Source of the DNA: Pseudomonadota bacterium
GTDB taxonomy: Bacteria > Pseudomonadota > Alphaproteobacteria > UBA8366
Length of the DNA: 64,000 nucleotides
Direction of reading: 5' to 3'
Assembly: GCA_036339585.1 (NCBI GenBank)
Contig: JAYZAS010000004.1
Span: 382,773-446,772 of the forward strand
Made by a program: the position numbers and the translations under genes. The notes below the pieces were generated by a model. The model did no database searches and was not told where the DNA came from. It was given only the letters and a program-made list of their open reading frames with translations. Every line of letters begins with the position of its first letter. Positions within the stretch are counted from its first letter, which is position 1. This document shows, piece by piece, positions 1-64,000 of this stretch.

Positions 1-172
1 AAATACAGTTGTTGTTAGTCACTGGGGTTTCATTCGTTGTCTAACTAATATCCGGGCAAAAAATTGCGGAATCCTTCATTTTAATACCACCAGTCAGCAC
101 CCGGGTGGTGCTACGGTTGTATCTAACTGCGATCCGTGTTAGCCACCGCCAAGTAAATTTAAGGACTTACAC

Positions 173-676
173 ATGGCTGACCGCGACGAAACACCAATTA
201 CAAATGAAGAGATAGACGACATTACGATAGAAGACGCCCCACTCGACATCACCCATCAATATATAAAAGATCTGTCTTTTGAAAATCCACAGTCTCCACG
301 TTTTATAGTAGAAGCAGATGCAACACCAGAGATTGCGCTGCATATAAATGCAAAATCCAAACCGCTTGGCGATCGACGCTTTGAGGTCATACTTCTCCTT
401 GAAGCCAGCGCCCGTCATGATGAAGAGGTTGTATTTCTAGTTGAGTTACAGTACGGCGGACACGTTGTGATTGGCGACGTAGACGACGAACACATTCAGC
501 CGCTTTTATTAATAGAGGCACCTCGTTTATTGTTCCCATTTGCACGGCAAATTCTATCTGATACCGTTCGGAGCGGTGGTTTCCCTCCCTTGCTGCTAAA
601 TCCAGTTGATTTCATGGATATTTATGCCCAAGGCACTGCTGTAGCCACCGAAGACGAACAAGAAAAATCTGACTAA
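173..676 (+). CDS. secB: Protein-export chaperone SecB
   Basis: 167 residues, the usual length for alphaproteobacterial SecB. SecB is a tetrameric cytosolic chaperone that keeps preproteins unfolded and delivers them to SecA. The family signature is clear: QYIKDLSFENP near residue 30, then the conserved C-terminal block with APRLLFPFAR and GGFPPLLLNPVDF. The acidic N-terminal extension and acidic C-terminal tail are typical. The ATG follows an AAGGA-like ribosome site. It is the one gene near the putative origin pointing towards it, and its stop overlaps that of the convergent dnaQ (673-676). The first 172 bases of the window hold no gene I can support. Confidence 0.96.
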   Translation: MADRDETPITNEEIDDITIEDAPLDITHQYIKDLSFENPQSPRFIVEADATPEIALHINAKSKPLGDRRFEVILLLEASARHDEEVVFLVELQYGGHVVIGDVDDEHIQPLLLIEAPRLLFPFARQILSDTVRSGGFPPLLLNPVDFMDIYAQGTAVATEDEQEKSD

Positions 677-1350
677 CGGCGCCATATAGCTTTTGGGATG
701 TTGTCAATCAGGCTCGTGTGAGCTGCAAGCTCAGTATCGCTAGCGCTATGGGGACGTGCGGCAAGACGCTTTAGCTTCGTGACGTTTGCTTTTTTCGATT
801 TCTCCACCCTCGCCTTGAGGGTGAGGGCTTGTTGCCTGCCGCCAACAAGCTCCAAATAAACTTCAGCTAATATCTGTGAGTCTAGTAGCGCCCCGTGTTG
901 TGTTCTAGCAGTATTATTGACTCCAAAGCGCCTACACAAAGCATCTAAACTAGCGGGCGCGCCGGGAAACCGTTCTCTCGCAATTTTTAATGTATCTATA
1001 GCTCGTACTACTGCGACCTCCGGCAGGTTAATTCTTTTCAGTTCTGCATTTATAAAGGCCATGTCAAATTCTGCATTATGTATCACCAATGGCCGATCAT
1101 CAATAAACTCAAGAAATTTTTGCGCGATTTCACGAAATATAGGCTTTTGAGACAAAAAAGCTTCGGAAAGTCCATGTACCTTAAAAGCCTCTTCTGGCAT
1201 ATCACGTTCAGGGTTGATATGCTGATGGTAGGTTCTTCCCGTAGGCACGTGATTTTCGAGTTCTACGCACCCGATTTCCACAATTCTATCTTTCCCAGTA
1301 GCATCAAGACCGGTAGTTTCGGTATCCAACACTATTTCGAACATTGCCAT
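673..1350 (-). CDS. dnaQ: DNA polymerase III epsilon subunit (3'-5' proofreading exonuclease)
   Basis: 225 residues. DEDDh exonuclease that proofreads for the replicative polymerase. Exo I is DTETTG at residues 9-14. Exo II is the NAEFDMAFIN segment around residue 92. Exo III has the HGALLDSQILAEVY pattern, supplying the catalytic His and Asp. The gene lies in the origin-flanking run coaE-aroE-maf-ppsR, on the same strand and pointing away from the origin, the order known in Caulobacter. The start MAMFEIVLDTE is normal for the family. The stop codon is shared, in a different frame, with convergent secB. Confidence 0.95.
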   Translation of the reverse strand: MAMFEIVLDTETTGLDATGKDRIVEIGCVELENHVPTGRTYHQHINPERDMPEEAFKVHGLSEAFLSQKPIFREIAQKFLEFIDDRPLVIHNAEFDMAFINAELKRINLPEVAVVRAIDTLKIARERFPGAPASLDALCRRFGVNNTARTQHGALLDSQILAEVYLELVGGRQQALTLKARVEKSKKANVTKLKRLAARPHSASDTELAAHTSLIDNIPKAIWRR

Positions 1351-1424
1351 GCGTTTTGAGCTCCTTGAGGTTATACTTGTTTAAACACTTGCGTTTCTCC
1401 AATTTATGATCCGATTGGGATACC

Positions 1425-2015
1425 CTACCAAAACCGCAAGCTATAAAAGTATTTTTTTAACTTGTTCATTGTAAAGCGACGGCCCAGGTGGCTAGGAATA
1501 ACGATATCTCCGAGCTTACGTTTTTCATTATCCGGCATTTGTCTGGATTTGACGCATTGAAATTTTTCAAAAGTCATGCCGGAACGAGATAATACCCGTC
1601 TAGCTTGTACCGAAGATGGAGCTGAAATTACAATAGTCTGGTAGCACTCCTGATATGTATTAGTCTCAAAAAGCAGTGGCACATCTATGACTACCAACGA
1701 TACTCGCCGTGCTCTGTATCGCCTAAAAAAACGGTGGCGATCATGTTTTACTGCTGGGTGAAGAATGCGTTCTAAGTCCGCTATAGCGTCATCGTCATTG
1801 AAAACAAGCTGTCCAAGTACCTGTCTGTTAATAAATCCACCTTGATAAGCCTCCGGAAAACGTTGCCTGATGGCCTTTAGAGCTGGACCATCAGATTTTA
1901 AAACCTTGTGAACCGCTTGATCGGAGTCGTGCACTGGGATACCAAAACCTTTTATCATACGGCTTGCTGTAGATTTCCCCATACCAATTGAACCTGTGAG
2001 GCCAATAATACGCAT
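1425..2015 (-). CDS. coaE: Dephospho-CoA kinase
   Basis: 196 residues. It catalyses the last step of coenzyme A synthesis, ATP-dependent 3'-phosphorylation of dephospho-CoA. The P-loop GSIGMGKST lies at residues 8-16. The substrate-binding DSD motif follows near residue 31 and VVIDVPLLFET near residue 107. The C-terminal part (residues 150-196) is more divergent than usual: the normal 'D-x-V-I-D-N' element reads DIVIPS. It is 23 bases downstream of aroE on the same strand and probably cotranscribed with it. Confidence 0.93.
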   Translation of the reverse strand: MRIIGLTGSIGMGKSTASRMIKGFGIPVHDSDQAVHKVLKSDGPALKAIRQRFPEAYQGGFINRQVLGQLVFNDDDAIADLERILHPAVKHDRHRFFRRYRARRVSLVVIDVPLLFETNTYQECYQTIVISAPSSVQARRVLSRSGMTFEKFQCVKSRQMPDNEKRKLGDIVIPSHLGRRFTMNKLKKYFYSLRFW

Positions 2016-2038
2016 TAATTTACTTTTCCAACTGTCTT

Positions 2039-2875
2039 TTACCTAAGAACGTATGTTCGCTGGTCGCTCGTTACATCAGGACTAACTCCATACCAAAGGC
2101 GAAAACCAACTTTGGCTTGGTATAAAAGCATGTCTAGGCCGTCAACTACTTCATTGCCTCTGTTTTTTGAGGCCTTAAGCAGTTCCGTAAGTAAAGGTAC
2201 GTAGACAATATCGTTCACAGTCGCTGATTGTGGTAGCATAGATAGATTTATATCGAGCGGCTCACACCCTGCCATACCCAAGTTAGTTGAATTTACAAGC
2301 AAACCAGCGCCTTCCAGCGCTTCATGCCTATATTTCCAACTTTCAGCTACCGCGTTTTTTATTTTGGTGTCGACAATTAGAGCCTCTGCATGTTCCCGGG
2401 TACGATTGATAATCCGAATCTGATCCACCCCTGCGTCGGATAAAGCAACTGCAACGGCACGCGCGGCACCTCCAGCCCCCAATATTACAGCAGGACCTTG
2501 CGAAGCAGTCCAAGAGGATTTATTATATAAGTTCTCGATAAAGCCGTATGCGTCACTATTAGTCCCTGAAAGTAAACCGTCTTTACAAATTGTCACCGTA
2601 TTTACAGCACCTATTCTTTTGGCTGTATCATCAATTCTATCGCACAGCGCCATTGCTTCCATTTTATGCGGTATCGTAAGATTTACGCCCCTAAATCCCA
2701 TTGCGGCAGCACCCTTAAGTGCTTGGGATAATCTATTCGGTGATACAGATAGCGCATGATAAACTCCATCTATATTGTATTTTTTAAGCCAAAAGCCGTG
2801 GACTTTTGGAGATTTCGAGTGATTTATTGGCCACCCTATAACTCCCGCGATTTTCGTTTTATGACTCGGTATCAT
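2039..2875 (-). CDS. aroE: Shikimate dehydrogenase (NADP+)
   Basis: 278 residues. It reduces 3-dehydroshikimate to shikimate in aromatic amino-acid synthesis. The substrate-binding SKS motif is at residues 20-22, NLTIPHK ends in the catalytic Lys71, and the NADP-binding loop GAGGAARA lies near residue 135. The C-terminal GLDMLLYQAKVGFRLW block is intact. Its start overlaps the stop of upstream maf by 4 bases, so translation is probably coupled. Confidence 0.95.
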   Translation of the reverse strand: MIPSHKTKIAGVIGWPINHSKSPKVHGFWLKKYNIDGVYHALSVSPNRLSQALKGAAAMGFRGVNLTIPHKMEAMALCDRIDDTAKRIGAVNTVTICKDGLLSGTNSDAYGFIENLYNKSSWTASQGPAVILGAGGAARAVAVALSDAGVDQIRIINRTREHAEALIVDTKIKNAVAESWKYRHEALEGAGLLVNSTNLGMAGCEPLDINLSMLPQSATVNDIVYVPLLTELLKASKNRGNEVVDGLDMLLYQAKVGFRLWYGVSPDVTSDQRTYVLR

Positions 2876-3483
2876 TTTTTAATAAAACCTATTTGGCGCA
2901 AATATTGGAGGAGGGGAAGCAGAGGCAACCCAAGAATTGAAAAATAATCGCCTTTAACGTTATCAAAAAGCTGTGCGCCTATTCCTTCTAGTTTATACGC
3001 GCCAACAGATTCACAAACTGAAGTCCCCAAAACACTTAGATATTCATCGATAAATGCATCACTATAATTACGCATCTGCATCTCTAGTTTCTCAGATTTG
3101 TGCCATACACATTCGGATGCGTTGTAAATCACTGTCCCCGTATATAGAAAGTGAGTTTTGCCTCGGAAATCTAATAAATGTTGCCTCGCTTGTTCCAAGT
3201 TCACAGGCTTATCGTAGGCTATTCCATTACACTCAAGTATTTGGTCAGCAGCTACAATATGAAATTCCGGGTACTTACTGCTAACTATACTGGCCTTGGC
3301 TTCAGCAAGTTTCATAGAAATCATTTCTGTTGGAGTATTTCGACGCTTAAGGTTTAATTTTATTTTATCTTCATCACAAAACGATGGTATGCACTGAAAA
3401 TTCACGCCAGCCTGTTTGAGAATCGAAGCTCTGGATTTGCTTGCAGACGCCAAAATAAGTGGAGTGTCACTTTTCACATTCAA
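2872..3483 (-). CDS. maf: Maf-family nucleoside triphosphate pyrophosphatase
   Basis: 203 residues. Maf proteins hydrolyse non-canonical or canonical NTPs to NMP and PPi. The N-terminal motif is LILASASKSRASIL (residues 9-22), where most homologues have S-x-R-R. The catalytic-Asp block VAADQILEC and the late KGDYFSILGLPL block are present. It sits between ppsR (2 bases upstream) and aroE (4-base overlap), as in the Caulobacter origin cluster. Substrate preference (dTTP/UTP type or m7GTP type) cannot be read safely. Confidence 0.92.
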   Translation of the reverse strand: MNVKSDTPLILASASKSRASILKQAGVNFQCIPSFCDEDKIKLNLKRRNTPTEMISMKLAEAKASIVSSKYPEFHIVAADQILECNGIAYDKPVNLEQARQHLLDFRGKTHFLYTGTVIYNASECVWHKSEKLEMQMRNYSDAFIDEYLSVLGTSVCESVGAYKLEGIGAQLFDNVKGDYFSILGLPLLPLLQYLRQIGFIKK

Positions 3484-3485
3484 GT

Positions 3486-4304
3486 TTAATTTTCCATTAG
3501 CTGCATGACAGCTGCCGCTGTCTCTTCAATCGACCTTCGAGCAACATCAATTACTGGCCAATTATATTCCGCAAAAATTCTTCGCGCATCGGCCACCTCC
3601 CGTCTTACTATCTCAAGTCTGACATAATCTGTCTCGTCTTGCTGTGACAGTGAACGCAATCGATTACGGCGTAACTGTATTAGACGTTCTGGAGAATTTG
3701 TTAAACCCACGATAAGTGGCGCATCCGCAGACCTCAGTTCAAACAGCTCTTTAGGAAGGGCCACCTCTGGAACATATGGAACATTTGCTGCTTTTATACC
3801 TCTGTTAGCTAAGTACATGCAGGTTGGTGTTTTGGAGGTCCGAGATACCCCGACGAGTATTAAGTCTGCATGCTTTAGATTCCAAACAGATTGCCCGTCA
3901 TCATTTGCTATGGCGTAGGTCATTGCATCGATACGCTCGAAATATTGTGCATTCAGTGCATGTTGCAATCCCGACTCACCCCGACTTTCTATTCCGAAGT
4001 AGTTAGCCAAGGTTGCCATCGTGGGATCCAAGACAGGTATGCACGACACCCGGAGGGATCTGCAACCATCTTGGAGCCTGATCCGTAGCGCGTTATTAAC
4101 TATTGTAAACATCACTACACCCGGGTTCTTTGAGATACCGTCAAGGACTTTGTCTATCTGCCCCGTGGTGCGCACTAACGACCAGTGATGTTCTACTGGT
4201 TCAACCGCGCCGAATTGTGCAAGGCACGCGCGAGCAACACTATGGATAGTTTCCCCCGTAGCGTCTGATACCAAGTGAAGATCGTACCGTTCGGCCATGT
4301 TCAT
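3486..4304 (-). CDS. ppsR: Bifunctional kinase/pyrophosphorylase regulating PEP synthase or PPDK (DUF299/PSRP)
   Basis: 272 residues, standard size. The family uses ADP to phosphorylate, and phosphate to dephosphorylate, an active-site threonine of phosphoenolpyruvate synthase or pyruvate phosphate dikinase. The N-terminal LHLVSDATGETIHSVARA and the P-loop-like GVSRTSKTPTCMYLANRG are diagnostic. Met1 and Met3 are both possible starts. It is the first gene left of the putative origin and reads away from it, which is the known position of this family next to alphaproteobacterial oriC. No target kinase gene lies in the window. Confidence 0.92.
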   Translation of the reverse strand: MNMAERYDLHLVSDATGETIHSVARACLAQFGAVEPVEHHWSLVRTTGQIDKVLDGISKNPGVVMFTIVNNALRIRLQDGCRSLRVSCIPVLDPTMATLANYFGIESRGESGLQHALNAQYFERIDAMTYAIANDDGQSVWNLKHADLILVGVSRTSKTPTCMYLANRGIKAANVPYVPEVALPKELFELRSADAPLIVGLTNSPERLIQLRRNRLRSLSQQDETDYVRLEIVRREVADARRIFAEYNWPVIDVARRSIEETAAAVMQLMEN

Positions 4305-4358
4305 TCCGGTCTTTTAGGGTCTTGTATTAATCAATGACAAATGTGGATGAACAAGTGT

Positions 4359-4367
4359 TTATCCACA
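4359..4367 (+). promoter_or_regulatory. DnaA box, perfect consensus
   Basis: TTATCCACA matches the bacterial DnaA box exactly. A one-mismatch copy lies in opposite orientation 8 bases upstream (4342-4350). The pair would make a strong initiator-binding site. Confidence 0.8.
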
Positions 4368-4415
4368 ACCACATTAATAAATTCCATTTTTATGTGGTAA
4401 AATCCACAGGTGTAG

Positions 4416-4444
4416 ACAATGTTTTCCATTCTGGAAAACATTGT
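4416..4444. repeat. Perfect 13-bp inverted repeat inside oriC
   Basis: The arms ACAATGTTTTCCA (4416-4428) and TGGAAAACATTGT (4432-4444) are exact reverse complements separated by three bases. No T-run follows, so it is not a normal terminator. It could be a protein-binding dyad or a structural element of the origin. Confidence 0.7.
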
Positions 4445-4730
4445 TGCACCAAATGTATAAAAATGAAACTAGCTGCCATATTAAGTTTTATTCCCGTTAA
4501 TCACTGTCCCTTTTTTGATGGAGTAAAGAGCGATTTCTTATGAAATCTAGGGATTCGCGAACACCTCTTCTGTTTATATCCACAGCGAGTAAAGCTAATG
4601 CACACTTACATATGGATATAATATGCATAATTTTAATCCACGTTATACACTGTAAAACAACAACAACATCCTATTGAATTAAGATTTAATTTGTTTTTTG
4701 ATGCAAGAGAATGAGGAGATTTGCACGAAC

Positions 4731-5789
4731 ATGAGTTTGGTCTTGCAAAATCTATCAGGAAAACAAACATCGTCTGTTCCCATATGGTTGATGCGACAAG
4801 CGGGACGGTATTTACCTGAGTATAGAAAAATTAGGCGTAGTGCGGGGTCATTTCTCGATTTGTGTTATAGTCCCAAGCTTGCAGCCGAAATCACTTTGCA
4901 ACCGGTGCGGCGTTTTGGATTTGACGCTGCTATTTTGTTTTCCGATATTTTAGTCATTCCGGATGCGCTGGGGCAACATGTCTCATTCGAAGAAGGCTTA
5001 GGACCAATTCTTGAACCGCTTACCCCACAGGAACCCATTCTGCCAAATGCGATGGATAAACTAAAAAACTCCGCTCATAATAAATTGGGCGCAGTTTACG
5101 AGACAATTGAACGCGTTGCCGCTTCAAAAAAAAATGACTGTGCTCTGATTGGTTTTGCTGGGGGACCGTGGACTGTTGCAACTTATATGGTGGAAGGAAG
5201 ATCGAGCCGTGACTTTCAAAAGATTAGGCATTGGGCGACTTCTTATCCAACGAGTTTTAAGGCGCTCGTTGACATTCTTACCGACGCCACCATAATCCAC
5301 TTGGAAGCACAGATAAATGCGGGCGTTGAAGTTTTACAAATTTTCGAGTCTCATGCAGGAATTCTAGACTGCTTTAACTTTAACCAATGGGTGATAAAGC
5401 CAACCCGGAGAATTGTTGAAAAAATTAAGCGTAAAAATCCACACATACCTATCATTGGATTTCCCCGGGGGGCTGCTGCTCAAATTCCTTATTATATATC
5501 AGAAACAAAAGTTGATGCCGTCAGCTTAGATCAATCGGTACCGCTTAATTGGGCAACTACAGCAATATCTAAAACCTATCCTGTACAAGGAAACTTAGAC
5601 CCGATCTATTTGTTGGGGGATTTAGAATCACTCGATGTCCACGTCAATAGAGTCTTATCCGCTTTTTCTAATAGGCCCTTCGTTTTCAATTTGGGTCATG
5701 GAGTAAACAAGGAAACGGATCCTAAATCAGTGGAGCGACTAGTCGAGATTGTTCGGAGCTATGAAAAGCGTTCACATAAAAAAATGTAG
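4731..5789 (+). CDS. hemE: Uroporphyrinogen decarboxylase
   Basis: 352 residues from this start. It decarboxylates uroporphyrinogen III to coproporphyrinogen III in haem synthesis. The signature PIWLMRQAGRYLPEYR is near the N-terminus. Also present are FDAAILFSDILVIPDALG with a catalytic Asp, GFAGGPWTVATYM, and VNKETDP near the end. I prefer the ATG at 4731, preceded by GAGGAG, because the protein then starts like its relatives. An in-frame ATG at 4701 would add ten residues. It is the first gene right of the origin, reading away from it. Confidence 0.95.
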   Translation: MSLVLQNLSGKQTSSVPIWLMRQAGRYLPEYRKIRRSAGSFLDLCYSPKLAAEITLQPVRRFGFDAAILFSDILVIPDALGQHVSFEEGLGPILEPLTPQEPILPNAMDKLKNSAHNKLGAVYETIERVAASKKNDCALIGFAGGPWTVATYMVEGRSSRDFQKIRHWATSYPTSFKALVDILTDATIIHLEAQINAGVEVLQIFESHAGILDCFNFNQWVIKPTRRIVEKIKRKNPHIPIIGFPRGAAAQIPYYISETKVDAVSLDQSVPLNWATTAISKTYPVQGNLDPIYLLGDLESLDVHVNRVLSAFSNRPFVFNLGHGVNKETDPKSVERLVEIVRSYEKRSHKKM

Positions 5790-5844
5790 CTCTAGTGTCT
5801 CTAGCTTGATGATCGATATATTTTTTTAAGTTTCTAGAAAATTT

Positions 5845-5875
5845 AACCGGAAATTTTCCATATTTCTGGTTTTTC
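5845..5875 (+). terminator. Rho-independent terminator-like hairpin after hemE
   Basis: AACCGGAAAT (5845-5854) can pair with ATTTCTGGTT (5862-5871) with one G-U pair and a 7-base loop, followed by TTTTC. The position 56 bases after hemE fits a terminator. The stem is not GC-rich, so efficiency is uncertain. Confidence 0.5.
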
Positions 5876-6048
5876 GCTTGTTCCGGCTCGTAGTTCAGTT
5901 ATATTGCACATACATAATAATGTTCCACTTGGCTCCAACGTTGGTTTCCTGCCAAATCGCTTAGAGAGCCGATAAGTAAAATTCCCATATTTACCGTTAA
6001 ATTAAATTAGAAGCTGCTGGTAAACCCTTTATAAAAATCGAGTTAACA

Positions 6049-7320
6049 ATGAAATTGGAAGAAATTAGCCTCCATGATTTGAAACAAAAAACTCCTGGCG
6101 ATCTTCTCGCCTTTGCAGAGCAACTAGAGGTCGAAAACGCAAGCAATCTGAGAAAACAAGATATGATGTTTGGGATTTTGAAACAGTTAGCGGCTGATTC
6201 GGTTCCCATAGTGGGGGATGGCGTCTTAGAAGTGTTACAAGACGGTTTTGGGTTTCTCAGATCTCCCCAGTCGAATTACCTGCCGGGACCGGATGATATT
6301 TACGTAAGCCCGAGTCAAGTAAAACGATTTGGACTGAGGACAGGCGATTCCGTAGAGGGTCAAATCCGCGCGCCAAAAGATGGGGAACGTTATTTCGCAT
6401 TACTCAAAGTTGGAAAAGTCAACTTTGACGACCCCGAGGCTGTGCGCCATAGAATAAATTTTGATAACCTTACACCTCTTTATCCAGAGGAAAAGTTAAA
6501 TCTTGAAATTGAAAATGACGAGTCAAAGGATTTCACTTGCCGAGTGATCGAACTCGTTGCTCCCATAGGGAAAGGTCAGCGCGGCCTGATCGTGGCGCAG
6601 CCGCGTACGGGTAAAACAGTTATCATGCAGAATATTGCGCATGCGATTACAAGCAATCATCCCGAAGTCTACGTCATCGTTTTGCTTATAGACGAGCGGC
6701 CAGAAGAAGTTACTGATATGGCTCGTTCAGTCAACGGCGAGGTTGTTAGCAGCACCTTTGACGAACCTGCTGCCCGTCATGTGCAAGTTGCAGAGATGGT
6801 TATTCAAAAAGCTAAGCGGTTGGTAGAGCATAAAAGGGATGTAGTAATATTGTTAGATTCCATCACCAGGCTTGCAAGAGCATATAACACGGTGGTTCCG
6901 AGCTCAGGTAAGGTCTTAACTGGTGGTGTAGATGCGAATGCCTTGCAGAGGCCCAAGCGCTTTTTCGGTGCAGCGCGAAACGTTGAGGAGGGCGGGTCTA
7001 TGACAATTATCTCAACTGCTTTGATAGACACAGGCAGTCGCATGGATGAGGTGATTTTTGAGGAATTCAAAGGAACGGGTAATTCCGAGATAGTACTTGA
7101 TCGTAAGCTGTCTGATAAACGGGTATTCCCATCAATCGACATCCAAAAGTCAGGAACACGGAAAGAGGAACTACTGGTTGAAAAGGGTACACTATCTAAA
7201 ATGTGGGTTCTAAGAAGAATACTGCTACCCATGGGAGTCACCGATGCCATGGAGTTTCTCCTAGAGAAATTAAAACATTCGAAGAATAACTCCGATTTCT
7301 TTGATTCTATGAATCAATAG
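6049..7320 (+). CDS. rho: Transcription termination factor Rho
   Basis: 423 residues, full length. Hexameric RNA-dependent ATPase that ends transcription. The N-terminal RNA-binding cold-shock-like domain includes [13 protein letters not shown] and [19 protein letters not shown]. The P-loop PRTGKT is at residues 185-190 (Lys189). Walker B is [16 protein letters not shown], and the Q/R-loop region with [20 protein letters not shown] is intact. A 259-base leader separates it from hemE. Rho often controls its own leader, but I see no attenuator I can prove. In related genomes haem genes often lie between hemE and rho; here they do not. Confidence 0.97.
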
Positions 7321-7400
7321 TGGAAAAGAATGCATTAAGTCTAATGAGAGCGTGATTTCAAGGATTTTAGTATTCTCTACATATGTAGCAGCTCTTTGAG

Positions 7401-8372
7401 CTAGGGAATAAGAATTGTAGAGCCCATAGTGTTTCTTGATTCAAGAGCGCGGTGAGCATCAGCAGCCTCTTTGAGAGCAAAAGTTTGCTTAATCTCAACT
7501 TCTAGTCCGTTATCCACATGTTCGAAAAGCCAACCGGCCAGTTCTTTCACCAGATCGGGTGTTCCAATATGGCTCATTAGTGTCGGTCGTGTAAAAAACA
7601 AAGAGCCTTTTTGTGAAAGCAGGCCTGGTTCGAAAGGCGGGACAGGACCCGATGCATTACCAAATGATACAAATGTTCCGAATGTAGCTAAGCAGTCTAT
7701 ACTTTCATCAAAGGTTGATGCGCCTACAGAATCATAGACCACAGGCACGCCAAGCCCATCGGTTATATCCATGACAGCAGTTTTGAAGCTCTCTTCTGTA
7801 TATACGATTGGGTAATCACAACCGTACTTACGGGCAAGTTCAGCTTTCTTTTTGTTGCCCACGGTGCCCACCACGATAGCACCAAGTTGTTTAAGAATCT
7901 GGCACGCAATTAACCCCACTCCACCGGCGATAGCATGGAATAGAACAATATCGCCCTTTTTTACAGGATGCGTGCGATGCAATAGATAAGAAGCTGTAAA
8001 CCCTTTAAGCATTATAGCCGCTGCAGTTTCGTCAGAAACATCGTCAGGTATTTTTACCACCGCATTAGCATTGATAACCCGTCTGTTTGTGTAGGCACCT
8101 AGACCGCCGCCTGCGTAGGCAACTCTATCCCCAATAGAGAATTCTGTTACAGCATCGCCAATCTTACTCACCGATCCGGCAGCTTCCATGCCGATTGTTG
8201 TAGGCAAATTAACCGGATATAGACCGGAACGATGGTAAACGTCTATAAAATTCAAGCCGATTGCAGTTTGGTCTATTAAAACTTGCCTAGGGCCGGGCAA
8301 TTCCTCCGGCACGTCAACCGCATGCATAACTTCAGGACTCCCGGTCTCGAGAATTTGTATAGCATAAGGCAT
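7401..8372 (-). CDS. Quinone oxidoreductase (zinc-free MDR family)
   Basis: 323 residues, the usual length of NADPH:quinone reductases of the QOR type. These are soluble zinc-free medium-chain dehydrogenases that reduce quinones with NADPH. Seen: GLNFIDVYHRSGLYP and the family block TIGMEAAGSVSKIG in the N-terminal GroES-like domain, and HAIAGGVGLIACQILKQLGA as the NADPH-binding loop. The zinc-binding Cys cluster of alcohol dehydrogenases is absent. It is convergent with rho and followed, 12 bases away, by a dienelactone-hydrolase-like gene upstream in the same direction, so the two are probably cotranscribed. Natural substrate unknown. Confidence 0.88.
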   Translation of the reverse strand: MPYAIQILETGSPEVMHAVDVPEELPGPRQVLIDQTAIGLNFIDVYHRSGLYPVNLPTTIGMEAAGSVSKIGDAVTEFSIGDRVAYAGGGLGAYTNRRVINANAVVKIPDDVSDETAAAIMLKGFTASYLLHRTHPVKKGDIVLFHAIAGGVGLIACQILKQLGAIVVGTVGNKKKAELARKYGCDYPIVYTEESFKTAVMDITDGLGVPVVYDSVGASTFDESIDCLATFGTFVSFGNASGPVPPFEPGLLSQKGSLFFTRPTLMSHIGTPDLVKELAGWLFEHVDNGLEVEIKQTFALKEAADAHRALESRNTMGSTILIP

Positions 8373-8384
8373 CCATATAATCCT

Positions 8385-9086
8385 TTATTTGAGATGCTCA
8401 GAGAAACATTCCATGGTACGCCGATCTGCCATCTCCGAGGCTGCTTCATCAAAATTTATACCACCGTGACGCGCGAATGCGTGATCTACTATTGGATAGT
8501 TGTAGATATCAATGTTATCTTTTGTAGCTAATTGCTTATTGATATCGAATTGTGCCTCTTTTGACACAAAGCTATCTTCTTCCGCAATGTGCAAAATTGT
8601 TGGCCCAACAATTTTATCCGCATCCTGCAGGTGATCTTCGATCCCAACCCCATAGTAACTGACATTGCAGTCTGCATCGCTTTCTATTGCCATTTTGTAC
8701 GCTAGGAAGCCCCCAAGGCAAAAACCAACAGTGCCAACTTTACCATTACAACCATCGATTTCCCGCAAGTGTTTAAGTGAAGTTAATAAATCGGTGATGC
8801 CTTTGTCTACGTCAAAACCTTTGTATAGCTCAAAGGCTTTTGCCCATTCAGCATCAGATTGATCTGTAAGTTGTATCCCCGGCTCTTGCCGCCAAAAAAG
8901 GTCCGGACATAGCGCAAAGTATCCCATGACGGCCATTCGATCACAATGAGCACGCATATCTTTGTTAATGCCAAAAATTTCTTGGATAACTAAGATACCG
9001 CCGTTGCCTTTAGAATCGTTGTTTGACGGCACTGCTAGATAAGCTGTGAATTGCCCATCAGGGCAATTAATGGTTATATCGGGCAT
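8385..9086 (-). CDS. Dienelactone hydrolase family protein
   Basis: 233 residues, alpha/beta hydrolase of the carboxymethylenebutenolidase family. The catalytic triad pieces are visible: the nucleophile Cys in GTVGFCLGG, Asp in the HIAEEDSFV region, and His in VDHAFARHG. The glutamate of VIQEIFGIN also matches classical dienelactone hydrolase, which opens dienelactone to maleylacetate in chloroaromatic breakdown. Many members have other esterase roles, so the substrate is not assigned. It is first in a two-gene unit with the quinone reductase and divergent from mnmE. Confidence 0.88.
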   Translation of the reverse strand: MPDITINCPDGQFTAYLAVPSNNDSKGNGGILVIQEIFGINKDMRAHCDRMAVMGYFALCPDLFWRQEPGIQLTDQSDAEWAKAFELYKGFDVDKGITDLLTSLKHLREIDGCNGKVGTVGFCLGGFLAYKMAIESDADCNVSYYGVGIEDHLQDADKIVGPTILHIAEEDSFVSKEAQFDINKQLATKDNIDIYNYPIVDHAFARHGGINFDEAASEMADRRTMECFSEHLK

Positions 9087-9175
9087 CTATTTCACCTAGA
9101 ATGTTTATAAAAAACGAGAGTCAAAACAAGCATAGTTGCGATTAACGGTATTGTCACCCATGTAGTGCAGCAGGT

Positions 9176-10516
9176 ATGATTGAAACAATTTTTGCATTAG
9201 CGAGCGCGCCCGGACGGGCTGGTGTGGCTGTATATCGAATTTCGGGCCCGAAAGCTGAGCAGACGCTTCAAGTTCTATCACGATCTCCTACGCCAGCCCC
9301 GAGATCTGTGGTCCGCGCTACGATCTATGATCCCGATAAAGGTGATCAGATTGACGATGGCATTGCCATTTGGTTTCCCGCACCCAAAAGTTTCACTGGT
9401 GAGGACGTAGTGGAACTACATCTGCATGGCGGCGCAGCAATTCGCAAACGTATGCTTGAATTATTCAGCTCTCAGCCGTTTTTGCGCCTCTCCGAGCCTG
9501 GCGAGTTTACGCGCCGCGCTGTGCTTTCGGGGAAAATAGACCTTACCGCTGCAGAGGGCATGATTGACTTGATTGATGCTGAAACAGAGGCCCAAAGGCG
9601 GCAAGCATTGCGGCAATCTCATGGTGCCCTTGGGAAAGTTTACGAAGGTTGGCGCAAGATCGTGCTTTCTTCTTTGGCGCACGCGGAGGCGTTTATCGAT
9701 TTTCCAGATGAAAATCTATCTATTAAGGAAGAGGCTATATGGGGCCCTATTGCAGAGTTGGTCGGAGAGATCTCAGAACATCTAAATGACGATGGAAGGG
9801 GCGAGAGATTGCGGGAAGGAATACGCATTTCGATTCTGGGACCACCGAACGCCGGCAAATCAAGCCTCTTAAATTGGTTGGTAAACCGCGATGCTGCGAT
9901 TGTGTCTGAGTGCGCAGGAACTACGCGAGATGTAATTGAAGTACATATCGATCTGGCCGGGTATCCAGTCGTATTTGCAGACACAGCGGGTATACGGGCA
10001 ACGGCTTCGGGAATTGAGTCTGTTGGCATCGCGAAGTCTTTTGATCGAGCCCTGACATCTGATCTCAAAATAATCATGATTGCGGCTGACGAAACAGAAA
10101 TGTTCCTAGAGGTCGAGCAATTGATAGATAAAGATACAATCGTCGTGATCAACAAAACAGATCTTGGAGCGACAAATGCCATCGACATAAGGGAAAGGTG
10201 CTCATCAACCGGAGCGGTTATTTTTGAAATTTCTATTGCGGAAAAGGTTGGTCTCAGGGGCCTCTTAGATGGTATTGTAGCCGCGGTTGATAAAAGAATT
10301 AATATAGGCAACTCGCCCGCCATCAGTCGTGCGCGTCATCGAGAAGCGCTGCACGAATGTATCGAGGCATTGAAAAGGTCCCAAGATGGAGCGTTGTTGG
10401 AGTTAAGAGTTGAAGATCTCAGAGTAGCCATGCGTGCTCTGGGAAGGATTACGGGGTCTGTCGATATTGAGGAAATTCTAGATTCTGTCTTCCACGACTT
10501 TTGCATAGGGAAATGA
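9176..10516 (+). CDS. mnmE: tRNA uridine-5-carboxymethylaminomethyl(34) synthesis GTPase MnmE
   Basis: 446 residues. With MnmG it modifies the wobble uridine of some tRNAs. The folate-binding N-terminal domain starts at ETIFALASAPGRAGVAVYR, the P-loop is GPPNAGKSSLLNWL near residue 222, the G3 element is DTAG, and the G4 element NKTD is present. The C-terminal catalytic motif FCIGK ends the protein as expected. Downstream come a parS site and mnmG, the usual alphaproteobacterial order. Confidence 0.96.
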   Translation: MIETIFALASAPGRAGVAVYRISGPKAEQTLQVLSRSPTPAPRSVVRATIYDPDKGDQIDDGIAIWFPAPKSFTGEDVVELHLHGGAAIRKRMLELFSSQPFLRLSEPGEFTRRAVLSGKIDLTAAEGMIDLIDAETEAQRRQALRQSHGALGKVYEGWRKIVLSSLAHAEAFIDFPDENLSIKEEAIWGPIAELVGEISEHLNDDGRGERLREGIRISILGPPNAGKSSLLNWLVNRDAAIVSECAGTTRDVIEVHIDLAGYPVVFADTAGIRATASGIESVGIAKSFDRALTSDLKIIMIAADETEMFLEVEQLIDKDTIVVINKTDLGATNAIDIRERCSSTGAVIFEISIAEKVGLRGLLDGIVAAVDKRINIGNSPAISRARHREALHECIEALKRSQDGALLELRVEDLRVAMRALGRITGSVDIEEILDSVFHDFCIGK

Positions 10517-10571
10517 ACGGTACTATAACAGCAACGAAAAATCTCAAGCGGGCCACCCGAAACATCGTGCC

Positions 10572-10587
10572 TGTTTCACGTGAAACA
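10572..10587. promoter_or_regulatory. parS: parS centromere site 1
   Basis: TGTTTCACGTGAAACA is an exact 16-base palindrome matching the conserved bacterial parS consensus bound by ParB. It lies in the 151-base mnmE-mnmG spacer, about 6 kb from the putative origin and 3.4 kb from parB. The rest of this spacer shows a weak imperfect pairing (AAAACCA at 10599 with TGGTTTT at 10635) and no credible gene. Confidence 0.95.
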
Positions 10588-10667
10588 AGTAGGATAAAAA
10601 AACCATTGGGCGGAAGTGGGACCCCAGCACAGTCTGGTTTTATTAATGTTATTCGTAAGGTTTTAAT

Positions 10668-12542
10668 ATGTTATCAGATAAAAATTGGGATGTGGTTGTA
10701 ATTGGTGGCGGCCATGCGGGTTGTGAGGCTGCATCTGCTGCCGCTCGGTGTGGAGCCGAGACTCTCTTGGTCACCCACCGGCTCGATACTATTGGCGAAA
10801 TGTCGTGTAATCCCGCAATCGGCGGCTTAGCCAAGGGGCATCTGGTTCGGGAGATTGACGCCCTCGGTGGGGTGATGGCTGAAGCCGCAGACGCCGCCGG
10901 GATTCAATTTCGTATGTTGAATAAAAGCAAGGGCCCAGCTGTTCGGGGCCCCCGTGCGCAGGCAGATAGAAAGCTCTACCGTAAAGCAACGGCAGAAATA
11001 TTGCGGAGACAAACCAAGCTGCACATCATGGAGCTTTCCATCGAGGGGCTTCTTGTAGACAGCTCTGATCGCGTTGCTGGTGTTGTTGCTTGGGGGGGCG
11101 AGACAATTCTTACGAAAACTGTAATACTTACAGCTGGCACATTTCTTCGAGGTATAATCCACATCGGTGAGAAGCAAATCCCAGCTGGACGTGTCGGTGA
11201 GGACGCAACTTATGGCTTGTCTGCGACTTTGGAACGCTACGGCTTTGCCATTGATCGGCTCAAAACCGGCACGCCGCCTCGTTTGGACGGAAGGACAATA
11301 GACTGGGCGGGGCTGGAGGCTCAGAAGGGTGATAATCCGCCTCAACCATTTTCATTTATGACGGACAAAATACAAACCCCTCAAGTTGATTGCCACATTA
11401 CCTATACGGGCGTGGAGGGGCATAAGGTTATTCGAAAAAATATTGACCGAGCACCCATATTCTCCGGGCAAATTGAGTCGCGCGGACCGCGCTATTGTCC
11501 ATCAATAGAAGACAAGGTTATCCGTTTTGCTGACAAGGCTCGCCACCAAATATTTCTTGAGCCGGAGGGGCTTGATGATTTTACGGTTTACCCAAACGGC
11601 ATTTCAACTTCTATGCCCGAAGATGTGCAGCATATGTTTCTGGCCACAATTCCGGGTTTAGAGCGTGCGACGATGCTGCGTCCAGGCTATGCGATTGAAT
11701 ACGATTTTGTTGATCCACGCCAGTTGAAGCACACAATGGAGACCAAAAGAATTAGCGGGCTCTATTTTGCGGGCCAGATTAATGGAACAACTGGATACGA
11801 AGAGGCCGCGGCGCAAGGTATAGTGGCAGGCATCAATGCTTCTCGGTCTGTGCAAGCTTTGGATCCCTTTACACTGGATCGAGGACAAGCTTACATCGGT
11901 GTGATGATAGATGATTTGGTCACAAAGGGAACCAACGAGCCCTATAGAATGTTCACTTCTCGAGCAGAATATCGGTTAAGATTACGCGCTGATAATGCAG
12001 ATCAGCGTTTATCTCCCCTGGGAGAGGGCTTGAACTGTTTATCTTGCGAGCGGATCAAGCGGTGGCACAAGAAAAGAGACGCATTAACTTATGCGCGCTC
12101 GCTTAGCAAGAAATTAACAGCTACGCCGTCGGAGCTTACAAAGCAGGGAATTGATGTTCCGAAAGATGGGAAGCGACGCACTGTAGAAGAAATTTTAGCC
12201 TTACCCGCAATAAAAATACAGACGCTTTTTTCGCTATGGCCCGAGCTGTCGAAGCTGATGCCAGAGGTGACTGAACAGTTAGAGATAGACGCACAATACA
12301 GTCACTATCTGGCGCGGCAAGACGCTGATATCGAGGCGTATAGACGCGATGAGGCCCTTGAAATACCCGGTGATTTGGATTACGCCGAGGTGGGGAGCCT
12401 TTCTACCGAGGTCCGCCAGAAGCTCGAATCGGCACAGCCTGCGACCTTGGGGGCTGCCGCTCGCCTCTCTGGTGTTACGCCCGCAGCAATAATAGCGTTG
12501 TTGCGACATGTAAGGCGCAGAAATTTTTCAGACCGTGCATGA
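10668..12542 (+). CDS. mnmG: tRNA uridine-5-carboxymethylaminomethyl(34) synthesis enzyme MnmG
   Basis: 624 residues. FAD-dependent partner of MnmE in wobble-uridine modification. The N-terminal dinucleotide-binding motif is [14 protein letters not shown], followed by [23 protein letters not shown] in pieces, and then the paired cysteine region LKTGTPPR. The C-terminal helical domain ends with [11 protein letters not shown]. The ATG has a GTAAGG ribosome site 7 bases upstream. Its stop lies inside the start region of rsmG, so the genes overlap slightly. Confidence 0.96.
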
Positions 12543-13161
12543 CCTCATGTCGCGCCAAATGTTTTGCAAATTGGTCCCTGTTTCACGTGAAACAGCTGAC
12601 CGGCTCGAGGTTTACATCACTCTCCTTAAGAAATGGAACAAAACCATAAACTTGGTGAGCTCGCGTAGCTTGGATGACCCCTGGAGGCGCCATATCCTTG
12701 ACAGTGCACAGCTGGCCCGTCACATCCCGAACAAAAAGGCGCGCATAGTTGATTTGGGCAGCGGCGGTGGATTGCCGGGCTTAGTGCTTGCCTTGATGCT
12801 ACCGGGGGCCGATGTGCACTTGGTCGAATCTGACAAACGTAAATCCGCTTTCTTGCGGGAGGCTTCGAGGGAGCTGGATTGCAAGGTTAGTATACATGTG
12901 GAGCGCATCGAGTCTGTCATCGATACAATACCACACATAGATATTTTTACGGCTAGGGCCCTTGCACCTCTTCCAAAGCTTTTAAAGTATGTTGAACCTG
13001 CATTTAACGAGAAAAAAGTATGTATTTTTCATAAAACAGAAGGTATAGATAAGGAATTAGGTCTGTTAAATTCAGACATTATAAAATTTGCACGTGTTTT
13101 GGACAGCATTAGCGATCCGCGCGGGAGAATATTAGTTTTGGGAGTTGAGCAAGGTGAATAG
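12535..13161 (+). CDS. rsmG: 16S rRNA (guanine(527)-N7)-methyltransferase RsmG
   Basis: 208 residues from the GTG at 12535; an ATG at 12547 (204 residues) is equally likely. SAM-dependent methyltransferase of 16S rRNA G527. The SAM-binding motif [11 protein letters not shown] is near residue 72, preceded by the family block [12 protein letters not shown]. The N-terminal residues PVSRETA are encoded by a perfect parS site, which constrains this part of the protein. The gene overlaps mnmG at its start and parA at its end. Confidence 0.94.
12579..12594. promoter_or_regulatory. parS: parS centromere site 2, inside rsmG
   Basis: A second exact TGTTTCACGTGAAACA, 2.0 kb from the first and within the coding sequence of rsmG. 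The 18 bases CCTGTTTCACGTGAAACA are the same at both sites. ParB, encoded 1.4 kb downstream, is the expected ligand. Confidence 0.95.
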
Positions 13162-13972
13162 TGTCGACGAGACAAAAATTGGGTCAAAATCCAAAACGAG
13201 AGTTTTAGTTGTTGCCAATCAGAAAGGTGGCGTTGGAAAAACTACTACAACCGTAAACTTGGCAACTGCACTTGTTGCCATTGAAAAACGGGTGCTCATT
13301 ATCGATTTTGATCCACAGGGGAACGCTACAACCGGGCTTGGGTTTGATCGATCTCAGATAAAGACTTCTTCTTACGATGTTTTAATTGAGGGTGCAGGGT
13401 TTAAATCTGCGGTCCTTGCAACGGATATTCCCCGATTATCAATAGTGCCGGCCTCGGTGCATCTCGCGGGAGCCGAGGTAGAGTTGGTAAATGCTGAGCG
13501 CAGAGAATATAGATTAGCAGATGCCCTAGAAACATTGGGGGTGGGGGCTTTTGATTACATTTTGATAGACTCACCCCCTTCCTTAAACCTTCTTACAATT
13601 AATGCCTTAACGGCTGCCGATGCGGTTTTGGTGCCATTGCAGGTCGAGTTTTACGCGCTTGAAGGTCTTAGCCATTTGCTTAGTACGATTGAACGTGTTC
13701 GTCGTGTTTTCAATCCCCGGTTGGACATTCAGGGGGTGGTTCTTACGATGTTTGATAAACGCAATAATCTCTCGGAGATGGTCGCTGAAGATGTTCGCAA
13801 TCATCTCGGCGATAAAGTGTATAGTACCATTATACCAAGGAATGTTCGCATTTCTGAGGCGCCGTCGTTCGGTAAGCCTGTTCTTCTTTATGATCACAGT
13901 TGTGCTGGGGCCCGAGCATACATACATCTCGCCGGAGAGTTGCTTAAACGCGAGCGGGCGGCTGCAGCATGA
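13154..13972 (+). CDS. parA: Chromosome-partitioning ATPase ParA
   Basis: 272 residues from the GTG at 13154, which has GGGAG 9 bases upstream. An in-frame TTG at 13145 lacks such a site. ParA drives segregation of ParB-parS complexes. The deviant Walker A motif NQKGGVGKTTTTVNLA is intact, Walker B-like IDFDPQGNATTGLG follows, and YILIDSPPSLNLLT is the second conserved block. It overlaps rsmG by 8 bases and parB by 4, so rsmG-parA-parB form a coupled unit. The Soj-type length is chromosomal rather than plasmid type. Confidence 0.96.
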   Translation: MNSVDETKIGSKSKTRVLVVANQKGGVGKTTTTVNLATALVAIEKRVLIIDFDPQGNATTGLGFDRSQIKTSSYDVLIEGAGFKSAVLATDIPRLSIVPASVHLAGAEVELVNAERREYRLADALETLGVGAFDYILIDSPPSLNLLTINALTAADAVLVPLQVEFYALEGLSHLLSTIERVRRVFNPRLDIQGVVLTMFDKRNNLSEMVAEDVRNHLGDKVYSTIIPRNVRISEAPSFGKPVLLYDHSCAGARAYIHLAGELLKRERAAAA

Positions 13973-14862
13973 TTTCGACCGAAGAAAAGAGGGTTCGTCG
14001 CGGTCTCGGGCGCGGTTTGTCTGCACTCTTTGGCGAGGAGGAGCATGCTACAGCGACCAAGATCAAGTCTGGGTCTTCAGAACTGGCCATCCACGTTTTG
14101 AAGCCGGGTAAATTTCAGCCTCGCCGGCATTTTGACGATTCTGCTCACGCAGCACTTGTTGCTTCTGTAAAAGACAAGGGTGTTTTGGAGCCCATTCTCG
14201 TACGGGCACTAGATGATTCATCCGATAACTACGAGATCATTGCTGGCGAGCGCAGGTGGCGAGCTGCTCAAGCGGCTGGGTTACATAAAGTGCCCGTGGT
14301 GGTTAAGCAGATGGATGATCGAGAAGCTCTGGAAGTAGCGCTTATCGAAAATCTGCATCGCTCAGACCTCTCTCCGTTGGAAGAGGCTGAGGCATATAGC
14401 CGACTGCTAGAAGAATTTGGCCATACTCAAGAACAATTAGCAAAGGCAGTGGGTAAAAGTAGAAGCCACGTTGCAAATATGATCCGGTTGCTCGCGCTTC
14501 CTGACTCGGTAAAAAATATGGTTCTTGATGGCAGGTTGAGCGCTGGACACGCTCGTGCTCTAATTACATTCTCAGAGCCAGAGCTGCTAGCTTCTGAGAT
14601 TGTGGCGAAGGGTTTGAGTGTCCGACAATTGGAAAAGTTAATTCAACGTTCTACGAATGGAGCAGCAAAAAGGTCTATCGGTAAAAATCAAAAGATAATC
14701 GGCTCTAAAGATCCAAATACAGTTGAGCTCGAGGGGAGTTTAAGTGATCGCCTTGGTCTGAAGGTTATGATTGAGACAAAAGGAGAGGGTGGTACGTTAT
14801 CTGTGCAGTTCCAAAGTTTGGAACAGTTGGATGATTTGCTTCAAATTTTGACTCGAAGTTGA
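13969..14862 (+). CDS. parB: Chromosome-partitioning CTPase and parS-binding protein ParB
   Basis: 297 residues. ParB clamps slide from parS and interact with ParA and SMC. The N-terminal RRGLGRGLSALFG is the ParA-interacting segment. The CTP-binding domain has the GERRWRA motif at residues 93-99 and ENLHRSDLSPLEEAEAY. The helix-turn-helix region includes AKAVGKSRSHVANMIRLLAL, and the C-terminal dimerisation segment ends the protein. Its start overlaps the parA stop as ATGA. Two perfect parS sites lie upstream. Confidence 0.96.
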   Translation: MISTEEKRVRRGLGRGLSALFGEEEHATATKIKSGSSELAIHVLKPGKFQPRRHFDDSAHAALVASVKDKGVLEPILVRALDDSSDNYEIIAGERRWRAAQAAGLHKVPVVVKQMDDREALEVALIENLHRSDLSPLEEAEAYSRLLEEFGHTQEQLAKAVGKSRSHVANMIRLLALPDSVKNMVLDGRLSAGHARALITFSEPELLASEIVAKGLSVRQLEKLIQRSTNGAAKRSIGKNQKIIGSKDPNTVELEGSLSDRLGLKVMIETKGEGGTLSVQFQSLEQLDDLLQILTRS

Positions 14863-14895
14863 AAATAGGTTTCTGAACTAAGCTGCAAATATTTT

Positions 14896-15921
14896 TTAGC
14901 GTGCAGTTCGAGCAAGGGCAGCGACTTGATGTAGGGTCCGGCCGCAAATAGCGGTGTCTGGGATGTTTGTTCTTTTACATTCTTGCTCGGCTTTCAGTAG
15001 TAGTCCCAGAGCTTTTAGCGCTCGGGATTTTGTCCAAGAAAGCAATTGTAACCGAAACTGTCCCTTAGCTTTGAAAAACACCGGCGGGCGCAATTTTTGC
15101 ATAGCTTGGTCTGGAGAATCGCCCTCTTGTATTTTCTCTAAAGCTAGCTGTAACCTTACCAAGTGTCCCGCTACAGCCCGTAATATTGCTATAGGCCTGA
15201 TGTCTTCGTTAAGGCATCTATTGATCGCTCTGTCCATGGCCAAAGCATCTCCATCAGCTGTGTGGAGAGCTAAATCAAACAGGGTAAGTGCGGAATTGTC
15301 TCCGATCATCATTTCTGCATCTTTAAGTGATACTTCTCCTCCATTACCGACAAAAAGCGAAAGTTTTTCGAGCTCAGAGCGCGAAATAGCACGATCATTC
15401 CCTAAACTATTCTCAATGAAATTAAGTACGGTAGGATCACAGGAAATGTTCCTCTCATTGAAAATGGTGCGTATAAGGTGCCCTAATCCACGAAAGTCAT
15501 CCGCATAACAGGCCAACGCCGCCACAGAATCCGATTTCTCGAAAAAAAGTCTAAGCTTGTTGCGAGGTTTGAGGTCGCCGGCCCTCAAAATTAGCAAGGT
15601 GTCGCGATTTGCATCGTTAAGCGCAGCTTCAATAGTGTTCGATAATCTTTCACTTGCATCGGCAATAATTACTAAACGCCGATCTCCGGTGATCGATAGC
15701 GTGTTAAGGGTGTCAGTAAGCACCGTTACATCATCAAGAATATCTTTCTGAGACAATCTCGAAACATTGAAAGGATCGTTGAGGTCCGAGGTGTTTTGCT
15801 TAGCTAGATCCATTGTTCGCTCTAGAACAAGTCCTGCGTCAGGGCCGTAAATCAATACCGCATGGAAATTTTCGGCACCGTTTTTTATAAAGGTGCTTGC
15901 ATGTCTGTTATCAACTTTCAA
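14896..15921 (-). CDS. holA: DNA polymerase III delta subunit
   Basis: 341 residues. HolA is the clamp-loader subunit that opens the beta clamp. The N-terminal FHAVLIYGPDAGLVLERT and the mid-region TLLILRAGDLKPRNKLR are typical for alphaproteobacterial delta. The C-terminal collar domain with LQLLSWTKSRALKALGLLLKAE is present. The gene is convergent with parB (33-base gap) and 27 bases downstream of lptE, an order common in alphaproteobacteria (leuS-lptE-holA). Confidence 0.92.
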   Translation of the reverse strand: MKVDNRHASTFIKNGAENFHAVLIYGPDAGLVLERTMDLAKQNTSDLNDPFNVSRLSQKDILDDVTVLTDTLNTLSITGDRRLVIIADASERLSNTIEAALNDANRDTLLILRAGDLKPRNKLRLFFEKSDSVAALACYADDFRGLGHLIRTIFNERNISCDPTVLNFIENSLGNDRAISRSELEKLSLFVGNGGEVSLKDAEMMIGDNSALTLFDLALHTADGDALAMDRAINRCLNEDIRPIAILRAVAGHLVRLQLALEKIQEGDSPDQAMQKLRPPVFFKAKGQFRLQLLSWTKSRALKALGLLLKAEQECKRTNIPDTAICGRTLHQVAALARTAR

Positions 15922-15948
15922 AATAAATTGCCGCCTATCGGTTTTCTA

Positions 15949-16476
15949 TTAGCTGCGACGCAAGTTATGAAAAAATGTACTTATCCTGAGGGTAATGTCA
16001 TCAGCTATTTCTCTTGTCCCTCTATCAAAGGCGTTTTTCTCTGCACTCAAAGTAGCAAAATCAGAACTGATTATGTTATAGCTATTAATTGACCTTGAGC
16101 TTCCGCGAAATAGAACAGCGTTTGTTTTGCTCTCACTCAGTACATATTCTGCGTTGAGCGTAAGTTTTGCTCTAGTGGCCTCGTCAACAATGTTGAACCC
16201 AAGCTCAGTTTTGGTGGACTGAAGTTTAACATCCAGTTTATAGAAGGGTGACTGCGGTTGGCCATAGGGATTAAACCGGTCAAGAAGCAGATTTTTAAGC
16301 GTTTGGCCCAGTCTGTCTTTGTAGTCAACTTTGTCGCGCAAATTAAGTATTTCAACTTGCGCGAGGTCGTCGTTTACTGCATCACTGCCGGCCTTTTTTT
16401 GATAAAGAGGCTCAAAACCACAACTGCTTGTTAAGAAAAGGGCGGCGACCAACAGAATATTTTTAAATAACAACAT
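15949..16476 (-). CDS. lptE: LPS-assembly lipoprotein LptE-like
   Basis: 175 residues. Short signal sequence of about 18 residues with lipobox LTSSC, cysteine at residue 19, followed by GFEPLY, the hallmark of alphaproteobacterial LptE/RlpB. LptE is the lipoprotein that plugs the LptD barrel and helps insert LPS into the outer membrane. The sequence is divergent beyond the N-terminus, so assignment rests on the lipobox, GFEPLY, size and the leuS-lptE-holA order. It overlaps leuS by 14 bases. Confidence 0.88.
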
Positions 16477-19021
16477 TTACCACCTTATTAGGTATTACAA
16501 CTACTTTAATCGGCTTTCTGCCTGACAGTGCCCGCTGGACGTTTTCATCTGCTAAAGCGCGCGCTTCGGTAAGCTCCCTATCACTATTTCGTGGAATTTC
16601 TATCTTACCTCTCAGACGCCCATTTACTTGAATTGCGATTATTACGGTCTCGTCTTCTAAAAGTGTTGAGTCCCACTGAGGCCATGTTGTTTGATACAAA
16701 CACTTGTCATTACCCATCTTCTGCCACAGCTCTTCAGCAATATGAGGAACGATGGGATATATTAACTGTACAATCGTATTATAACACTGTGTCCTCATCC
16801 AATCAGCATCTTCGGTTCTTATATGAAAATTAGATACGGAATTAGTAAATTCTCGTATTCGTGCTACCGCGCGATTAAAATGAAATTTATCGAGATCGCC
16901 CGTTACGTTTGCAATGGTCTTGTGCATTTCTTTGTGAAGAGAGGCTAGGGTATCAAAATTTTTGGGTACGGATCTAGCTGAGTGATCGACTTTGTCTGAA
17001 AATTGTTCGATCATGCGCCAGATTTTATTTAAAAATCGCCACGAACCTTGAATGCCAGCTTCGGTCCACTCTAAATCCCTATCAGGGGGACTATCGGACA
17101 ACATATAAAGTCGCGCGGTATCCGCACCGTAAGCATCGATGATTTCCGAAGGGTCGACCACATTTCGTTTTGATTTGCTCATCTTTTCGGAGCGACCTTT
17201 ATTTATAATTTCACCAGTTTTTGCATGCTTCCATAAGTTGTCGTCTTGAACAACTTCGGAAGGAAAAAGCCACCTCCCGTTAACGGTTTTGTACGTTTCG
17301 TGGCATACCATCCCCTGTGTGAAGAGGCCGGCAAACGGTTCCTCGCAGCTTATTAAATCTATTTCATTAAGGGCGCGGATGAAAAACCGTGAATATAGCA
17401 GATGCAGGACGGCATGTTCGATACCCCCTATATATTGGTCAACGGGCATCCAGTAATCAGATGCCTCTCTGTTAAAGGGCTGGGCGGTGTGATGGGGAGA
17501 ACAATAGCGTGCGTAATACCATGAGGAGTCGAAAAATGTATCGCAGGTATCTGTTTCCCGTCGCGCTGGTTGGTTGCATTTAGGACATGTCACATGTTTC
17601 CAAGTTGGGTGTTTTTCCAGGGGGTTCCCTGGGCCATCGAAGACAACATCTCTGGGCAAAATCACTGGTAAATCTTTGTCTGGTACAGGTACAACGCCGC
17701 ATGAGGAGCAATGAATTACTGGAATGGGACAGCCCCAATACCTCTGCCTAGACACTCCCCAATCACGCAATCGGTAGCTGGTCTCAGGTTCTCCATGACC
17801 TTGGACCATTAGTTCTTTCAACACACGTTTGAATGCTTGTTTTGTATCCAGTCCGTTAAGGAAGTCCGAGTTAATAAGAGTTCCAGTTCCTGTATATGCC
17901 GTATCGGTGATCAGAAAATCACTTTCGGACTCGTCAACAGGCAGTATCACAGGCTTGACCTCGAGGCCATACTTCAGAGCGAAATCCAAATCGCGTTGGT
18001 CGTGTGCTGGGCAACCGAAAATTGCCCCGGTACCGTAATCCATTAGAACAAAGTTAGCGATGAATACTGGAAGAGTTTTAGTTTTCAAAAATGGATGTTG
18101 GGCGGTAAGGCCAGTTTCAATACCTATCTTTTCTGCATTCTCGACAGATGCTTCGCTAGTTCCAACTCGATTACAATCCTCAATGAATGCTGCAATCCGG
18201 CTGTCTGTTGTGGAGAGGTCTTGCGCTAACGGATGGGTTGCAGCTATCGCGCAAAACGAGGCACCGAATAAAGTATCCGGCCTCGTCGTAAATACTTTAA
18301 GCGAAACGCCATTACTTAAACCGAAACTGACCCGGGCACCCTCTGATCGACCAATCCAGTTTTCTTGCATAAGACGCACTTTGTCGGGCCATCGATCAAG
18401 ATGAGCAAGCCCCTCCAAAAGAGAATCTGCAAATGCTGTAGTCCTAAAAAACCACTGATTGAGCAATTTTTTCTCGACAGGAACCCCAGTTCGCCAACCT
18501 TTACCGTCGATCACCTGTTCGTTAGCTAAAACAGAGTTTTCCTCCGGGTCCCAATTAACCCAGCTCTCCTTTCTATAAGCGAGGCCAGCTTCCATTAAAG
18601 CCAGAAATAACCTCTGCCCTTGCTTGTAATACTCAGGGTCGCAAGTGGCAACTTCCCGGGACCAATCGATAGAAAGACCCATTTTTTTTAGCTGCTGTCG
18701 CATAGCAGCGATATTTTCACGCGTCCAATCTGCTGGGTGGACTTTATTTTCGAACGCTGCGTTTTCTGCAGGCAAACCAAATGCATCCCAGCCCATAGGA
18801 TGCAATACATTAAAACCACGGGATCTTTTGTAACGCGCTACCACGTCACCGAGAGTATAATTGCGAACATGACCCATGTGTATGCGGCCAGATGGATAAG
18901 GAAACATTTCCATCACATAATATTTTTCACGGGTATGATCTTCGGTCACATCGAAGCATTTGTTTTCGGCCCAAATGCGCTGCCACTTCTCTTCCGTGAT
19001 TTTGAAGTTATAGCGGCTCAT
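16463..19021 (-). CDS. leuS: Leucyl-tRNA synthetase
   Basis: 852 residues from the ATG at 19021, with AGGTG upstream; a GTG at 19030 would add MKL. Class I synthetase charging tRNA-Leu. The HIGH motif is HMGH within [14 protein letters not shown], the KMSKS loop is [14 protein letters not shown], and the CP1 editing domain contains [14 protein letters not shown] and [15 protein letters not shown]. Zinc-binding cysteines of the ZN1 insert are visible as CSSCG and CPKC. It is the first gene of a unit with lptE and holA. Confidence 0.97.
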
Positions 19022-19105
19022 TAGTTTCACCTATGCGGAGCGTTTTGAATTTAAATTCTGTCTTGGGACAAAGTGAACTTGTAGTATTAGGTGCCTTGAA
19101 TTTTA

Positions 19106-19618
19106 TTATTGACCTAGCTTTATTCGCATTTGCCGAGCTCGTTTTAAAATCGCATTCTCAAGATCTGTACCAGTTTTTTGGTTAACTTTTGCTTCGATCC
19201 AACTTCCTCCCGGTGTCTGTCTCTGGCGAAAAACAGTGACCCGTAAACCATCGGCACGCAGTGCCTTGTCAAGGATATAAATATTCACTTTAAAGCGCTC
19301 ATTAGGAGACTCAGGGGGGGTATACCAATCAGTGATAATAACACCACCGAACGGATCGGCAGTATTGAGTGGTAGGAAAGAAATTGTATCAAGCGATGCT
19401 CGCCATAAATAACCATTAACTGAAATTGACGAGGTTTCGGATCTAGTCCCCTCGTTGGACCCAAATACCGCCTCAATCAACCCGCCGTTTTTGCTGCTAT
19501 CACCGCCGGCTGCTTGTAGTGGTTCAGATTCCTTGGTGCTAGTGCCACCATTATCGCTAGAGCAGGAGCCCAAAACCAGAACAATGAAAAACAAAATTAG
19601 TATGTTATACTTTGTCAT
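19106..19618 (-). CDS. DUF3576 family lipoprotein
   Basis: 170 residues. The signal peptide has a hydrophobic core ILILFFIVLVLGSC with the lipobox cysteine at residue 19. A serine/glycine-rich linker follows, then a conserved domain with VNGYLWRASLDTISFLPL, GGVIITDWY and RANA-like ARQMRIKLGQ at the C-terminus, which match the DUF3576 family found almost only in alphaproteobacteria, usually next to leuS. Function unknown; an envelope role is inferred from the lipoprotein signal and neighbours. Confidence 0.86.
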   Translation of the reverse strand: MTKYNILILFFIVLVLGSCSSDNGGTSTKESEPLQAAGGDSSKNGGLIEAVFGSNEGTRSETSSISVNGYLWRASLDTISFLPLNTADPFGGVIITDWYTPPESPNERFKVNIYILDKALRADGLRVTVFRQRQTPGGSWIEAKVNQKTGTDLENAILKRARQMRIKLGQ

Positions 19619-19725
19619 GATGTCTATATGCAGGAAAATCGGCTCTGAAATCTATAAAATTTTGAACCGGTGCGAAAATCTTTTAATTTCTGTAGCACAT
19701 TGTTGGGTTTTCTATGGAGATTTCT

Positions 19726-20400
19726 ATGAGCCGATCTGAAGACGTTTGTGTTAATGTTCAAAATGTAAAGCAGAATATAGAAAAAGCGGCAAATATAGCG
19801 GAGCGTGAGCTTAGTTCCATAGAATTAATAGCCGTCGGGAAGACCTTCGGCGCGGATAGGATAGAGCCCCTTTTGCATGCTGGACATAGGTGCTTCGGTG
19901 AGAACCGGGTACAAGAGGCGCAATCAAAATGGCCGGCTATAAGGAAGAAATTTCGTGGGGTGGAGTTGCATTTGATCGGGGGGCTTCAAACTAATAAGGT
20001 TAAAGCTGCGGTTCAGCTCTTTGACGTTATTGAAACGTTAGACCGACCGCGGCTTGCAAGGGTATTAGCGAAAGAGATCGCTTTGTCTGGTAAGAAGCTC
20101 ACTTTTTTCATCCAAGTGAACACCGGAAACGAGCCACAGAAGTCGGGAATCTCTCCGAACGAAGCTGATGCGTTTATTCGTTTGTGTCGCGATGAACTGA
20201 AATTGTCGGTGTCGGGCTTAATGTGTATACCCCCCACACATGAGGAACCTTCCCTACATTTTGCGTTGCTTCAGAAAATAGCTAAGCGAAACCGCCTTGA
20301 AAACCTAAGTATGGGCATGAGTTCCGACTATGAAACTGCAATAGAGTTCGGAGCTACGCACGTTCGCATTGGTTCAGCAATTTTCGGTGAGCGCAACTGA
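19726..20400 (+). CDS. YggS/PROSC family pyridoxal-phosphate homeostasis protein
   Basis: 224 residues from the ATG at 19726, which has GGAG 6 bases upstream; an ATG four codons earlier lacks a good site. The family binds PLP without known enzymatic activity and buffers the vitamin B6 pool. The PLP lysine is in IAVGKTF, then FGENRVQEAQSKW, HLIGGLQTNKVK, and the C-terminal SMGMSSDYETAIEFGATHVRIGS in pieces. Divergent from the DUF3576 gene. Confidence 0.93.
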   Translation: MSRSEDVCVNVQNVKQNIEKAANIAERELSSIELIAVGKTFGADRIEPLLHAGHRCFGENRVQEAQSKWPAIRKKFRGVELHLIGGLQTNKVKAAVQLFDVIETLDRPRLARVLAKEIALSGKKLTFFIQVNTGNEPQKSGISPNEADAFIRLCRDELKLSVSGLMCIPPTHEEPSLHFALLQKIAKRNRLENLSMGMSSDYETAIEFGATHVRIGSAIFGERN

Positions 20401-20413
20401 AGTGAGGGCGATC

Positions 20414-20911
20414 TTAAGTGGATATGATCAAGTTATCATTAGGTCCAATTAATTCCAAAACATTTAATAAATCATTTGGTAACACTGAAATACAGCCTTC
20501 GGTGGGCCTGTAATCCGGTTTGGCACAATGTAAAAAAATTGCGCTGCCAAGGTAGGGCACTACCGGCTGATCATTGTGACCCAACACAACCACAATGTCG
20601 TAAAGGCCGTCATCTCGCCACAGCTTTTCATGACTCGCTTCGTAAGGCACTCTTACTGGTTTATTATAATTGGGATCAGAGGGTTCATCGCACCAGCCAT
20701 CCTCCGGTAGTATAATTGACTTGGACAGTCTTGTTTTTGGGGGGGCGTAGCGGTCTGAGCGAAAAAGTAGAGAGCGAAATGGGAATTTGCCTGTCGGTGT
20801 TGCACCGTCACCTTCTTTTTTGTTTGTGGTAACTCCTCCCCGGCCAAGAGCGCATCGAAATTGTTTTCCATCTGCAATAAGATGACCTGTGGGTTTTACG
20901 AAGACATTCAT
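20414..20911 (-). CDS. L,D-transpeptidase-like (YkuD-fold) protein
   Basis: 165 residues. The segment IFLHCAKPDYRPTEGCISV carries the His and Cys of the YkuD active site with the expected spacing, though the usual S/T-H-G-C reads T-E-G-C. Upstream are GDGATPTGKFPFRSLLFR and VLGHNDQPVVP, typical of the cytosolic-looking L,D-transpeptidase-related family. No signal peptide is visible, so an extracytoplasmic cross-linking role is not assured. It is convergent with yggS with 13 bases between. Confidence 0.8.
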   Translation of the reverse strand: MNVFVKPTGHLIADGKQFRCALGRGGVTTNKKEGDGATPTGKFPFRSLLFRSDRYAPPKTRLSKSIILPEDGWCDEPSDPNYNKPVRVPYEASHEKLWRDDGLYDIVVVLGHNDQPVVPYLGSAIFLHCAKPDYRPTEGCISVLPNDLLNVLELIGPNDNLIIST

Positions 20912-20967
20912 ATCAGAAAAATTGGAATGGATTTTATTTTACTTTTTTGGACATCTAGGCGTTCCAT

Positions 20968-22176
20968 TCAGGAACGCTCCTTTTTCTGACTTCGAACCAT
21001 ATCTTCATATTTGTCCAGGGCATTTAACATGATATTTGGCAACTCGGTCGCAGCATTTTGAAAATTGCCACGAGCTAAATGAGATGAAAGTTTCTTGAAA
21101 TTATGTTTATGACCGTTGACAAAAATGTCCTTATCTATGAACGGTGGTTTTAAATCTCTGTTATTACTTTGGAGTTCGGTATAAGGCATAGACTTTCGTT
21201 TGTTCTTTGACCCATACTCTTGCACGAGCCTTTCCGATATGGACGTCGTTGCCAGCAGAGATTTTCTAGTCTCCCGGGCCATTGCGGTTCGCAATTGGGC
21301 GCTAAGATTGGCGGTGTTTGTTTTTTCGCTATTTGTATGGGAAATTTGAGAATGAGGCTTGTTTTGCGCGGGAATTTCTCGACTCGGCACAGCCGACCGT
21401 GCCGCCAACAGCGCATCTGCTGCTTTGGAATTGAGAGGGTCTAAGCCAGGTACCACAGGATTTTTCCCATTCGGTGGTATCATTATACCTCCGAATGCTC
21501 GCCCACGCTGGCTTTGCACAGGAACTATCGGAGCACCAGCATAACTTGGGATGCGATTTGGTCTTTCTGTATTAGACGAGATGATTTCTGGGCTTGAGGC
21601 TGCCTGGACTGGGATGCCGGAAGGTTTTCCCCGCTTATCTGGATCTACCGGAGAGGCGAGTTTTGTGGAGCTGTCGGATTCGCCTCCAATGCCGACAAAT
21701 GCAAGCGCGTGCTCGCCAATGTCTTGGCCCGTAGCATTTTCTAAAACGGCATTAAAAAGTGCGCTTGCAAAGCCTATACCGCCTCCAAACAATGCCCCAC
21801 CGGCCAAACGAGAACCGGGTTCTATTTGGTCATCGGTCAAAGCGCGGTAAATGGTGGAAATAACCGGTATATGTTGCAAGGGGTTAATTATATCTACCAA
21901 ATCGCCAAAAGTGAGCCCGTCTTGGCCGAATAGATCTTTGGATTGATCTTCATCCCATATTTTTTCTGCTTCAGCTCGGGTGACGGTCTCGCCAGCGTAT
22001 TGATCGTCAAATTCGGCGAAAGGATGATCGACCTCTTCATGTTCCATTTTTGTCAAAGGTGTGTTTTTGGTTTTCTCACTGGAGCTGGACGAATTGCCCT
22101 GAACAGATGCGCGATCGTTCACAGAGTAATTCGGAAATAAATGATTGTTCGCTACCGTGCTCAAAGGTGTGGTCAT
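20968..22176 (-). CDS. Unrecognised protein with a glycine-rich hydrophobic segment
   Basis: 402 residues; I do not recognise a family. The N-terminal 60 residues are Ser/Asn-rich and probably disordered. Residues 60-100 are acidic with an EAEKIWDEDQSKDLFG stretch. Around residues 120-155 is a hydrophobic glycine-rich stretch (LAGGALFGGGIGFASALFNA) that could insert in or associate with a membrane. The middle is a Pro/Ser/Asn-rich linker, and the last 70 residues are basic and likely helical. No signal peptide. It is separate from YkuD by 56 bases on the same strand and divergent from a response regulator. Confidence 0.7.
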   Translation of the reverse strand: MTTPLSTVANNHLFPNYSVNDRASVQGNSSSSSEKTKNTPLTKMEHEEVDHPFAEFDDQYAGETVTRAEAEKIWDEDQSKDLFGQDGLTFGDLVDIINPLQHIPVISTIYRALTDDQIEPGSRLAGGALFGGGIGFASALFNAVLENATGQDIGEHALAFVGIGGESDSSTKLASPVDPDKRGKPSGIPVQAASSPEIISSNTERPNRIPSYAGAPIVPVQSQRGRAFGGIMIPPNGKNPVVPGLDPLNSKAADALLAARSAVPSREIPAQNKPHSQISHTNSEKTNTANLSAQLRTAMARETRKSLLATTSISERLVQEYGSKNKRKSMPYTELQSNNRDLKPPFIDKDIFVNGHKHNFKKLSSHLARGNFQNAATELPNIMLNALDKYEDMVRSQKKERS

Positions 22177-22416
22177 TAGTTTATCCTCTCGCTAATTTCC
22201 TATGCAAAAGAGGTGCCATCTATTCTGAAAAAATACCGTGGACTTCGCGGGCGTATGATGTCCACATGGGGCTATGCGAAACGAAATGCCGCTAAGAAAA
22301 GCCTTGAATTGCTTAACCTGTAAAAAGTAACCAGACTATTATTACAGGATCAGGTTTTTAAAATTTTAGTGGTTTATATATCGTCAAGATACAATGCCGA
22401 GCTGAGGCAATATAAA

Positions 22417-23097
22417 ATGACAACTACAAAAGTGCTAATTATTGGCGAAGATACTGCGCTACGAATCTCTCTGGAAGAACAATTACAACTCCACGATGAG
22501 TTTGTAGCTCTTGGAAGTAATAGCCTTAAAAATTCTATTCAACTAATAAAAGAACACCGAATAGATATAATAGTTTGTGATGATTGCCTGTCAGGGATGA
22601 CAGCCGGTGAAATCTTTAGATTTTTGCGTCAGAATAGTTTTAAATTACCGATCATTATGTTGTGTGACGCTACCGTTGAACCTAGGCTGCTTGAAAAATT
22701 TAATGGTAGCGAACAAAGCTACATAACTAAGCCATTCAAGCTTAATCTTCTGATAGAAAGGTTGCGAACAAGTTGTAGGTATAAACCTTCTGATTCCAGC
22801 CTAGAAATAGGCCCTTACAAATTTATAGTTGGGTCAAATATTCTGACACACAAGAACAATCGAAAGACGGTGCGTCTTACAGAGAAGGAAGCTGCAATTC
22901 TTGAGCATCTCCACAGATGTAATGGTGAAGTAGTATTAAGGGAAGCGCTGCTCGGTGAGGTTTGGGACTATAGTGCTGATGTTACAACGCATACTATTGA
23001 GACACACGTATACCGACTTCGACAAAAGATTGAAGAAAATCCGGCTTGTGCGAAAATACTGGTGACTGAACGTGGTGGCTATCGATTAAAATTCTAA
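22417..23097 (+). CDS. OmpR-type response regulator with a divergent receiver domain
   Basis: 226 residues from the ATG at 22417, preceded by GAGGCAA; an earlier in-frame start would add 16 unrelated residues. Residues 1-115 form a receiver domain and about 130-226 a winged-helix OmpR/PhoB DNA-binding domain ending TERGGYRLKF. The phospho-acceptor position (IIVCDDCLSG) and the ITKPF lysine remain. The acidic pair that holds magnesium reads G-E (LIIGEDTAL), and the conserved Ser/Thr reads Cys (IMLCDAT). No histidine kinase is adjacent. It may work without phosphorylation; this is inference. Confidence 0.85.
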   Translation: MTTTKVLIIGEDTALRISLEEQLQLHDEFVALGSNSLKNSIQLIKEHRIDIIVCDDCLSGMTAGEIFRFLRQNSFKLPIIMLCDATVEPRLLEKFNGSEQSYITKPFKLNLLIERLRTSCRYKPSDSSLEIGPYKFIVGSNILTHKNNRKTVRLTEKEAAILEHLHRCNGEVVLREALLGEVWDYSADVTTHTIETHVYRLRQKIEENPACAKILVTERGGYRLKF

Positions 23098-23200
23098 GGA
23101 ACTTTTTTCGAATAAATTTCGTTCTGCAACTTACAGATATTAGGGAATTGGGGTAGAGTTTTGAACATAGCAAACCCTGAAACTTTTTCTCGTGTAGGAC

Positions 23201-24046
23201 ATGTCTGATATCTCTGATTTACGCCTTCGGTTTTGGGGGGTACGCGGTAGTATCGCTTGTTCCCGTGATCAGGCCTCTCGATATGGGAGTAATACTCCAT
23301 GCATTGAGGTGCGTTGTGGGGACCATCTAATAATATTCGACGCTGGAACTGGAATAGTTAATCTCGGAAGTGCTTTGTCGTGCGAGGGCCCTGTAGACAC
23401 CCATATTTATCTAAGCCACACACACCTTGACCACATATGCGGTTTGCCTTTTTTCAAGCCATTGTATGAGGGCAAAAACAAGATTCGACTGTCTGCTGGA
23501 AACTTGAAACCTGATTATACTTTGAAAGAGGTTTTAAACCAGATGATGGCACCGCCGCTCTTCCCAGTTTCAACTGATATTTTTCAAGCCGATGTAAGTT
23601 ACCGAGACTTTGTATCGGGCGAGCCGCATGAGCCATGGCCTGGCATACAAATGTCAACTGTTCCTTTAAATCATCCGAACGGGGCCACAGGTTATCGCCT
23701 CGATTATAAAAGTAATACGGTCTGTTATGTAACCGATACTGAACACCAAGAAGGGATACTTGATACCGACCTTATTCGGTTTATAGAGGGCGCAGACTTA
23801 TTCGTTTATGACTCCACCTACACTGAACAAGAATATACGCGCTTTAAAGGTTTTGGTCATTCCACATGGCAGGAGGGAGTAAAATTGGCTGAGTTGGCGA
23901 ACGTTAAAAAGCTTGTAATATTTCACCATGATCCGGAACACGATGACAAGTTTATGGATAAGGTCGCACGTGAGGCTGAAAATGTGCGGCCGGGAACAGT
24001 TGTTGCTCGTGAAGGAATGACATTGATAGCCAGTTCGGGCTCATAA
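23201..24046 (+). CDS. Metallo-beta-lactamase-fold hydrolase (PhnP/COG1235-like)
   Basis: 281 residues. The zinc-binding motif HTHLDH appears in IYLSHTHLDHICGLPFF, with further metal ligands in VPLNHPNG, VTDTEH and IFHHDPEHDD. The N-terminal LRFWGVRGSIACS and YGSNTPCIEV match the family of phosphodiesterase-like MBL hydrolases. Relatives are sometimes joined to cyclic-nucleotide-binding or receiver domains, which makes the upstream response regulator (104 bases away, same strand) a plausible partner. Substrate is not assigned. Confidence 0.88.
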   Translation: MSDISDLRLRFWGVRGSIACSRDQASRYGSNTPCIEVRCGDHLIIFDAGTGIVNLGSALSCEGPVDTHIYLSHTHLDHICGLPFFKPLYEGKNKIRLSAGNLKPDYTLKEVLNQMMAPPLFPVSTDIFQADVSYRDFVSGEPHEPWPGIQMSTVPLNHPNGATGYRLDYKSNTVCYVTDTEHQEGILDTDLIRFIEGADLFVYDSTYTEQEYTRFKGFGHSTWQEGVKLAELANVKKLVIFHHDPEHDDKFMDKVAREAENVRPGTVVAREGMTLIASSGS

Positions 24047-24069
24047 ATGCCGTCTTTTTTAGGATTCTA

Positions 24070-24924
24070 ATGTCAAAGCAGTTACGGCGGTGGTGGCTTG
24101 GTTTAAATACGCTGTTTGGTAGCCAATCCCACGGCTATTACATACCCTCTAAAGCTTCTGTATACGATAGTCGTAGCGCGGGAGATCTTAATTACCAGCA
24201 TTGGCGGAAAAAGATAAATGAGGCGGCGTCGACTCAAGTTCATTGGCTAAGGCTTGCGGATCGTTATGAGTGTGATCTCAGAAAGATTGATGGAACAGGG
24301 ACAGAGAAAGCAAGATGGACTCAGGATTGGTTTCCACGTCTTGATGCAGCAATGCTATATTGTATGGTCAGACATTTTAAGCCTAAGCGAATTATTGAGA
24401 TTGGTGTCGGCCATTCTACGAGGTTCGTGGCTCGGGCGATTTGTGATGAGGGCATAGAGGCTGTCCACATAGCCATTGACCCAGAACCTCGCAAGGATGT
24501 CCCCCAAAGTGCAAACTTGTGCTTGATCTCAAAGCCGGTGCAGTTGGCAGGGAATGAAATTTGGGGAAAAGTTGGGTCTCGTGACATTGTGAGCATAGAC
24601 TCCAGTCACATATTGATGCCTGGCAGTGATGTGGATTTTCTGTTCAATGAAATTGTGCCATTTTTAGCTAATGGTGTAATTGTCCATGTACATGACATTT
24701 TCTTGCCGGATGATTATCCGTCGGATTGGCATTGGCGTGGTTACAACGAACAATGTGCCGTTGCCTCTTTTTTAGCCGCCTCGAATGCAGAATTAATGTT
24801 TTCAAGTCACTTTGTTTCGCATTATCTGAAAACCATCTTTTTGTCGACTGAAGTTGCTAAACTACCGCTTCAGCCAGGAGCTCGAGAGTCGTCTATATGG
24901 TTCCGAATTACGTCACATGAATAA
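24070..24924 (+). CDS. Class I SAM-dependent methyltransferase-like protein
   Basis: 284 residues. RIIEIGVGHSTRFVARAI (about residues 104-121) is a motif I of the methyltransferase_24 type, then AIDPEPRKDVP as motif II and an Asp-containing VHVHDIFLPDDYPSDW segment. No signal peptide. Homologues are often in surface-polysaccharide or glycan loci, but none of its direct neighbours is a glycan gene; it follows the MBL-fold gene by 23 bases. Substrate unknown. The 136 bases downstream hold a 12-base palindrome (25047-25058) and nothing else I can name. Confidence 0.78.
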   Translation: MSKQLRRWWLGLNTLFGSQSHGYYIPSKASVYDSRSAGDLNYQHWRKKINEAASTQVHWLRLADRYECDLRKIDGTGTEKARWTQDWFPRLDAAMLYCMVRHFKPKRIIEIGVGHSTRFVARAICDEGIEAVHIAIDPEPRKDVPQSANLCLISKPVQLAGNEIWGKVGSRDIVSIDSSHILMPGSDVDFLFNEIVPFLANGVIVHVHDIFLPDDYPSDWHWRGYNEQCAVASFLAASNAELMFSSHFVSHYLKTIFLSTEVAKLPLQPGARESSIWFRITSHE

Positions 24925-25060
24925 ATTCAATTACTTCTTTACCACCTTAAACTGAAAAAACTTTGGGCCTCTTAGGTGCTATGTTAATGACACAGCTGTC
25001 TGATTTCTCATCTTTTTTATGTTCCTTGTGCATCAGTTTTTATAAGGAGGCATGCCTCAA

Positions 25061-26239
25061 TTACTTGTAAGGGTCAGCCGCGTCTCGCAATCCGTCTCCT
25101 AAAAATTGGAAAGCAAGGACTACTAATATTACGGGTATTACCGGTAGTATCAGCCAAGGGTATAGTGCAACGACATTTATATTTTGCGCCTCATTCAGAA
25201 TTACACCCCAGCTGGTAATGGGTGCACGCAGGCCGAGCCCGAGAAAACTGAGAGCTGTTTCTGCAAGGATCATACTCGGAATAGAGAGGGTGGCAGATGC
25301 AATGAGATGGCTCAAAAAGCTTGGAAGCAAATGCCGCACAATTATTCGTTTTGGTTTTGCCCCCATGAGTTGAGCTGCAACGCAGAAGTCTTCCTCGCGC
25401 AGAGCAAGCAATTTTGAACGAACCGCTCGCGCTAACCCTGGCCAATCGAGCAAGCCAAGAATGATAGTAATTCCGATGAAAACTGATATTGGGCTCCAAT
25501 TAACAGGCAAAGATGCTGACAGGGCCATCCAAAGCGGCAGTTCTGGAAAAGAGCGAATTATTTCAATTGATCTTTGAATTACACTATCGACAAGGCCACC
25601 ATAATAACCGGCAAGACCCCCTATTATCATTCCGAGCATTATGCTGACAATGATACCAATTAAACCTACAGTCAGCGAGATACGGGCACCATAGATTATC
25701 CGTGAAAGCATATCCCGCCCCAACCTGTCGGTTCCGAGCAAAAATAATTGACCCTTTTGAGATGGACAAATTAGATGGAAAGAACCATCGAACACGCCCC
25801 AAAATTTGTAAGACGACCCGGGGTAATCTGGCGCAGAACATAAAAACCGCAAGGCATATCTATTATTTTTGTCTTCGCTATAAATCCAGCGTAGCGTAGT
25901 TAAGTCCAAGTGCACTTTTAAGCCGTAGACGAAAGGAGCCGTTAACTTGTCTTCATGGAATATTCGTATTTTTTGTGGCGGAGCGTATAGAAATTCAGTA
26001 TGACGCGTGTGCAAATTGTATGGGGCGATTGTCTCTGAGAACAAAACACTCACGTAGACAAGTAATAAAAATGTCCCCGCTATCACCGCTAACTTGTGGC
26101 GGCGAAATTTCCACCACATTAGTTGCCATTGTGAGGACATGTAAAAACGTTTTTTTTCAACGCTGATCGGTGTTTTTTTACCTTTTATAAATGGTTCTTT
26201 GCTCACATAGTGCGGCAAGCGAGCGGGCGGAATATTCAT
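25061..26239 (-). CDS. Peptide-type ABC transporter permease (DppC/OppC family)
   Basis: 392 residues, longer than the usual 300. One membrane segment near residue 50 (LAVIAGTFLLLVYVSVLF), then about 130 periplasmic residues with LLGTDRLGRDMLSRIIYGAR starting the core domain, then five more segments. The EAA loop with ALREEDFCVAAQLMGAKP and the C-terminal ALSFLGLGLRAPITSWG are characteristic. The elongated periplasmic insert resembles YejE-type permeases. It overlaps the upstream permease by 4 bases (ATGA) and is last in the long glycosyltransferase-importer run. Confidence 0.92.
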   Translation of the reverse strand: MNIPPARLPHYVSKEPFIKGKKTPISVEKKRFYMSSQWQLMWWKFRRHKLAVIAGTFLLLVYVSVLFSETIAPYNLHTRHTEFLYAPPQKIRIFHEDKLTAPFVYGLKVHLDLTTLRWIYSEDKNNRYALRFLCSAPDYPGSSYKFWGVFDGSFHLICPSQKGQLFLLGTDRLGRDMLSRIIYGARISLTVGLIGIIVSIMLGMIIGGLAGYYGGLVDSVIQRSIEIIRSFPELPLWMALSASLPVNWSPISVFIGITIILGLLDWPGLARAVRSKLLALREEDFCVAAQLMGAKPKRIIVRHLLPSFLSHLIASATLSIPSMILAETALSFLGLGLRAPITSWGVILNEAQNINVVALYPWLILPVIPVILVVLAFQFLGDGLRDAADPYK

Positions 26240-27234
26240 CGTTGGAGGCCTTTATCAAGCCTAATTCGTGGGTCGAGGGCCGCAAGTGCAAGGTCCGATA
26301 TTAGTGTACCTATTACGGTAAGAGCGGCAAGAAACATTAGAAATGATCCTGCTAAATACATATCCTGGCTTTGTAAAGCACTGAGCAACATTGGGCCGGT
26401 TGTTGGAAGGGAAAGAACAACTGAGACGATTGCCGCACCAGATACTATTTGTGGCAGCATATTTCCGATGTCTGCGACGAATGGGTTGAGAGCGCTTCGG
26501 AGGGGATATTTAAGCAATGCCCGTAGCGGCGGAAGCCCCTTTGCGCGTGCAGTTATGAAATATTGTTTTGACAACTCATCTAGCAAATTGGCTCTCAAGC
26601 GACGTATCATGCTCGCGGTTCCGGCGGTGCCTATTACGAGCACTGGAATCCAGATGTGTTGCATGACGGAGAGGGACTTCTCCCATGTCCATGGTTGATC
26701 AACGTAGATGGGGTCCATAAGCCCGCCAATTGAAATGTCAAACCAAATATGAGCAAAATATTGCAAAATAAGAGCTAACAAGAAATTTGGTGTTGCTAGT
26801 CCAATGAAACCGATAAATGTTAGGGTATAATCACCCACGGAGTACTGTTTCACGGCGGAATACACCCCGATGGGAAAAGCGATGGCCCAGGTAAAAATAA
26901 TGGTCGTTAATGAAACAATGAATGTCAGTAGAAGGCGGTCTCCTACTACATCAGTAACAGGCTTGTCATGCTCAAACGAATACCCAAAATCCCCCTCCAA
27001 CATGCCGCCAACCCAATGGAAATATTGAATGTGGAGCGGCTTGTCGAAGCCATACTGAGATTTCAAAAACTCAAGCTTTGCTTTATCTGCTGATTCGCCC
27101 CGGCTTTGAATTTCGTTAACAACACTAGTGAAATAGTCCCCTGGTGGAAGTTGTATAATTACGAATACGATGGCACTAATAGCCAGTATCGTGGGTATCA
27201 TCAAAAAGAGTCGCCGTACGATGTAGCTCAGCAT
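26236..27234 (-). CDS. Peptide-type ABC transporter permease (DppB/OppB family)
   Basis: 332 residues. Begins MLSYIVRRLFLMIPTILAI, the classic OppB N-terminus, with six predicted membrane segments. The cytoplasmic EAA loop has YFITARAKGLPPLRALLKYP. The periplasmic loop GDFGYSFEHDKPVTDVV is also conserved. It follows the binding-protein gene by 9 bases and overlaps the second permease, so both form the channel of one importer. Confidence 0.93.
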   Translation of the reverse strand: MLSYIVRRLFLMIPTILAISAIVFVIIQLPPGDYFTSVVNEIQSRGESADKAKLEFLKSQYGFDKPLHIQYFHWVGGMLEGDFGYSFEHDKPVTDVVGDRLLLTFIVSLTTIIFTWAIAFPIGVYSAVKQYSVGDYTLTFIGFIGLATPNFLLALILQYFAHIWFDISIGGLMDPIYVDQPWTWEKSLSVMQHIWIPVLVIGTAGTASMIRRLRANLLDELSKQYFITARAKGLPPLRALLKYPLRSALNPFVADIGNMLPQIVSGAAIVSVVLSLPTTGPMLLSALQSQDMYLAGSFLMFLAALTVIGTLISDLALAALDPRIRLDKGLQR

Positions 27235-27243
27235 GGGATTGAG

Positions 27244-29175
27244 TTATTTCTTCTCGCTTTTGGGTTTTAACCAAAAAGTATCGGGTTCGTAAATGCCAAA
27301 GTGTGAGCCTGGATCCCAATTGTAGATACCTTGTATTGGAACGTTTTGGAGTTTTTTACTCACAACTACCGGCTGCAAAGTTCCAGAGACAAGTCCAATT
27401 GTAAATACCTGTCTCGCATGAATCTCCAGCATTTGATGCCAAACTTGTTCACGCTTCTCCAGCGTTGTCGATTTCCTCCATTCCTGAAGAAGCGACAGCA
27501 ATTTTTTTGCGGCCGGCATATCTGGCGCAACACCGGCCTGACCATTCGTCTCTCGATACTGACCCCAGAGTGGCCATTGATACTGGGTCTGACGAGTTGG
27601 AGCTAATTCGGCAGGACTCGAAGTAACCGTTGGTAGCCCATTTTCTAGTCCGGAGAAAAGAGACATTACCGTGTCACCTGAATAAATTCGGCGGCGGATC
27701 ACGTTTCTATGCGATGGTTTGATTAGTAGTTTGATGCCGATTTTTTGCCAGCTGTCGTGCACAAGCTCTAAAACGTCGGGCTCTTCGGTGTTTTCGCCAG
27801 CAGTCTCTACAATAATTTCCAGAGGTCTACCGTCAGGGAGAAGCCGTATATTCTGAGTGTTATATCGTGTAAGGCCAATTTCATCTAATAATTGGTTTGC
27901 AAGATCTAAGTCATATTGAGCATAGGCCTCTCGGTATTTTTTCTTATAGAGCCTGCTGGCTGGTAACACAGTATTCTGGCCCTCTAATGCCTGTCCGAAG
28001 TACAGAACCCGGTTGAGTTCCCGTCTATGCACACCTAGCGATAAGGCGCGTCTGAACCTTACGTCCCGGATCAGCTGGCGCCAAACAGCGTCTTTAACGT
28101 TGAGGTTGGGATATAACGCCATATGTGCTCCCTTAGCGTTTCGCCAAAGGTGAACATTGTAGCCGGCTTTTTTTTCATTATTTTTAAGAAACGTGTAATC
28201 ATCGAACCTTAGATAGCGTGCCTGCAAATCAGCGCGCCCGGTTCCCGCCTGCGCCGGAATAATACTTTTGTCTACAATATTCATTACAATTTGATCAATG
28301 TAGGGGAGTTGGCGCCCCGCCTCATCTATTTTATGGAAGTAGGGATTTCTTTTAAAAATAAATCTCTCTGACGGTCCATTGGTAATGTTGACCCACGGTT
28401 GAAGGGTTGGAAGCTTGATATTGTTGTTCTTGTAGGGGTTGTCCAATTTGTTATGCAAAGCAGCCCAATTTCTCGCTCCCTTTTTGAGAGCATATTCTGC
28501 CAAGGTTTCTTCTGGCGTATAGCGTGCGTGGAATTTTTTCAAATAATGGGCGGGGCGAAAAATGAAAGGCGGGCGGGCGCGTGCTAAAGAGTGCAAGAAG
28601 TCAGGGTTAGGTTTAGACCAAGAAAAACGCACGGTATATTTGTCAATCACCTTGAAATCCGGGAGTTTACCATTGGCACGCATTACCTCCGGGGGGCCAG
28701 AGGGTGATAACATAGGGTTATTCGCGACGTCTTGCCAATAGTAACGGAAGTCTTCTGAGGTGAAAGAATGTCCATCAGACCATTTGTGACCGGGGCGTAG
28801 GTGGAGTGTGTAAACCCTGCCATTGCGAACTGCGACACGCCTCAAAATATCGGGTACAAGATCGAATTTCTTATTGTATTTCATCAACCTTGCGTAACCA
28901 TAAACCACAATTAGCCGTATATCTCTCGGCCTTGCCATGAGTAATTTAAGGGTGCCTCCATGGTATCCTGGACTTTGCTCTCCGCTCCTAAATGTAGTTA
29001 TGTGGGGGCTATGCGGAATTCGATCAGAAACTTTAGGAAGGGTCCCGCTTGTAACGAACTTCTCGAGCGAGGGTGTTTCAACCAGGGTTAGGGGGCGCTC
29101 AAAATTATTGCCTTTGGACTGGCCAATAGGCAAAACAGAAAAAAAAATGATCCCTAGAGATAGCAAGTTTTTCAT
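27244..29175 (-). CDS. Extracellular solute-binding protein, family 5 (peptide-type)
   Basis: 643 residues. N-terminal signal peptide with core LLSLGIIFFSVLPIG and no lipobox cysteine, so probably periplasmic. The family 5 fold is supported by YTLHLRPGHKWSDGHSFTSE, RFSWSKPNPDFLHSL and the C-terminal region with TLQPVVVSKKLQNVP. It is about 100 residues longer than DppA/OppA, like binding proteins of the Yej group. Genes on both sides encode the ATPase (4-base overlap) and permeases. The ligand is unknown; family members bind peptides, opines or oligosaccharides. Confidence 0.92.
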   Translation of the reverse strand: MKNLLSLGIIFFSVLPIGQSKGNNFERPLTLVETPSLEKFVTSGTLPKVSDRIPHSPHITTFRSGEQSPGYHGGTLKLLMARPRDIRLIVVYGYARLMKYNKKFDLVPDILRRVAVRNGRVYTLHLRPGHKWSDGHSFTSEDFRYYWQDVANNPMLSPSGPPEVMRANGKLPDFKVIDKYTVRFSWSKPNPDFLHSLARARPPFIFRPAHYLKKFHARYTPEETLAEYALKKGARNWAALHNKLDNPYKNNNIKLPTLQPWVNITNGPSERFIFKRNPYFHKIDEAGRQLPYIDQIVMNIVDKSIIPAQAGTGRADLQARYLRFDDYTFLKNNEKKAGYNVHLWRNAKGAHMALYPNLNVKDAVWRQLIRDVRFRRALSLGVHRRELNRVLYFGQALEGQNTVLPASRLYKKKYREAYAQYDLDLANQLLDEIGLTRYNTQNIRLLPDGRPLEIIVETAGENTEEPDVLELVHDSWQKIGIKLLIKPSHRNVIRRRIYSGDTVMSLFSGLENGLPTVTSSPAELAPTRQTQYQWPLWGQYRETNGQAGVAPDMPAAKKLLSLLQEWRKSTTLEKREQVWHQMLEIHARQVFTIGLVSGTLQPVVVSKKLQNVPIQGIYNWDPGSHFGIYEPDTFWLKPKSEKK

Positions 29176-31070
29176 ATTAGCTTTTGGCCCCTTTGATCAG
29201 TGTCGGCAGCTCTAACAAAATGTCCCGCGCCTATTTGGCGAAGCGTTAACTCGCTGAGACCGTCATCGCGAAACGGGCCAGGCCAGGCTGCAGGTTCAGA
29301 CGCACGCTCACCCAATAATTCATCAAAATCAAGAGGGTTTTCTAGATTAATATCCGGCACAGCTGAAATTAATTTTTGGGTGTAAGGGTGGGCAGGACGT
29401 TTGAATAGGTCTTCCTTTGAGGCAATCTCAACCAAGCGACCGCGGCACATCACCGCGATTCGATCAGCAATATATTTTACAACGGCAAGGTTGTGGGAGA
29501 CGAATAGATACGTAAGGTGTAATTCGCGTTGCAAGTCTCCAAGCAAATTGAGTATTTGCGCCTGTATTCCGACGTCAAGGGCAGACACAGGTTCGTCGCA
29601 GATTAGAAGCTCGGGTTTAAGTGCAAGAGCTCTTGCTATGCCGATACGCTGACGTTGACCTCCAGAGAAGCTGTGTGGATACCGGCCTAGTGCTTCCTTT
29701 TCGAGCCCAACCAGCCGCATGAGCTCTAAAGCTATCTCGCGTCGACTTGATCTGCTCCCTACCCTATGAATGACCAAAGGCTCAACGATGATGTCTAGGA
29801 CCGTCATTCTAGGGTCAAGCGAACTAAATGGATCCTGAAAAATATATTGTATTTTTTTTCTGAATTGGGACAATTCAGAGCCAGCAATGGCTAACACATC
29901 GATTTCGTGGCTATTATCCAAGAAAGTAAGGGATCCTTTGTTTGGTGTTAGTGCGCGTACAATCAACTTTGCCAGAGTTGTTTTGCCGGAACCACTTTCT
30001 CCAATTAGTGCCAGACATTCCCCGCGGTTAATATCAAAGCTTACTTCATTTACAGCCGTTACTGAATGGTCAAGGCTTTTCCGTAACCATTTGCTTCTTT
30101 TAAAATGAAAAATCTTATGGAGATTACGCACTTTTAAAAGAGGTTCTTCTGTGCCTATTGGTGACCGAGTGCGGGTATTCGCTGCACTAGGAGGAAAATA
30201 AACTTCATGGTTTCTCTCAATGCCATGGATGGGCTTCAAGCGTTCATTCTGACTTAAACCTATGCGCGGCACTGCCTTAAACAGTGCTTTCACATATTCA
30301 TGTTGGGGATTGCGAAAAAGATCATTGCGGGTGCCAGATTCAACAATCTTTCCATCATGAAGCACTATCACCTCATCGGCCATATTTGCAACCACACCCA
30401 AATCATGGGTAATTATTAAAACCGCCATGCCCAAGTCAGACCTTAGGTCTCTAAGCAACTTCAGGATCTGTGCCTGAATAGTAACATCTAATGCAGTAGT
30501 TGGTTCGTCGGCGATAAGCAAGGCAGGTTGACAGACGAGCGCCATAGCAATCATAGCCCTTTGTCGAAGCCCGCCCGAAAGTTCAAAAGGATAACAGTCG
30601 ACAGCATCCATCGGATTAGGGAAGCCCACTCGCTTTAACATATCACGTGTTCTACCGATGGCTTCACGATTGTTACAATTCTGATGTATTTGCAGAGCCT
30701 CTATGATTTGATCACCGATTGTGTGAAGTGGAGAAAGGGACGTCATTGGTTCTTGGAAAATCATCGAAATACGAGCGCCGCGGATACGACGCATTACTTT
30801 AGAGTTTGATTCCAATTTTGCGATATCAACTGTTGTGCCGTTTGCTGCAGGGTCAGAAAATAGGATTTGACCACTTTTAATATCTGCATTCTTAGGAAGA
30901 ATACCCATGATAGCTTCTGCGGTGACAGACTTGCCGGCGCCAGACTCACCGACAAGCGCAACGCAAGACCCGGCTTCTACCCGAAAATTTGCTTCACTAA
31001 CGGCATTAATCTTGCCCGCCGGAATATTTAGGTTAATACTGAGGTCATTAATTCGCAGCAGTTCCGTCAT
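29172..31070 (-). CDS. Fused double ATP-binding protein of a peptide-type ABC importer
   Basis: 632 residues with two complete nucleotide-binding domains in one chain, like YejF or GsiA. Domain 1: Walker A GESGAGKS near residue 40, signature LSGGLRQR, Walker B LLIADEPTTALD. Domain 2: Walker A GESGSGKTT, signature FSGGQRQR, Walker B LLICDEPVSALD. Both have intact catalytic glutamates and H-loops. A linker of about 40 residues follows domain 1, and domain 1 ends with the oligopeptide-type extension. It overlaps the downstream binding-protein gene by 4 bases and the upstream membrane-protein gene by 1 (TAATG). Confidence 0.94.
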   Translation of the reverse strand: MTELLRINDLSINLNIPAGKINAVSEANFRVEAGSCVALVGESGAGKSVTAEAIMGILPKNADIKSGQILFSDPAANGTTVDIAKLESNSKVMRRIRGARISMIFQEPMTSLSPLHTIGDQIIEALQIHQNCNNREAIGRTRDMLKRVGFPNPMDAVDCYPFELSGGLRQRAMIAMALVCQPALLIADEPTTALDVTIQAQILKLLRDLRSDLGMAVLIITHDLGVVANMADEVIVLHDGKIVESGTRNDLFRNPQHEYVKALFKAVPRIGLSQNERLKPIHGIERNHEVYFPPSAANTRTRSPIGTEEPLLKVRNLHKIFHFKRSKWLRKSLDHSVTAVNEVSFDINRGECLALIGESGSGKTTLAKLIVRALTPNKGSLTFLDNSHEIDVLAIAGSELSQFRKKIQYIFQDPFSSLDPRMTVLDIIVEPLVIHRVGSRSSRREIALELMRLVGLEKEALGRYPHSFSGGQRQRIGIARALALKPELLICDEPVSALDVGIQAQILNLLGDLQRELHLTYLFVSHNLAVVKYIADRIAVMCRGRLVEIASKEDLFKRPAHPYTQKLISAVPDINLENPLDFDELLGERASEPAAWPGPFRDDGLSELTLRQIGAGHFVRAADTDQRGQKLI

Positions 31071-31675
31071 TAGAGCCCAAGATCTCGGTATTTATCTGCA
31101 TAAGGCGTCTTTGAGTGCGGGTCGTCCTCATGGATGGTACCGAAGCCTCCCCGAAGGGCTCGAAAATTTGCCGACGTTGAAGGGTCTATTGGCACGTGCA
31201 TCATATTGGCTTTTGTCTCAATTTCATTAGCAATCTGTATAAAACCCTCAAGTGCCGAGTCAAATTTCAGTTTCTGGCTATCAGCTTCGATGGTTAACTC
31301 CATCCAACTTGCTTTATTTAATACAGTGCCTGCTTGAGGCCGATCTTTGGAGGTTGTAAAATAATATAATTTTACAGATCCTAAACGGTCCCATGTTAGT
31401 CGTTTTTTAAATATACCCCGTCTAGTCACTCCTTTTTTATCGAACTCAAAAGTAGCCCATTTTTCCTTAATCACGTGGATGCCGTACGCAAAAAAGAATA
31501 AAGTAAAGAGCCCAAAAACCCCAAACATTACTGGTCCCAAATCTGCGAAAATCATAGGCAAACCGAAGAACAGCAGCCCAACCGAAGCACGAACGAAATC
31601 AGCCACTAGGCTGCGCCTTGAATACCTGTATTTTTTAGAAACAGTGATTGATTCTGGAGGATGCGTTTCAACCAT
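31070..31675 (-). CDS. Small membrane protein with a PH-like cytoplasmic domain
   Basis: 201 residues; no named family recognised. Two hydrophobic segments near residues 27-47 and 49-70 (LLFFGLPMIFADLGPVMFGV and what follows) form a hairpin in the membrane. After it comes FEFDKKGVTRRGIFKKRLTW and WMELTIEADSQKLKFDS, with the beta-rich pattern of bacterial PH-like domains; this is a fold-level guess. It sits between a deacetylase-like gene (8-base overlap) and the importer ATPase (TAATG), so it is likely part of the same system. Confidence 0.72.
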   Translation of the reverse strand: MVETHPPESITVSKKYRYSRRSLVADFVRASVGLLFFGLPMIFADLGPVMFGVFGLFTLFFFAYGIHVIKEKWATFEFDKKGVTRRGIFKKRLTWDRLGSVKLYYFTTSKDRPQAGTVLNKASWMELTIEADSQKLKFDSALEGFIQIANEIETKANMMHVPIDPSTSANFRALRGGFGTIHEDDPHSKTPYADKYRDLGL

Positions 31676-32426
31676 TTTGGGGACTCAGTCTCATTATTTC
31701 ACGGATGCTTTTTAAGGTAACATGAGGATTCGATTGTAAAGTCTTAATAAATCGATCAACAAAATTCCAATTGTCTTCATCCATCTGTTTATGATGGGTA
31801 AGTAGGCCAGTTGGTAAAGAATATTCAGCATTCTTTCTTTTGCTTCTTAATGTCCTTACGGTATTTTGTAAGATAATTCTAGCGCCTGTGAACGTACGAT
31901 TTTTTTTCCATGATATAGGATCGATGTGGGTGTTTATGTTTTGAAGGCAACTTAACTCTTGCTTGCCGAACCCAGAAATCGCATGAAAACCTACATCAAC
32001 CAAGCAGTGGCTATGTATCATTGCAACCCTGTTCCATGGGGGAGCAAGAACGGGAAGGAATTGTGTGCCGAACATGTCCGATAGGATCTCTTTGCCGAGA
32101 GACAAATCTCTATAAACTTGAGTGCGTGTTCGATTGATACCAAATTCGCTCCTTTTAGACGGAGCAGTCTCATAATTTTTGTGAGCAAATCCGTGTTGAA
32201 TAATATCCACCTCTGTGTAGGCCCCAATGCTTTTAGCAATTTGAGGTTTTGCCATTTTGGGAATAACAGCAAGAGAGAGAGGTGCATCACGTCGCAGTTC
32301 CAAGAGGCGCTCAAACTTGGGGCCAGGAGTTTCAAGGTCGTCATCGCGCCACCAGAAACAGGCTTGGTTGCCAGCTTGACCCCACTTGTCCAATTCCCTT
32401 TCAAGGCTTAACCAATCTGACTTCAT
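31668..32426 (-). CDS. Polysaccharide-deacetylase-like protein
   Basis: 252 residues. Elements of the NodB fold are visible: FWWRDDDLE near residue 25 as the first metal/catalytic Asp motif, IIQHGFAHKN near residue 75 as the His-box, APPWNR, and GLLTHHKQMD near the C-terminus. The family removes N- or O-acetyl groups from glycans. No signal peptide, so it would act in the cytosol on a precursor. It overlaps the upstream glycosyltransferase by 4 bases. Sequence divergence from classical NodB proteins is high, so the substrate is open. Confidence 0.8.
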   Translation of the reverse strand: MKSDWLSLERELDKWGQAGNQACFWWRDDDLETPGPKFERLLELRRDAPLSLAVIPKMAKPQIAKSIGAYTEVDIIQHGFAHKNYETAPSKRSEFGINRTRTQVYRDLSLGKEILSDMFGTQFLPVLAPPWNRVAMIHSHCLVDVGFHAISGFGKQELSCLQNINTHIDPISWKKNRTFTGARIILQNTVRTLRSKRKNAEYSLPTGLLTHHKQMDEDNWNFVDRFIKTLQSNPHVTLKSIREIMRLSPQNG

Positions 32427-33562
32427 GGTGTTTCTAAGCAGTCTTTAATTTTGCGCGCAGTATTAATCGCGCCGCGGACATTTAAACTGCTTATCATCGG
32501 CGGTTCTAATGCCAGTGCTCTTCTCACGGCTGCACATAAGGTTTCAGTGTTCAATATTTTCTCATCAACTATTACTGACATTTTTCTATCGGCTAGTACT
32601 TTAGCTCTCAATGGCTGTTCTGTCTGACCATATCTACCAAACGGAACTAGAACATTTCGAACACCCGAGACCATTATGTCCATTACTGTGTTGTAGCCGG
32701 CTTGGCTAATTGAAAGTGTGGCTTTTGCAAGTAGTGCACGAAAATCGTGCCTCAGACTTTCTATCTTTATGTGTGGGGCAGGTCGGAAGCTTTCTTTGTG
32801 TGTTTGCGGGAAATTCGGTCCCGTTAATATTCTCCAACGCCAGTTTTTACCAACGCTACTCTGGGCTAGCGATAAGGCTGTCGAAATTAATAGAAAACCA
32901 GTACCACCCCCCCCAACAGAAACGACAATTTCCCCGTTCGACGTACTTTTAACTGTCTTGGCTGGCGCTGCTACGTAGCCCGTGTAGTGAAGCTTTTCCA
33001 TAATTTTAGAAGCATGTGAAAATGTATGATCTAGCTTGATGAAGTCTGCGTCTCCATGCACAAGCACTCCAGTGAAATAGCTGTTAATTATTTCAACGAT
33101 TTTTTTATTTCGCGCTGTACTTTTCTTAGGAACCAAAATATCGCGAACCGAGCAAAATATCGGCCCAACTCGTTTAGCGCGCTCAAGAAGTGGGGAAATT
33201 TCAGAACGAAATGACCATCGACCAAACGGAAAACTCTCAATAAGCGTTAAGTCTGGTCTAATTTTCTCATAAGCGTCAAGAATCACCTTCCGTCTATTAT
33301 TTCTCCAAGCCTCATCTACCTCCGCTCCAGTTTCATCGACTACTCTCGAGAAAGAGGCATCTGCTGAGAGAGCTGCAGGAAGTTGGAGGATGTTTGTTGT
33401 GCCGGGATCAAACAGTGCATTCGGAGCACCTCCATTGACTAAAGTAACATCGAGGCCTGATTTGGTCATTTCTTTTGCTATCAACGCAGCTCGCATTGAA
33501 TGCCCAATGCCGAGAAGGTGTTGAACGTAGAAAAAGACCTTTTTTTTTCTCATTGAAGCCAA
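32423..33562 (-). CDS. GT-B glycosyltransferase (MurG-like C-terminal domain)
   Basis: 379 residues (start may be Met4). The N-terminal half begins KVFFYVQHLLGIGHSMRA with the HxxGxGH-like pattern of GT28-type enzymes. The C-terminal nucleotide-sugar-binding half has IVVSVGGGGTGF, then ISQAGYNTVMDIMVSGVRN and LVPFGRYGQTEQPLRA, as in MurG/YjiC-like transferases. Its closest resemblance in this window is the gene at 36555-37790, which has the same architecture. Acceptor and donor unknown. Confidence 0.85.
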   Translation of the reverse strand: MASMRKKKVFFYVQHLLGIGHSMRAALIAKEMTKSGLDVTLVNGGAPNALFDPGTTNILQLPAALSADASFSRVVDETGAEVDEAWRNNRRKVILDAYEKIRPDLTLIESFPFGRWSFRSEISPLLERAKRVGPIFCSVRDILVPKKSTARNKKIVEIINSYFTGVLVHGDADFIKLDHTFSHASKIMEKLHYTGYVAAPAKTVKSTSNGEIVVSVGGGGTGFLLISTALSLAQSSVGKNWRWRILTGPNFPQTHKESFRPAPHIKIESLRHDFRALLAKATLSISQAGYNTVMDIMVSGVRNVLVPFGRYGQTEQPLRAKVLADRKMSVIVDEKILNTETLCAAVRRALALEPPMISSLNVRGAINTARKIKDCLETP

Positions 33563-33583
33563 AAAACTACCATAAACAAAGTG

Positions 33584-34177
33584 CTAGAGGTCTTGAATCA
33601 TGGGCAGATCTAACTGTTGGACGCTTGGTGTACCATCTTTCGCAAGCTCAAAGAGATGGACACAGTCGTCTTTCAACTTCTGGGGAGGTTTACTTGTCAT
33701 GTCCCAGTTTATTGAAAGAGCGTAGACGGCGCGGATTACCCCTTTGTGACAGACTGCGAGCGTGTTTTTCTTTGTTTTAGCTCTCTCACGCATGAATGGT
33801 TTTAATCGTTGTTGCACTTCCCGGGGGCTCTCTCCACCAGGCGCTCTGAAATCTAATCCTTTTGCCTCCCATGCTTCCATTAGGTTTCCAAGCTCAGAGC
33901 GAAGCTCATTTAACGATCTGCCTTCCCACTCGGACCAGTTCATTTCGACTAACCGATCGTCTGTGGGTATGCTCTTCCCAAAAAGAGCCCTTGCCGTTTC
34001 TTTTGCCCGGATAAGCGGGCTTGATACTATAAAAAAATCCTTAACTTCGTCAGGCACACGCCAATTACCTACTTGCATTCTGCCTTTTTTGCTCAACGGG
34101 ATATCGCTGCGGCCTTGTACTAATTTGTTCTCGTTCCAACTCGTTAAGCCGTGCCGCACTAAAGCTAGAATTGTCAT
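33584..34177 (-). CDS. Histidine phosphatase family protein (phosphoglycerate-mutase-like)
   Basis: 197 residues. The N-terminal ALVRHGLTSWNE carries the RHG motif with catalytic His9, and the second RH-like block is VCHKGVIRAVYAL. Also SSPLIRAKETARALFG and EMNWSEWEGRSLNELR. The family covers sugar-phosphate phosphatases (for example alpha-ribazole phosphatase) and mutases; a sugar-phosphate substrate fits its place between glycosyltransferase genes. Gaps are 2 bases upstream and 21 downstream. Confidence 0.9.
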   Translation of the reverse strand: MTILALVRHGLTSWNENKLVQGRSDIPLSKKGRMQVGNWRVPDEVKDFFIVSSPLIRAKETARALFGKSIPTDDRLVEMNWSEWEGRSLNELRSELGNLMEAWEAKGLDFRAPGGESPREVQQRLKPFMRERAKTKKNTLAVCHKGVIRAVYALSINWDMTSKPPQKLKDDCVHLFELAKDGTPSVQQLDLPMIQDL

Positions 34178-34179
34178 GT

Positions 34180-35298
34180 TTACCGCCCTACTTGACGTTG
34201 GCTAAGAATCCAATTTAATTTTGTGGCAGCCGTATCAAGGTTATGATGCTTTGAAATCCGGTGTATGGATTCTGCACCGAGTTCTTTGCAATGGTGCGGG
34301 TCGTTGAGTAATAATCGAAAATAGTATTCGAAATCTGTCGGGTTCCCCTCTTGGCACAAATAACCATTCGCACCATTTTTGATAAATTGCTCTAAGCCGG
34401 GTCTTTTGCTGGCAAGAACAGGTAAGCCCGACGCCGCCGCTTCTAAAAGTGCCATGGAACAGCCTTCCTTAAGGGCGGGCCAAGCCGTGAAGTCTCCCGC
34501 CGCGTAAAGTTCAGAAAGAGAAGAACCAAATAGAGTTCCGAGAAACCTTATATTATCAAATCCCTCGAACCAACCCCCTACTTTGGCCCGGACTGTCCCG
34601 TCACCGGCGATCAGTAGGGCCCATTTTCGATCGCGGAGTTTCAGTGCACATTGCGCCAGCAATTTATAAGATTCGGCCTTTATGTCCTCACGCATCATAG
34701 CGACTGTAACGACCCATGGAATATGTGTAGGTAGCTTTAGAGCTGTTGAGAGGCGCCGTCTTGCTCTTTCGCGCATTGGTGGAGTTATTTTGCGCTGGCG
34801 TACGAATGGTGGCATCATAAAAAGTTTGTGACCACACATTAGGTCATGCCGCAGGCTATCAACATCTAGCGGATCGAAGCATATAAGCTTATTTGCACGC
34901 AGGATTGCGTTCTTGGCTTCGGCAAAGCCCGGCGCCCATGGGCCACTGGTTTGTTTTGCAGCATAACTTGCGTCGGCCACCACGTAAGGTATGCCAAAAT
35001 AATCTGACAAAGCTGGCCCGATCAGATCAGGGGCTTTGTGGTAAAGGTGATAAGTAAACCAAACATCCGGGGGTGTTTTCGTTAACTTGCAGATCGCGCG
35101 TTCCCGGGCATATTCGGCTTTTGCTGCGATTTCCAACCACCGATGCCCATAACGGTCATAGCTTCTGAAGTGCGAGGCCAGCGTTACTTGATGACCGGAA
35201 TTTTTCAGTGCACGCACGATGAGGCGAGCAAAACTTCGATCACCCGAAGGGTTTGGGTGATTGGGTGATTTCATGGGCGCATAAAACGCTATTTGCAT
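34180..35298 (-). CDS. Glycosyltransferase, GT4 family
   Basis: 372 residues, GT-B fold. N-terminal IAFYAPMKSPNHPNPSGDRSFARLIVRALK matches group-1 transferases in pieces, and the C-terminal donor site has WALLIAGDGTVRAKV and EGCSMALLEAAASGLPVLAS (the EGxxxxxLEA motif). Probably retaining. It lies 2 bases from each neighbour. Donor sugar unknown. Confidence 0.9.
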   Translation of the reverse strand: MQIAFYAPMKSPNHPNPSGDRSFARLIVRALKNSGHQVTLASHFRSYDRYGHRWLEIAAKAEYARERAICKLTKTPPDVWFTYHLYHKAPDLIGPALSDYFGIPYVVADASYAAKQTSGPWAPGFAEAKNAILRANKLICFDPLDVDSLRHDLMCGHKLFMMPPFVRQRKITPPMRERARRRLSTALKLPTHIPWVVTVAMMREDIKAESYKLLAQCALKLRDRKWALLIAGDGTVRAKVGGWFEGFDNIRFLGTLFGSSLSELYAAGDFTAWPALKEGCSMALLEAAASGLPVLASKRPGLEQFIKNGANGYLCQEGNPTDFEYYFRLLLNDPHHCKELGAESIHRISKHHNLDTAATKLNWILSQRQVGR

Positions 35299-35300
35299 AT

Positions 35301-36545
35301 TTAAATTTTTTCAGTTGAACTGCCGGATAAAAGTCGTGCTAGCTTATCGAGGTTCTGTTCTGTATCAAAACGCATTCTAACTCGCTCTTCGCCTGCTTTG
35401 CCAAATTTGAAACGTAGGTCGGGCGAGGTTATGAGGCTAACTAAACCTTCTTGGAGTGCTAACGGATCGTTTGGCGGGACTAATATACCCGTTTCCGAGT
35501 GAATAATAAATTCCGGAATAGCCGAAATGTTTGTTGAAACAACTGCTAGGCCCTGGCTCTGAGCCTCCATTAGAACGTTTGGCAGTCCGTCTTGATTACC
35601 GTCATTATCGCGTCGACAAGGAAGAACAAAAATGTCTGCCTGTCGGAGTGCTTTAATTACCTTGTCAGAGTTTTGTACCCCGCGCCAATGTATATGATCT
35701 GATATACCAAGCAATTTTGCATGGTTCTTCAATGTTTTGGTGTAAGGTCCGTCGCCAATATGTGTCCATTCCCAACAAAGATTATCTGGCATTAACGCTA
35801 ATGCTTCCAAAAGAACATCAAACCCCTTTTTTGGGACGGTGCGGCCAACTGAGATTAATCTTGCTGGAGGATTTGATGGGGTTCCATCATTTTTTGATAC
35901 ATGCAATTTACGGGGTCTAAATTTCTCAAGGTCAAGTCCGTGATAAAACATGAATACTTTTGACGGATCTTTTGCGAGCGATCGCAACTTAGCTGCTCCT
36001 ACCTTGGAGCAAACGGTCGTCCATTCAGCGCTATTAATTTTTTCGGCCAATTCCCAGTCAGGGCATGTCCATATATCAACAGCGTGAGCTGAAAGGGAGA
36101 GTGGTAATCCTCGCATAACTGATGCGTACCGCGCGACTGAAGCTGGCGTATGTAGAAAATGAGCGTAAATTTTGCTGATATTTGGCCCCACTTCGTTGGC
36201 TACAATACAAGCTTGTAGAAAACGGCGAATTCGATTCCGCGTCCTATCACGGGCGAAATCCTGCAGGAATACCCGGATCGCCGCTCTATAGCCGCCTAGT
36301 TTACGTGCTTTAAACCAACCAAAAAAGGCGCGGCTCAGCTCGGTATGGATGTATTCGGGTAAGTATCTTATTGGAGCCTTGATCTCAGCATGGATGGGGT
36401 GCGTAATTGATTCTGTTGGTCGTCGGAGAGAAACCAGCTCAATTTGTAATCCGCGGCGCTCTAGGCCCCTAATTTCTTGCGATATAAAAGTCTCTGTAAG
36501 GCGTGGATAACCTTTCACTACAATTAGAACAGTTTTCCTAGTCAT
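35301..36545 (-). CDS. Glycosyltransferase, GT4 family
   Basis: 414 residues, GT-B fold. N-terminal VLIVVKGYPRLTETFISQEI is typical of the colanic-acid-type WcaL/AmsK group. The donor-binding half shows LISVGRTVPKKGFDVLLEAL, then DIFVLPCRRDNDGNQDGLPN followed by VLMEAQSQGLAVVST. The EDGLPNVLMEA-type motif is complete. It is 2 bases upstream of the next GT4 gene and 9 downstream of the first gene of the run. Confidence 0.92.
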   Translation of the reverse strand: MTRKTVLIVVKGYPRLTETFISQEIRGLERRGLQIELVSLRRPTESITHPIHAEIKAPIRYLPEYIHTELSRAFFGWFKARKLGGYRAAIRVFLQDFARDRTRNRIRRFLQACIVANEVGPNISKIYAHFLHTPASVARYASVMRGLPLSLSAHAVDIWTCPDWELAEKINSAEWTTVCSKVGAAKLRSLAKDPSKVFMFYHGLDLEKFRPRKLHVSKNDGTPSNPPARLISVGRTVPKKGFDVLLEALALMPDNLCWEWTHIGDGPYTKTLKNHAKLLGISDHIHWRGVQNSDKVIKALRQADIFVLPCRRDNDGNQDGLPNVLMEAQSQGLAVVSTNISAIPEFIIHSETGILVPPNDPLALQEGLVSLITSPDLRFKFGKAGEERVRMRFDTEQNLDKLARLLSGSSTEKI

Positions 36546-36554
36546 CTCGCCAGC

Positions 36555-37790
36555 TTAACCTGAAGCATTAATTAAACTGGAACTGTTCCTAGCCGGCCAA
36601 GTTGGTTCCAAAAGTTTTTCGGCATGGTGATTTAATTTGGTGAATCCGTCTAGAATTCCTGGAATAATTTGCGTACTAGGGACTGGTTGCCGTGGCAGGT
36701 GCTTCAATGCTGTGGCCATGGAGTCCGGTTGAGAGGTGGTTTGAATGTCAACCATCGAAATGAGTCCAAGTTGATGAGCACGCTCAGCTCTAATCAATTG
36801 TTCTCGGCGCGGTGCGGTGCGCGGCAAAACCAAGGCCGGTTTGTCAAAGGAGAGAATTTCGCAGAAAGTATTGTAACCACCCATTGCTACGACTGCCACG
36901 GCTTCGCTCATAATATTTTCCATCCGCTTATCGAACGTTAAAGTGGTAACACGGGCGATATTTTGAGATCTACGCGCAAAAGCACGTTGTTGCTTCCGTG
37001 GCATTAACGGGCCCAAAATGACTAAAGCTGGGTATGGTATAGAGTCATCTATTTCGTACGCTCCCATAATGGTATCAACAAAATTAGCTCCGTCACCACC
37101 ACCGCCAGGTGTCACCAGAATAAAGTTTTTGCCTATAGACTTTTTAATTTTATTTAAGCTGGGCATACATTCCGCCGTTGCCGAGGCGGTTCGGCGAAGA
37201 TAGCCCGTATAAACGATTTTTTTGTGTATTGTTTTTGGCAGATCGAGCCTTGATAACGGCTCATAGATTTCTGGAATTCCGTAAATCCATATTTCTGAAT
37301 AGAGATGTTCAAGAGCTATTGCAGCATTCTTTTGCTGCCATTCCCATTTAAGTTTTTCAGGATCGTCAAGAACATCGCGTAAACCAAGTACGCAGGGGAT
37401 ATTTACAGAGTTAAGTCGTCTAAGGGTGCTTTTAATCTCACCTCCTAGCCCCAAGGGTTCTTTATCAACGATGAATAAGTTTGGCTTAAACGCACACGCA
37501 GTTTGATAGATAATTTCAGTTCGGCGCTTTAAAGTTGCATCTAAAGAGGCTCTTTTATCATGAGATGTGTATCGCCCGGAGGAAAGTTTTTTTATGCACG
37601 GTATTGAAACAACCTTTATTTGTTGGTCGAAACTGAATTGTGCCAAAACTGGCGATCCAGATATTATTAAAACTGATAAATCCTTATGATTGGTAACAAG
37701 GGCTTTGGCTATTGCAGCACTGCGGCGCAGATGTCCAAGACCGAACGTGTCGTGACTGTATATTAATACTCGGTTTGAAGAATGTTGCAC
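36555..37790 (-). CDS. GT-B glycosyltransferase (MurG-like), first gene of the run
   Basis: 411 residues. VLIYSHDTFGLGHLRRSAAI at residues 8-27 is the N-terminal glycine-rich loop of GT28/MurG-like enzymes. The C-terminal half has FILVTPGGGGDGANF, VVAMGGYNTFCEILSFDKP and LVLPRTAPRREQLIRAERA. The N-terminal 'GLGHLRR' form is known in proteins annotated only as predicted glycosyltransferase. This is the promoter-proximal gene of the eleven-gene minus-strand run that ends at 25061. Confidence 0.84.
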   Translation of the reverse strand: MQHSSNRVLIYSHDTFGLGHLRRSAAIAKALVTNHKDLSVLIISGSPVLAQFSFDQQIKVVSIPCIKKLSSGRYTSHDKRASLDATLKRRTEIIYQTACAFKPNLFIVDKEPLGLGGEIKSTLRRLNSVNIPCVLGLRDVLDDPEKLKWEWQQKNAAIALEHLYSEIWIYGIPEIYEPLSRLDLPKTIHKKIVYTGYLRRTASATAECMPSLNKIKKSIGKNFILVTPGGGGDGANFVDTIMGAYEIDDSIPYPALVILGPLMPRKQQRAFARRSQNIARVTTLTFDKRMENIMSEAVAVVAMGGYNTFCEILSFDKPALVLPRTAPRREQLIRAERAHQLGLISMVDIQTTSQPDSMATALKHLPRQPVPSTQIIPGILDGFTKLNHHAEKLLEPTWPARNSSSLINASG

Positions 37791-37848
37791 CGATGATCCC
37801 TGCGTAGCGTTCTAATTGTGTTACAGGAGTAATAGCGGGTAGCTACAT

Positions 37849-37872
37849 TGATTATGTTTATAATCACGTGAT
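37849..37872. promoter_or_regulatory. Dyad symmetry in divergent promoter region
   Basis: TGATTAT-GTTT-ATAATCA (37849-37866) is a perfect dyad with 7-base arms, and ATCACGTGAT (37863-37872) is a perfect 10-base palindrome overlapping it. The 190-base gap separates the glycosyltransferase run from the divergent ABC gene, so a shared operator is plausible. No regulator is assigned. Confidence 0.4.
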
Positions 37873-37980
37873 CTGCAAAACGAAATTTTACGTTGCATCC
37901 ACTTACTCTTTGCGTGCCTAATATCATGTCTCGCAATGATTGTTGGGGAAAAGAACCTTTCGGTTAGGCTGAAATAGTAT

Positions 37981-40626
37981 ATGGAACCTTCAATTTTTAA
38001 ATACGTTTTTCGTTACAGCTCCAAGCAACAATTGTTTTTGGTGCTGGTGATAATATTGTACTACCCCTTTCTCTACATATCTCTTGAATTGCCAAAACTA
38101 ATTGTCAACAAGGCAATTGAGAACGATGACGGTGGCCCGCCTTTTGATTTTTATATTTTTGGTTTTGACATCCAATCCGGGCTCGAGCAGATAACATTCC
38201 TTGTAGTGCTTAGCGTACTGTACCTCGGTGCTGTTTTTATCAATGGTGGGTTCAAATATTACATTAACGTATATAAAGGTCGAATGGGAGAACGATTGCT
38301 TCGGCTCCTGCGATATCAATTATATAATCGAATATTACGGTTTCCCCTTCCGCAGTTCCGAAAGGTCAGTCAGGGGGAGTTAATTCCAATAATTACCGCA
38401 GAAGTTGAACCGCTAGGCGGCTTCATAGGAACTGCCTTTGCAGATCCCCTATTTTTTGGCGGTCAATTAGTGATTATTATTACCTTTATAGTTTTCCAAG
38501 ACCCGGTTCTAGGAGTTGCGGCTATCTCACTTTACCCAGCTCAGGTTTATCTCATTCCGAGACTACAGCGTAAAGTTAATGCGTTAGCTAAGGCCAGAGT
38601 GCTCAACGTTCGGCGGCTGTCAGACCATATCAGCGAGTCGGTGTCCGGAATTATCGAGGTGCACTCCCATAATGCAAGTCAGTATGAGTTGGCAAAATTT
38701 GCCAGTCGCCTAGCTCGTATTTATGACATTCGCCACGAGCTTTTCCGACGGAAATTTTTTATAAAGTTTCTCAATAATTTTATTGATAAGTTAACACCAT
38801 TCTTTTTCTTTTCTATTGGCGGGTATCTTGTAATTCAAGGTGAACTGACATTTGGCGCCTTGGTCGCAGTACTCGCAGCTTATAGAGAATTGGCGGCCCC
38901 ATGGAAGGAACTACTCTCTTGGTACCAACAAAAAGAGGATATACGCATAAAATACCAACAAATTGTCGAGCAATTCGATCCGCCGAATATTACCAAACCA
39001 GAATTGATCCTAGAAGCGCCGCCGAAGATCCCGCACTTGCAGGGGGATATTGTAGCTAATGTAAGCTTGTTCGATGAGAACGGTGTCTTTAATTTGAAAG
39101 ATACAAGCTTGAGTATACCGCTCAATCAACACGTCGCCGTTCTCGGCAACGTGGAGAGTGGAAAGTCGGAACTGGCTATGTTGTTGGCACGACTTATCAA
39201 ACCAAGTCATGGGAAAATCACTATAGGTGGTCAGGATACTGCGCTTATGCCCGAAGCAATAACAGGCAGACGCATTGCTTACGCCGGTCCTAATGGACAT
39301 CTGAATAGCTGCTCTATCCATGAAAACTTAGTTTATGGGTTAAACCATATCACCAAGGGAACGCCGGTTTTAGATCTGCACAAAACATTAAACTCTTCTG
39401 CAGATGTCAAAACGCATAGTTTGGGCAGTCCAGACTGCTTATGTGAATCCGATTGGATTGATTACTCAGCCGCGGGAGTTGCAGGGCGGGAGGAGTTACA
39501 TGCGCGCATTTTGGAGGTTTTGAAGGAAGTTCAACTGGACCGTGAAATTTATAAAATCGGTTTACACGAAAAGATAAATCCAATTCATCAGTCTGACATT
39601 TCTGACAAGATGATCATTGCTCGCAAAGTCTTGCAGGAGCGGCTGAGTTCGAACGCGAACCTTGCAAAATTTGTCGAACTTTTTGATAAGGACCTTTACA
39701 ATTTAAACGCAACCGTGGGAGAGAACTTACTTTTTGGCACGCCATTGAACCACCAATTCAAGGCTGAGGGAGCCGCTGAGCAGGAATGTATTAGGGCAGT
39801 TTTGGATGATCACGGTCTTACCGACGCTTTTCTCGAGATAGGGAAAAAAATTGCCGAAACAATGATCGAGCTTTTTTCCGATTTGCCACCGGAGCACGAA
39901 TTTTTTCAAACTTATAGCTTTATTTCTTCAGAGCAATTGCCAAACTTTCAACAGCTAGTAGCCCGAATTGCTGGGGGAAACATAATTGAGGAAAAGGACA
40001 GAGTTAAGCTTTTGTCTCTACCGTTTCAGTTAGCTCCAGCCAGACATCGCTTGGGGCTGATAACGAAAGAGCTTCAGGCTAAAATCTTAAGCGCACGGCA
40101 TGCACTTTTAAATGATATGCCGGCGGAGTTGGCAGAGGGCGTCTCATTTTTTGAAGAAGAACGATTTAATCCCGAAGTTTCAATACAGGAAAATATATTG
40201 TTCGGCAAATTAGTCCACGGTTTTGCTGCAGGGGAAGAACAGATTGGAAATGCAATCACAGAGATTATTGATGAGCTTGATCTGCGTGGAGCCGTCATAT
40301 CGGTGGGGTTGGGTTCGCAAGTTGGGGTTGGGGGGGCTTTACTGTCCGGCGCCCAACGCCAGAAAATCAGCATTGGTCGCTGTATAATTAAGAATCCAGA
40401 CTTATTGATACTTGATGGAGCTATTGACACCCTAGAAAAGAAATCACAGGAAGAGATAATAGAGAAAATTCTTCTCAGCAGGACTGGACGCGGTATTATC
40501 TGGGTAATGAACACACCGCATCGGCTCGACCTTTTTGATCATGTGGTCTTGATGAAAAATGGCAGTATCGTAAGGCAAGGATCACCCGATTCTATGGCTA
40601 AGCATGTCAACGCGGAGGGTTCGTAG
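37981..40626 (+). CDS. ABC exporter-like protein with split, degenerate ATPase domain
   Basis: 881 residues. Residues about 20-330 form a six-helix exporter transmembrane domain. The ATP-binding domain starts with a normal-looking Walker A GNVESGKS (389-396), but the Q-loop position reads YAGPNG. The gap to the signature LSGAQ (788-792) is about 300 residues longer than normal, and Walker B is LLILDGAID with Gly813 where the catalytic glutamate belongs. The segment E-N-(L/I)-x-(Y/F)-G occurs three times, at 448-453, 581-586 and 737-742. ATP hydrolysis is therefore doubtful. It lies 190 bases from the divergent glycosyltransferase run and just upstream of a cyclic-nucleotide-binding-domain gene. 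Confidence 0.88.
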   Translation: MEPSIFKYVFRYSSKQQLFLVLVIILYYPFLYISLELPKLIVNKAIENDDGGPPFDFYIFGFDIQSGLEQITFLVVLSVLYLGAVFINGGFKYYINVYKGRMGERLLRLLRYQLYNRILRFPLPQFRKVSQGELIPIITAEVEPLGGFIGTAFADPLFFGGQLVIIITFIVFQDPVLGVAAISLYPAQVYLIPRLQRKVNALAKARVLNVRRLSDHISESVSGIIEVHSHNASQYELAKFASRLARIYDIRHELFRRKFFIKFLNNFIDKLTPFFFFSIGGYLVIQGELTFGALVAVLAAYRELAAPWKELLSWYQQKEDIRIKYQQIVEQFDPPNITKPELILEAPPKIPHLQGDIVANVSLFDENGVFNLKDTSLSIPLNQHVAVLGNVESGKSELAMLLARLIKPSHGKITIGGQDTALMPEAITGRRIAYAGPNGHLNSCSIHENLVYGLNHITKGTPVLDLHKTLNSSADVKTHSLGSPDCLCESDWIDYSAAGVAGREELHARILEVLKEVQLDREIYKIGLHEKINPIHQSDISDKMIIARKVLQERLSSNANLAKFVELFDKDLYNLNATVGENLLFGTPLNHQFKAEGAAEQECIRAVLDDHGLTDAFLEIGKKIAETMIELFSDLPPEHEFFQTYSFISSEQLPNFQQLVARIAGGNIIEEKDRVKLLSLPFQLAPARHRLGLITKELQAKILSARHALLNDMPAELAEGVSFFEEERFNPEVSIQENILFGKLVHGFAAGEEQIGNAITEIIDELDLRGAVISVGLGSQVGVGGALLSGAQRQKISIGRCIIKNPDLLILDGAIDTLEKKSQEEIIEKILLSRTGRGIIWVMNTPHRLDLFDHVVLMKNGSIVRQGSPDSMAKHVNAEGS

Positions 40627-40634
40627 AGCAATAC

Positions 40635-41099
40635 ATGGATACGGATATTAATGAAGAGGTTTCTCTACTCAGAAAGATACCGCTATTCGAGAATGTTGAA
40701 TTGGCTAAACTTAAACTTCTTGCTTTTACTAGTGAAAGATTGATTTTCCAGCCAGGGCAGGTTGTATTCAAACAGGGCGAGCTTGGCGATGCCGCTTACT
40801 TAATTCTCAATGGTGAAGCCCGCGTTACTGTTGAAGGGCCGAGCGGTGAACTGGAACTCGCTAGAGTGCGAGAGCAGGAGATTGTGGGAGAAATTGCGAT
40901 ACTGTGTGATGCACCGCGCATAGCTACGATTATTGCGGAGACTGAATTAAACACACTTAGAATCAGTAAAGACTTCTTTCTTAGCCTTATAGAAGAGTTT
41001 CCCAAGGTAGCGATTCAAGTTATTCGTGAACTGGCGCGAAGACTACAGTCGTCAAATTTGCAATTGCAGTCTATTAAAGCAAGAAGGCTAGACGGTTAA
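40635..41099 (+). CDS. Stand-alone cyclic-nucleotide-binding-domain protein
   Basis: 154 residues, a single Crp-type beta-barrel domain. The phosphate-binding cassette is IVGEIAILCDAPRIATI, and GQVVFKQGELGDAAYLILNGEA is the first half. There is no C-terminal DNA-binding helix-turn-helix, so it is a ligand sensor rather than a classical Crp. It begins 8 bases after the ABC protein stop and is probably cotranslated with it; control of the ABC protein by a cyclic nucleotide is inference. The 254 bases downstream to 41353 contain no gene I support. Confidence 0.86.
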   Translation: MDTDINEEVSLLRKIPLFENVELAKLKLLAFTSERLIFQPGQVVFKQGELGDAAYLILNGEARVTVEGPSGELELARVREQEIVGEIAILCDAPRIATIIAETELNTLRISKDFFLSLIEEFPKVAIQVIRELARRLQSSNLQLQSIKARRLDG

Positions 41100-41353
41100 C
41101 TTTTTACCATGGCTTAGGATTCAATTTCGGAAAATAGTTTTTCGGAGTTTTAGCTCAATGTTAAGGAAAGTGGGATTCGCAAGCGATGACGCCATGTTTG
41201 AATTGATAACACCTGAATGCACATAAAAGTCACAACCGGAAAATGCGTAAATATTTCACTATTAGACTACACATACAGATCATCAACCCTGACAGTTTAA
41301 CTGCAAAAAGCGTTACTTCTTGAACGTTAATTAGAAAATAAAGTCAGATAAAA

Positions 41354-41989
41354 ATGGAAAATATTCAAAAACAAATTCACTCAGTATTCGCTACGCCTTT
41401 ACTCATTCGTAAGGTGGCTGCGCTCCAAGCGATAAATTCCCGATTGCAAGAGATAGTGTTGGCGCACGAAACAGTTCGGCCGCGTGATGTTGGAAGTAAC
41501 ATCGGAGGCTGGCAATCAGACCATGATTTGATGGAATGGCCAGAGGAAGAAATGCAAATTTTTCAGCAACATTTGGCCCAAGCATTTCAGGAAATGACGA
41601 GCGAAACGGTCGATGGTTTTCCGCCCGATATGGACATCATCGTTACTGGATGGGCGAATATTGCGCGGAACGGGTCTTATACGAGAGCACACAGCCACGA
41701 TGGAAGTTTATGGTCTGCCATTTATTATGTCGCTGTTCCACCCCCCCCTACTGAGCGGCCATTAAGTGGAGCATTGTCATTTGTAGACCCTAGGTCCGGA
41801 ATGCGTACAGCGCCGAATATGCAGCCACCATTTAACTATCGAATGGATATACAACCAGAGGATGGGATGCTTATTGTTTTCCCCGGATATTTGCTTCACG
41901 AGGTTCACCCTTTTGCAGGGGATGGCGTCCGAATTTCACTATCTGCAAACGCATTATTAATGCCAGACATGGATTTGAATGGTGGGTAA
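41354..41989 (+). CDS. Putative 2OG-Fe(II) oxygenase (TIGR02466-like)
   Basis: 211 residues. Conserved blocks include AHSHDGSLWSAIYYVAVP, with the iron-binding HxD-like residues, PDMDIIVTGWANIARNGSY, and the C-terminal FPGYLLHEVHPF followed by RISLSANA. This pattern matches the TIGR02466 family of predicted 2-oxoglutarate/iron oxygenases. Substrate unknown. It has its own upstream gap and no operon partner. Confidence 0.82.
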   Translation: MENIQKQIHSVFATPLLIRKVAALQAINSRLQEIVLAHETVRPRDVGSNIGGWQSDHDLMEWPEEEMQIFQQHLAQAFQEMTSETVDGFPPDMDIIVTGWANIARNGSYTRAHSHDGSLWSAIYYVAVPPPPTERPLSGALSFVDPRSGMRTAPNMQPPFNYRMDIQPEDGMLIVFPGYLLHEVHPFAGDGVRISLSANALLMPDMDLNGG

Positions 41990-42057
41990 GTGGTTGCAAC
42001 AAATTAATTCGCCCCAAAATCTGATGGTAGGACAGTCCGCTCCGTAGGGTCAGAGGG

Positions 42058-42768
42058 TCAAGTAATAGTTAGTTCAAGGTCCGAGAGGCCGTCAACATGA
42101 CCCACTAGGTGATCTCCCTTGATGACAGCTGATACGCCCGCTGGTGTTCCGGTCATGATCAAATCGCCTGGCTTAAGGGTGATCATCGTTGACAAAAAAG
42201 CTATCATTTCAGCGGTCGACCATATCATCTGATCTATGTTTCCTTCTTGGCGTGTCTCACCATTAACTGTGAATTGAAGTTTGCCCTTCTCGATATGCCC
42301 CACCTCAGAAACTGGATGTAGGATACTGCAGGGGGCGGCGAAATCCGGCCCTTTCGAGAGTGCCCAGGGGCGCGAGAGGTTTTTGGCCTCTTGTTGCATA
42401 TCTCGGCGAGTAATGTCGAACCCAACTCCGTAACCGAATACACAATTGAGTGCTTCATTGTCAGGAATATTTGTGCCTCCTGAAGATAAAGCAACTATCA
42501 TCTCGCATTCTGGATGAACGTCATTTGTTGCAACTGGGTAAGGATATTCATCTCCTGTGAAAACTGCATCAGCGAACTTTGTGAAAAAGAACGGCGGCTC
42601 ACGATTTGGATCATGACCCATTTCACGGGCATGATCAGCGTAATTACGTCCCACACAAAAGATCCGGCTGACTGGGAATAGGTCTGGGCTGCGAGATATG
42701 TTCAGACATGCCGGTCGCGGCAAAGGGATTGAATAATTCATAAAACTCTCCAAATCCAATTCATTCAA
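42058..42768 (-). CDS. Fumarylacetoacetate hydrolase family protein
   Basis: 236 residues. FAH C-terminal catalytic domain: RIFCVGRNYADHAREMG, FFFTKFADAVFTGD, HPECEMIVAL (metal ligands) and DLIMTGTPAGVSAV are all present. Members act as hydrolases, isomerases or decarboxylases on acylpyruvates in aromatic catabolism. Substrate unknown. Two bases downstream of the class-I amidotransferase-like gene on the same strand. Confidence 0.92.
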   Translation of the reverse strand: MNELDLESFMNYSIPLPRPACLNISRSPDLFPVSRIFCVGRNYADHAREMGHDPNREPPFFFTKFADAVFTGDEYPYPVATNDVHPECEMIVALSSGGTNIPDNEALNCVFGYGVGFDITRRDMQQEAKNLSRPWALSKGPDFAAPCSILHPVSEVGHIEKGKLQFTVNGETRQEGNIDQMIWSTAEMIAFLSTMITLKPGDLIMTGTPAGVSAVIKGDHLVGHVDGLSDLELTIT

Positions 42769-42770
42769 TA

Positions 42771-43559
42771 CTAGATGGCGTCAACATCTTTAGTCCTGTC
42801 TTTGCGGGCACTTAGGTGCTCTTTTGCCGCTCTATCAAATGCTTTGAAAAGATCGACTGCCATTTCACAGTCCTTGTCAAGAGGGTACTCAGGGTGCCAC
42901 TGTACCCCCAGTACGAAACTGCTGCCACTTTTAAGACTAACAGCTTCAATAACGCCATCATCACTAGTGGCTTCTACAATTAGTTGGTCCGAAAGCTCAT
43001 CTATTGCCTGAGCGTGCAAGGAGTTTACCATTTCCCTTTCTGAGCCGTTTACTAATTTGCTTAATAGACCGTTCGGTTTAATCGCAATCGGATGACGAAC
43101 CGAAAAACGCTCTTCGTTATTGGCTGCGCGATTCATCCTATGCTCATTTCTACCAGCCACTTCATGAATATTTTGATGTAGGCTTCCGCCAAGCGCCACA
43201 TTTAATTCTTGTATTCCCCGACAAACGGCAAAGATAGGAAGTTTTGATTTGACGGCACTTCGTATTAATGGAAGCGATGTGCCGTCGCGATATACATCAT
43301 GTGCGGTGCCGGCCCTACTTGGTGATCCATTATAACGAATTGGCTCCACATTCGAGGCACTTCCGGTAAGCAATAAACCGTCTAATCGTTCTATTATTTG
43401 CGGCGAAAAATTTACCTCTCCGAATGCTGGTATTAGTAGTGGTATACAGTCAGTCACACGTTTGAGAGCGTCGACATATTTTTCCGAAACACGATGAGCC
43501 GGTTTGCCGCTTATTTCTATTCTGCAGGCGGTAATCCCGACAATGGGTTGCTTTGTCAT
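42771..43559 (-). CDS. Gamma-glutamyl-gamma-aminobutyrate hydrolase family protein (PuuD-like)
   Basis: 262 residues, peptidase C26 / class-I glutamine-amidotransferase fold. The nucleophile elbow is FAVCRGIQELNVALGG, and LGVQWHPEYPLD carries the catalytic His and Glu. PuuD releases glutamate from gamma-glutamyl-GABA in putrescine breakdown. No other putrescine genes are seen here, so PuuD function is not proved. It forms a two-gene unit with the FAH-family gene. Confidence 0.9.
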   Translation of the reverse strand: MTKQPIVGITACRIEISGKPAHRVSEKYVDALKRVTDCIPLLIPAFGEVNFSPQIIERLDGLLLTGSASNVEPIRYNGSPSRAGTAHDVYRDGTSLPLIRSAVKSKLPIFAVCRGIQELNVALGGSLHQNIHEVAGRNEHRMNRAANNEERFSVRHPIAIKPNGLLSKLVNGSEREMVNSLHAQAIDELSDQLIVEATSDDGVIEAVSLKSGSSFVLGVQWHPEYPLDKDCEMAVDLFKAFDRAAKEHLSARKDRTKDVDAI

Positions 43560-43604
43560 GAGCGTAATCTTTTCAACCTTTTAAATGAGTGGATTTCTTA
43601 AGCA

Positions 43605-44270
43605 TTATTGGTCTTGATCTTCCTGTTCTGGTTCGACAAATTCAAACAAACTAGGTTCCAACTTTAGCCCGAGACGCGTACCTTCTAAAGACACAAGGGT
43701 TTTATTGTCGTGCTCATCACGTACAAACCACTGTTTCAAGGCAAGAGGTTGTTCGTTAAACGTGAGCGTTACTGAACCCATATCCCGGTGCTCTTTATTA
43801 AGAATTTGCAGATGGATAAGACCATCAGAACGCCGAAATCCGACAAGCTCAACATCATCATCAAAAGTTACTCTTTTGCGAAGAAGAAATCTCGCAGGTG
43901 TGCGGTCTAGAGGAAGGAAATTGCTCTCATTGAGCTCTCGGTCTAAATGAATGAACCATGAACCATTTGAAATCAGTGTGTGCGGAACTGGCGGATCGTA
44001 ATCAAATCGAAAATTTCCTGGACGCTGAATTGAGACTGTTCCACGCCAGACTCTTCCGTCTGGGTTGGTTTGAGAAAACTGTGCCTGCAGGGTTGTAATT
44101 CGGTTCAAATACGAAAGTACTCGGCTCACGTGAGCTTTTTGACTTATGGTAAGCGGCCGGCCGCTTGGCTCAGCGAGAGAGAGTTTTATTGTGAAGGCAT
44201 GCAAGCTTGCCAGTGCGAATATTAAACAAAATAAATCAGTGAGAACTCGCGAGTATCTCTCTTTTCCCAA
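43605..44270 (-). CDS. lolA: Outer-membrane lipoprotein carrier protein LolA-like
   Basis: 221 residues from a TTG at 44270, nested in the last 35 bases of ftsK. That start gives KERYSR then the hydrophobic LTDLFCLIFALASLHAFTI, a proper signal peptide. Longer readings run antisense-free but deep into ftsK and have no signal. LolA ferries lipoproteins across the periplasm to LolB. The mature part has RITTLQAQFSQTNPDGRVWRG and FRFDYDPP, typical LolA features. Order ftsK-lolA is standard in proteobacteria. The start is uncertain. Confidence 0.88.
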   Translation of the reverse strand: MGKERYSRVLTDLFCLIFALASLHAFTIKLSLAEPSGRPLTISQKAHVSRVLSYLNRITTLQAQFSQTNPDGRVWRGTVSIQRPGNFRFDYDPPVPHTLISNGSWFIHLDRELNESNFLPLDRTPARFLLRKRVTFDDDVELVGFRRSDGLIHLQILNKEHRDMGSVTLTFNEQPLALKQWFVRDEHDNKTLVSLEGTRLGLKLEPSLFEFVEPEQEDQDQ

Positions 44271-46533
44271 CCTTATTGGCCGTACTGACAACACCCTGTT
44301 TCTCCATTTGCTCCATGATACGCGCAGCGCGGTTGTAGCCAATTTGCAGATGGCGCTGAATAAAGCTGGTTGATGCTTTTTGCTCCTGGCAAACCAGTGC
44401 AACTGCCCTGTCGTACAAGGCATCTGTTTCTTCTTTGACGTTTCCAAACCCACTATTTTCATTATCTTTCTCTTCGGTCACTGTTTCATCGTACTGAGGC
44501 AGGCCCTGGGAACGTAGGTAATCAGCAACAGCCTCGACTTCTTCATCCGAAACAAAAGGCCCATGCACACGATTCAATTGCCCGCCCGGGGCGGTATATA
44601 GCATGTCACCGTGACCTAACAACTGTTCGGCACCTTGTTCACCCAATATTGTACGACTATCAACCTTAGATGTGACCTGAAAGCTTATGCGAGTAGGGAA
44701 GTTTGCTTTTATCGTACCCGTAATCACATCAACCGATGGACGCTGTGTCGCCATAATGAGATGGATCCCGGCGGCTCGCGCCATCTGTGCCAGTCTTTGA
44801 ATAGAAGCCTCTATATCTTTGCCAGCGACGAGCATTAAATCAGCTATTTCATCAACCACAACGACTATGAATGGAATAGGTTTGAGATCCAATTCTTGTT
44901 CCTCAAAAATAGCCTTGCCGGTCTCTGTGTCAAAACCGGTTTGTATGTTTCGGGTTAGCACTTCCGCTTTTTTCGCAGCTTCCCCAACGCGTTTGTTATA
45001 GCCCTCGATATTTCTAACACCCAGCTTGGACATTGCCTGGTATCTGTCTTCCATCTCTCGGACGGTCCATTTCAGAGCCACGACGGCCTTTTTTGCGTCT
45101 GTGACTACGGGCGCCAGTAGGTGAGGAATATCGTGATATGCAGAGAGCTCCAACATTTTTGGATCGATCATAATAAAGCGGCAATCCTCGGGCTGCAGCT
45201 TGAATAAAAGCGACAGAATCATGGCATTCAATCCTACTGATTTCCCCGAGCCTGTAGTCCCCGCAATTAAAAGGTGCGGCATTTTAGACAGGTCTGCAAT
45301 GACTGGCATGCCGCCAATATCTTTGCCCAATACCAATGGGAGTTTACCGTTATTTTTTTCAAAAAGCTTTACAGAGAGCTGCTCGCTTAAAAAAACCGTC
45401 TCGCGATCGCTGTTCGGTAGCTCAATGCCTATAACATTGCGGCCTGGCACTGTTGCTATTCGAACAGATATCGCACTCATGGAACGCGCTATATCATCCG
45501 ATAAGCTGATAACACGGCTAGTTTTTGTTCCGGGCGCCGGCGCAAGTTCATAAAGGGTGACCACCGGACCAGGGCGAACTTTCACAATCTCCCCGCGCAC
45601 TCCAAAATCTTGAAGTACGCCCTCGAGTAGATGCGCATTTTGTTTCAGCCCCTGCTTGGTATCAGGGTGATTTTTTTCTGGTGAAAGGTCTGCCGCATGC
45701 AAAAGACTAAGGGACGGAAGTGAGAAGTCACTGTCTTTTGGTTTAAGGTCTAGGCTTGATTGACGTGGAGGAGCAGGTGATTTTTTAGGGTTTTGGTGCT
45801 CTCTCCTAGTTTCAATAAATTTGGCTGATTTTTTAGTTGGATTTAAAAGGGGTTTGTTTTCGAGGCTATTTTTCCCAGCGTGTTGTGTCATTAGTCGGCT
45901 TAAATACGGCTGGATTACAATTCTGATACGATGAGCATGCCTCCAAACAGCCTTAACTCCGATTACCCATTCAGACTTTGTAAAAGCAAGGAGATAAAGG
46001 AATAATGTGCTAGCAAGCAAAACCGATGGCAACCAGATCAATATTTTATCCACATCATTACCCAATGCCCAAGGTGAGATAATATTTATTGCCAGTATAT
46101 GACCAGTAATGCCTCCAGGGCTGATAACTTCGGAGCTTTGCTCTGCGTTAGTAATGAGAGCTATGGTCGCAGCGGAATGCACTAAAAGTAACGGAAAAAA
46201 ACATACGCGCAGCCAGAACTTTGAAATTTGTTTTGATATGGTTGTTTGAACACCCCACGATGCAAGTATGGGAATTGCTATGTATGTTGCATAGCCAAAG
46301 GTCTGAAGAAAAAAATCGCTTATCAAAGCGCCGCTGCTGCCCATAAAATTCTGAGCTTTAATACCTGTCGCGGTATTAAGCGAGGGATCGCTACTTTGAT
46401 GACTTAGCAACGCCACGGCAAGAAATAATGATAGTGTTACGAGGCCTACCCCAACTGTTGCTCGTCGAGTACGCGCAATTTGTTCTCTGAGCTGAGTTGG
46501 AAGGAATGGTGTTTTTTTCGAGGCAATAGCCAT
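44236..46533 (-). CDS. ftsK: DNA translocase FtsK
   Basis: 765 residues. Four or five N-terminal membrane segments, then a short linker, then the alpha-beta motor: LIAGTTGSGKSVGLNAMILS as Walker A, PFIVVVVDEIADLMLVAG as Walker B, and RISFQVTSKVDSRTILGEQGA. The C-terminal gamma domain SFIQRHLQIGYNRAARIMEQ reads polarity sequences near dif. FtsK coordinates division and chromosome resolution. It lies 6 bases downstream of the aminotransferase gene and is overlapped by lolA. Confidence 0.96.
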   Translation of the reverse strand: MAIASKKTPFLPTQLREQIARTRRATVGVGLVTLSLFLAVALLSHQSSDPSLNTATGIKAQNFMGSSGALISDFFLQTFGYATYIAIPILASWGVQTTISKQISKFWLRVCFFPLLLVHSAATIALITNAEQSSEVISPGGITGHILAINIISPWALGNDVDKILIWLPSVLLASTLFLYLLAFTKSEWVIGVKAVWRHAHRIRIVIQPYLSRLMTQHAGKNSLENKPLLNPTKKSAKFIETRREHQNPKKSPAPPRQSSLDLKPKDSDFSLPSLSLLHAADLSPEKNHPDTKQGLKQNAHLLEGVLQDFGVRGEIVKVRPGPVVTLYELAPAPGTKTSRVISLSDDIARSMSAISVRIATVPGRNVIGIELPNSDRETVFLSEQLSVKLFEKNNGKLPLVLGKDIGGMPVIADLSKMPHLLIAGTTGSGKSVGLNAMILSLLFKLQPEDCRFIMIDPKMLELSAYHDIPHLLAPVVTDAKKAVVALKWTVREMEDRYQAMSKLGVRNIEGYNKRVGEAAKKAEVLTRNIQTGFDTETGKAIFEEQELDLKPIPFIVVVVDEIADLMLVAGKDIEASIQRLAQMARAAGIHLIMATQRPSVDVITGTIKANFPTRISFQVTSKVDSRTILGEQGAEQLLGHGDMLYTAPGGQLNRVHGPFVSDEEVEAVADYLRSQGLPQYDETVTEEKDNENSGFGNVKEETDALYDRAVALVCQEQKASTSFIQRHLQIGYNRAARIMEQMEKQGVVSTANKVGKREILASSH

Positions 46534-46539
46534 TGGATG

Positions 46540-47748
46540 CTAACCCTGCAACACTACAGAAATTCTCTCAAGTGCTTCCACTGCCGTTACCTTGTCATGG
46601 ACTAGGCACACGCGTAAATATTGGGAGACTGGATTAACCCCGGTGAAGGGATCATTCTGAGCCATGTAGCCTCCAGGCATGCACTTGACCCCAGCTTCAC
46701 TCCAGAGTTTTAGAGCTGTTGCTTCGCCGTCACCCACATCAAGCCAAAGGTAAAATCCGCCGGGGGGGTTTGAAAATCCATTAATGTGGCCGAGAATCTC
46801 CTCGGCTGCTGTGAAAAGGCTCTTATAATGAGCACGATTGATATCAACATGCGCTTCATCTCTCCACAAAGCTTCTCCTGCGGCCAATATAGGAAGTGGA
46901 ACTGCGACCGCGGCATAGCTCCTGATTGTTCTATACAAGTCAATTAATCTGGGGTCGCCAGCAACGAATCCACAGCGAAGCCCGGGTGCAGACGAACGTT
47001 TTGAGAGTGAATGCAATACGAGGACATTATCCATATTCCCATCGAGTTGAGCGCAAGCCTGTAGCCCTCCGATTGGGGGTGTTCCCCTATAAATTTCTGA
47101 ATAGCATTCATCAACTACCAATACGAAATCATGTCTACGGGCTAGGGCAATCAATTCGGTTAGGTAGGTCATTGATGCGCTAGCACCTTGGGGGTTTGAT
47201 GGATTGCAAAGATAGACCAAAGCAGTTCGTTCAAGTATATCCGGACTGACGCCTGCATAATCTGGCATGAAATTATTTTCTGCAGGCGCGGAAATCGGGT
47301 AGGGCTTACCTCCAGAGAACACTGCTGCACCATAGTATACTTGATAGACTGGATTAGGGACAAGAACGGCATATGGTTCAGTGCTGCCCTTGAGTGGGTT
47401 ACGTGGGACTGCAAGCAACGCCATATGGAAGAGTGCTTCCTTTGTGCCAGCGCATGGAAGAATGTTAGCTGTTTCATCAATCATTTCTTCGGGCAACGTG
47501 TAGCGTTTTGTAAGCCACGAAGCGCACGCCGCTCGATAGCTTTCAGTGCCGGGATGGGGCGGGTAATTAGCCCACTTGCTTGAATTTTCCCCAATAATCT
47601 CTGCTAGGAAATCTGGCGGTGGTATTTTTGGCTCGCCAATTTGCAATGCAAGCTCTGTAAAGCCATGGGGTTTAGGCACCTTTTCCAGGAGGTTATTAAG
47701 ACGCCAAAATGGATAAGTTGCAAGTTGATCGAATGCCGGATTATGCAT
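46540..47748 (-). CDS. Class I/II PLP aminotransferase, DapC-like
   Basis: 402 residues, fold type I. Seen: PHPGTESYRAACASWL, VYLCNPSNPQGA, VVDECYSEIYR, and the PLP lysine in LHSLSKRSSAPGLRCGFVAG. Such enzymes upstream of ftsK in alphaproteobacteria are often annotated as succinyldiaminopimelate aminotransferase (DapC) for lysine and peptidoglycan synthesis; that specificity cannot be read from sequence. The 181 bases upstream are shared with the amtB terminator. Confidence 0.88.
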   Translation of the reverse strand: MHNPAFDQLATYPFWRLNNLLEKVPKPHGFTELALQIGEPKIPPPDFLAEIIGENSSKWANYPPHPGTESYRAACASWLTKRYTLPEEMIDETANILPCAGTKEALFHMALLAVPRNPLKGSTEPYAVLVPNPVYQVYYGAAVFSGGKPYPISAPAENNFMPDYAGVSPDILERTALVYLCNPSNPQGASASMTYLTELIALARRHDFVLVVDECYSEIYRGTPPIGGLQACAQLDGNMDNVLVLHSLSKRSSAPGLRCGFVAGDPRLIDLYRTIRSYAAVAVPLPILAAGEALWRDEAHVDINRAHYKSLFTAAEEILGHINGFSNPPGGFYLWLDVGDGEATALKLWSEAGVKCMPGGYMAQNDPFTGVNPVSQYLRVCLVHDKVTAVEALERISVVLQG

Positions 47749-47873
47749 CGCGCCACAAAGGTTAAATTAATATAATTTAAGTAATGATACCCCTTATTTG
47801 AGTAATAGGTAAATAAAAATTATTTCCAATTTCTCTAAGCAATACAAAATCAAAACAGCCACATTCCAGGTGC

Positions 47874-47905
47874 AAAAAAATGGGGGAAGACTCAGGCTTC
47901 CCCCA
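47874..47905 (-). terminator. Rho-independent terminator of amtB
   Basis: TGGGGGAAG (47881-47889) pairs perfectly with CTTCCCCCA (47897-47905), 7-base loop. Read on the minus strand, the hairpin is followed by seven T (47874-47880). It lies 24 bases past the amtB stop, a textbook terminator. Confidence 0.92.
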
Positions 47906-47929
47906 AAGGTTTTGTAGGTAGTTAGGGAT

Positions 47930-49282
47930 TTATTTCGAACTTTGTCCAAACTCAGGATATGCTTCCATTCCGAGCTCGTCTTTGTCTAATCCAATCATTT
48001 CAGCCTCTTCATCAACTCTGATGCCAACTGTAAATTTCAGGATATACCAAGCAATTGCGCTTGTAATGACAACAAACGCACCGATTGACACAATGCCGAT
48101 GATTTGAGTGCCTAATGATTTATCAGCGTAGAAAATACCCACGGCAAGGGTACCCCAGATGCCAGCTACAAGGTGCGCTGATATTGCTCCCACGACGTCA
48201 TCTATCTTCAGTTTATCTAACAACGGTACAGAGATAGTTACAATTACGCCGCCAACAGCACCAATTAAACAGGCAATAAGGTGGTTTTGGTATTCAGGGC
48301 CGGCAGTAATTGAGACTAAGCCCGCTATAGCCCCGTTCAACGCAAACGTAAGATCTATTTTCTTATATAGAATTTGAGCGGTGATCATAGCAGCTAAGAC
48401 ACCAGCTGCAGCTGCAAGATTGGTGTTAACGTAAATAATGGCAATGGCCGCTGCATCGGCAGCACTACCCAATGCGAGTTGAGAACCTCCGTTAAAACCA
48501 AACCATCCAAACCACAAAATGAATGCACCTAACGTTGCTAATGGTAAGTTAGCTCCGGGAATAGGCTGAACTGAACCGTCTTTAGTATATTTTCCTTTTC
48601 TAGCGCCCAAAATTATAGCCCCAGTTAAAGCGGCCCACCCCCCTGTAGAGTGAACAAGAGTTGACCCTGCAAAATCGTAGAAGCCCATTGTGGCCAGCCA
48701 TCCGCCGCCCCAATGCCAAGAAGCTTGTATCGGGTAAATAAAACCAGCTAGGACAACGACAAATATTAAAAATGGCCACACTTTTATGCGCTCAGCGACT
48801 GTACCTGAGACTATGGAGGCCGCGGTTGCAACGAAAACCATTTGGAAAAACCAGTCAGACATAACTGAGTAACCACCGACTTCTTTCAATAGTGCGTCGG
48901 TTTTTGTCTCGGCTGCTAAATACGCAGCCTCGGCTGGTGAGGTGTTGTATAGAAAGCTAAAGCTACCAATGTAACCGCCTTCCGCAACATCAGTATACAT
49001 TAAATTGTAACCGATTATGTAGAACATTAGGCCCGCTACCGAGTATAGGGCCATGTTCTTTAAGCAAATGGCAGCAGTATTCTTCGTTCTTACAAGCCCT
49101 GACTCCAACATCGCAAACCCGGCTGCCATGAGCATTACAAGAAAGCCGTGAACAAGAAAAGAAAAGGTGTTTAAGACGAAAGCCGTTTCTTCTGAAACAG
49201 CTGCATGCGCGGGCATAGAAAGCCCTGCCGTGATTAGTGAAGCTAAGCCCACTGAACGCGTTAGTGTTGCAAATTTTTTCAT
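47930..49282 (-). CDS. amtB: Ammonium transporter AmtB
   Basis: 450 residues from the ATG at 49282, preceded by AAGGGAG. An upstream in-frame reading would run into glnK and is rejected. Signal peptide MKKFATLTRSVGLASLITAG, cleaved near AHA-A, then 11 membrane segments. Conserved pieces include AGFAMLESGLVRTKN, DFAGSTLVHSTGGWAALTGA and the twin pore histidines (the second in HLVAGIWGTLAVG). AmtB conducts ammonium and is gated by GlnK, encoded 13 bases upstream. Confidence 0.96.
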   Translation of the reverse strand: MKKFATLTRSVGLASLITAGLSMPAHAAVSEETAFVLNTFSFLVHGFLVMLMAAGFAMLESGLVRTKNTAAICLKNMALYSVAGLMFYIIGYNLMYTDVAEGGYIGSFSFLYNTSPAEAAYLAAETKTDALLKEVGGYSVMSDWFFQMVFVATAASIVSGTVAERIKVWPFLIFVVVLAGFIYPIQASWHWGGGWLATMGFYDFAGSTLVHSTGGWAALTGAIILGARKGKYTKDGSVQPIPGANLPLATLGAFILWFGWFGFNGGSQLALGSAADAAAIAIIYVNTNLAAAAGVLAAMITAQILYKKIDLTFALNGAIAGLVSITAGPEYQNHLIACLIGAVGGVIVTISVPLLDKLKIDDVVGAISAHLVAGIWGTLAVGIFYADKSLGTQIIGIVSIGAFVVITSAIAWYILKFTVGIRVDEEAEMIGLDKDELGMEAYPEFGQSSK

Positions 49283-49295
49283 TTTCTCATCTCCC

Positions 49296-49667
<372 letters not shown>

Positions 49668-49726
49668 CTAACTGTTGAGAGTTTAAGAATTATCCTTCCA
49701 AATTGCTTATATCCGAAAAATTTTAA

Positions 49727-49742
49727 TCAAAAATCATGCCGT
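49727..49742 (-). promoter_or_regulatory. Weak sigma-54-like -24/-12 element upstream of glnK
   Basis: On the minus strand the sequence has GGCAT then TTTTTGA with GG-N10-GA spacing, one base from the GG-N10-GC sigma-54 pattern. It sits about 70 bases upstream of glnK, an operon often controlled by NtrC and sigma-54. The mismatch is at a highly conserved base. Confidence 0.3.
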
Positions 49743-49926
49743 TCTGCATATTTTAAAAAACATCAATGAAAACATTTGGTTGAGCAGTTTTCTTTCCTAC
49801 TCTAAAACAGGCGCAAAACTTTATTGAATAAATAGTAATCAGTATGGGCAAACATGATTAAAAATTAGGCAAAAAAATCTCGGTGTGATGCTGGACAGTG
49901 AGCAATAAAAAAGTATTTTCATTAAC

Positions 49927-51165
49927 ATGAGTAATAGCGGAGACATTTCAGCAGATATCCTCATTGTTGGGGGGGGAATGGTTGGTGCAACCCTTGGCAT
50001 CACGCTGAGCAAGGCCGGGCTTAAAGTAGTTTTAGCAGACCGTTTGGCAGCTGAAGCTATCGCGGCAAAAAGTTATGACGGCAGAGCATCTGCGATTGCA
50101 AATGGCTCCGTGAACATTTTAAAGGGGATTGGGGTTTGGCCACATCTCGAGGCCAATGCGTCTCCCATCTGGGATATTAGGGTGGCTGATGGGCATCCCT
50201 TACGCGGCATCTCTCCCTTGTTCCTACACTACGACCACTCGGATGTTGGAGAGTATCCTTTCGGGTATATTATTGAAAATTCCTCGATCCGAGAAGCACT
50301 GAGACTTGTTGCATCGGATTGCAAAACCCTGAAGCTGCTCGAGTCGGCAAATGTAGTATCCGTGCAGCGAGGACCATTTGGTGTATTTGCTGAGACCCAG
50401 TCGGGGATCCGATTAAATGCTTCTTTACTCATTGCTGCTGATGGACGCGGATCGCAGATCCGTAATGAAGCGGGGATTAAGACTCGCATAAAAATGTATG
50501 ACCAAAAATCCATTGTCTGCAATGTGCATCATGAGCGAGGTCATGCCGGCACTGCTGTTGAATTATTTCTTCCTGGAGGACCGTTCGCGATGCTCCCAAT
50601 GACCGAGAATCGGTGTAATGTCGTCTGGACTGAGCGGATAGATCTTGTAGATCATTATATTACACTCCCGGAAGATAGATTTTTGAAAGAACTTAGCCAA
50701 CGTTTCGGAGGCTGGTTAGGTAAGATTGATTTGGTCAGCCCACGTCATGTGTATCCGCTTGGGATGTTGCATGCCGAACGATACACTGGCCAAAGGTTAG
50801 CGCTGGTGGGTGATGCTGCACACGCAATACACCCTATAGCCGGGCAAGGACTGAACTTAGGGCTTCGTGATGTTGCCGCATTAGCCGAACTTATTGTGGA
50901 CACATCTCGTATTGGCGGTGATGTTGGCTCTAACAACGTCTTAGGTCGGTATGAACGGTGGCGTCGCTTCGATAATTTTGTTCTAATAACTGTAACTGAT
51001 GGTCTTAATCGCCTTTTTTCAAATAACATAGAAGCCCTGCGTCTCTCTAGGGATATGGGGCTTGCTCTCGTGGATAAGCTGCCTCTGGTAAAGAAATTCC
51101 TCATGCGCCATGCAATGGGGCAAGTTGGCAAGTTACCGAGGTTGGTGCGCGGGGACACACTCTAA
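49927..51165 (+). CDS. UbiH/UbiF/COQ6-type FAD-dependent hydroxylase
   Basis: 412 residues. FAD fingerprint ILIVGGGMVGATLGITLSKAG near residue 10 in pieces, DRLAAE and YDGRASAIANGS of the ubiquinone-hydroxylase family, and the second FAD block LVGDAAHAIHPIAGQGLNLG at about residue 300. These aromatic monooxygenases hydroxylate the ubiquinone ring. Which ring position it serves (UbiH, UbiF, UbiL) cannot be read. Single gene, divergent from glnK. Confidence 0.92.
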   Translation: MSNSGDISADILIVGGGMVGATLGITLSKAGLKVVLADRLAAEAIAAKSYDGRASAIANGSVNILKGIGVWPHLEANASPIWDIRVADGHPLRGISPLFLHYDHSDVGEYPFGYIIENSSIREALRLVASDCKTLKLLESANVVSVQRGPFGVFAETQSGIRLNASLLIAADGRGSQIRNEAGIKTRIKMYDQKSIVCNVHHERGHAGTAVELFLPGGPFAMLPMTENRCNVVWTERIDLVDHYITLPEDRFLKELSQRFGGWLGKIDLVSPRHVYPLGMLHAERYTGQRLALVGDAAHAIHPIAGQGLNLGLRDVAALAELIVDTSRIGGDVGSNNVLGRYERWRRFDNFVLITVTDGLNRLFSNNIEALRLSRDMGLALVDKLPLVKKFLMRHAMGQVGKLPRLVRGDTL

Positions 51166-51199
51166 AACAGGCACGTTGGCTCTAGGGCGTCTCAAACAT

Positions 51200-51607
51200 T
51201 TATGGTGATCGGCTAAGACCATTTTCTTTAATTGACTGCAAATAATCCTGCCAAATGGCAGCTTGATCACGACCTAAGCGATAAAGGTTTTCCCAAGTAT
51301 AAATCCCTGTGTTGTGAAGATCGTCAAAATGGATCCGTATCGCATAACGACCCACTTTTTCAATATTCATCACAGTCACATGTTTTCGACCTGCCACAAT
51401 CTTTTTCTCACTAGGGTTATGGCCACGAACTTCTGCGGACGGGCTCTCAACCCGGAGTAACTCGGCAGAAAGGCTAAATTTATTGCCATCCTCGAATTCA
51501 ATATCCATTTGCCGCTTGTTTTTGTTGAGACGAATTTCAACGGGCCAATGTTTGCTGTTAGTGTCTGATTGCATTACGAAGTTCGATGTGTTTTCATTGA
51601 ACGGCAT
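51200..51607 (-). CDS. DUF971 / gamma-butyrobetaine-hydroxylase-like N-terminal-domain protein
   Basis: 135 residues. Core VEIRLNKNKRQMDIEFEDG, ELLRVESPSAEVRGH and AIRIHFDDLHNTGIYTWENL match DUF971, a small domain also found at the N-terminus of gamma-butyrobetaine hydroxylase and linked to Fe-S assembly. An internal ATG at residue 12 is an alternative start. The ATG overlaps the stop of the Trm112-like gene (TAATG), so translation is coupled. Confidence 0.9.
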   Translation of the reverse strand: MPFNENTSNFVMQSDTNSKHWPVEIRLNKNKRQMDIEFEDGNKFSLSAELLRVESPSAEVRGHNPSEKKIVAGRKHVTVMNIEKVGRYAIRIHFDDLHNTGIYTWENLYRLGRDQAAIWQDYLQSIKENGLSRSP

Positions 51608-51795
51608 TAATCAAGAGACCGAGCTTCATCAGCCAACATAATTGGTATTCCGTCTCGAATTGGATAGGCCAACTTGGCTTGTTCACTCACCAATTCTTGT
51701 GCCTCATGATCATAGCGTAAGGAACATTTAGTGACGGGACAAACCAATATTTCTAGTAATTTTGGGTCTACGGAAGTTTTATGCTCGTCTGCCAT
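51607..51795 (-). CDS. Trm112 family small protein
   Basis: 62 residues. [20 protein letters not shown] and [19 protein letters not shown] match the bacterial Trm112-like (YcaR) family exactly in length and order. Two cysteines (CPVTKC) may hold zinc. The family acts as a partner of methyltransferases and other enzymes; no partner is next to it. It is followed by the DUF971 gene. Confidence 0.93.
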
Positions 51796-51883
51796 CGTGA
51801 TACTCCAAATATAAAAGAACCCTAGAAATTATCGATTAGTTTGATAGTTTCCGCTCAAAACGCATATTGTTATTCAAGTATTG

Positions 51884-52540
51884 CTATTGCCTGTCAAAAT
51901 TCTCACCTCCTACGCTCATAACGGCCATACTGACCAGCGTTGTTAATACCTTAATTCTTTCGGGAACAGTAATTGCTTCAAGTAAGGCTTGCTTTTCAGG
52001 TGGTTCAAAAGGACAAATCATCGCTACGGAAGTTACAAGACGCTCACAAGGTGCTTCCTCAATAGCATCCCAATTTGCATCGATTTTGTTGATAGCGAAA
52101 TATTTTTTTAATGATTTTAAAAAACCCTCCCTGTCGGGTATGTCATTATTGTTGTCGTCTAGATCGTGGGAGTAAGGACTCCAGTCGGGCTCTACCAAAC
52201 GACAGCCGTTTTTTGGGGCTAATTCCTGCTTTATATTAAATCGCGCAATTCCCTTTAACGTTATTAGGTACCTTCCGTCTTCTGTTTCCTCAAAGGCTAC
52301 AATGCGACCGGCGCAGCCAGTATTATAAACCGGGTGATCACCGACAACATTTTCACATGGGCGCGGTTGGATCATGCCTATCATCCGATCTCCACCCATT
52401 GCATCTGATGTCATATTTAAATAGCGCGGTTCGAAGATATTAAGAGGCAAAAAGCCACCAGGTAAAAGTAATACGCCAGGTAGTGGAAAAATAGGTATTG
52501 TGTCGCCGAGATCTTCAAACCCGGGGTCAAAAACGCTCAT
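51884..52540 (-). CDS. LON substrate-binding-domain protein
   Basis: 218 residues. IPIFPLPGVLLLPGGFLPLNIFEPRY in pieces, MIGMIQPR and YNTGCAGRIVAFEETEDGRY match the stand-alone LON N-terminal domain. No ATPase or protease domain follows. Role unknown. It overlaps the thioredoxin gene upstream by 4 bases, an order common in alphaproteobacteria. Confidence 0.91.
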   Translation of the reverse strand: MSVFDPGFEDLGDTIPIFPLPGVLLLPGGFLPLNIFEPRYLNMTSDAMGGDRMIGMIQPRPCENVVGDHPVYNTGCAGRIVAFEETEDGRYLITLKGIARFNIKQELAPKNGCRLVEPDWSPYSHDLDDNNNDIPDREGFLKSLKKYFAINKIDANWDAIEEAPCERLVTSVAMICPFEPPEKQALLEAITVPERIKVLTTLVSMAVMSVGGENFDRQ

Positions 52541-53475
52541 GAGAAAAGTATCAAAGATAGTTGTTGGCGACCATCTAACGTCGCTGGATCATCATTACCC
52601 AAGGCATCGAACATCTTTAAAAGTTGTTTCCTAGCGGAGTCATCATTCCAACCTCTGTCTCGTTTTATTATATACAGTAAGTGATTTATAGCTCCCTCTT
52701 TGTCTCCCTGCGCGAAAAGAGCTAGGGCTAATTCAAACCGTGCTTTGTGATTTCCCGGGTCTTCATAAATTGCCTTTTCTAAGTTTTCTGACTGGTTAGC
52801 CGCCTCAGCGCCAGCTCCTGCGAGCTCCAAACTAGCCCGTACTGATTTTATATCAGCATCCCCTTGTTTGTCTGCAGGTACATCAGCAATTAATTTCTTT
52901 ACAGCATCAACCTTTCCTTCAGCCAACAAACATTTTGCAAGGCCTGCTACCGCCGTTGTATTATCTGATTGTTGTTTTAGAATTTGGTCGTAAAGCGCGC
53001 CCGCGTTTTGTGTGTCACCTCCAGCGAAGAGTTCTGCTGCATGGCTCAGCGCTTGTTCCAATGGTGATGGTTCGGCGGCAATACCCATACGTTGGATTAC
53101 CCGATCAATAAAACTTCGTATCTGGCTCTCAGGCTGCGCCCCTACAAAACCATCGACAGGCTGCCCGTTCACGAACGCAAATACTGCAGGTATTGATTGC
53201 ACTTGCATCTGTTGCGCTATCTCCGGGCACTTCTCAATGTCAATCTTAACGAGTTTTACAGCTCCATTTTTTTCAAGAACAATTTTTTCTATGATTGGTC
53301 CCAGTTGTTTGCAGGGACCACACCATTCAGCCCAAAAATCTACTATTACTGGCGCGTCGCGGCTTGCCGCCATGACGTCTTCCGCAAACTCAGCAGAAGA
53401 ACTTTCTTTTATAACACTCGGATCGCCGGCAAGATTACCGATCAAGGACTGATTCTCCGGTGTAACATCTTCCAT
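52537..53475 (-). CDS. Thioredoxin-TPR co-chaperone (CnoX/YbbN-like)
   Basis: 312 residues from the ATG at 53475, preceded by GGA; earlier in-frame starts would add up to 11 residues. N-terminal thioredoxin domain with WAEWCGPCKQLGPIIEKI keeps the CGPC pair, followed by a TPR region of about 180 residues ending near LNQ-like FDALGNDDPA. CnoX proteins protect substrates and pass them to GroEL. It is first in a unit with the LON-domain gene. Confidence 0.92.
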   Translation of the reverse strand: MEDVTPENQSLIGNLAGDPSVIKESSSAEFAEDVMAASRDAPVIVDFWAEWCGPCKQLGPIIEKIVLEKNGAVKLVKIDIEKCPEIAQQMQVQSIPAVFAFVNGQPVDGFVGAQPESQIRSFIDRVIQRMGIAAEPSPLEQALSHAAELFAGGDTQNAGALYDQILKQQSDNTTAVAGLAKCLLAEGKVDAVKKLIADVPADKQGDADIKSVRASLELAGAGAEAANQSENLEKAIYEDPGNHKARFELALALFAQGDKEGAINHLLYIIKRDRGWNDDSARKQLLKMFDALGNDDPATLDGRQQLSLILFS

Positions 53476-53548
53476 ATGCACTATCATCCTTTGCTCTGAG
53501 ATAACCAAAAACGTTTTTCAGGACACTCACGGTCACAAAACCAACAAT

Positions 53549-54088
53549 TCAACAGTTAGGACGGCTATCCGCACAAGTCAATTGTGTGAAATCAAGGACT
53601 ATTGGCGAATGATTATAAGCTTTTAAAAATCGGAGTAAATCTTTTGAAGCAATGGCGACAGTCATGTTGTTTCGAAGCGGATGAGCATTAATCTTGCAGT
53701 AGTCTAACAAGTTTTTATCGAGCACTACTTTTACGGCTCTTCTTTTGTCATTGATTATTGCAAAAGGAGTAACCGAACCTGGTTCAACACCCAGGTTTTC
53801 TTTGAGCGTTGCAGCGTCTCCAAATGAAAGGCTGCCAGTTGCACCTAAAAATCGGCGGAGCGATTTAAGTTCTATTATTTGATTATCAAGTGCAGAAACA
53901 AGCCATAGGTTTCTTTTTTTGTCCCTCAGGAAAAGGTTTTTTGTGTGTGCGCCCGGCAGGAAACCCGTCCTCTTCTTTGATTGTTCTACGGTATAAACAG
54001 CTGGGTGCTCAAAGCTTTTGTAGTTTATCTGAAGCCTTTTAAAGCAGTTGTATAACTGAATTGAAGTGCAAAACGTCATATTAACCAT
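53549..54088 (-). CDS. Prolyl-tRNA deacylase-like (ProX/YbaK family)
   Basis: 179 residues from the ATG at 54088; longer in-frame starts reach towards the tRNA gene. The YbaK fold is supported by VEQSKKRTGFLPGAHTKNLF, LRDKKRNLWLVSAL and VEPGSVTPFAIINDKRRAV. ProX-type proteins hydrolyse mischarged Ala-tRNA-Pro. Divergent from tRNA-Gly. Confidence 0.9.
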   Translation of the reverse strand: MVNMTFCTSIQLYNCFKRLQINYKSFEHPAVYTVEQSKKRTGFLPGAHTKNLFLRDKKRNLWLVSALDNQIIELKSLRRFLGATGSLSFGDAATLKENLGVEPGSVTPFAIINDKRRAVKVVLDKNLLDYCKINAHPLRNNMTVAIASKDLLRFLKAYNHSPIVLDFTQLTCADSRPNC

Positions 54089-54172
54089 AAAATCTAACAT
54101 TGCAGTTTGTGGATCCCTGCGAGCTAGGTCTTGCAAACCGCGTCACCTCACGTATTATCACAGTATATAATT

Positions 54173-54247
54173 GCGGGCGTAGCTCAGGGGTAGAGCGCAA
54201 CCTTGCCAAGGTTGAAGTCGTGAGTTCGAATCTCATCGCCCGCTCCA
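54173..54247 (+). tRNA. tRNA-Gly (anticodon GCC)
   Basis: Cloverleaf: acceptor GCGGGCG (54173) pairs with CGCCCGC (54237-54243); D-arm GCTC/GAGC; anticodon stem CAACC/GGTTG with loop TTGCCAA, anticodon GCC; T-arm GTGAG-TTCGAAT-CTCAT. Discriminator T, and CCA is encoded (54245-54247). It reads Gly GGC/GGU codons. Confidence 0.97.
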
Positions 54248-54362
54248 ATACCTTGGGAAGTATTTCCGGGCTCGTGGTGCATGTAGGGATAGGTTTCGAG
54301 TTCTGCGGGTCGTTTTCAGCAGCAGACAACAATTATCGATGAAGTAAAAAGAACATGCGGGT

Positions 54363-55040
54363 ATGAAGAATAAAAAAAGAGACAATATACCCGCTGCATT
54401 AGAGCCTGTGCGTGATGGGGACACCATATTTTTCGGTGGTTTCGGCACAGGGGGGGTGCCCATTGCTTTAATAAGGGGGTTGACGGATAAAAAGCTCTCA
54501 AATCTGACCATTGTGTCCAATAATGCTGGTGCCGGTCACAATACTATTGCTACATTACTCGAAAGTGGCTCGGTTAAAAAAGTAATTTGTACATTCCCTT
54601 ACTCTCGAGGGTCTGTGATTTTTAATGATTTGTACCATTCAGGGAAGATTGAACTAGAGCTTGTCCCGCAGGGAACACTCGCTGAAAGAATGCGGGCGGC
54701 GGGGTCCGGGTTGGGCGGGTTTTTAACCCCAACGGGACTTGGGACTGAAATAGCCGAAGGTAAGCCCCATATAGACGTAGATGGAAAAACTTATGTCTTG
54801 GAAAAGGCACTTCGTGCCGACATAGCTTTAATAAAGGCTCATAATGTGGATCCTAGGGGGAATCTCACTTATCGGTTGGCTGCGCGCAATTTTAATCCAG
54901 TGATGGCTATGGCAGCAGAGCATACAATAGCGCAAGTGAGCGCTGAGGTGCCGCTAGGTGAAATAAATCCAGAAATTGTTCACACTCCCGGCATTTATGT
55001 AGACTCTTATGTGATTGATGACGGAGAATATGGCGAATGA
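54363..55040 (+). CDS. pcaI: 3-oxoacid CoA-transferase subunit A, 3-oxoadipate type (PcaI-like)
   Basis: 225 residues. GDTIFFGGFGTGGVPIALI and ELVPQGTLAERMRAAGSGLG, then FLTPTGLGTEIAEG, are class I CoA-transferase subunit A blocks. The sequence resembles 3-oxoadipate:succinyl-CoA transferase more than acetoacetate types, which would place it in protocatechuate breakdown, but no other pca gene is present. It overlaps subunit B by 4 bases. Confidence 0.88.
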   Translation: MKNKKRDNIPAALEPVRDGDTIFFGGFGTGGVPIALIRGLTDKKLSNLTIVSNNAGAGHNTIATLLESGSVKKVICTFPYSRGSVIFNDLYHSGKIELELVPQGTLAERMRAAGSGLGGFLTPTGLGTEIAEGKPHIDVDGKTYVLEKALRADIALIKAHNVDPRGNLTYRLAARNFNPVMAMAAEHTIAQVSAEVPLGEINPEIVHTPGIYVDSYVIDDGEYGE

Positions 55041-55720
55041 AAAATATTCCCTTACCAACAGAACGTTTGTTGAGCAGAGATTCTATTGCAAAGCGGGTGG
55101 CAGTTGATCTGCAGCCAGATTGGGTTGTGAACCTCGGAATTGGTATGCCCACACTCACTACGAAATATGTGAAAGCAGAACAAGACATTGTATTTCATAG
55201 CGAAAACGGAATTATTGGTATGGGTCCGCCGCCGCCAGTCGAAAGCCAAGACGATGACCTTCGCGACGCGGGAAAGAATTTTTGTACGCTCATTCCTGGT
55301 GCAGCATTGGTGCACCATGCGGACTCGTTCTCTCTTGCCCGCGGTGGGCGACTTGACTGTGCGATACTTGGAGCTTTTCAGGTTTCAGCAAATGGAGACC
55401 TTGCAAATTGGCGCTTGCCGGGCGATCCAACTGGTAATATCGGGGGTGCCATGGATATTGCTTCTGGAGCAAAGGAAGTTTTTGCAATGATGACTCACGT
55501 TAACAAAAATGGGGAGTCAAAATTGACAGAAACGTTAACCTATCCAGCGACCGCGCTCTCTTGCGTCACTCGTGTATTTACCGATATGGCTGTAATATCA
55601 GTGACAAAAGATGGATATCTTCTTGAAGAAACAGCGCCCGGCATAAGTGCTGAAGAAGTTCAGTTTCACACCAATGCCAAATTGAAGGTAGCTTCAAATT
55701 TACGTGATATAGCCGCCTAG
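55037..55720 (+). CDS. pcaJ: 3-oxoacid CoA-transferase subunit B, 3-oxoadipate type (PcaJ-like)
   Basis: 227 residues. The catalytic glutamate lies in FHSENGIIGMGPPPP, followed by ALVHHADSFSLARGGRLDCA, AFQVSANGDLANW and GGAMDIASGAKEVFAMM. The SENG motif and the GGAMD block are typical of subunit B. Like subunit A it is closer to 3-oxoadipate than to acetoacetate enzymes; substrate is not proved. Coupled to subunit A. Confidence 0.88.
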   Translation: MKNIPLPTERLLSRDSIAKRVAVDLQPDWVVNLGIGMPTLTTKYVKAEQDIVFHSENGIIGMGPPPPVESQDDDLRDAGKNFCTLIPGAALVHHADSFSLARGGRLDCAILGAFQVSANGDLANWRLPGDPTGNIGGAMDIASGAKEVFAMMTHVNKNGESKLTETLTYPATALSCVTRVFTDMAVISVTKDGYLLEETAPGISAEEVQFHTNAKLKVASNLRDIAA

Positions 55721-55811
55721 ACCAATGCTCTTGAGTAAGCGATGCTCGTACTTTTGAGGCTGTAGGAAATATGTGAGTACAGCACTAGAAGGCATGAGAT
55801 TAAGAATGTGA

Positions 55812-57095
55812 ATGAGTATGGTGAACCGAAAACTCATTTTGTCTTGGTGTCTTTACGACTGGGCGAACTCCGCATATAGCACAGTTATCGGGACGTTCGT
55901 TTTTAGTGTCTATTTTGCACATGAAATTTATGGCGATCCCACTGGTGGGAGCGTTGTGTGGGGTTATACTATTGGAGGTGCGGGTCTAGTAGTTGCATTA
56001 TTCGCGCCATTTGCTGGTGCTATTGCTGATCATGGAGGTTACCATAAAAGATGGGTAGGTTTAGCGACCGCTATGACCGTTTTTGCTTCAGCTTTATTAT
56101 TCTTTGCCGAACCCGACGAACGATTCGTCATATTCTCGTTGATATTGGTTGTTATAGCTACAGTAGGTTTTGAATTTGGAACGATTTTTTATAATTCTAC
56201 CCTGCATCTAGTAGCCCCCAAAGGCCAGCTAGGAAGGATCTCAGGATGGGGTTGGTCACTGGGGTATTTTGGCGGGCTTATATGTCTTTTTGTTGCTTTA
56301 GCTACGTTAATAAAACCGGATTTTCCTTGGTTCGGGTTTTCTAAACAGAACGCTGAAAATATTCGGGCAATTGGCTTATTGGTTGCGTTATGGGTTGGTT
56401 TGTTTGCTATCCCATTTTTTATCTATATGCCTGTAAATAAAAACGATGGCGCTGGATTAGCAAAAGCGGTTGGGGCTGGTTTGCGGCAATTAAGCAGCGC
56501 TGCTCGTAGAATGAAATCAAACCGCCCAATGGTTTTGTTCCTTGTGGCAAGTGCAATCTATCGGGATGGCTTAGCTACGTTATTTGCGATTGGCGGTCTT
56601 TACGCTTCTGATGTACATGGAATGACCATTGATCAAATAATGCTATTTGCGATCGCGCTCAATTTTTCAGCCGGGGCCGGAGCTTTTGTTTTCTCATGGG
56701 TCGATGATTATGTTGGACCTCAGAAAACGGTGCTAATTGGTCTTGCTGGATTGTTGGTTTTCGGTATCGCCATTTTATTAATGGACAGTAAGGCCATGTT
56801 TATTGCCTTTTCCATCGGTCTCGGAATATTTGTGGGACCAGTACAGGCAGCCAGCAGGTCGCTCGCTGCCAAGCTCTCGGAGAAAGACAAAGAAGCCGAA
56901 ATGTTCGGATTTTACGCGTTAAGTGGAAAATCGGTAGCTTTCTTAGGACCCTTCTTCTACGCCGCGTCTACGGATGCATTCGAAAGCCAACGTGCGGGGC
57001 TTGTGACCATTTTGCTAGCATGGGCATTAGGGGGCTTGATCTTAGCTTGTGTGCGGCCCAAAACCATCAATGGCGGAAATGTCGTATCCCGGTGA
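55812..57095 (+). CDS. MFS transporter of the UMF1/Atg22-like type
   Basis: 427 residues, about twelve membrane segments. N-terminal [19 protein letters not shown] is the signature of the UMF1 (unknown major facilitator) family related to yeast Atg22. Also [21 protein letters not shown] and the conserved [16 protein letters not shown]. Substrate unknown. The last 29 bases overlap the end of convergent purH. Confidence 0.92.
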
Positions 57096-58644
57096 ATACC
57101 ATTGCAATGCCGGCTTTGTCCGCGGCATCGATAACTTCTTGGTCACGTATTGAGCCGCCTGGCTGTATCACTGCGGTAGCGCCCGCGTTGATTGCTGCAA
57201 TTAAGCCATCTGCAAAAGGAAAGAAAGCGTCCGATGCTACAACAGAGCCTTTTGTGCGCGGTTGCTCTTCCTGGGCCTTTTCTGCGGCCTCTTTTGACTT
57301 AAGTGCTGCAATGCGGGATGAATCGACCCGGCTCATCTGTCCCACACCCATTCCCACAGTTGCGCCATTTTTAGCATAAATGATCGCGTTTGATTTGACA
57401 TGCTTACAGACTGTGAAGGCAAATTGAAGGTCTTCTAATTGTTGGGAACTTGGCTGGTTTTGCGTCACGACTTTCAAGTCAGATCTGTTCACTCGGACGT
57501 TGTCGCGCGACATCGCAAGATAACCACCAGCAATGCTTTTTAATTCCTGCCCCGGAGCTGCGGGATCAGCCATACCGCCTGTTATCAAGACTCGTAAATT
57601 TTTTTTGTTTGATAGAATTTTCAGGGCTTTGGCATCTGCTTCCGGTGCTATTACGACTTCAGCAAACAGCTTTGCAATTTGGTCGGCAGTATTTTCTAAA
57701 ATAATATCGTTTAGTGCTATGATCCCTCCAAAAGCACTGACTGGATCGCATGTTAAAGCTTTTAAATATGCTTCACTTAGGTTGTCTCCAATAGCAACGC
57801 CGCATGGATTGGCATGTTTAATTATTGCACACGCAGGCTTTACAAACTCTGAAACTAATTCAAATGCGGCGTTTGTATCATTGAGGTTATTGTAGCTAAG
57901 TTCTTTACCTTGAATTTGCTGGGCTGTGGCTGCCCCAGGTCTCGGTACTCCGCCTGCGTATAGGGCTGCCTCCTGATGAGGGTTTTCCCCATAACGCAGC
58001 TTCTTCTGAAGCTTTCCTATGTTGAAAAGCTGTTTAGGAAAAATTTCACCCTGAGTATTTGAAAACCAACCTGCAATCATGCTGTCATAGGAAGCAGTGT
58101 GTGCATACGCCGCTGCAGCTAGCTCGCGGCGCAATTCTAGCGTAGTTGCCCCTTGATTATTACTAAGAACCTCTTGAACTTTGGCGTATTGGCAAGGGTC
58201 GGTGACTACAGTCACTGAGGCGTGGTTCTTGGCGGCTGCCCGTATAAGTGTTGGGCCACCAATATCAATGTTTTCAATGCATTCCTCGAACGGTGAACCC
58301 TTGGCGACTGTTGCCTCAAAGGGGTAAAGGTTCACTACTACCAGGTCTATTGGTGTGATTTCATGCTTTTTCATCTGAGACTGGTGGTCATCAAGATCGC
58401 GGCGTCCCAGAATACCACCATGAATCTTTGGGTGTAATGTTTTGACGCGACCATCAAGAATTTCCGGAAAACCCGTATGTTGGGCTACCTCTGTAACCTT
58501 GATGCCGGCTTTAGCCATAATGACAGCTGATCCGCCGGTTGATAAAACCTCAACACCAGCACTTTCTAAATAGCGCGCAAATTTAATTAATTCTGTCTTA
58601 TCAGAGACAGAGATTAATGCGCGAGAAACCGGCATTTCATTCAT
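57067..58644 (-). CDS. purH: Bifunctional AICAR formyltransferase / IMP cyclohydrolase
   Basis: 525 residues, complete. N-terminal IMP cyclohydrolase domain has [23 protein letters not shown] and [20 protein letters not shown] in pieces. C-terminal formyltransferase domain has [29 protein letters not shown] and [18 protein letters not shown]. It performs the last two steps of purine synthesis. The 3' end overlaps the MFS gene on the other strand. Confidence 0.97.
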
Positions 58645-58665
58645 TCATTTGTCCTCATAAACGGT

Positions 58666-60558
58666 TCATTTTTTAGCGAAGGGTTTGTATTCTGGCACTA
58701 GCTCAGCGAGATGCCGTAAAGTGACAGATAAATTGCCGGCTTGAGCAGATGTTATCATTATCATGAAGTTTTCTTTGAGGTAGTTCAAATCTCGGACTTT
58801 TGGCGCAGCGAGAAATAGTCCCGGGCTCTGAGTAGGAACTAGATCTTCGGAGACATGAAGTAGTTCCTCATGCAATTTTTCCCCTGGGCGAAGACCGATG
58901 ATATCGATTTTCACATCTTTACCGGGTTTTTGGCCAGAAAGACGTATTATTTGTTCCGCCAAATCATAAATTTTTACAGGTGCACCCATATCTAGGACGA
59001 AGATTTTACCACCGGCTTCTGAGTCCTCCGATCCCTTTGCGGATGCCTGTAAAACAAGCTCCACAGCTTCCCCTTTGGTCATAAAGTACCTTGTGATATC
59101 TTTGTGAGTGACGGTAAGAGGGCCACCTTTCGCTAGTTGATTTTGAAAGAGAGGCACAACCGAACCAGTGGAACCCAACACATTTCCAAATCGGACTGTG
59201 ACGTAGCGGGTTCCATCGCTTGGTCGTTCGGCAACATCAAGTGACTGGCAATAGCACTCTGCAAGGCGTTTTGTGGCCCCCATAACGTTGGTAGGATTAA
59301 CTGCTTTGTCAGTGGAGATTTGCACCATAACGGCAACTTTTGCTTGTTGACAGGCATCAGCCACGATCTGACTACCGATTGTATTGGTCAAAATTCCTTC
59401 TAACGGGTTTGCTTCAACCATTGGCACATGCTTTAGCGCTGCGGCATGAAACACCAGTTCCGGTTTGAGCTGAGAGATAAGATTTTCCATCCTTTTTCGA
59501 TCACGTACACTTCCCAGAACGGCTTTTCGGGACAGCTCTTTATGGCGATTGCTAAGTTCCATGTCGATTTGGTAAAGATTATACTCCGCATTATCTAGGA
59601 GTGTAATATGTGCAGGATTGTGATCTGAGATCTGGCGCACAAGCTCTTTACCAATTGTGCCACCTGCACCGGTGATCAAAATTTTTTTACCTGCCACAAG
59701 TTTCTTAATTGCATCTCTGTCCAAGACAGCTTGTGGTCGTCCTAGGAGGTCTGTAATATCAATTGGCCTTGTCTCGGCAGTATTTTCAAGGTCCGTTTTA
59801 AGTTCGGTGAGGAGAGGCAGCCGCGCCATCGTAATCCCATGTTGTTCGGCGATCCCTAACATTTCGCGCACGGTTTCACCGGCTAGATCACGATTTGTCA
59901 GGATGATGCGTTGCAGACCGACATTTGAATATTCTCTTAATACTTTATCCAATCCAGTGAGTTCAGCTATTATAGGCACCCCATGTATTTCCCGGCCAAC
60001 TCTACCATTGTCTTGGTCAATCACACCAATTATGTGATATACAGAGTTTGGGTCACGCGCTTGTTCACGAATAAAAGTCTCGGCATTATCACCGGCACCA
60101 ATCAATAGAACCGAAACTCGGCGGTGGGAAATTTTACCTACTATATTGCCCAAGTGGCGGTCTTTTATCGATCGATAACAAAACCGGGGTCCCCCAAGCA
60201 ACGCCATGAGTATAAACCATTGTATCAGCGGGGCCGAGCGCGGTATTCCCTCCAGGCGTGTCAAAACAAATAGAATGGAGAAGAAGATCAGTATAGCGAA
60301 AGTCACGGCTTTAGTGATTGTTAAGAGGTCATTGATTGAGGCGTAACGCCAAATTCCCCGATACATTTTAGAAAAAATAAAAGCACTTACAGCGGTGATT
60401 GAGAAGCCAGCATTAGCAACAGCAATTTCTGAATTCATGATCAGCGGGAACTCATCACCAAGGCGCAAATAAAGTGCCAATGGAAAGGATATTGTTGCCA
60501 TGGCGGTGTCGTGCACAAGAGCGATGCGAGAACGGTTAAATCGTGGAAATAAAATCAT
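58666..60558 (-). CDS. CapD/WbpM-type nucleotide-sugar 4,6-dehydratase
   Basis: 630 residues. N-terminal membrane helices (about residues 10-115), then a first Rossmann domain with VLLIGAGDNAET, then the SDR catalytic domain starting GKKILITGAGGTIGKELVRQ. Active-site residues are ISTDKAVNPTNVMGATK: the usual Tyr is replaced by Met, as in WbpM and PglF. Such enzymes make UDP-4-keto-6-deoxy-GlcNAc for surface glycans. First gene of the second polysaccharide locus on the minus strand after the UDP-sugar genes. Confidence 0.92.
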   Translation of the reverse strand: MILFPRFNRSRIALVHDTAMATISFPLALYLRLGDEFPLIMNSEIAVANAGFSITAVSAFIFSKMYRGIWRYASINDLLTITKAVTFAILIFFSILFVLTRLEGIPRSAPLIQWFILMALLGGPRFCYRSIKDRHLGNIVGKISHRRVSVLLIGAGDNAETFIREQARDPNSVYHIIGVIDQDNGRVGREIHGVPIIAELTGLDKVLREYSNVGLQRIILTNRDLAGETVREMLGIAEQHGITMARLPLLTELKTDLENTAETRPIDITDLLGRPQAVLDRDAIKKLVAGKKILITGAGGTIGKELVRQISDHNPAHITLLDNAEYNLYQIDMELSNRHKELSRKAVLGSVRDRKRMENLISQLKPELVFHAAALKHVPMVEANPLEGILTNTIGSQIVADACQQAKVAVMVQISTDKAVNPTNVMGATKRLAECYCQSLDVAERPSDGTRYVTVRFGNVLGSTGSVVPLFQNQLAKGGPLTVTHKDITRYFMTKGEAVELVLQASAKGSEDSEAGGKIFVLDMGAPVKIYDLAEQIIRLSGQKPGKDVKIDIIGLRPGEKLHEELLHVSEDLVPTQSPGLFLAAPKVRDLNYLKENFMIMITSAQAGNLSVTLRHLAELVPEYKPFAKK

Positions 60559-60597
60559 AGAGAATCTTAATAGCGATGGTAGCGGTTTGTTACAAGG

Positions 60598-61509
60598 CTA
60601 CTGATTTTCGCTCTCCTTATTTTTCCGCCACCACGCCACAGTTTCGGCTATTCCTTCTTTAAAGCTATACGGTGGATGCCAGTCTGGGATTTTGCCGTCA
60701 ACAGTAAGAGATTCAATTAGACGATGGGTTAGCTCTGCCTTCCCTGTTATATATCCTGCGATCCTTAGCAATACAATTGGGGCTGCGAATAATCTAGCTG
60801 GACGACCCAGAGCGGCAGCGAGTGTTCTAATCAGGGTCTCAGTTGAGACGGCTTCCTTGTCACTCGGCAGATAAATGCCTGGAGGCGCATCAAGGGCGAC
60901 GCGGATAGCGTCCGCGAGATTACCAACATATAATAAACTCCTAGCATTATTAATATTTGCAAGCGGGAGAGGAAGGCCAGCCTCCACAATCCGTATCAAT
61001 TTTTGAAAATTTCCTCGCACATATGGACCGTATACCAAAGGAGGGCGAATGATCGTGGTACACATGTTTTTGATCTTTTGGAGAAGAAACTGTTCAGCAG
61101 CGGCTTTTGAGCGGCTATAGGGATCGCTTGGGTTGAACATTGCTTCGCCGTCGAATGGGCGATCGTTCTTATCGCCAAGCACTTTAACTGTGCTTATGAA
61201 AATAAATTTTTTTACTCCTATTAAATCGGCTTGCTGCGCCAAATTTATTGTTGCATTGTAGTTAGCTCGGAAGTGGGATTCGGTTACGTTAGGGTCATCA
61301 CCCTTTTCACCCAACCTGTGTACTCTAGCTGCAAGGTGCACAACTGCGTCGATACCGTTTAAGTGTTGGCGCCAGTCTAGGTCCAGTTCGAGATCACCAA
61401 TTTCACGGCGGCCCACACCTTTCACATTCCAACCTGCATTTTCAAGGACCGGTGTCAAATGCCGACCAACGAAACCGCCGGCCCCAGTTACTAAAACATT
61501 CCTCATCAC
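60598..61509 (-). CDS. NAD-dependent epimerase/dehydratase (extended SDR)
   Basis: 303 residues. NVLVTGAGGFVGRHLTPVLE is the NAD-binding motif and YSRSKAAAEQFLL carries the catalytic YxxxK. The nearest families are UDP-GlcNAc 4-epimerase-like reductases (WbpV type) found upstream of wecA-type transferases. It overlaps the downstream WecA-type gene by 4 bases. Substrate unknown. Confidence 0.9.
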   Translation of the reverse strand: MMRNVLVTGAGGFVGRHLTPVLENAGWNVKGVGRREIGDLELDLDWRQHLNGIDAVVHLAARVHRLGEKGDDPNVTESHFRANYNATINLAQQADLIGVKKFIFISTVKVLGDKNDRPFDGEAMFNPSDPYSRSKAAAEQFLLQKIKNMCTTIIRPPLVYGPYVRGNFQKLIRIVEAGLPLPLANINNARSLLYVGNLADAIRVALDAPPGIYLPSDKEAVSTETLIRTLAAALGRPARLFAAPIVLLRIAGYITGKAELTHRLIESLTVDGKIPDWHPPYSFKEGIAETVAWWRKNKESENQ

Positions 61510-62471
61510 TTAACCATCCACATCATTAAACTGACGGTTAGAGTTATTGCAGCTGTAATTGATAAAAATGGCTGTCCAAAAGAGAGATGAGCAAGCCCAA
61601 CAAGGATAAGCCCCAAAATAGCTACAGCAGTCGTAACTTCTGCGTGCGATTTCCCGGTACTTACTGCTTGTTGATAAAAATGCTCTTTGTGAGCATGCCA
61701 GATTGGCTCGAGCCTTAATAATCGGCGGCAAAGCGTGATTGTTGAATCCAGGAGAAAATAAAGTGGAAGGATTAGCGCTACCTGCCACGCCCCTCTCATC
61801 GCAACCAACAAGAGAAGCCCCCCTAGTATATAACCCAGAGGAATGCTGCCAACATCGCCAAGGAACAACTTTGCCGGTGGCCAATTCGACTTCAGGAAAC
61901 CAGTTGCTACACCGAGAATACTGAGTGATAACCAAGGCTCTGGTGCAATTGAGGGGGAGGTAACACTCAAAATCGTGAGCCCGAAGGAAATGATCATTGT
62001 CTCGATTGAGGCAATCCCATCTATACCGTCCATAAAATTGAAGAGGTTAATAAACCAGACCCAGACAAAAGCTGCCAATACGCGATCTAGCCATTTTGGG
62101 GCTAAGCCTTGTAATAGGTATCCTTCATTGTCGAGGAAGAAGAGTCCCAGTATTACGGCAGCAAACTGAGCCGATAAACGAACTATAATCTTCACAGTCT
62201 TCAAATCGTCGATCCACGATACGATAGCTAGCAATAAGGCTCCAACCAAGAGCGCTGCAGCGATGGGTGAATTCAAGGCTGGTACTGACCAGCATATCGC
62301 TATAACTGCCATTACCGCGATACCCCCGCCTCTAGGAGTGGGTTGCTGATGGCTACTTCTTCGATTGGGCAAGTCTAAGATCGAACGGCGCTTGAGTTCA
62401 TTCAGCACCAATTTGGTGATAGCGATGCTAGCCGCTATCGACGATATGAAGGCGGGGAAAAGCCATTCCAT
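61506..62471 (-). CDS. Undecaprenyl-phosphate sugar-1-phosphate transferase (WecA/WbpL family)
   Basis: 321 residues, about ten membrane segments. Motif DLPNRRSSHQQPTPRGGGIA near residue 35, catalytic FNFMDGIDGIASIE, and LGDVGSIPLGYILGG are typical. HAHKEHFYQQAV is the late family histidine motif. It starts glycan synthesis on the lipid carrier. Overlaps the SDR gene upstream. Confidence 0.94.
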   Translation of the reverse strand: MEWLFPAFISSIAASIAITKLVLNELKRRSILDLPNRRSSHQQPTPRGGGIAVMAVIAICWSVPALNSPIAAALLVGALLLAIVSWIDDLKTVKIIVRLSAQFAAVILGLFFLDNEGYLLQGLAPKWLDRVLAAFVWVWFINLFNFMDGIDGIASIETMIISFGLTILSVTSPSIAPEPWLSLSILGVATGFLKSNWPPAKLFLGDVGSIPLGYILGGLLLLVAMRGAWQVALILPLYFLLDSTITLCRRLLRLEPIWHAHKEHFYQQAVSTGKSHAEVTTAVAILGLILVGLAHLSFGQPFLSITAAITLTVSLMMWMVK

Positions 62472-62523
62472 AACTTCCTTATAACCTCATGTTGGCTGCG
62501 GGCCAACTGAATGGTAATTGGTA

Positions 62524-63027
62524 TTAAGTGTAAGCGCAGACAGTCTGAAGCGGCACCTGGACTTCTAATTTACGCCCCAACATATCGAGCATGACACTTA
62601 CCCGGTCTTTCTCTCCGAGCTTTTGGAAGAGGCCCACTTGATCTATGAGTGCCCCACCTGTTAGCCGTACTGTTTCGCCTGCCTTGAATGGGATTTCTGG
62701 CAAAATTTCGATCAAACCCCGGCCCGTTTCGCGCGCTCTCAGCTCATCGATCACGCCAATGGGGAGCGCCTGCGGTTGATCACCCATTGAGACCAAACAA
62801 CTTACGCCAAAAGTACCATTAATAGATTGCCACCTTTGTTCCGATACATCGATTGCAACAAAAAGATAACGAGGAAACAGAGGCTTGGACACATGCGCGA
62901 CTCGGCGAGCGTGCCTTGTGGTTTTGCGACATAACGGGAGGTATGTTTGGAAGCCCTGTCGGATTAGATGCCCTTCAGCAAGTTTTTCTGCACCATGCCG
63001 CGTGTAAACTACGTACCAGTTTATCAT
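62524..63027 (-). CDS. NusG-paralogue antiterminator, RfaH-like
   Basis: 167 residues. WYVVYTRHGAEKLAEGHLIR is the NGN domain start; PLFPRYLFVAID is typical of RfaH rather than NusG, which has a longer insertion. The C-terminal KOW region covers FKAGETVRLTGGALIDQVGL. RfaH-like proteins prevent early termination in long polysaccharide operons. It overlaps the upstream regulator by 4 bases and lies 52 bases before the WecA-type gene. Confidence 0.9.
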   Translation of the reverse strand: MINWYVVYTRHGAEKLAEGHLIRQGFQTYLPLCRKTTRHARRVAHVSKPLFPRYLFVAIDVSEQRWQSINGTFGVSCLVSMGDQPQALPIGVIDELRARETGRGLIEILPEIPFKAGETVRLTGGALIDQVGLFQKLGEKDRVSVMLDMLGRKLEVQVPLQTVCAYT

Positions 63028-63689
63028 ACTGAAATTCCTGTCGGGTCATCCGGCGAAATATTTTTTTTATCCACAATCCCTAAAATGGGCGGCGCAATGA
63101 CTCGGTCCCGCGGCCATTGGTTCAGCAGTCGGTCAAAACAGTCTTGAGGATTATTGACATCGGTAATCACTACAGCGTCTATCTGGCCGATTTCATTAAG
63201 ACAAGAAAACACCTCGAGGCCTGCGAATTTTTTATGTTTGAACCCTTTGTCCACAATCCCAGCTATTGTAATATTGGTATCTCCCGCTGTGAGTGTAAGT
63301 ATTTCTGAGAGTTCACTTGTTCCGGCCAGAACAACACGCTTCCAATTACGGTGTTCGCATTCTTGCAGAGCGGCCAAACATTGTTTTCTGGCACGACGGA
63401 AAAAAGTAAATGAATATGTTAGGTAGTTTGCAGTTAACCGAGTTTTTTCAGTAAATCCCTGAGGGGTTAAGTAATAGGCATAACGATTTGATGGAATTTG
63501 CTTTACCTTTATATAACCTTTCCGTATGCATCGCTTCAAATATGCATTAGCTAGGCCGAGAGCAATTCCAAGGTCACGAGCAACTAATCGTTGTGTGATG
63601 GAACTATTTTCATGGACCGCATTGAGGAGACCAAGTGTAATTTGGGACTCATTATTTGATGCTTCGTTTGAAGTCTTGCTGCTGTTCAT
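63024..63689 (-). CDS. MarR/EPS-type winged-helix regulator with nucleotide-binding-like C-terminal domain
   Basis: 221 residues from the ATG at 63689, preceded by AGGGAGAGG; a longer start adds 11 unlikely residues. Residues 20-95 form a winged helix (SITQRLVARDLGIALGLANA, YAYYLTPQGFTEKTRL) like the EPS-associated MarR family. Residues about 110-200 resemble the Rossmann-like domain of CapD/PglD proteins: VVLAGTSELSEILTL, IAGIVDKGF, DAVVITDVN. It may sense a sugar nucleotide. Divergent from a nucleotide-sugar dehydrogenase across an operator-like region. Confidence 0.85.
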   Translation of the reverse strand: MNSSKTSNEASNNESQITLGLLNAVHENSSITQRLVARDLGIALGLANAYLKRCIRKGYIKVKQIPSNRYAYYLTPQGFTEKTRLTANYLTYSFTFFRRARKQCLAALQECEHRNWKRVVLAGTSELSEILTLTAGDTNITIAGIVDKGFKHKKFAGLEVFSCLNEIGQIDAVVITDVNNPQDCFDRLLNQWPRDRVIAPPILGIVDKKNISPDDPTGISV

Positions 63690-63745
63690 CACCCCTCTCC
63701 CTAGCACAAAAGGTAGCGGCAAAAAAATTTTGATATAGCAAACGT

Positions 63746-63782
63746 GTTCAGACCCTGAACATAGACCGTTCAGGGCCTGAAC
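63746..63782. promoter_or_regulatory. Two tandem palindromes, operator-like
   Basis: GTTCAGACCCTGAAC (63746-63760) and GTTCAGGGCCTGAAC (63768-63782) are near-identical dyads with centres 22 bases apart, two helical turns. They lie in the 197-base space between the regulator and the nucleotide-sugar dehydrogenase. TATATT at 63803-63808 may be a -10 element for the rightward gene. Confidence 0.65.
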
Positions 63783-63845
63783 GTCAAGTGCGGGTACCCC
63801 TTTATATTTGACAGGTAACGATCAACCGAGTAGGTGGAAGTTTTG

Positions 63846-63887
63846 ATGTATAGCCGCTATCGGTTTTGTTTGAAAGGCAAGGTTTAA
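63846..63887 (+). CDS. Possible 13-residue leader peptide
   Basis: ATG with GGTGGAA 7 bases upstream, reading MYSRYRFCLKGKV, and ending in TAA that overlaps the next ATG (TAATG). Such coupling can set translation of the following gene. Very short, so chance is possible. Confidence 0.3.
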   Translation: MYSRYRFCLKGKV

Positions 63888-64000
63888 TGGGTGATTCTAA
63901 AATTTCAGACTTAAAAAAGCCATCTATAGCCGTTATCGGTTTAGGTTATGTGGGATTGCCATTAGCAGTAGCGTTAGCATCTAATTACAAAGTGATAGGG
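63887..64000 (+). CDS. Nucleotide-sugar dehydrogenase, 5' end only
   Basis: The first 38 residues are visible before the window ends. KPSIAVIGLGYVGLPLAVAL is the GxGxxG NAD-binding motif of UDP-sugar 6-dehydrogenases (WbpA/TviB/WecC type), which make UDP-sugar uronic acids for surface glycans. The ATG follows AAGG. Truncated by the window edge. Confidence 0.88.
   Translation, partial: MGDSKISDLKKPSIAVIGLGYVGLPLAVALASNYKVIG

Follow-up and report, generated by a model that had tools for sequence, protein, structure and literature searches.

A putative pseudo-ATPase ABC exporter family of Alphaproteobacteria tied to a cyclic-nucleotide-binding protein and a glycosyltransferase cluster

An ABC-exporter-like protein encoded within a 64,000-nucleotide stretch of alphaproteobacterial DNA (the window) is probably a nucleotide-gated pseudo-ATPase that moves a glycoconjugate or serves as a scaffold. 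Alignment with its relatives showed a catalytic centre broken family-wide, a duplicated Q-loop-to-signature segment, and a gene tied to one for a cyclic-nucleotide-binding (CNB) protein (Table 1). The best overall explanation, to which we give a probability of about 0.4, is a non-pumping exporter half-molecule in which a CNB-controlled clamp would govern the ATP-independent passage of a glycan.

Table 1. Features of the ABC/CNB locus and its neighbourhood, in window positions
Feature	Position	Strand	Basis or conservation
ABC-exporter-like pseudo-ATPase (putative) with enlarged NBD, 881 aa	37981..40626	+	ORF, Pfam, relatives, AF2
Transmembrane domain, residues 1-330, most conserved part	37981..38970	+	56-row alignment
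Walker A GNVESGKS, residues 389-396	39145..39168	+	intact here, degenerate in most relatives
Q-loop position, Pro437 for Gln	39289..39291	+	alignment to P-glycoproteins
Repeat motif copy 1, ENLVYG, residues 448-453	39322..39339	+	sequence, profile comparison, shuffles
Conserved insertion in NBD, residues ~456-760, between Q-loop and signature	39346..40260	+	alignment, AF2
Repeat motif copy 2, ENLLFG, residues 581-586	39721..39738	+	56-row alignment
Repeat motif copy 3, ENILFG, residues 737-742	40189..40206	+	56-row alignment
ABC signature LSGAQ, residues 788-792	40342..40356	+	sequence
Walker B LLILDG, residues 808-813, Asp812, Gly813 for catalytic Glu	40402..40419	+	
H-loop position, Asn844 for His	40510..40512	+	sequence, family alignment
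Stand-alone CNB protein, 154 aa	40635..41099	+	Pfam cNMP_binding 5.4e-20
CNB phosphate-binding cassette GEIAILCDAPRIAT	40887..40928	+	conserved in 105 read
Glycosyltransferase, GT28 C-terminal domain, divergent from ABC gene	36555..37790	-	39/47 loci
Glycosyltransferase group 1 (GT4 type)	35301..36545	-	46/47 loci
Glycosyltransferase group 1 (GT4 type)	34180..35298	-	47/47 loci
Histidine phosphatase superfamily protein	33584..34177	-	45/47 loci
Glycosyltransferase, GT28 C-terminal domain	32423..33562	-	45/47 loci
Conserved protein without Pfam match	31668..32426	-	41/47 loci
Complete double ATPase, oligopeptide-type importer	29172..31070	-	same place and strand in 31/47 loci
Importer solute-binding protein	27244..29175	-	SBP_bac_5
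Two importer permeases, 26236-27234 and 25061-26239	25061..27234	-	permease models, identity

By fold, the window protein belongs to the type IV ABC exporter superfamily, with a Pfam ABC_membrane match at residues 69-299 followed by an NBD fold. The ABC_tran match was split in two, its best piece covering residues 372-473, and NCBIfam and PDB matches placed the C-terminal half of the NBD at residues ~720-875. The AF2 model of the protein (mean pLDDT 81.6; all models were monomers without PAE) has an NBD fold that is complete around the insertion, matching the ComA NBD (3vx4) over 235 of 239 residues with Z 28.3 and rmsd 1.9; VIA-align Z values against exporters and the ComA NBD were 26-28. The preliminary description had counted about 300 extra residues between Q-loop and signature; there are about 305, and they are conserved in the family. 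Near full-length relatives were found in 30 of the 39 genomes searched, the protein's own included, and the gene with its insertion is conserved across Alphaproteobacteria, with members in Azospirillum, Sinorhizobium, Rhizobium, and SAR116.

Six canonical residues were scored: the Walker A Lys and Ser/Thr, Q-loop Gln, Walker B Asp and Glu, and H-loop His. Every one of the 12 rows of a canonical control exporter had all six. None of the 56 family rows did: the best row had four, five rows had none, and the window protein has three. The Mg-binding Ser/Thr of Walker A was kept in 11 rows and was Asp or Glu in 39; the Walker B Asp was kept in only 8, with the following Glu present in 34, and the Q-loop Gln was found in 12. 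A further 23 members, most of which (20) came from sampling across the phylum, were likewise degenerate. The Walker A, Q-loop, and Walker B assignments made previously for the window protein (Walker A kept, Gln lost, Glu replaced by Gly813) were all borne out, Pro437 lying where P-glycoproteins carry Gln. The suspicion of an inactive ATPase was strengthened, and the family-wide loss indicates that hydrolysis is very probably absent from the window protein and from its relatives. Because the window protein retains Walker A together with the Asp of Walker B, it may still bind ATP. Gly813, whose conservation in orthologues had been put forward as a check, proved nearly genus-specific, occurring in 3 of 56 rows (the window's genus and one other row, L041). 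Its standing as the defining lesion was rejected on this count, and it is one of several ways in which the catalytic site was broken.

When the protein sequence was shuffled 20,000 times, one ENLxxG-type motif arose in 31 of the shuffled sequences, and two or three arose in none. Copy 2 has its second-position Asn in each of the 56 rows and its last-position Gly in 55, and copy 3 has both in every row. The repeats were compared by profile-profile alignment of the 56 rows, with column shuffles as the null. Residues 528-655 matched 684-811 over 81 columns with a score of 87.3, whereas none of 40 shuffles exceeded 19.7; taken as a single comparison, the match has an E of 4e-15. Residues 395-522 scored 31.6 over 11 columns against 528-655 (best shuffle 15.7) and 34.4 over 32 columns against 684-811 (best shuffle 23.5). 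These scores mark copies 2 and 3 as a clear duplication and tie copy 1 to them only around the motif. The tandem duplication and drift of the post-Q-loop region proposed earlier, together with the internal self-comparison suggested for it, therefore stands for copies 2 and 3; the profiles gave no support outside the motif for repeat 1 as a full copy.

Sequence constraint is concentrated in the membrane domain, where mean pairwise identity among the 56 rows was 0.61 (0.40-0.45 elsewhere), 68 of 330 positions were at least 95% conserved, and many invariant polar residues were found. In 12 genomes, family identity was 0.64 in the membrane domain vs 0.45 in the NBD core, whereas the control exporter from the same genomes gave 0.54 and 0.65. 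When genomes were compared pair by pair, identity was higher in the membrane domain for 65 of 66 pairs, and the control showed the reverse in 59 of 66; conservation of the NBD above the membrane domain is used here as the pattern of that control exporter, not as a formal criterion. Homologues consisting of the membrane domain only also exist and often adjoin genes for metal or cation transport, which points to a different cargo. In a quick tree, fusion needed two changes and the membrane-only rows were grouped with support of 75, a value that does not establish their single origin.

The preliminary description had passed over the CNB gene, which is separated from the end of the ABC gene by 8 bp. 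A count of 80 loci placed it directly downstream in 75 and fused in 2; overall, it was adjacent or fused to the ABC gene in 122 of 125 loci, and no CNB gene was found near three divergent members. The CNB unit is either separate or C-terminal on the ABC protein, the fused form occurring in some lineages. Its domain match and a cassette with Gly-Glu and Pro-Arg identify the predicted partner as a CNB-domain protein (PF00027); among the 105 cassettes, Gly and Arg are invariant and Glu occurs in 99 (Asp in 6). Immediately behind the cassette Arg, 91 of 105 sequences have Thr, and the CNB protein of the window has Ile; Thr at this position is a pattern of cGMP-binding kinases, to which no weight is given here. 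A cyclase gene lies within the rhizobial clusters, and the window genome has two cyclase-domain matches, both outside the ABC/CNB cluster. A Crp/Fnr transcription factor was considered and rejected for the partner, which matched only cNMP_binding above cut-off in Pfam, with no C-terminal helix-turn-helix DNA-binding domain among those matches. Rhizobial records call their CNB protein a transcriptional regulator.

Upstream lies a glycan cluster, for which neighbours were counted in 47 loci with full flanks, each place being given to its best-matching bait. All four glycosyltransferase types were present in 37 of these loci, three in 9, and two in 1. Best-bait assignment lowered the counts for the first GT28 gene (44 to 39), the second (46 to 45), and the importer ATPase (39 to 31), and the linkage to glycosyltransferases and importer still holds. 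The importer ATPase is downstream instead in four Azospirillum loci. Compared with the R. etli and S. meliloti clusters, the ATPase is 55-57% identical, the solute-binding protein 46-48%, and both permeases 60-66%; oligopeptide permease models matched the permease at 26236-27234 below those models' cut-offs. By eye, the conserved protein without a Pfam match resembles a polysaccharide deacetylase. Around the fused gene of Ruegeria the glycan cluster baits matched nothing, and the proposed glycan substrate may therefore not apply to the whole family. The importer was not beside that gene either.

Collectively, these observations are consistent with a type IV ABC-exporter half-molecule that would no longer work as an ATP-hydrolysing pump. 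Its NBD would have become a clamp on the membrane domain, gripping its coupling helices. By motif analogy, the repeated ENLxxG element would correspond to the part that docks on a coupling helix in CFTR, and the repeats may bind those helices here. The CNB protein, bound to a cyclic or other nucleotide, would shift the clamp and open or close the membrane domain. As a flippase or channel, the membrane domain would then pass a glycolipid or oligosaccharide, presumably the product of the neighbouring glycosyltransferases, over the inner membrane without ATP hydrolysis. The regulated channel, flippase, or scaffold envisaged in the preliminary description fits the evidence in general, and the evidence separates none of the three. 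A broader formulation, in which a class-wide family of cyclic-nucleotide-gated ABC proteins abandoned hydrolysis, multiplied the CFTR-F508 element, and became a CNB-controlled flippase or channel for a surface glycoconjugate, analogous to CFTR but independent in origin, is a serious candidate but a doubtful one.

The ABC protein might instead move nothing and relay the state of the CNB protein to the importer or the glycosyltransferases, much as a sulfonylurea-receptor-type regulator does. Such a signal-transducing scaffold would account for the near-constant CNB tie, the lost catalysis, and the glycosyltransferase neighbours, joined in 31 of 47 loci by the importer ATPase. We consider it unlikely: a membrane domain that is the most conserved part and rich in invariant polar residues is more readily explained by a path or a site for a ligand than by passive anchoring, and the importer is absent beside the Ruegeria fused gene. 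ATP-driven export would be retained if the protein paired with a second, ATPase-competent half that provided the catalytic site of a hetero-complex. A single degenerate site is a familiar arrangement in exporters, according to the accessible part of PMC12038006, and such exporters were among the structural matches. The window genome has seven PF00664 matches, this protein included, and may encode a partner elsewhere; the signature is partly retained (Leu in 55 and Gln in 52 of 56 rows). However, Walker A and Walker B are both broken in most rows, so a hybrid site would also miss one half, and only 2 of 106 positions in the Walker A half of the NBD were at least 95% conserved. In three annotated loci, the immediate neighbours of the gene included no recognisable second exporter half; R. 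etli has, ~3 kb off, a 443-aa "ABC transporter permease" that did not match the family membrane domain at E 1e-10. The hetero-complex is, on balance, improbable.

Less probable still is an insertion derived from an unrelated regulatory domain whose ENLLFG motifs converged on the post-Q-loop motif. In profile comparison with a canonical NBD, repeat 1 (456-562) showed no similarity apart from the motif, scoring 12.8 where the best shuffle reached 18.1; repeat 2 aligned with the NBD over 13 columns only (32.0; best shuffle 16.5). By sequence, residues 490-760 matched no PDB entry at E 1 and no Pfam family common to two or more of 29 members, though the insertion may still have a known fold. Against convergence, copy 3 continues directly into the native signature and matches copy 2 over 81 columns (E 4e-15), and a similar helix-strand order recurs three times in AF2 models of two members with partly shared alignments. 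Ordinary drift, in the form of recent exporter inactivation or of faulty assembly, has the missing catalytic residues as its sole point and is scarcely credible. The near full-length frame, the class-wide presence, the conserved insertion, CNB partner, and gene cluster, and a Walker B change common to three species of the window's genus all oppose it, and the conservation of gene and insertion rules out a pseudogene or a local assembly or sequence error. The preliminary description had reasoned that orthologues with a normal Glu and lacking the repeat would imply such an error; Glu is found in 34 of 56 rows, yet motif copies 2 and 3 and the broken Walker B persist.

With type IV exporters of the ABCB, MsbA, TmrAB, and P-glycoprotein type, the family shares ABC_membrane, the NBD fold, and the motif order (Walker A, Q-loop, signature, Walker B, H-loop); it differs in its missing catalytic residues, the repeat-bearing insertion, and the greater conservation of the membrane domain. 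CFTR (ABCC7), an ABC protein turned ligand-regulated channel, has F508/G509 as the FG of an ENIIFG motif. According to the accessible text of PMC3776845, F508/G509 lie at the coupling-helix docking site of NBD1 and CFTR retains one hydrolytic site. A degenerate site, regulatory input besides ATP, and an ENxxFG element are thus common to both; unlike CFTR, no regulatory-domain homology was seen, and channel activity here is only proposed. The likeness is one of design, not descent.

NHLM-type exporters also carry a CNB domain. HetC, as described in the accessible part of PMC10986499, is an exporter that needs its N-terminal CNB domain, which binds ppGpp, and has a C39 peptidase and essential ATPase catalysis. 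The combination of ABC exporter and CNB domain is shared, control by the CNB domain being shown in HetC and proposed here, and by this analogy the ligand may be other than a cyclic nucleotide. Unlike HetC, the family has a separate or C-terminal CNB unit and has lost the ATPase residues, and Pfam found no peptidase in the window protein. SbmA/BacA has an ABC-exporter-like membrane domain that functions without an NBD. One membrane-only homologue (L025) matched SbmA_BacA weakly (E 0.023, below cut-off); the window protein, by contrast, keeps its NBD, matches ABC_membrane, and gave no SbmA_BacA match at E 1 in Pfam. SbmA-like descent, with this single weak match as its support, was rejected. The ABC flippases that move lipid-linked oligosaccharides, PglK among them, are ATP-driven and share with the family the ABC fold and a plausible substrate class; the PglK-type structure 6hrc matched a fused member (Z 23.8, rmsd 3.6, 426 aligned), a match without functional weight because many exporters match that member equally.

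Public records label family members "ABC transporter ATP-binding protein," which places them among the ATP-driven pumps. The literature searched, which largely excluded subscription papers, yielded no study of the family. If the proposed reading is true, a common alphaproteobacterial protein would be an ATP-independent device under second-messenger control, and ABC proteins would have a second way out of the pump cycle besides that of CFTR. The push of NBDs on membrane domains could then be probed directly through the repeated docking element, with the fused and split CNB forms as ready constructs. Rhizobial adenylate cyclases and CNB proteins, many of which have no known target, may also gain a membrane target. 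The S. meliloti member on pSymB is possibly SMb20813, a tentative assignment. SMb20813 is called an msbA homologue in the accessible part of PMC10945364, and the accessible parts of PMC5498481 and PMC6180224 hold nothing bearing on the S. meliloti homologue. SMb20804 and SMb20805, tied to capsular polysaccharide in the accessible text of PMC5539429, would lie close to the S. meliloti family gene, judging from tag numbering only.

The ABC protein encoded in the window begins with an exporter membrane domain that occupies its N-terminal third (Pfam ABC_membrane, 9e-22), and the remainder forms a nucleotide-binding domain (NBD) recovered by Pfam as two pieces. Alignment with P-glycoproteins bore out the preliminary description, in which Walker A was kept, the Q-loop glutamine lost, and the Walker B glutamate occupied by Gly813. 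Walker A (GNVESGKS) and the signature (LSGAQ) are both retained, and the Q-loop Gln, Walker B Glu, and H-loop His are replaced by Pro437, Gly813, and Asn844, respectively.

The equivalent residues were then scored in a 56-row alignment of the family, the relatives sharing the insertion of ~305 residues (about 456-760) between Q-loop and signature. The Walker A Lys is present in 32/56 rows and the following Ser/Thr in 11 (Asp in 26, Glu in 13); the Q-loop Gln is found in 12, the Walker B Asp in 8 (Asn in 36, Ser in 10), the Walker B Glu in 34, and the H-loop His in 16. No row keeps six or five of these six catalytic positions; four are kept in 4 rows, three in 17, two in 16, one in 14, and none in 5. 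A control exporter, a canonical ABC exporter used for comparison, retains all six in 12/12 rows. The 23 further family members (20 from the phylum-wide draw) are likewise degenerate. Gly813 itself is not conserved among orthologues, its equivalent occurring in 3/56 rows (the window, L002, and L041), although Gly occupies the Walker B Glu position in all three species examined from the window's genus. Thus, the catalytic site has been broken in several ways. As judged from sequence, catalysis is lost across the whole family.

The ENLxxG motif recurs in the window protein as ENLVYG (448), ENLLFG (581), and ENILFG (737), as previously described; more than one such motif was found in none of 20,000 shuffles of the protein. 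The further proposal of tandem duplication and drift was examined by profile comparison of column blocks. Residues 528-655 and 684-811 matched with a score of 87.3 over 81 columns (E 4e-15; best of 40 shuffles, 19.7). The block containing the native Q-loop (395-522) scored 31.6 over 11 columns against 528-655 (best shuffle, 15.7) and 34.4 over 32 columns against 684-811 (best shuffle, 23.5); repeating the comparison with 21 rows led to the same result. In AF2, the models for the window protein and one fused member, whose input alignments are partly shared, both place a helix bearing ENLxxG, two helices, a signature-like helix, and a strand in similar order three times. Extra helices occur in copy 2, and in the third repeat the last two elements are the true signature helix and the strand of Walker B. 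The NBD fold is complete around the insertion, with 235/239 residues of the ComA NBD superposing at 1.9 A on the AF2 model. Probably, then, a stretch starting shortly past the Q-loop and reaching roughly to Walker B has been repeated; the duplication holds for copies 2 and 3, and for copy 1 the support is confined to the vicinity of the motif. CFTR has an ENIIFG motif, whose FG is F508 and G509. These residues belong to the coupling-helix-4 binding site (PMC3776845), and by this likeness the multiplied piece would be the one gripping the membrane domain.

Conservation is concentrated in the membrane domain. Mean pairwise identity over the 56 rows is 0.61 in the membrane domain, 0.40 in the Walker A half, 0.45 in the insertion, and 0.43 in the C-terminal NBD half; positions conserved at ≥95% number 68/330, 2/106, 23/305, and 10/108, respectively. 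In 12 genomes picked for having both proteins near full length, the control exporter gave 0.54 for the membrane domain and 0.65 for the NBD (NBD higher in 59/66 pairs), compared with 0.64 and 0.45 for the family protein (membrane domain higher in 65/66 pairs). Membrane-domain homologues without any NBD were also found (L023, L024, L025, L026, L115, L117, and L118), one set having 382-440 aa at 39-44% identity and a more distant one 25-28% identity. Several adjoin genes for a copper chaperone, cation efflux, P-type ATPase, cytochrome c, or universal stress protein, and two of the seven scanned (L023 and L025) miss the Pfam ABC_membrane cut-off. These may represent an NBD-free, ABC-derived transporter family.

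The gene for the cyclic-nucleotide-binding (CNB) partner starts eight bases past the ABC stop codon, and cNMP_binding is the sole Pfam match of its product above cut-off. A scan of named genomes gave at least 557 relatives, and among the best 80, a set that by this choice leans to close relatives, the CNB gene lies at -133 to +112 bp in 75; the others are C-terminal fusions (2), frames inside a longer overlapping frame (2), or 619 bp away (1). All seven retrieved relatives of 1,006-1,045 aa in the first set are ABC-CNB fusions, one ending at a contig edge. With contig-truncated or frame-broken copies (L003, L030, and L032) and membrane-only homologues excluded, the partner is present in 105/105 loci and 17/20 further loci (122/125). 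It was not found in the ~6 kb examined at L187, L193, and L195, a divergent group in which a repeat-bearing NBD is joined to a different, weakly matching membrane domain. The CNB partners retain an intact phosphate-binding cassette (Gly 105/105, Arg 105/105, Glu 99 and Asp 6 of 105) while the ATPase residues are degenerate; the nucleotide-sensing site has therefore been kept and the ATPase site has not. The window's genome has six CNB matches and two class III cyclase-domain matches, neither of the latter belonging to the ABC/CNB cluster.

Coordinates of the features discussed
Feature	Location	Strand	Remark
ABC-exporter-like protein	window 37981-40626	+	881 codons, unbroken
CNB protein	window 40635-41099	+	154 aa, single CNB domain
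Conserved 252-aa protein	window 31668-32426	-	no Pfam or NCBIfam match
Oligopeptide-type importer	window 25061-31070	-	
CNB partner, rhizobial record	L113:12242-12709		annotated transcriptional regulator (Crp/Fnr)
CNB partner, rhizobial record	L119:16809-17273		annotated transcriptional regulator (Crp/Fnr)
Divergent group	L187:1434-4022		
Divergent group	L193:1956-4802		
Divergent group	L195:539-3586		

Divergently transcribed beside the ABC gene are four glycosyltransferases, a histidine phosphatase, the conserved 252-aa protein, and the importer. In 47 full-flank loci, all from the best-80 set, and with only the best bait counted at each place, the four glycosyltransferase types were seen in 39, 46, 47, and 45 loci (all four in 37, three in 9, two in 1), the phosphatase in 45, and the 252-aa protein in 41. 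The importer ATPase keeps its place and strand in 31 and lies downstream instead in four Azospirillum loci. A looser census of 47 loci gave 44, 46, 47, and 46 for the glycosyltransferases and 39 for the importer ATPase. The clusters on R. etli pA and S. meliloti pSymB retain the ABC and CNB proteins together with the importer (46-66% identity) and three glycosyltransferases (38-48%), and carry an adenylate or guanylate cyclase as an extra gene; the genomic setting of the Ruegeria fusion differs. The importer's cargo may be key to the whole locus, and a YejBEF-type muropeptide importer of Agrobacterium (PMC9790009) offers a lead only.

At the sequence level, the family combines a broken catalytic center, a repeated NBD segment, a conserved membrane domain, a near-constant CNB partner, and, in most close relatives, linkage to glycan genes. 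The ABC protein might be a pure scaffold, or possibly one half of a hetero-exporter. In the working model proposed here, the NBD would clamp the membrane domain, the clamp would be set by the CNB protein, and the membrane domain would let a glycoconjugate through without hydrolysing ATP. Among the precedents found for such CNB control, HetC is the closest; its CNB domain binds ppGpp, and it requires its ATPase (PMC10986499). The ligand of the CNB protein should therefore not be presumed to be cAMP. The fold is that of an ABC exporter; the machine is a novel variant, combining a pseudo-ATPase throughout the family with repeats inside the NBD and a CNB partner. A description of the family was not found in the open-access literature searched and may exist elsewhere.

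A search with the window protein over 39 genomes, including its own, also collects ordinary exporters and gave matches in all 39. Among the matches listed, one spans most of the 881 residues in 30/39 genomes (36-89% identity outside its own). Six genomes (G002, G016, G025, G031, G035, and G037) gave pieces only, two of them (G002 and G035) split in two; in G035, the orthologue (L032) falls in frames of 613 and 304 aa. A specific match was absent from three of the genomes searched (G021, G024, and G030), which are 65-81% complete. The insertion profile matched 31/398 phylum-drawn genomes, the window's own and 30 labeled as the same class. Full-length or membrane-domain matches also lie on plasmids from Rhizobium, Sinorhizobium, Azospirillum, and roseobacters; those with an annotation are called "ABC transporter ATP-binding protein" or "transmembrane domain-containing protein". 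Typical alphaproteobacterial loci also occur on contigs labeled Anaerolineae and Gammaproteobacteria (L072 and L087), which are perhaps misbinned or mislabeled.
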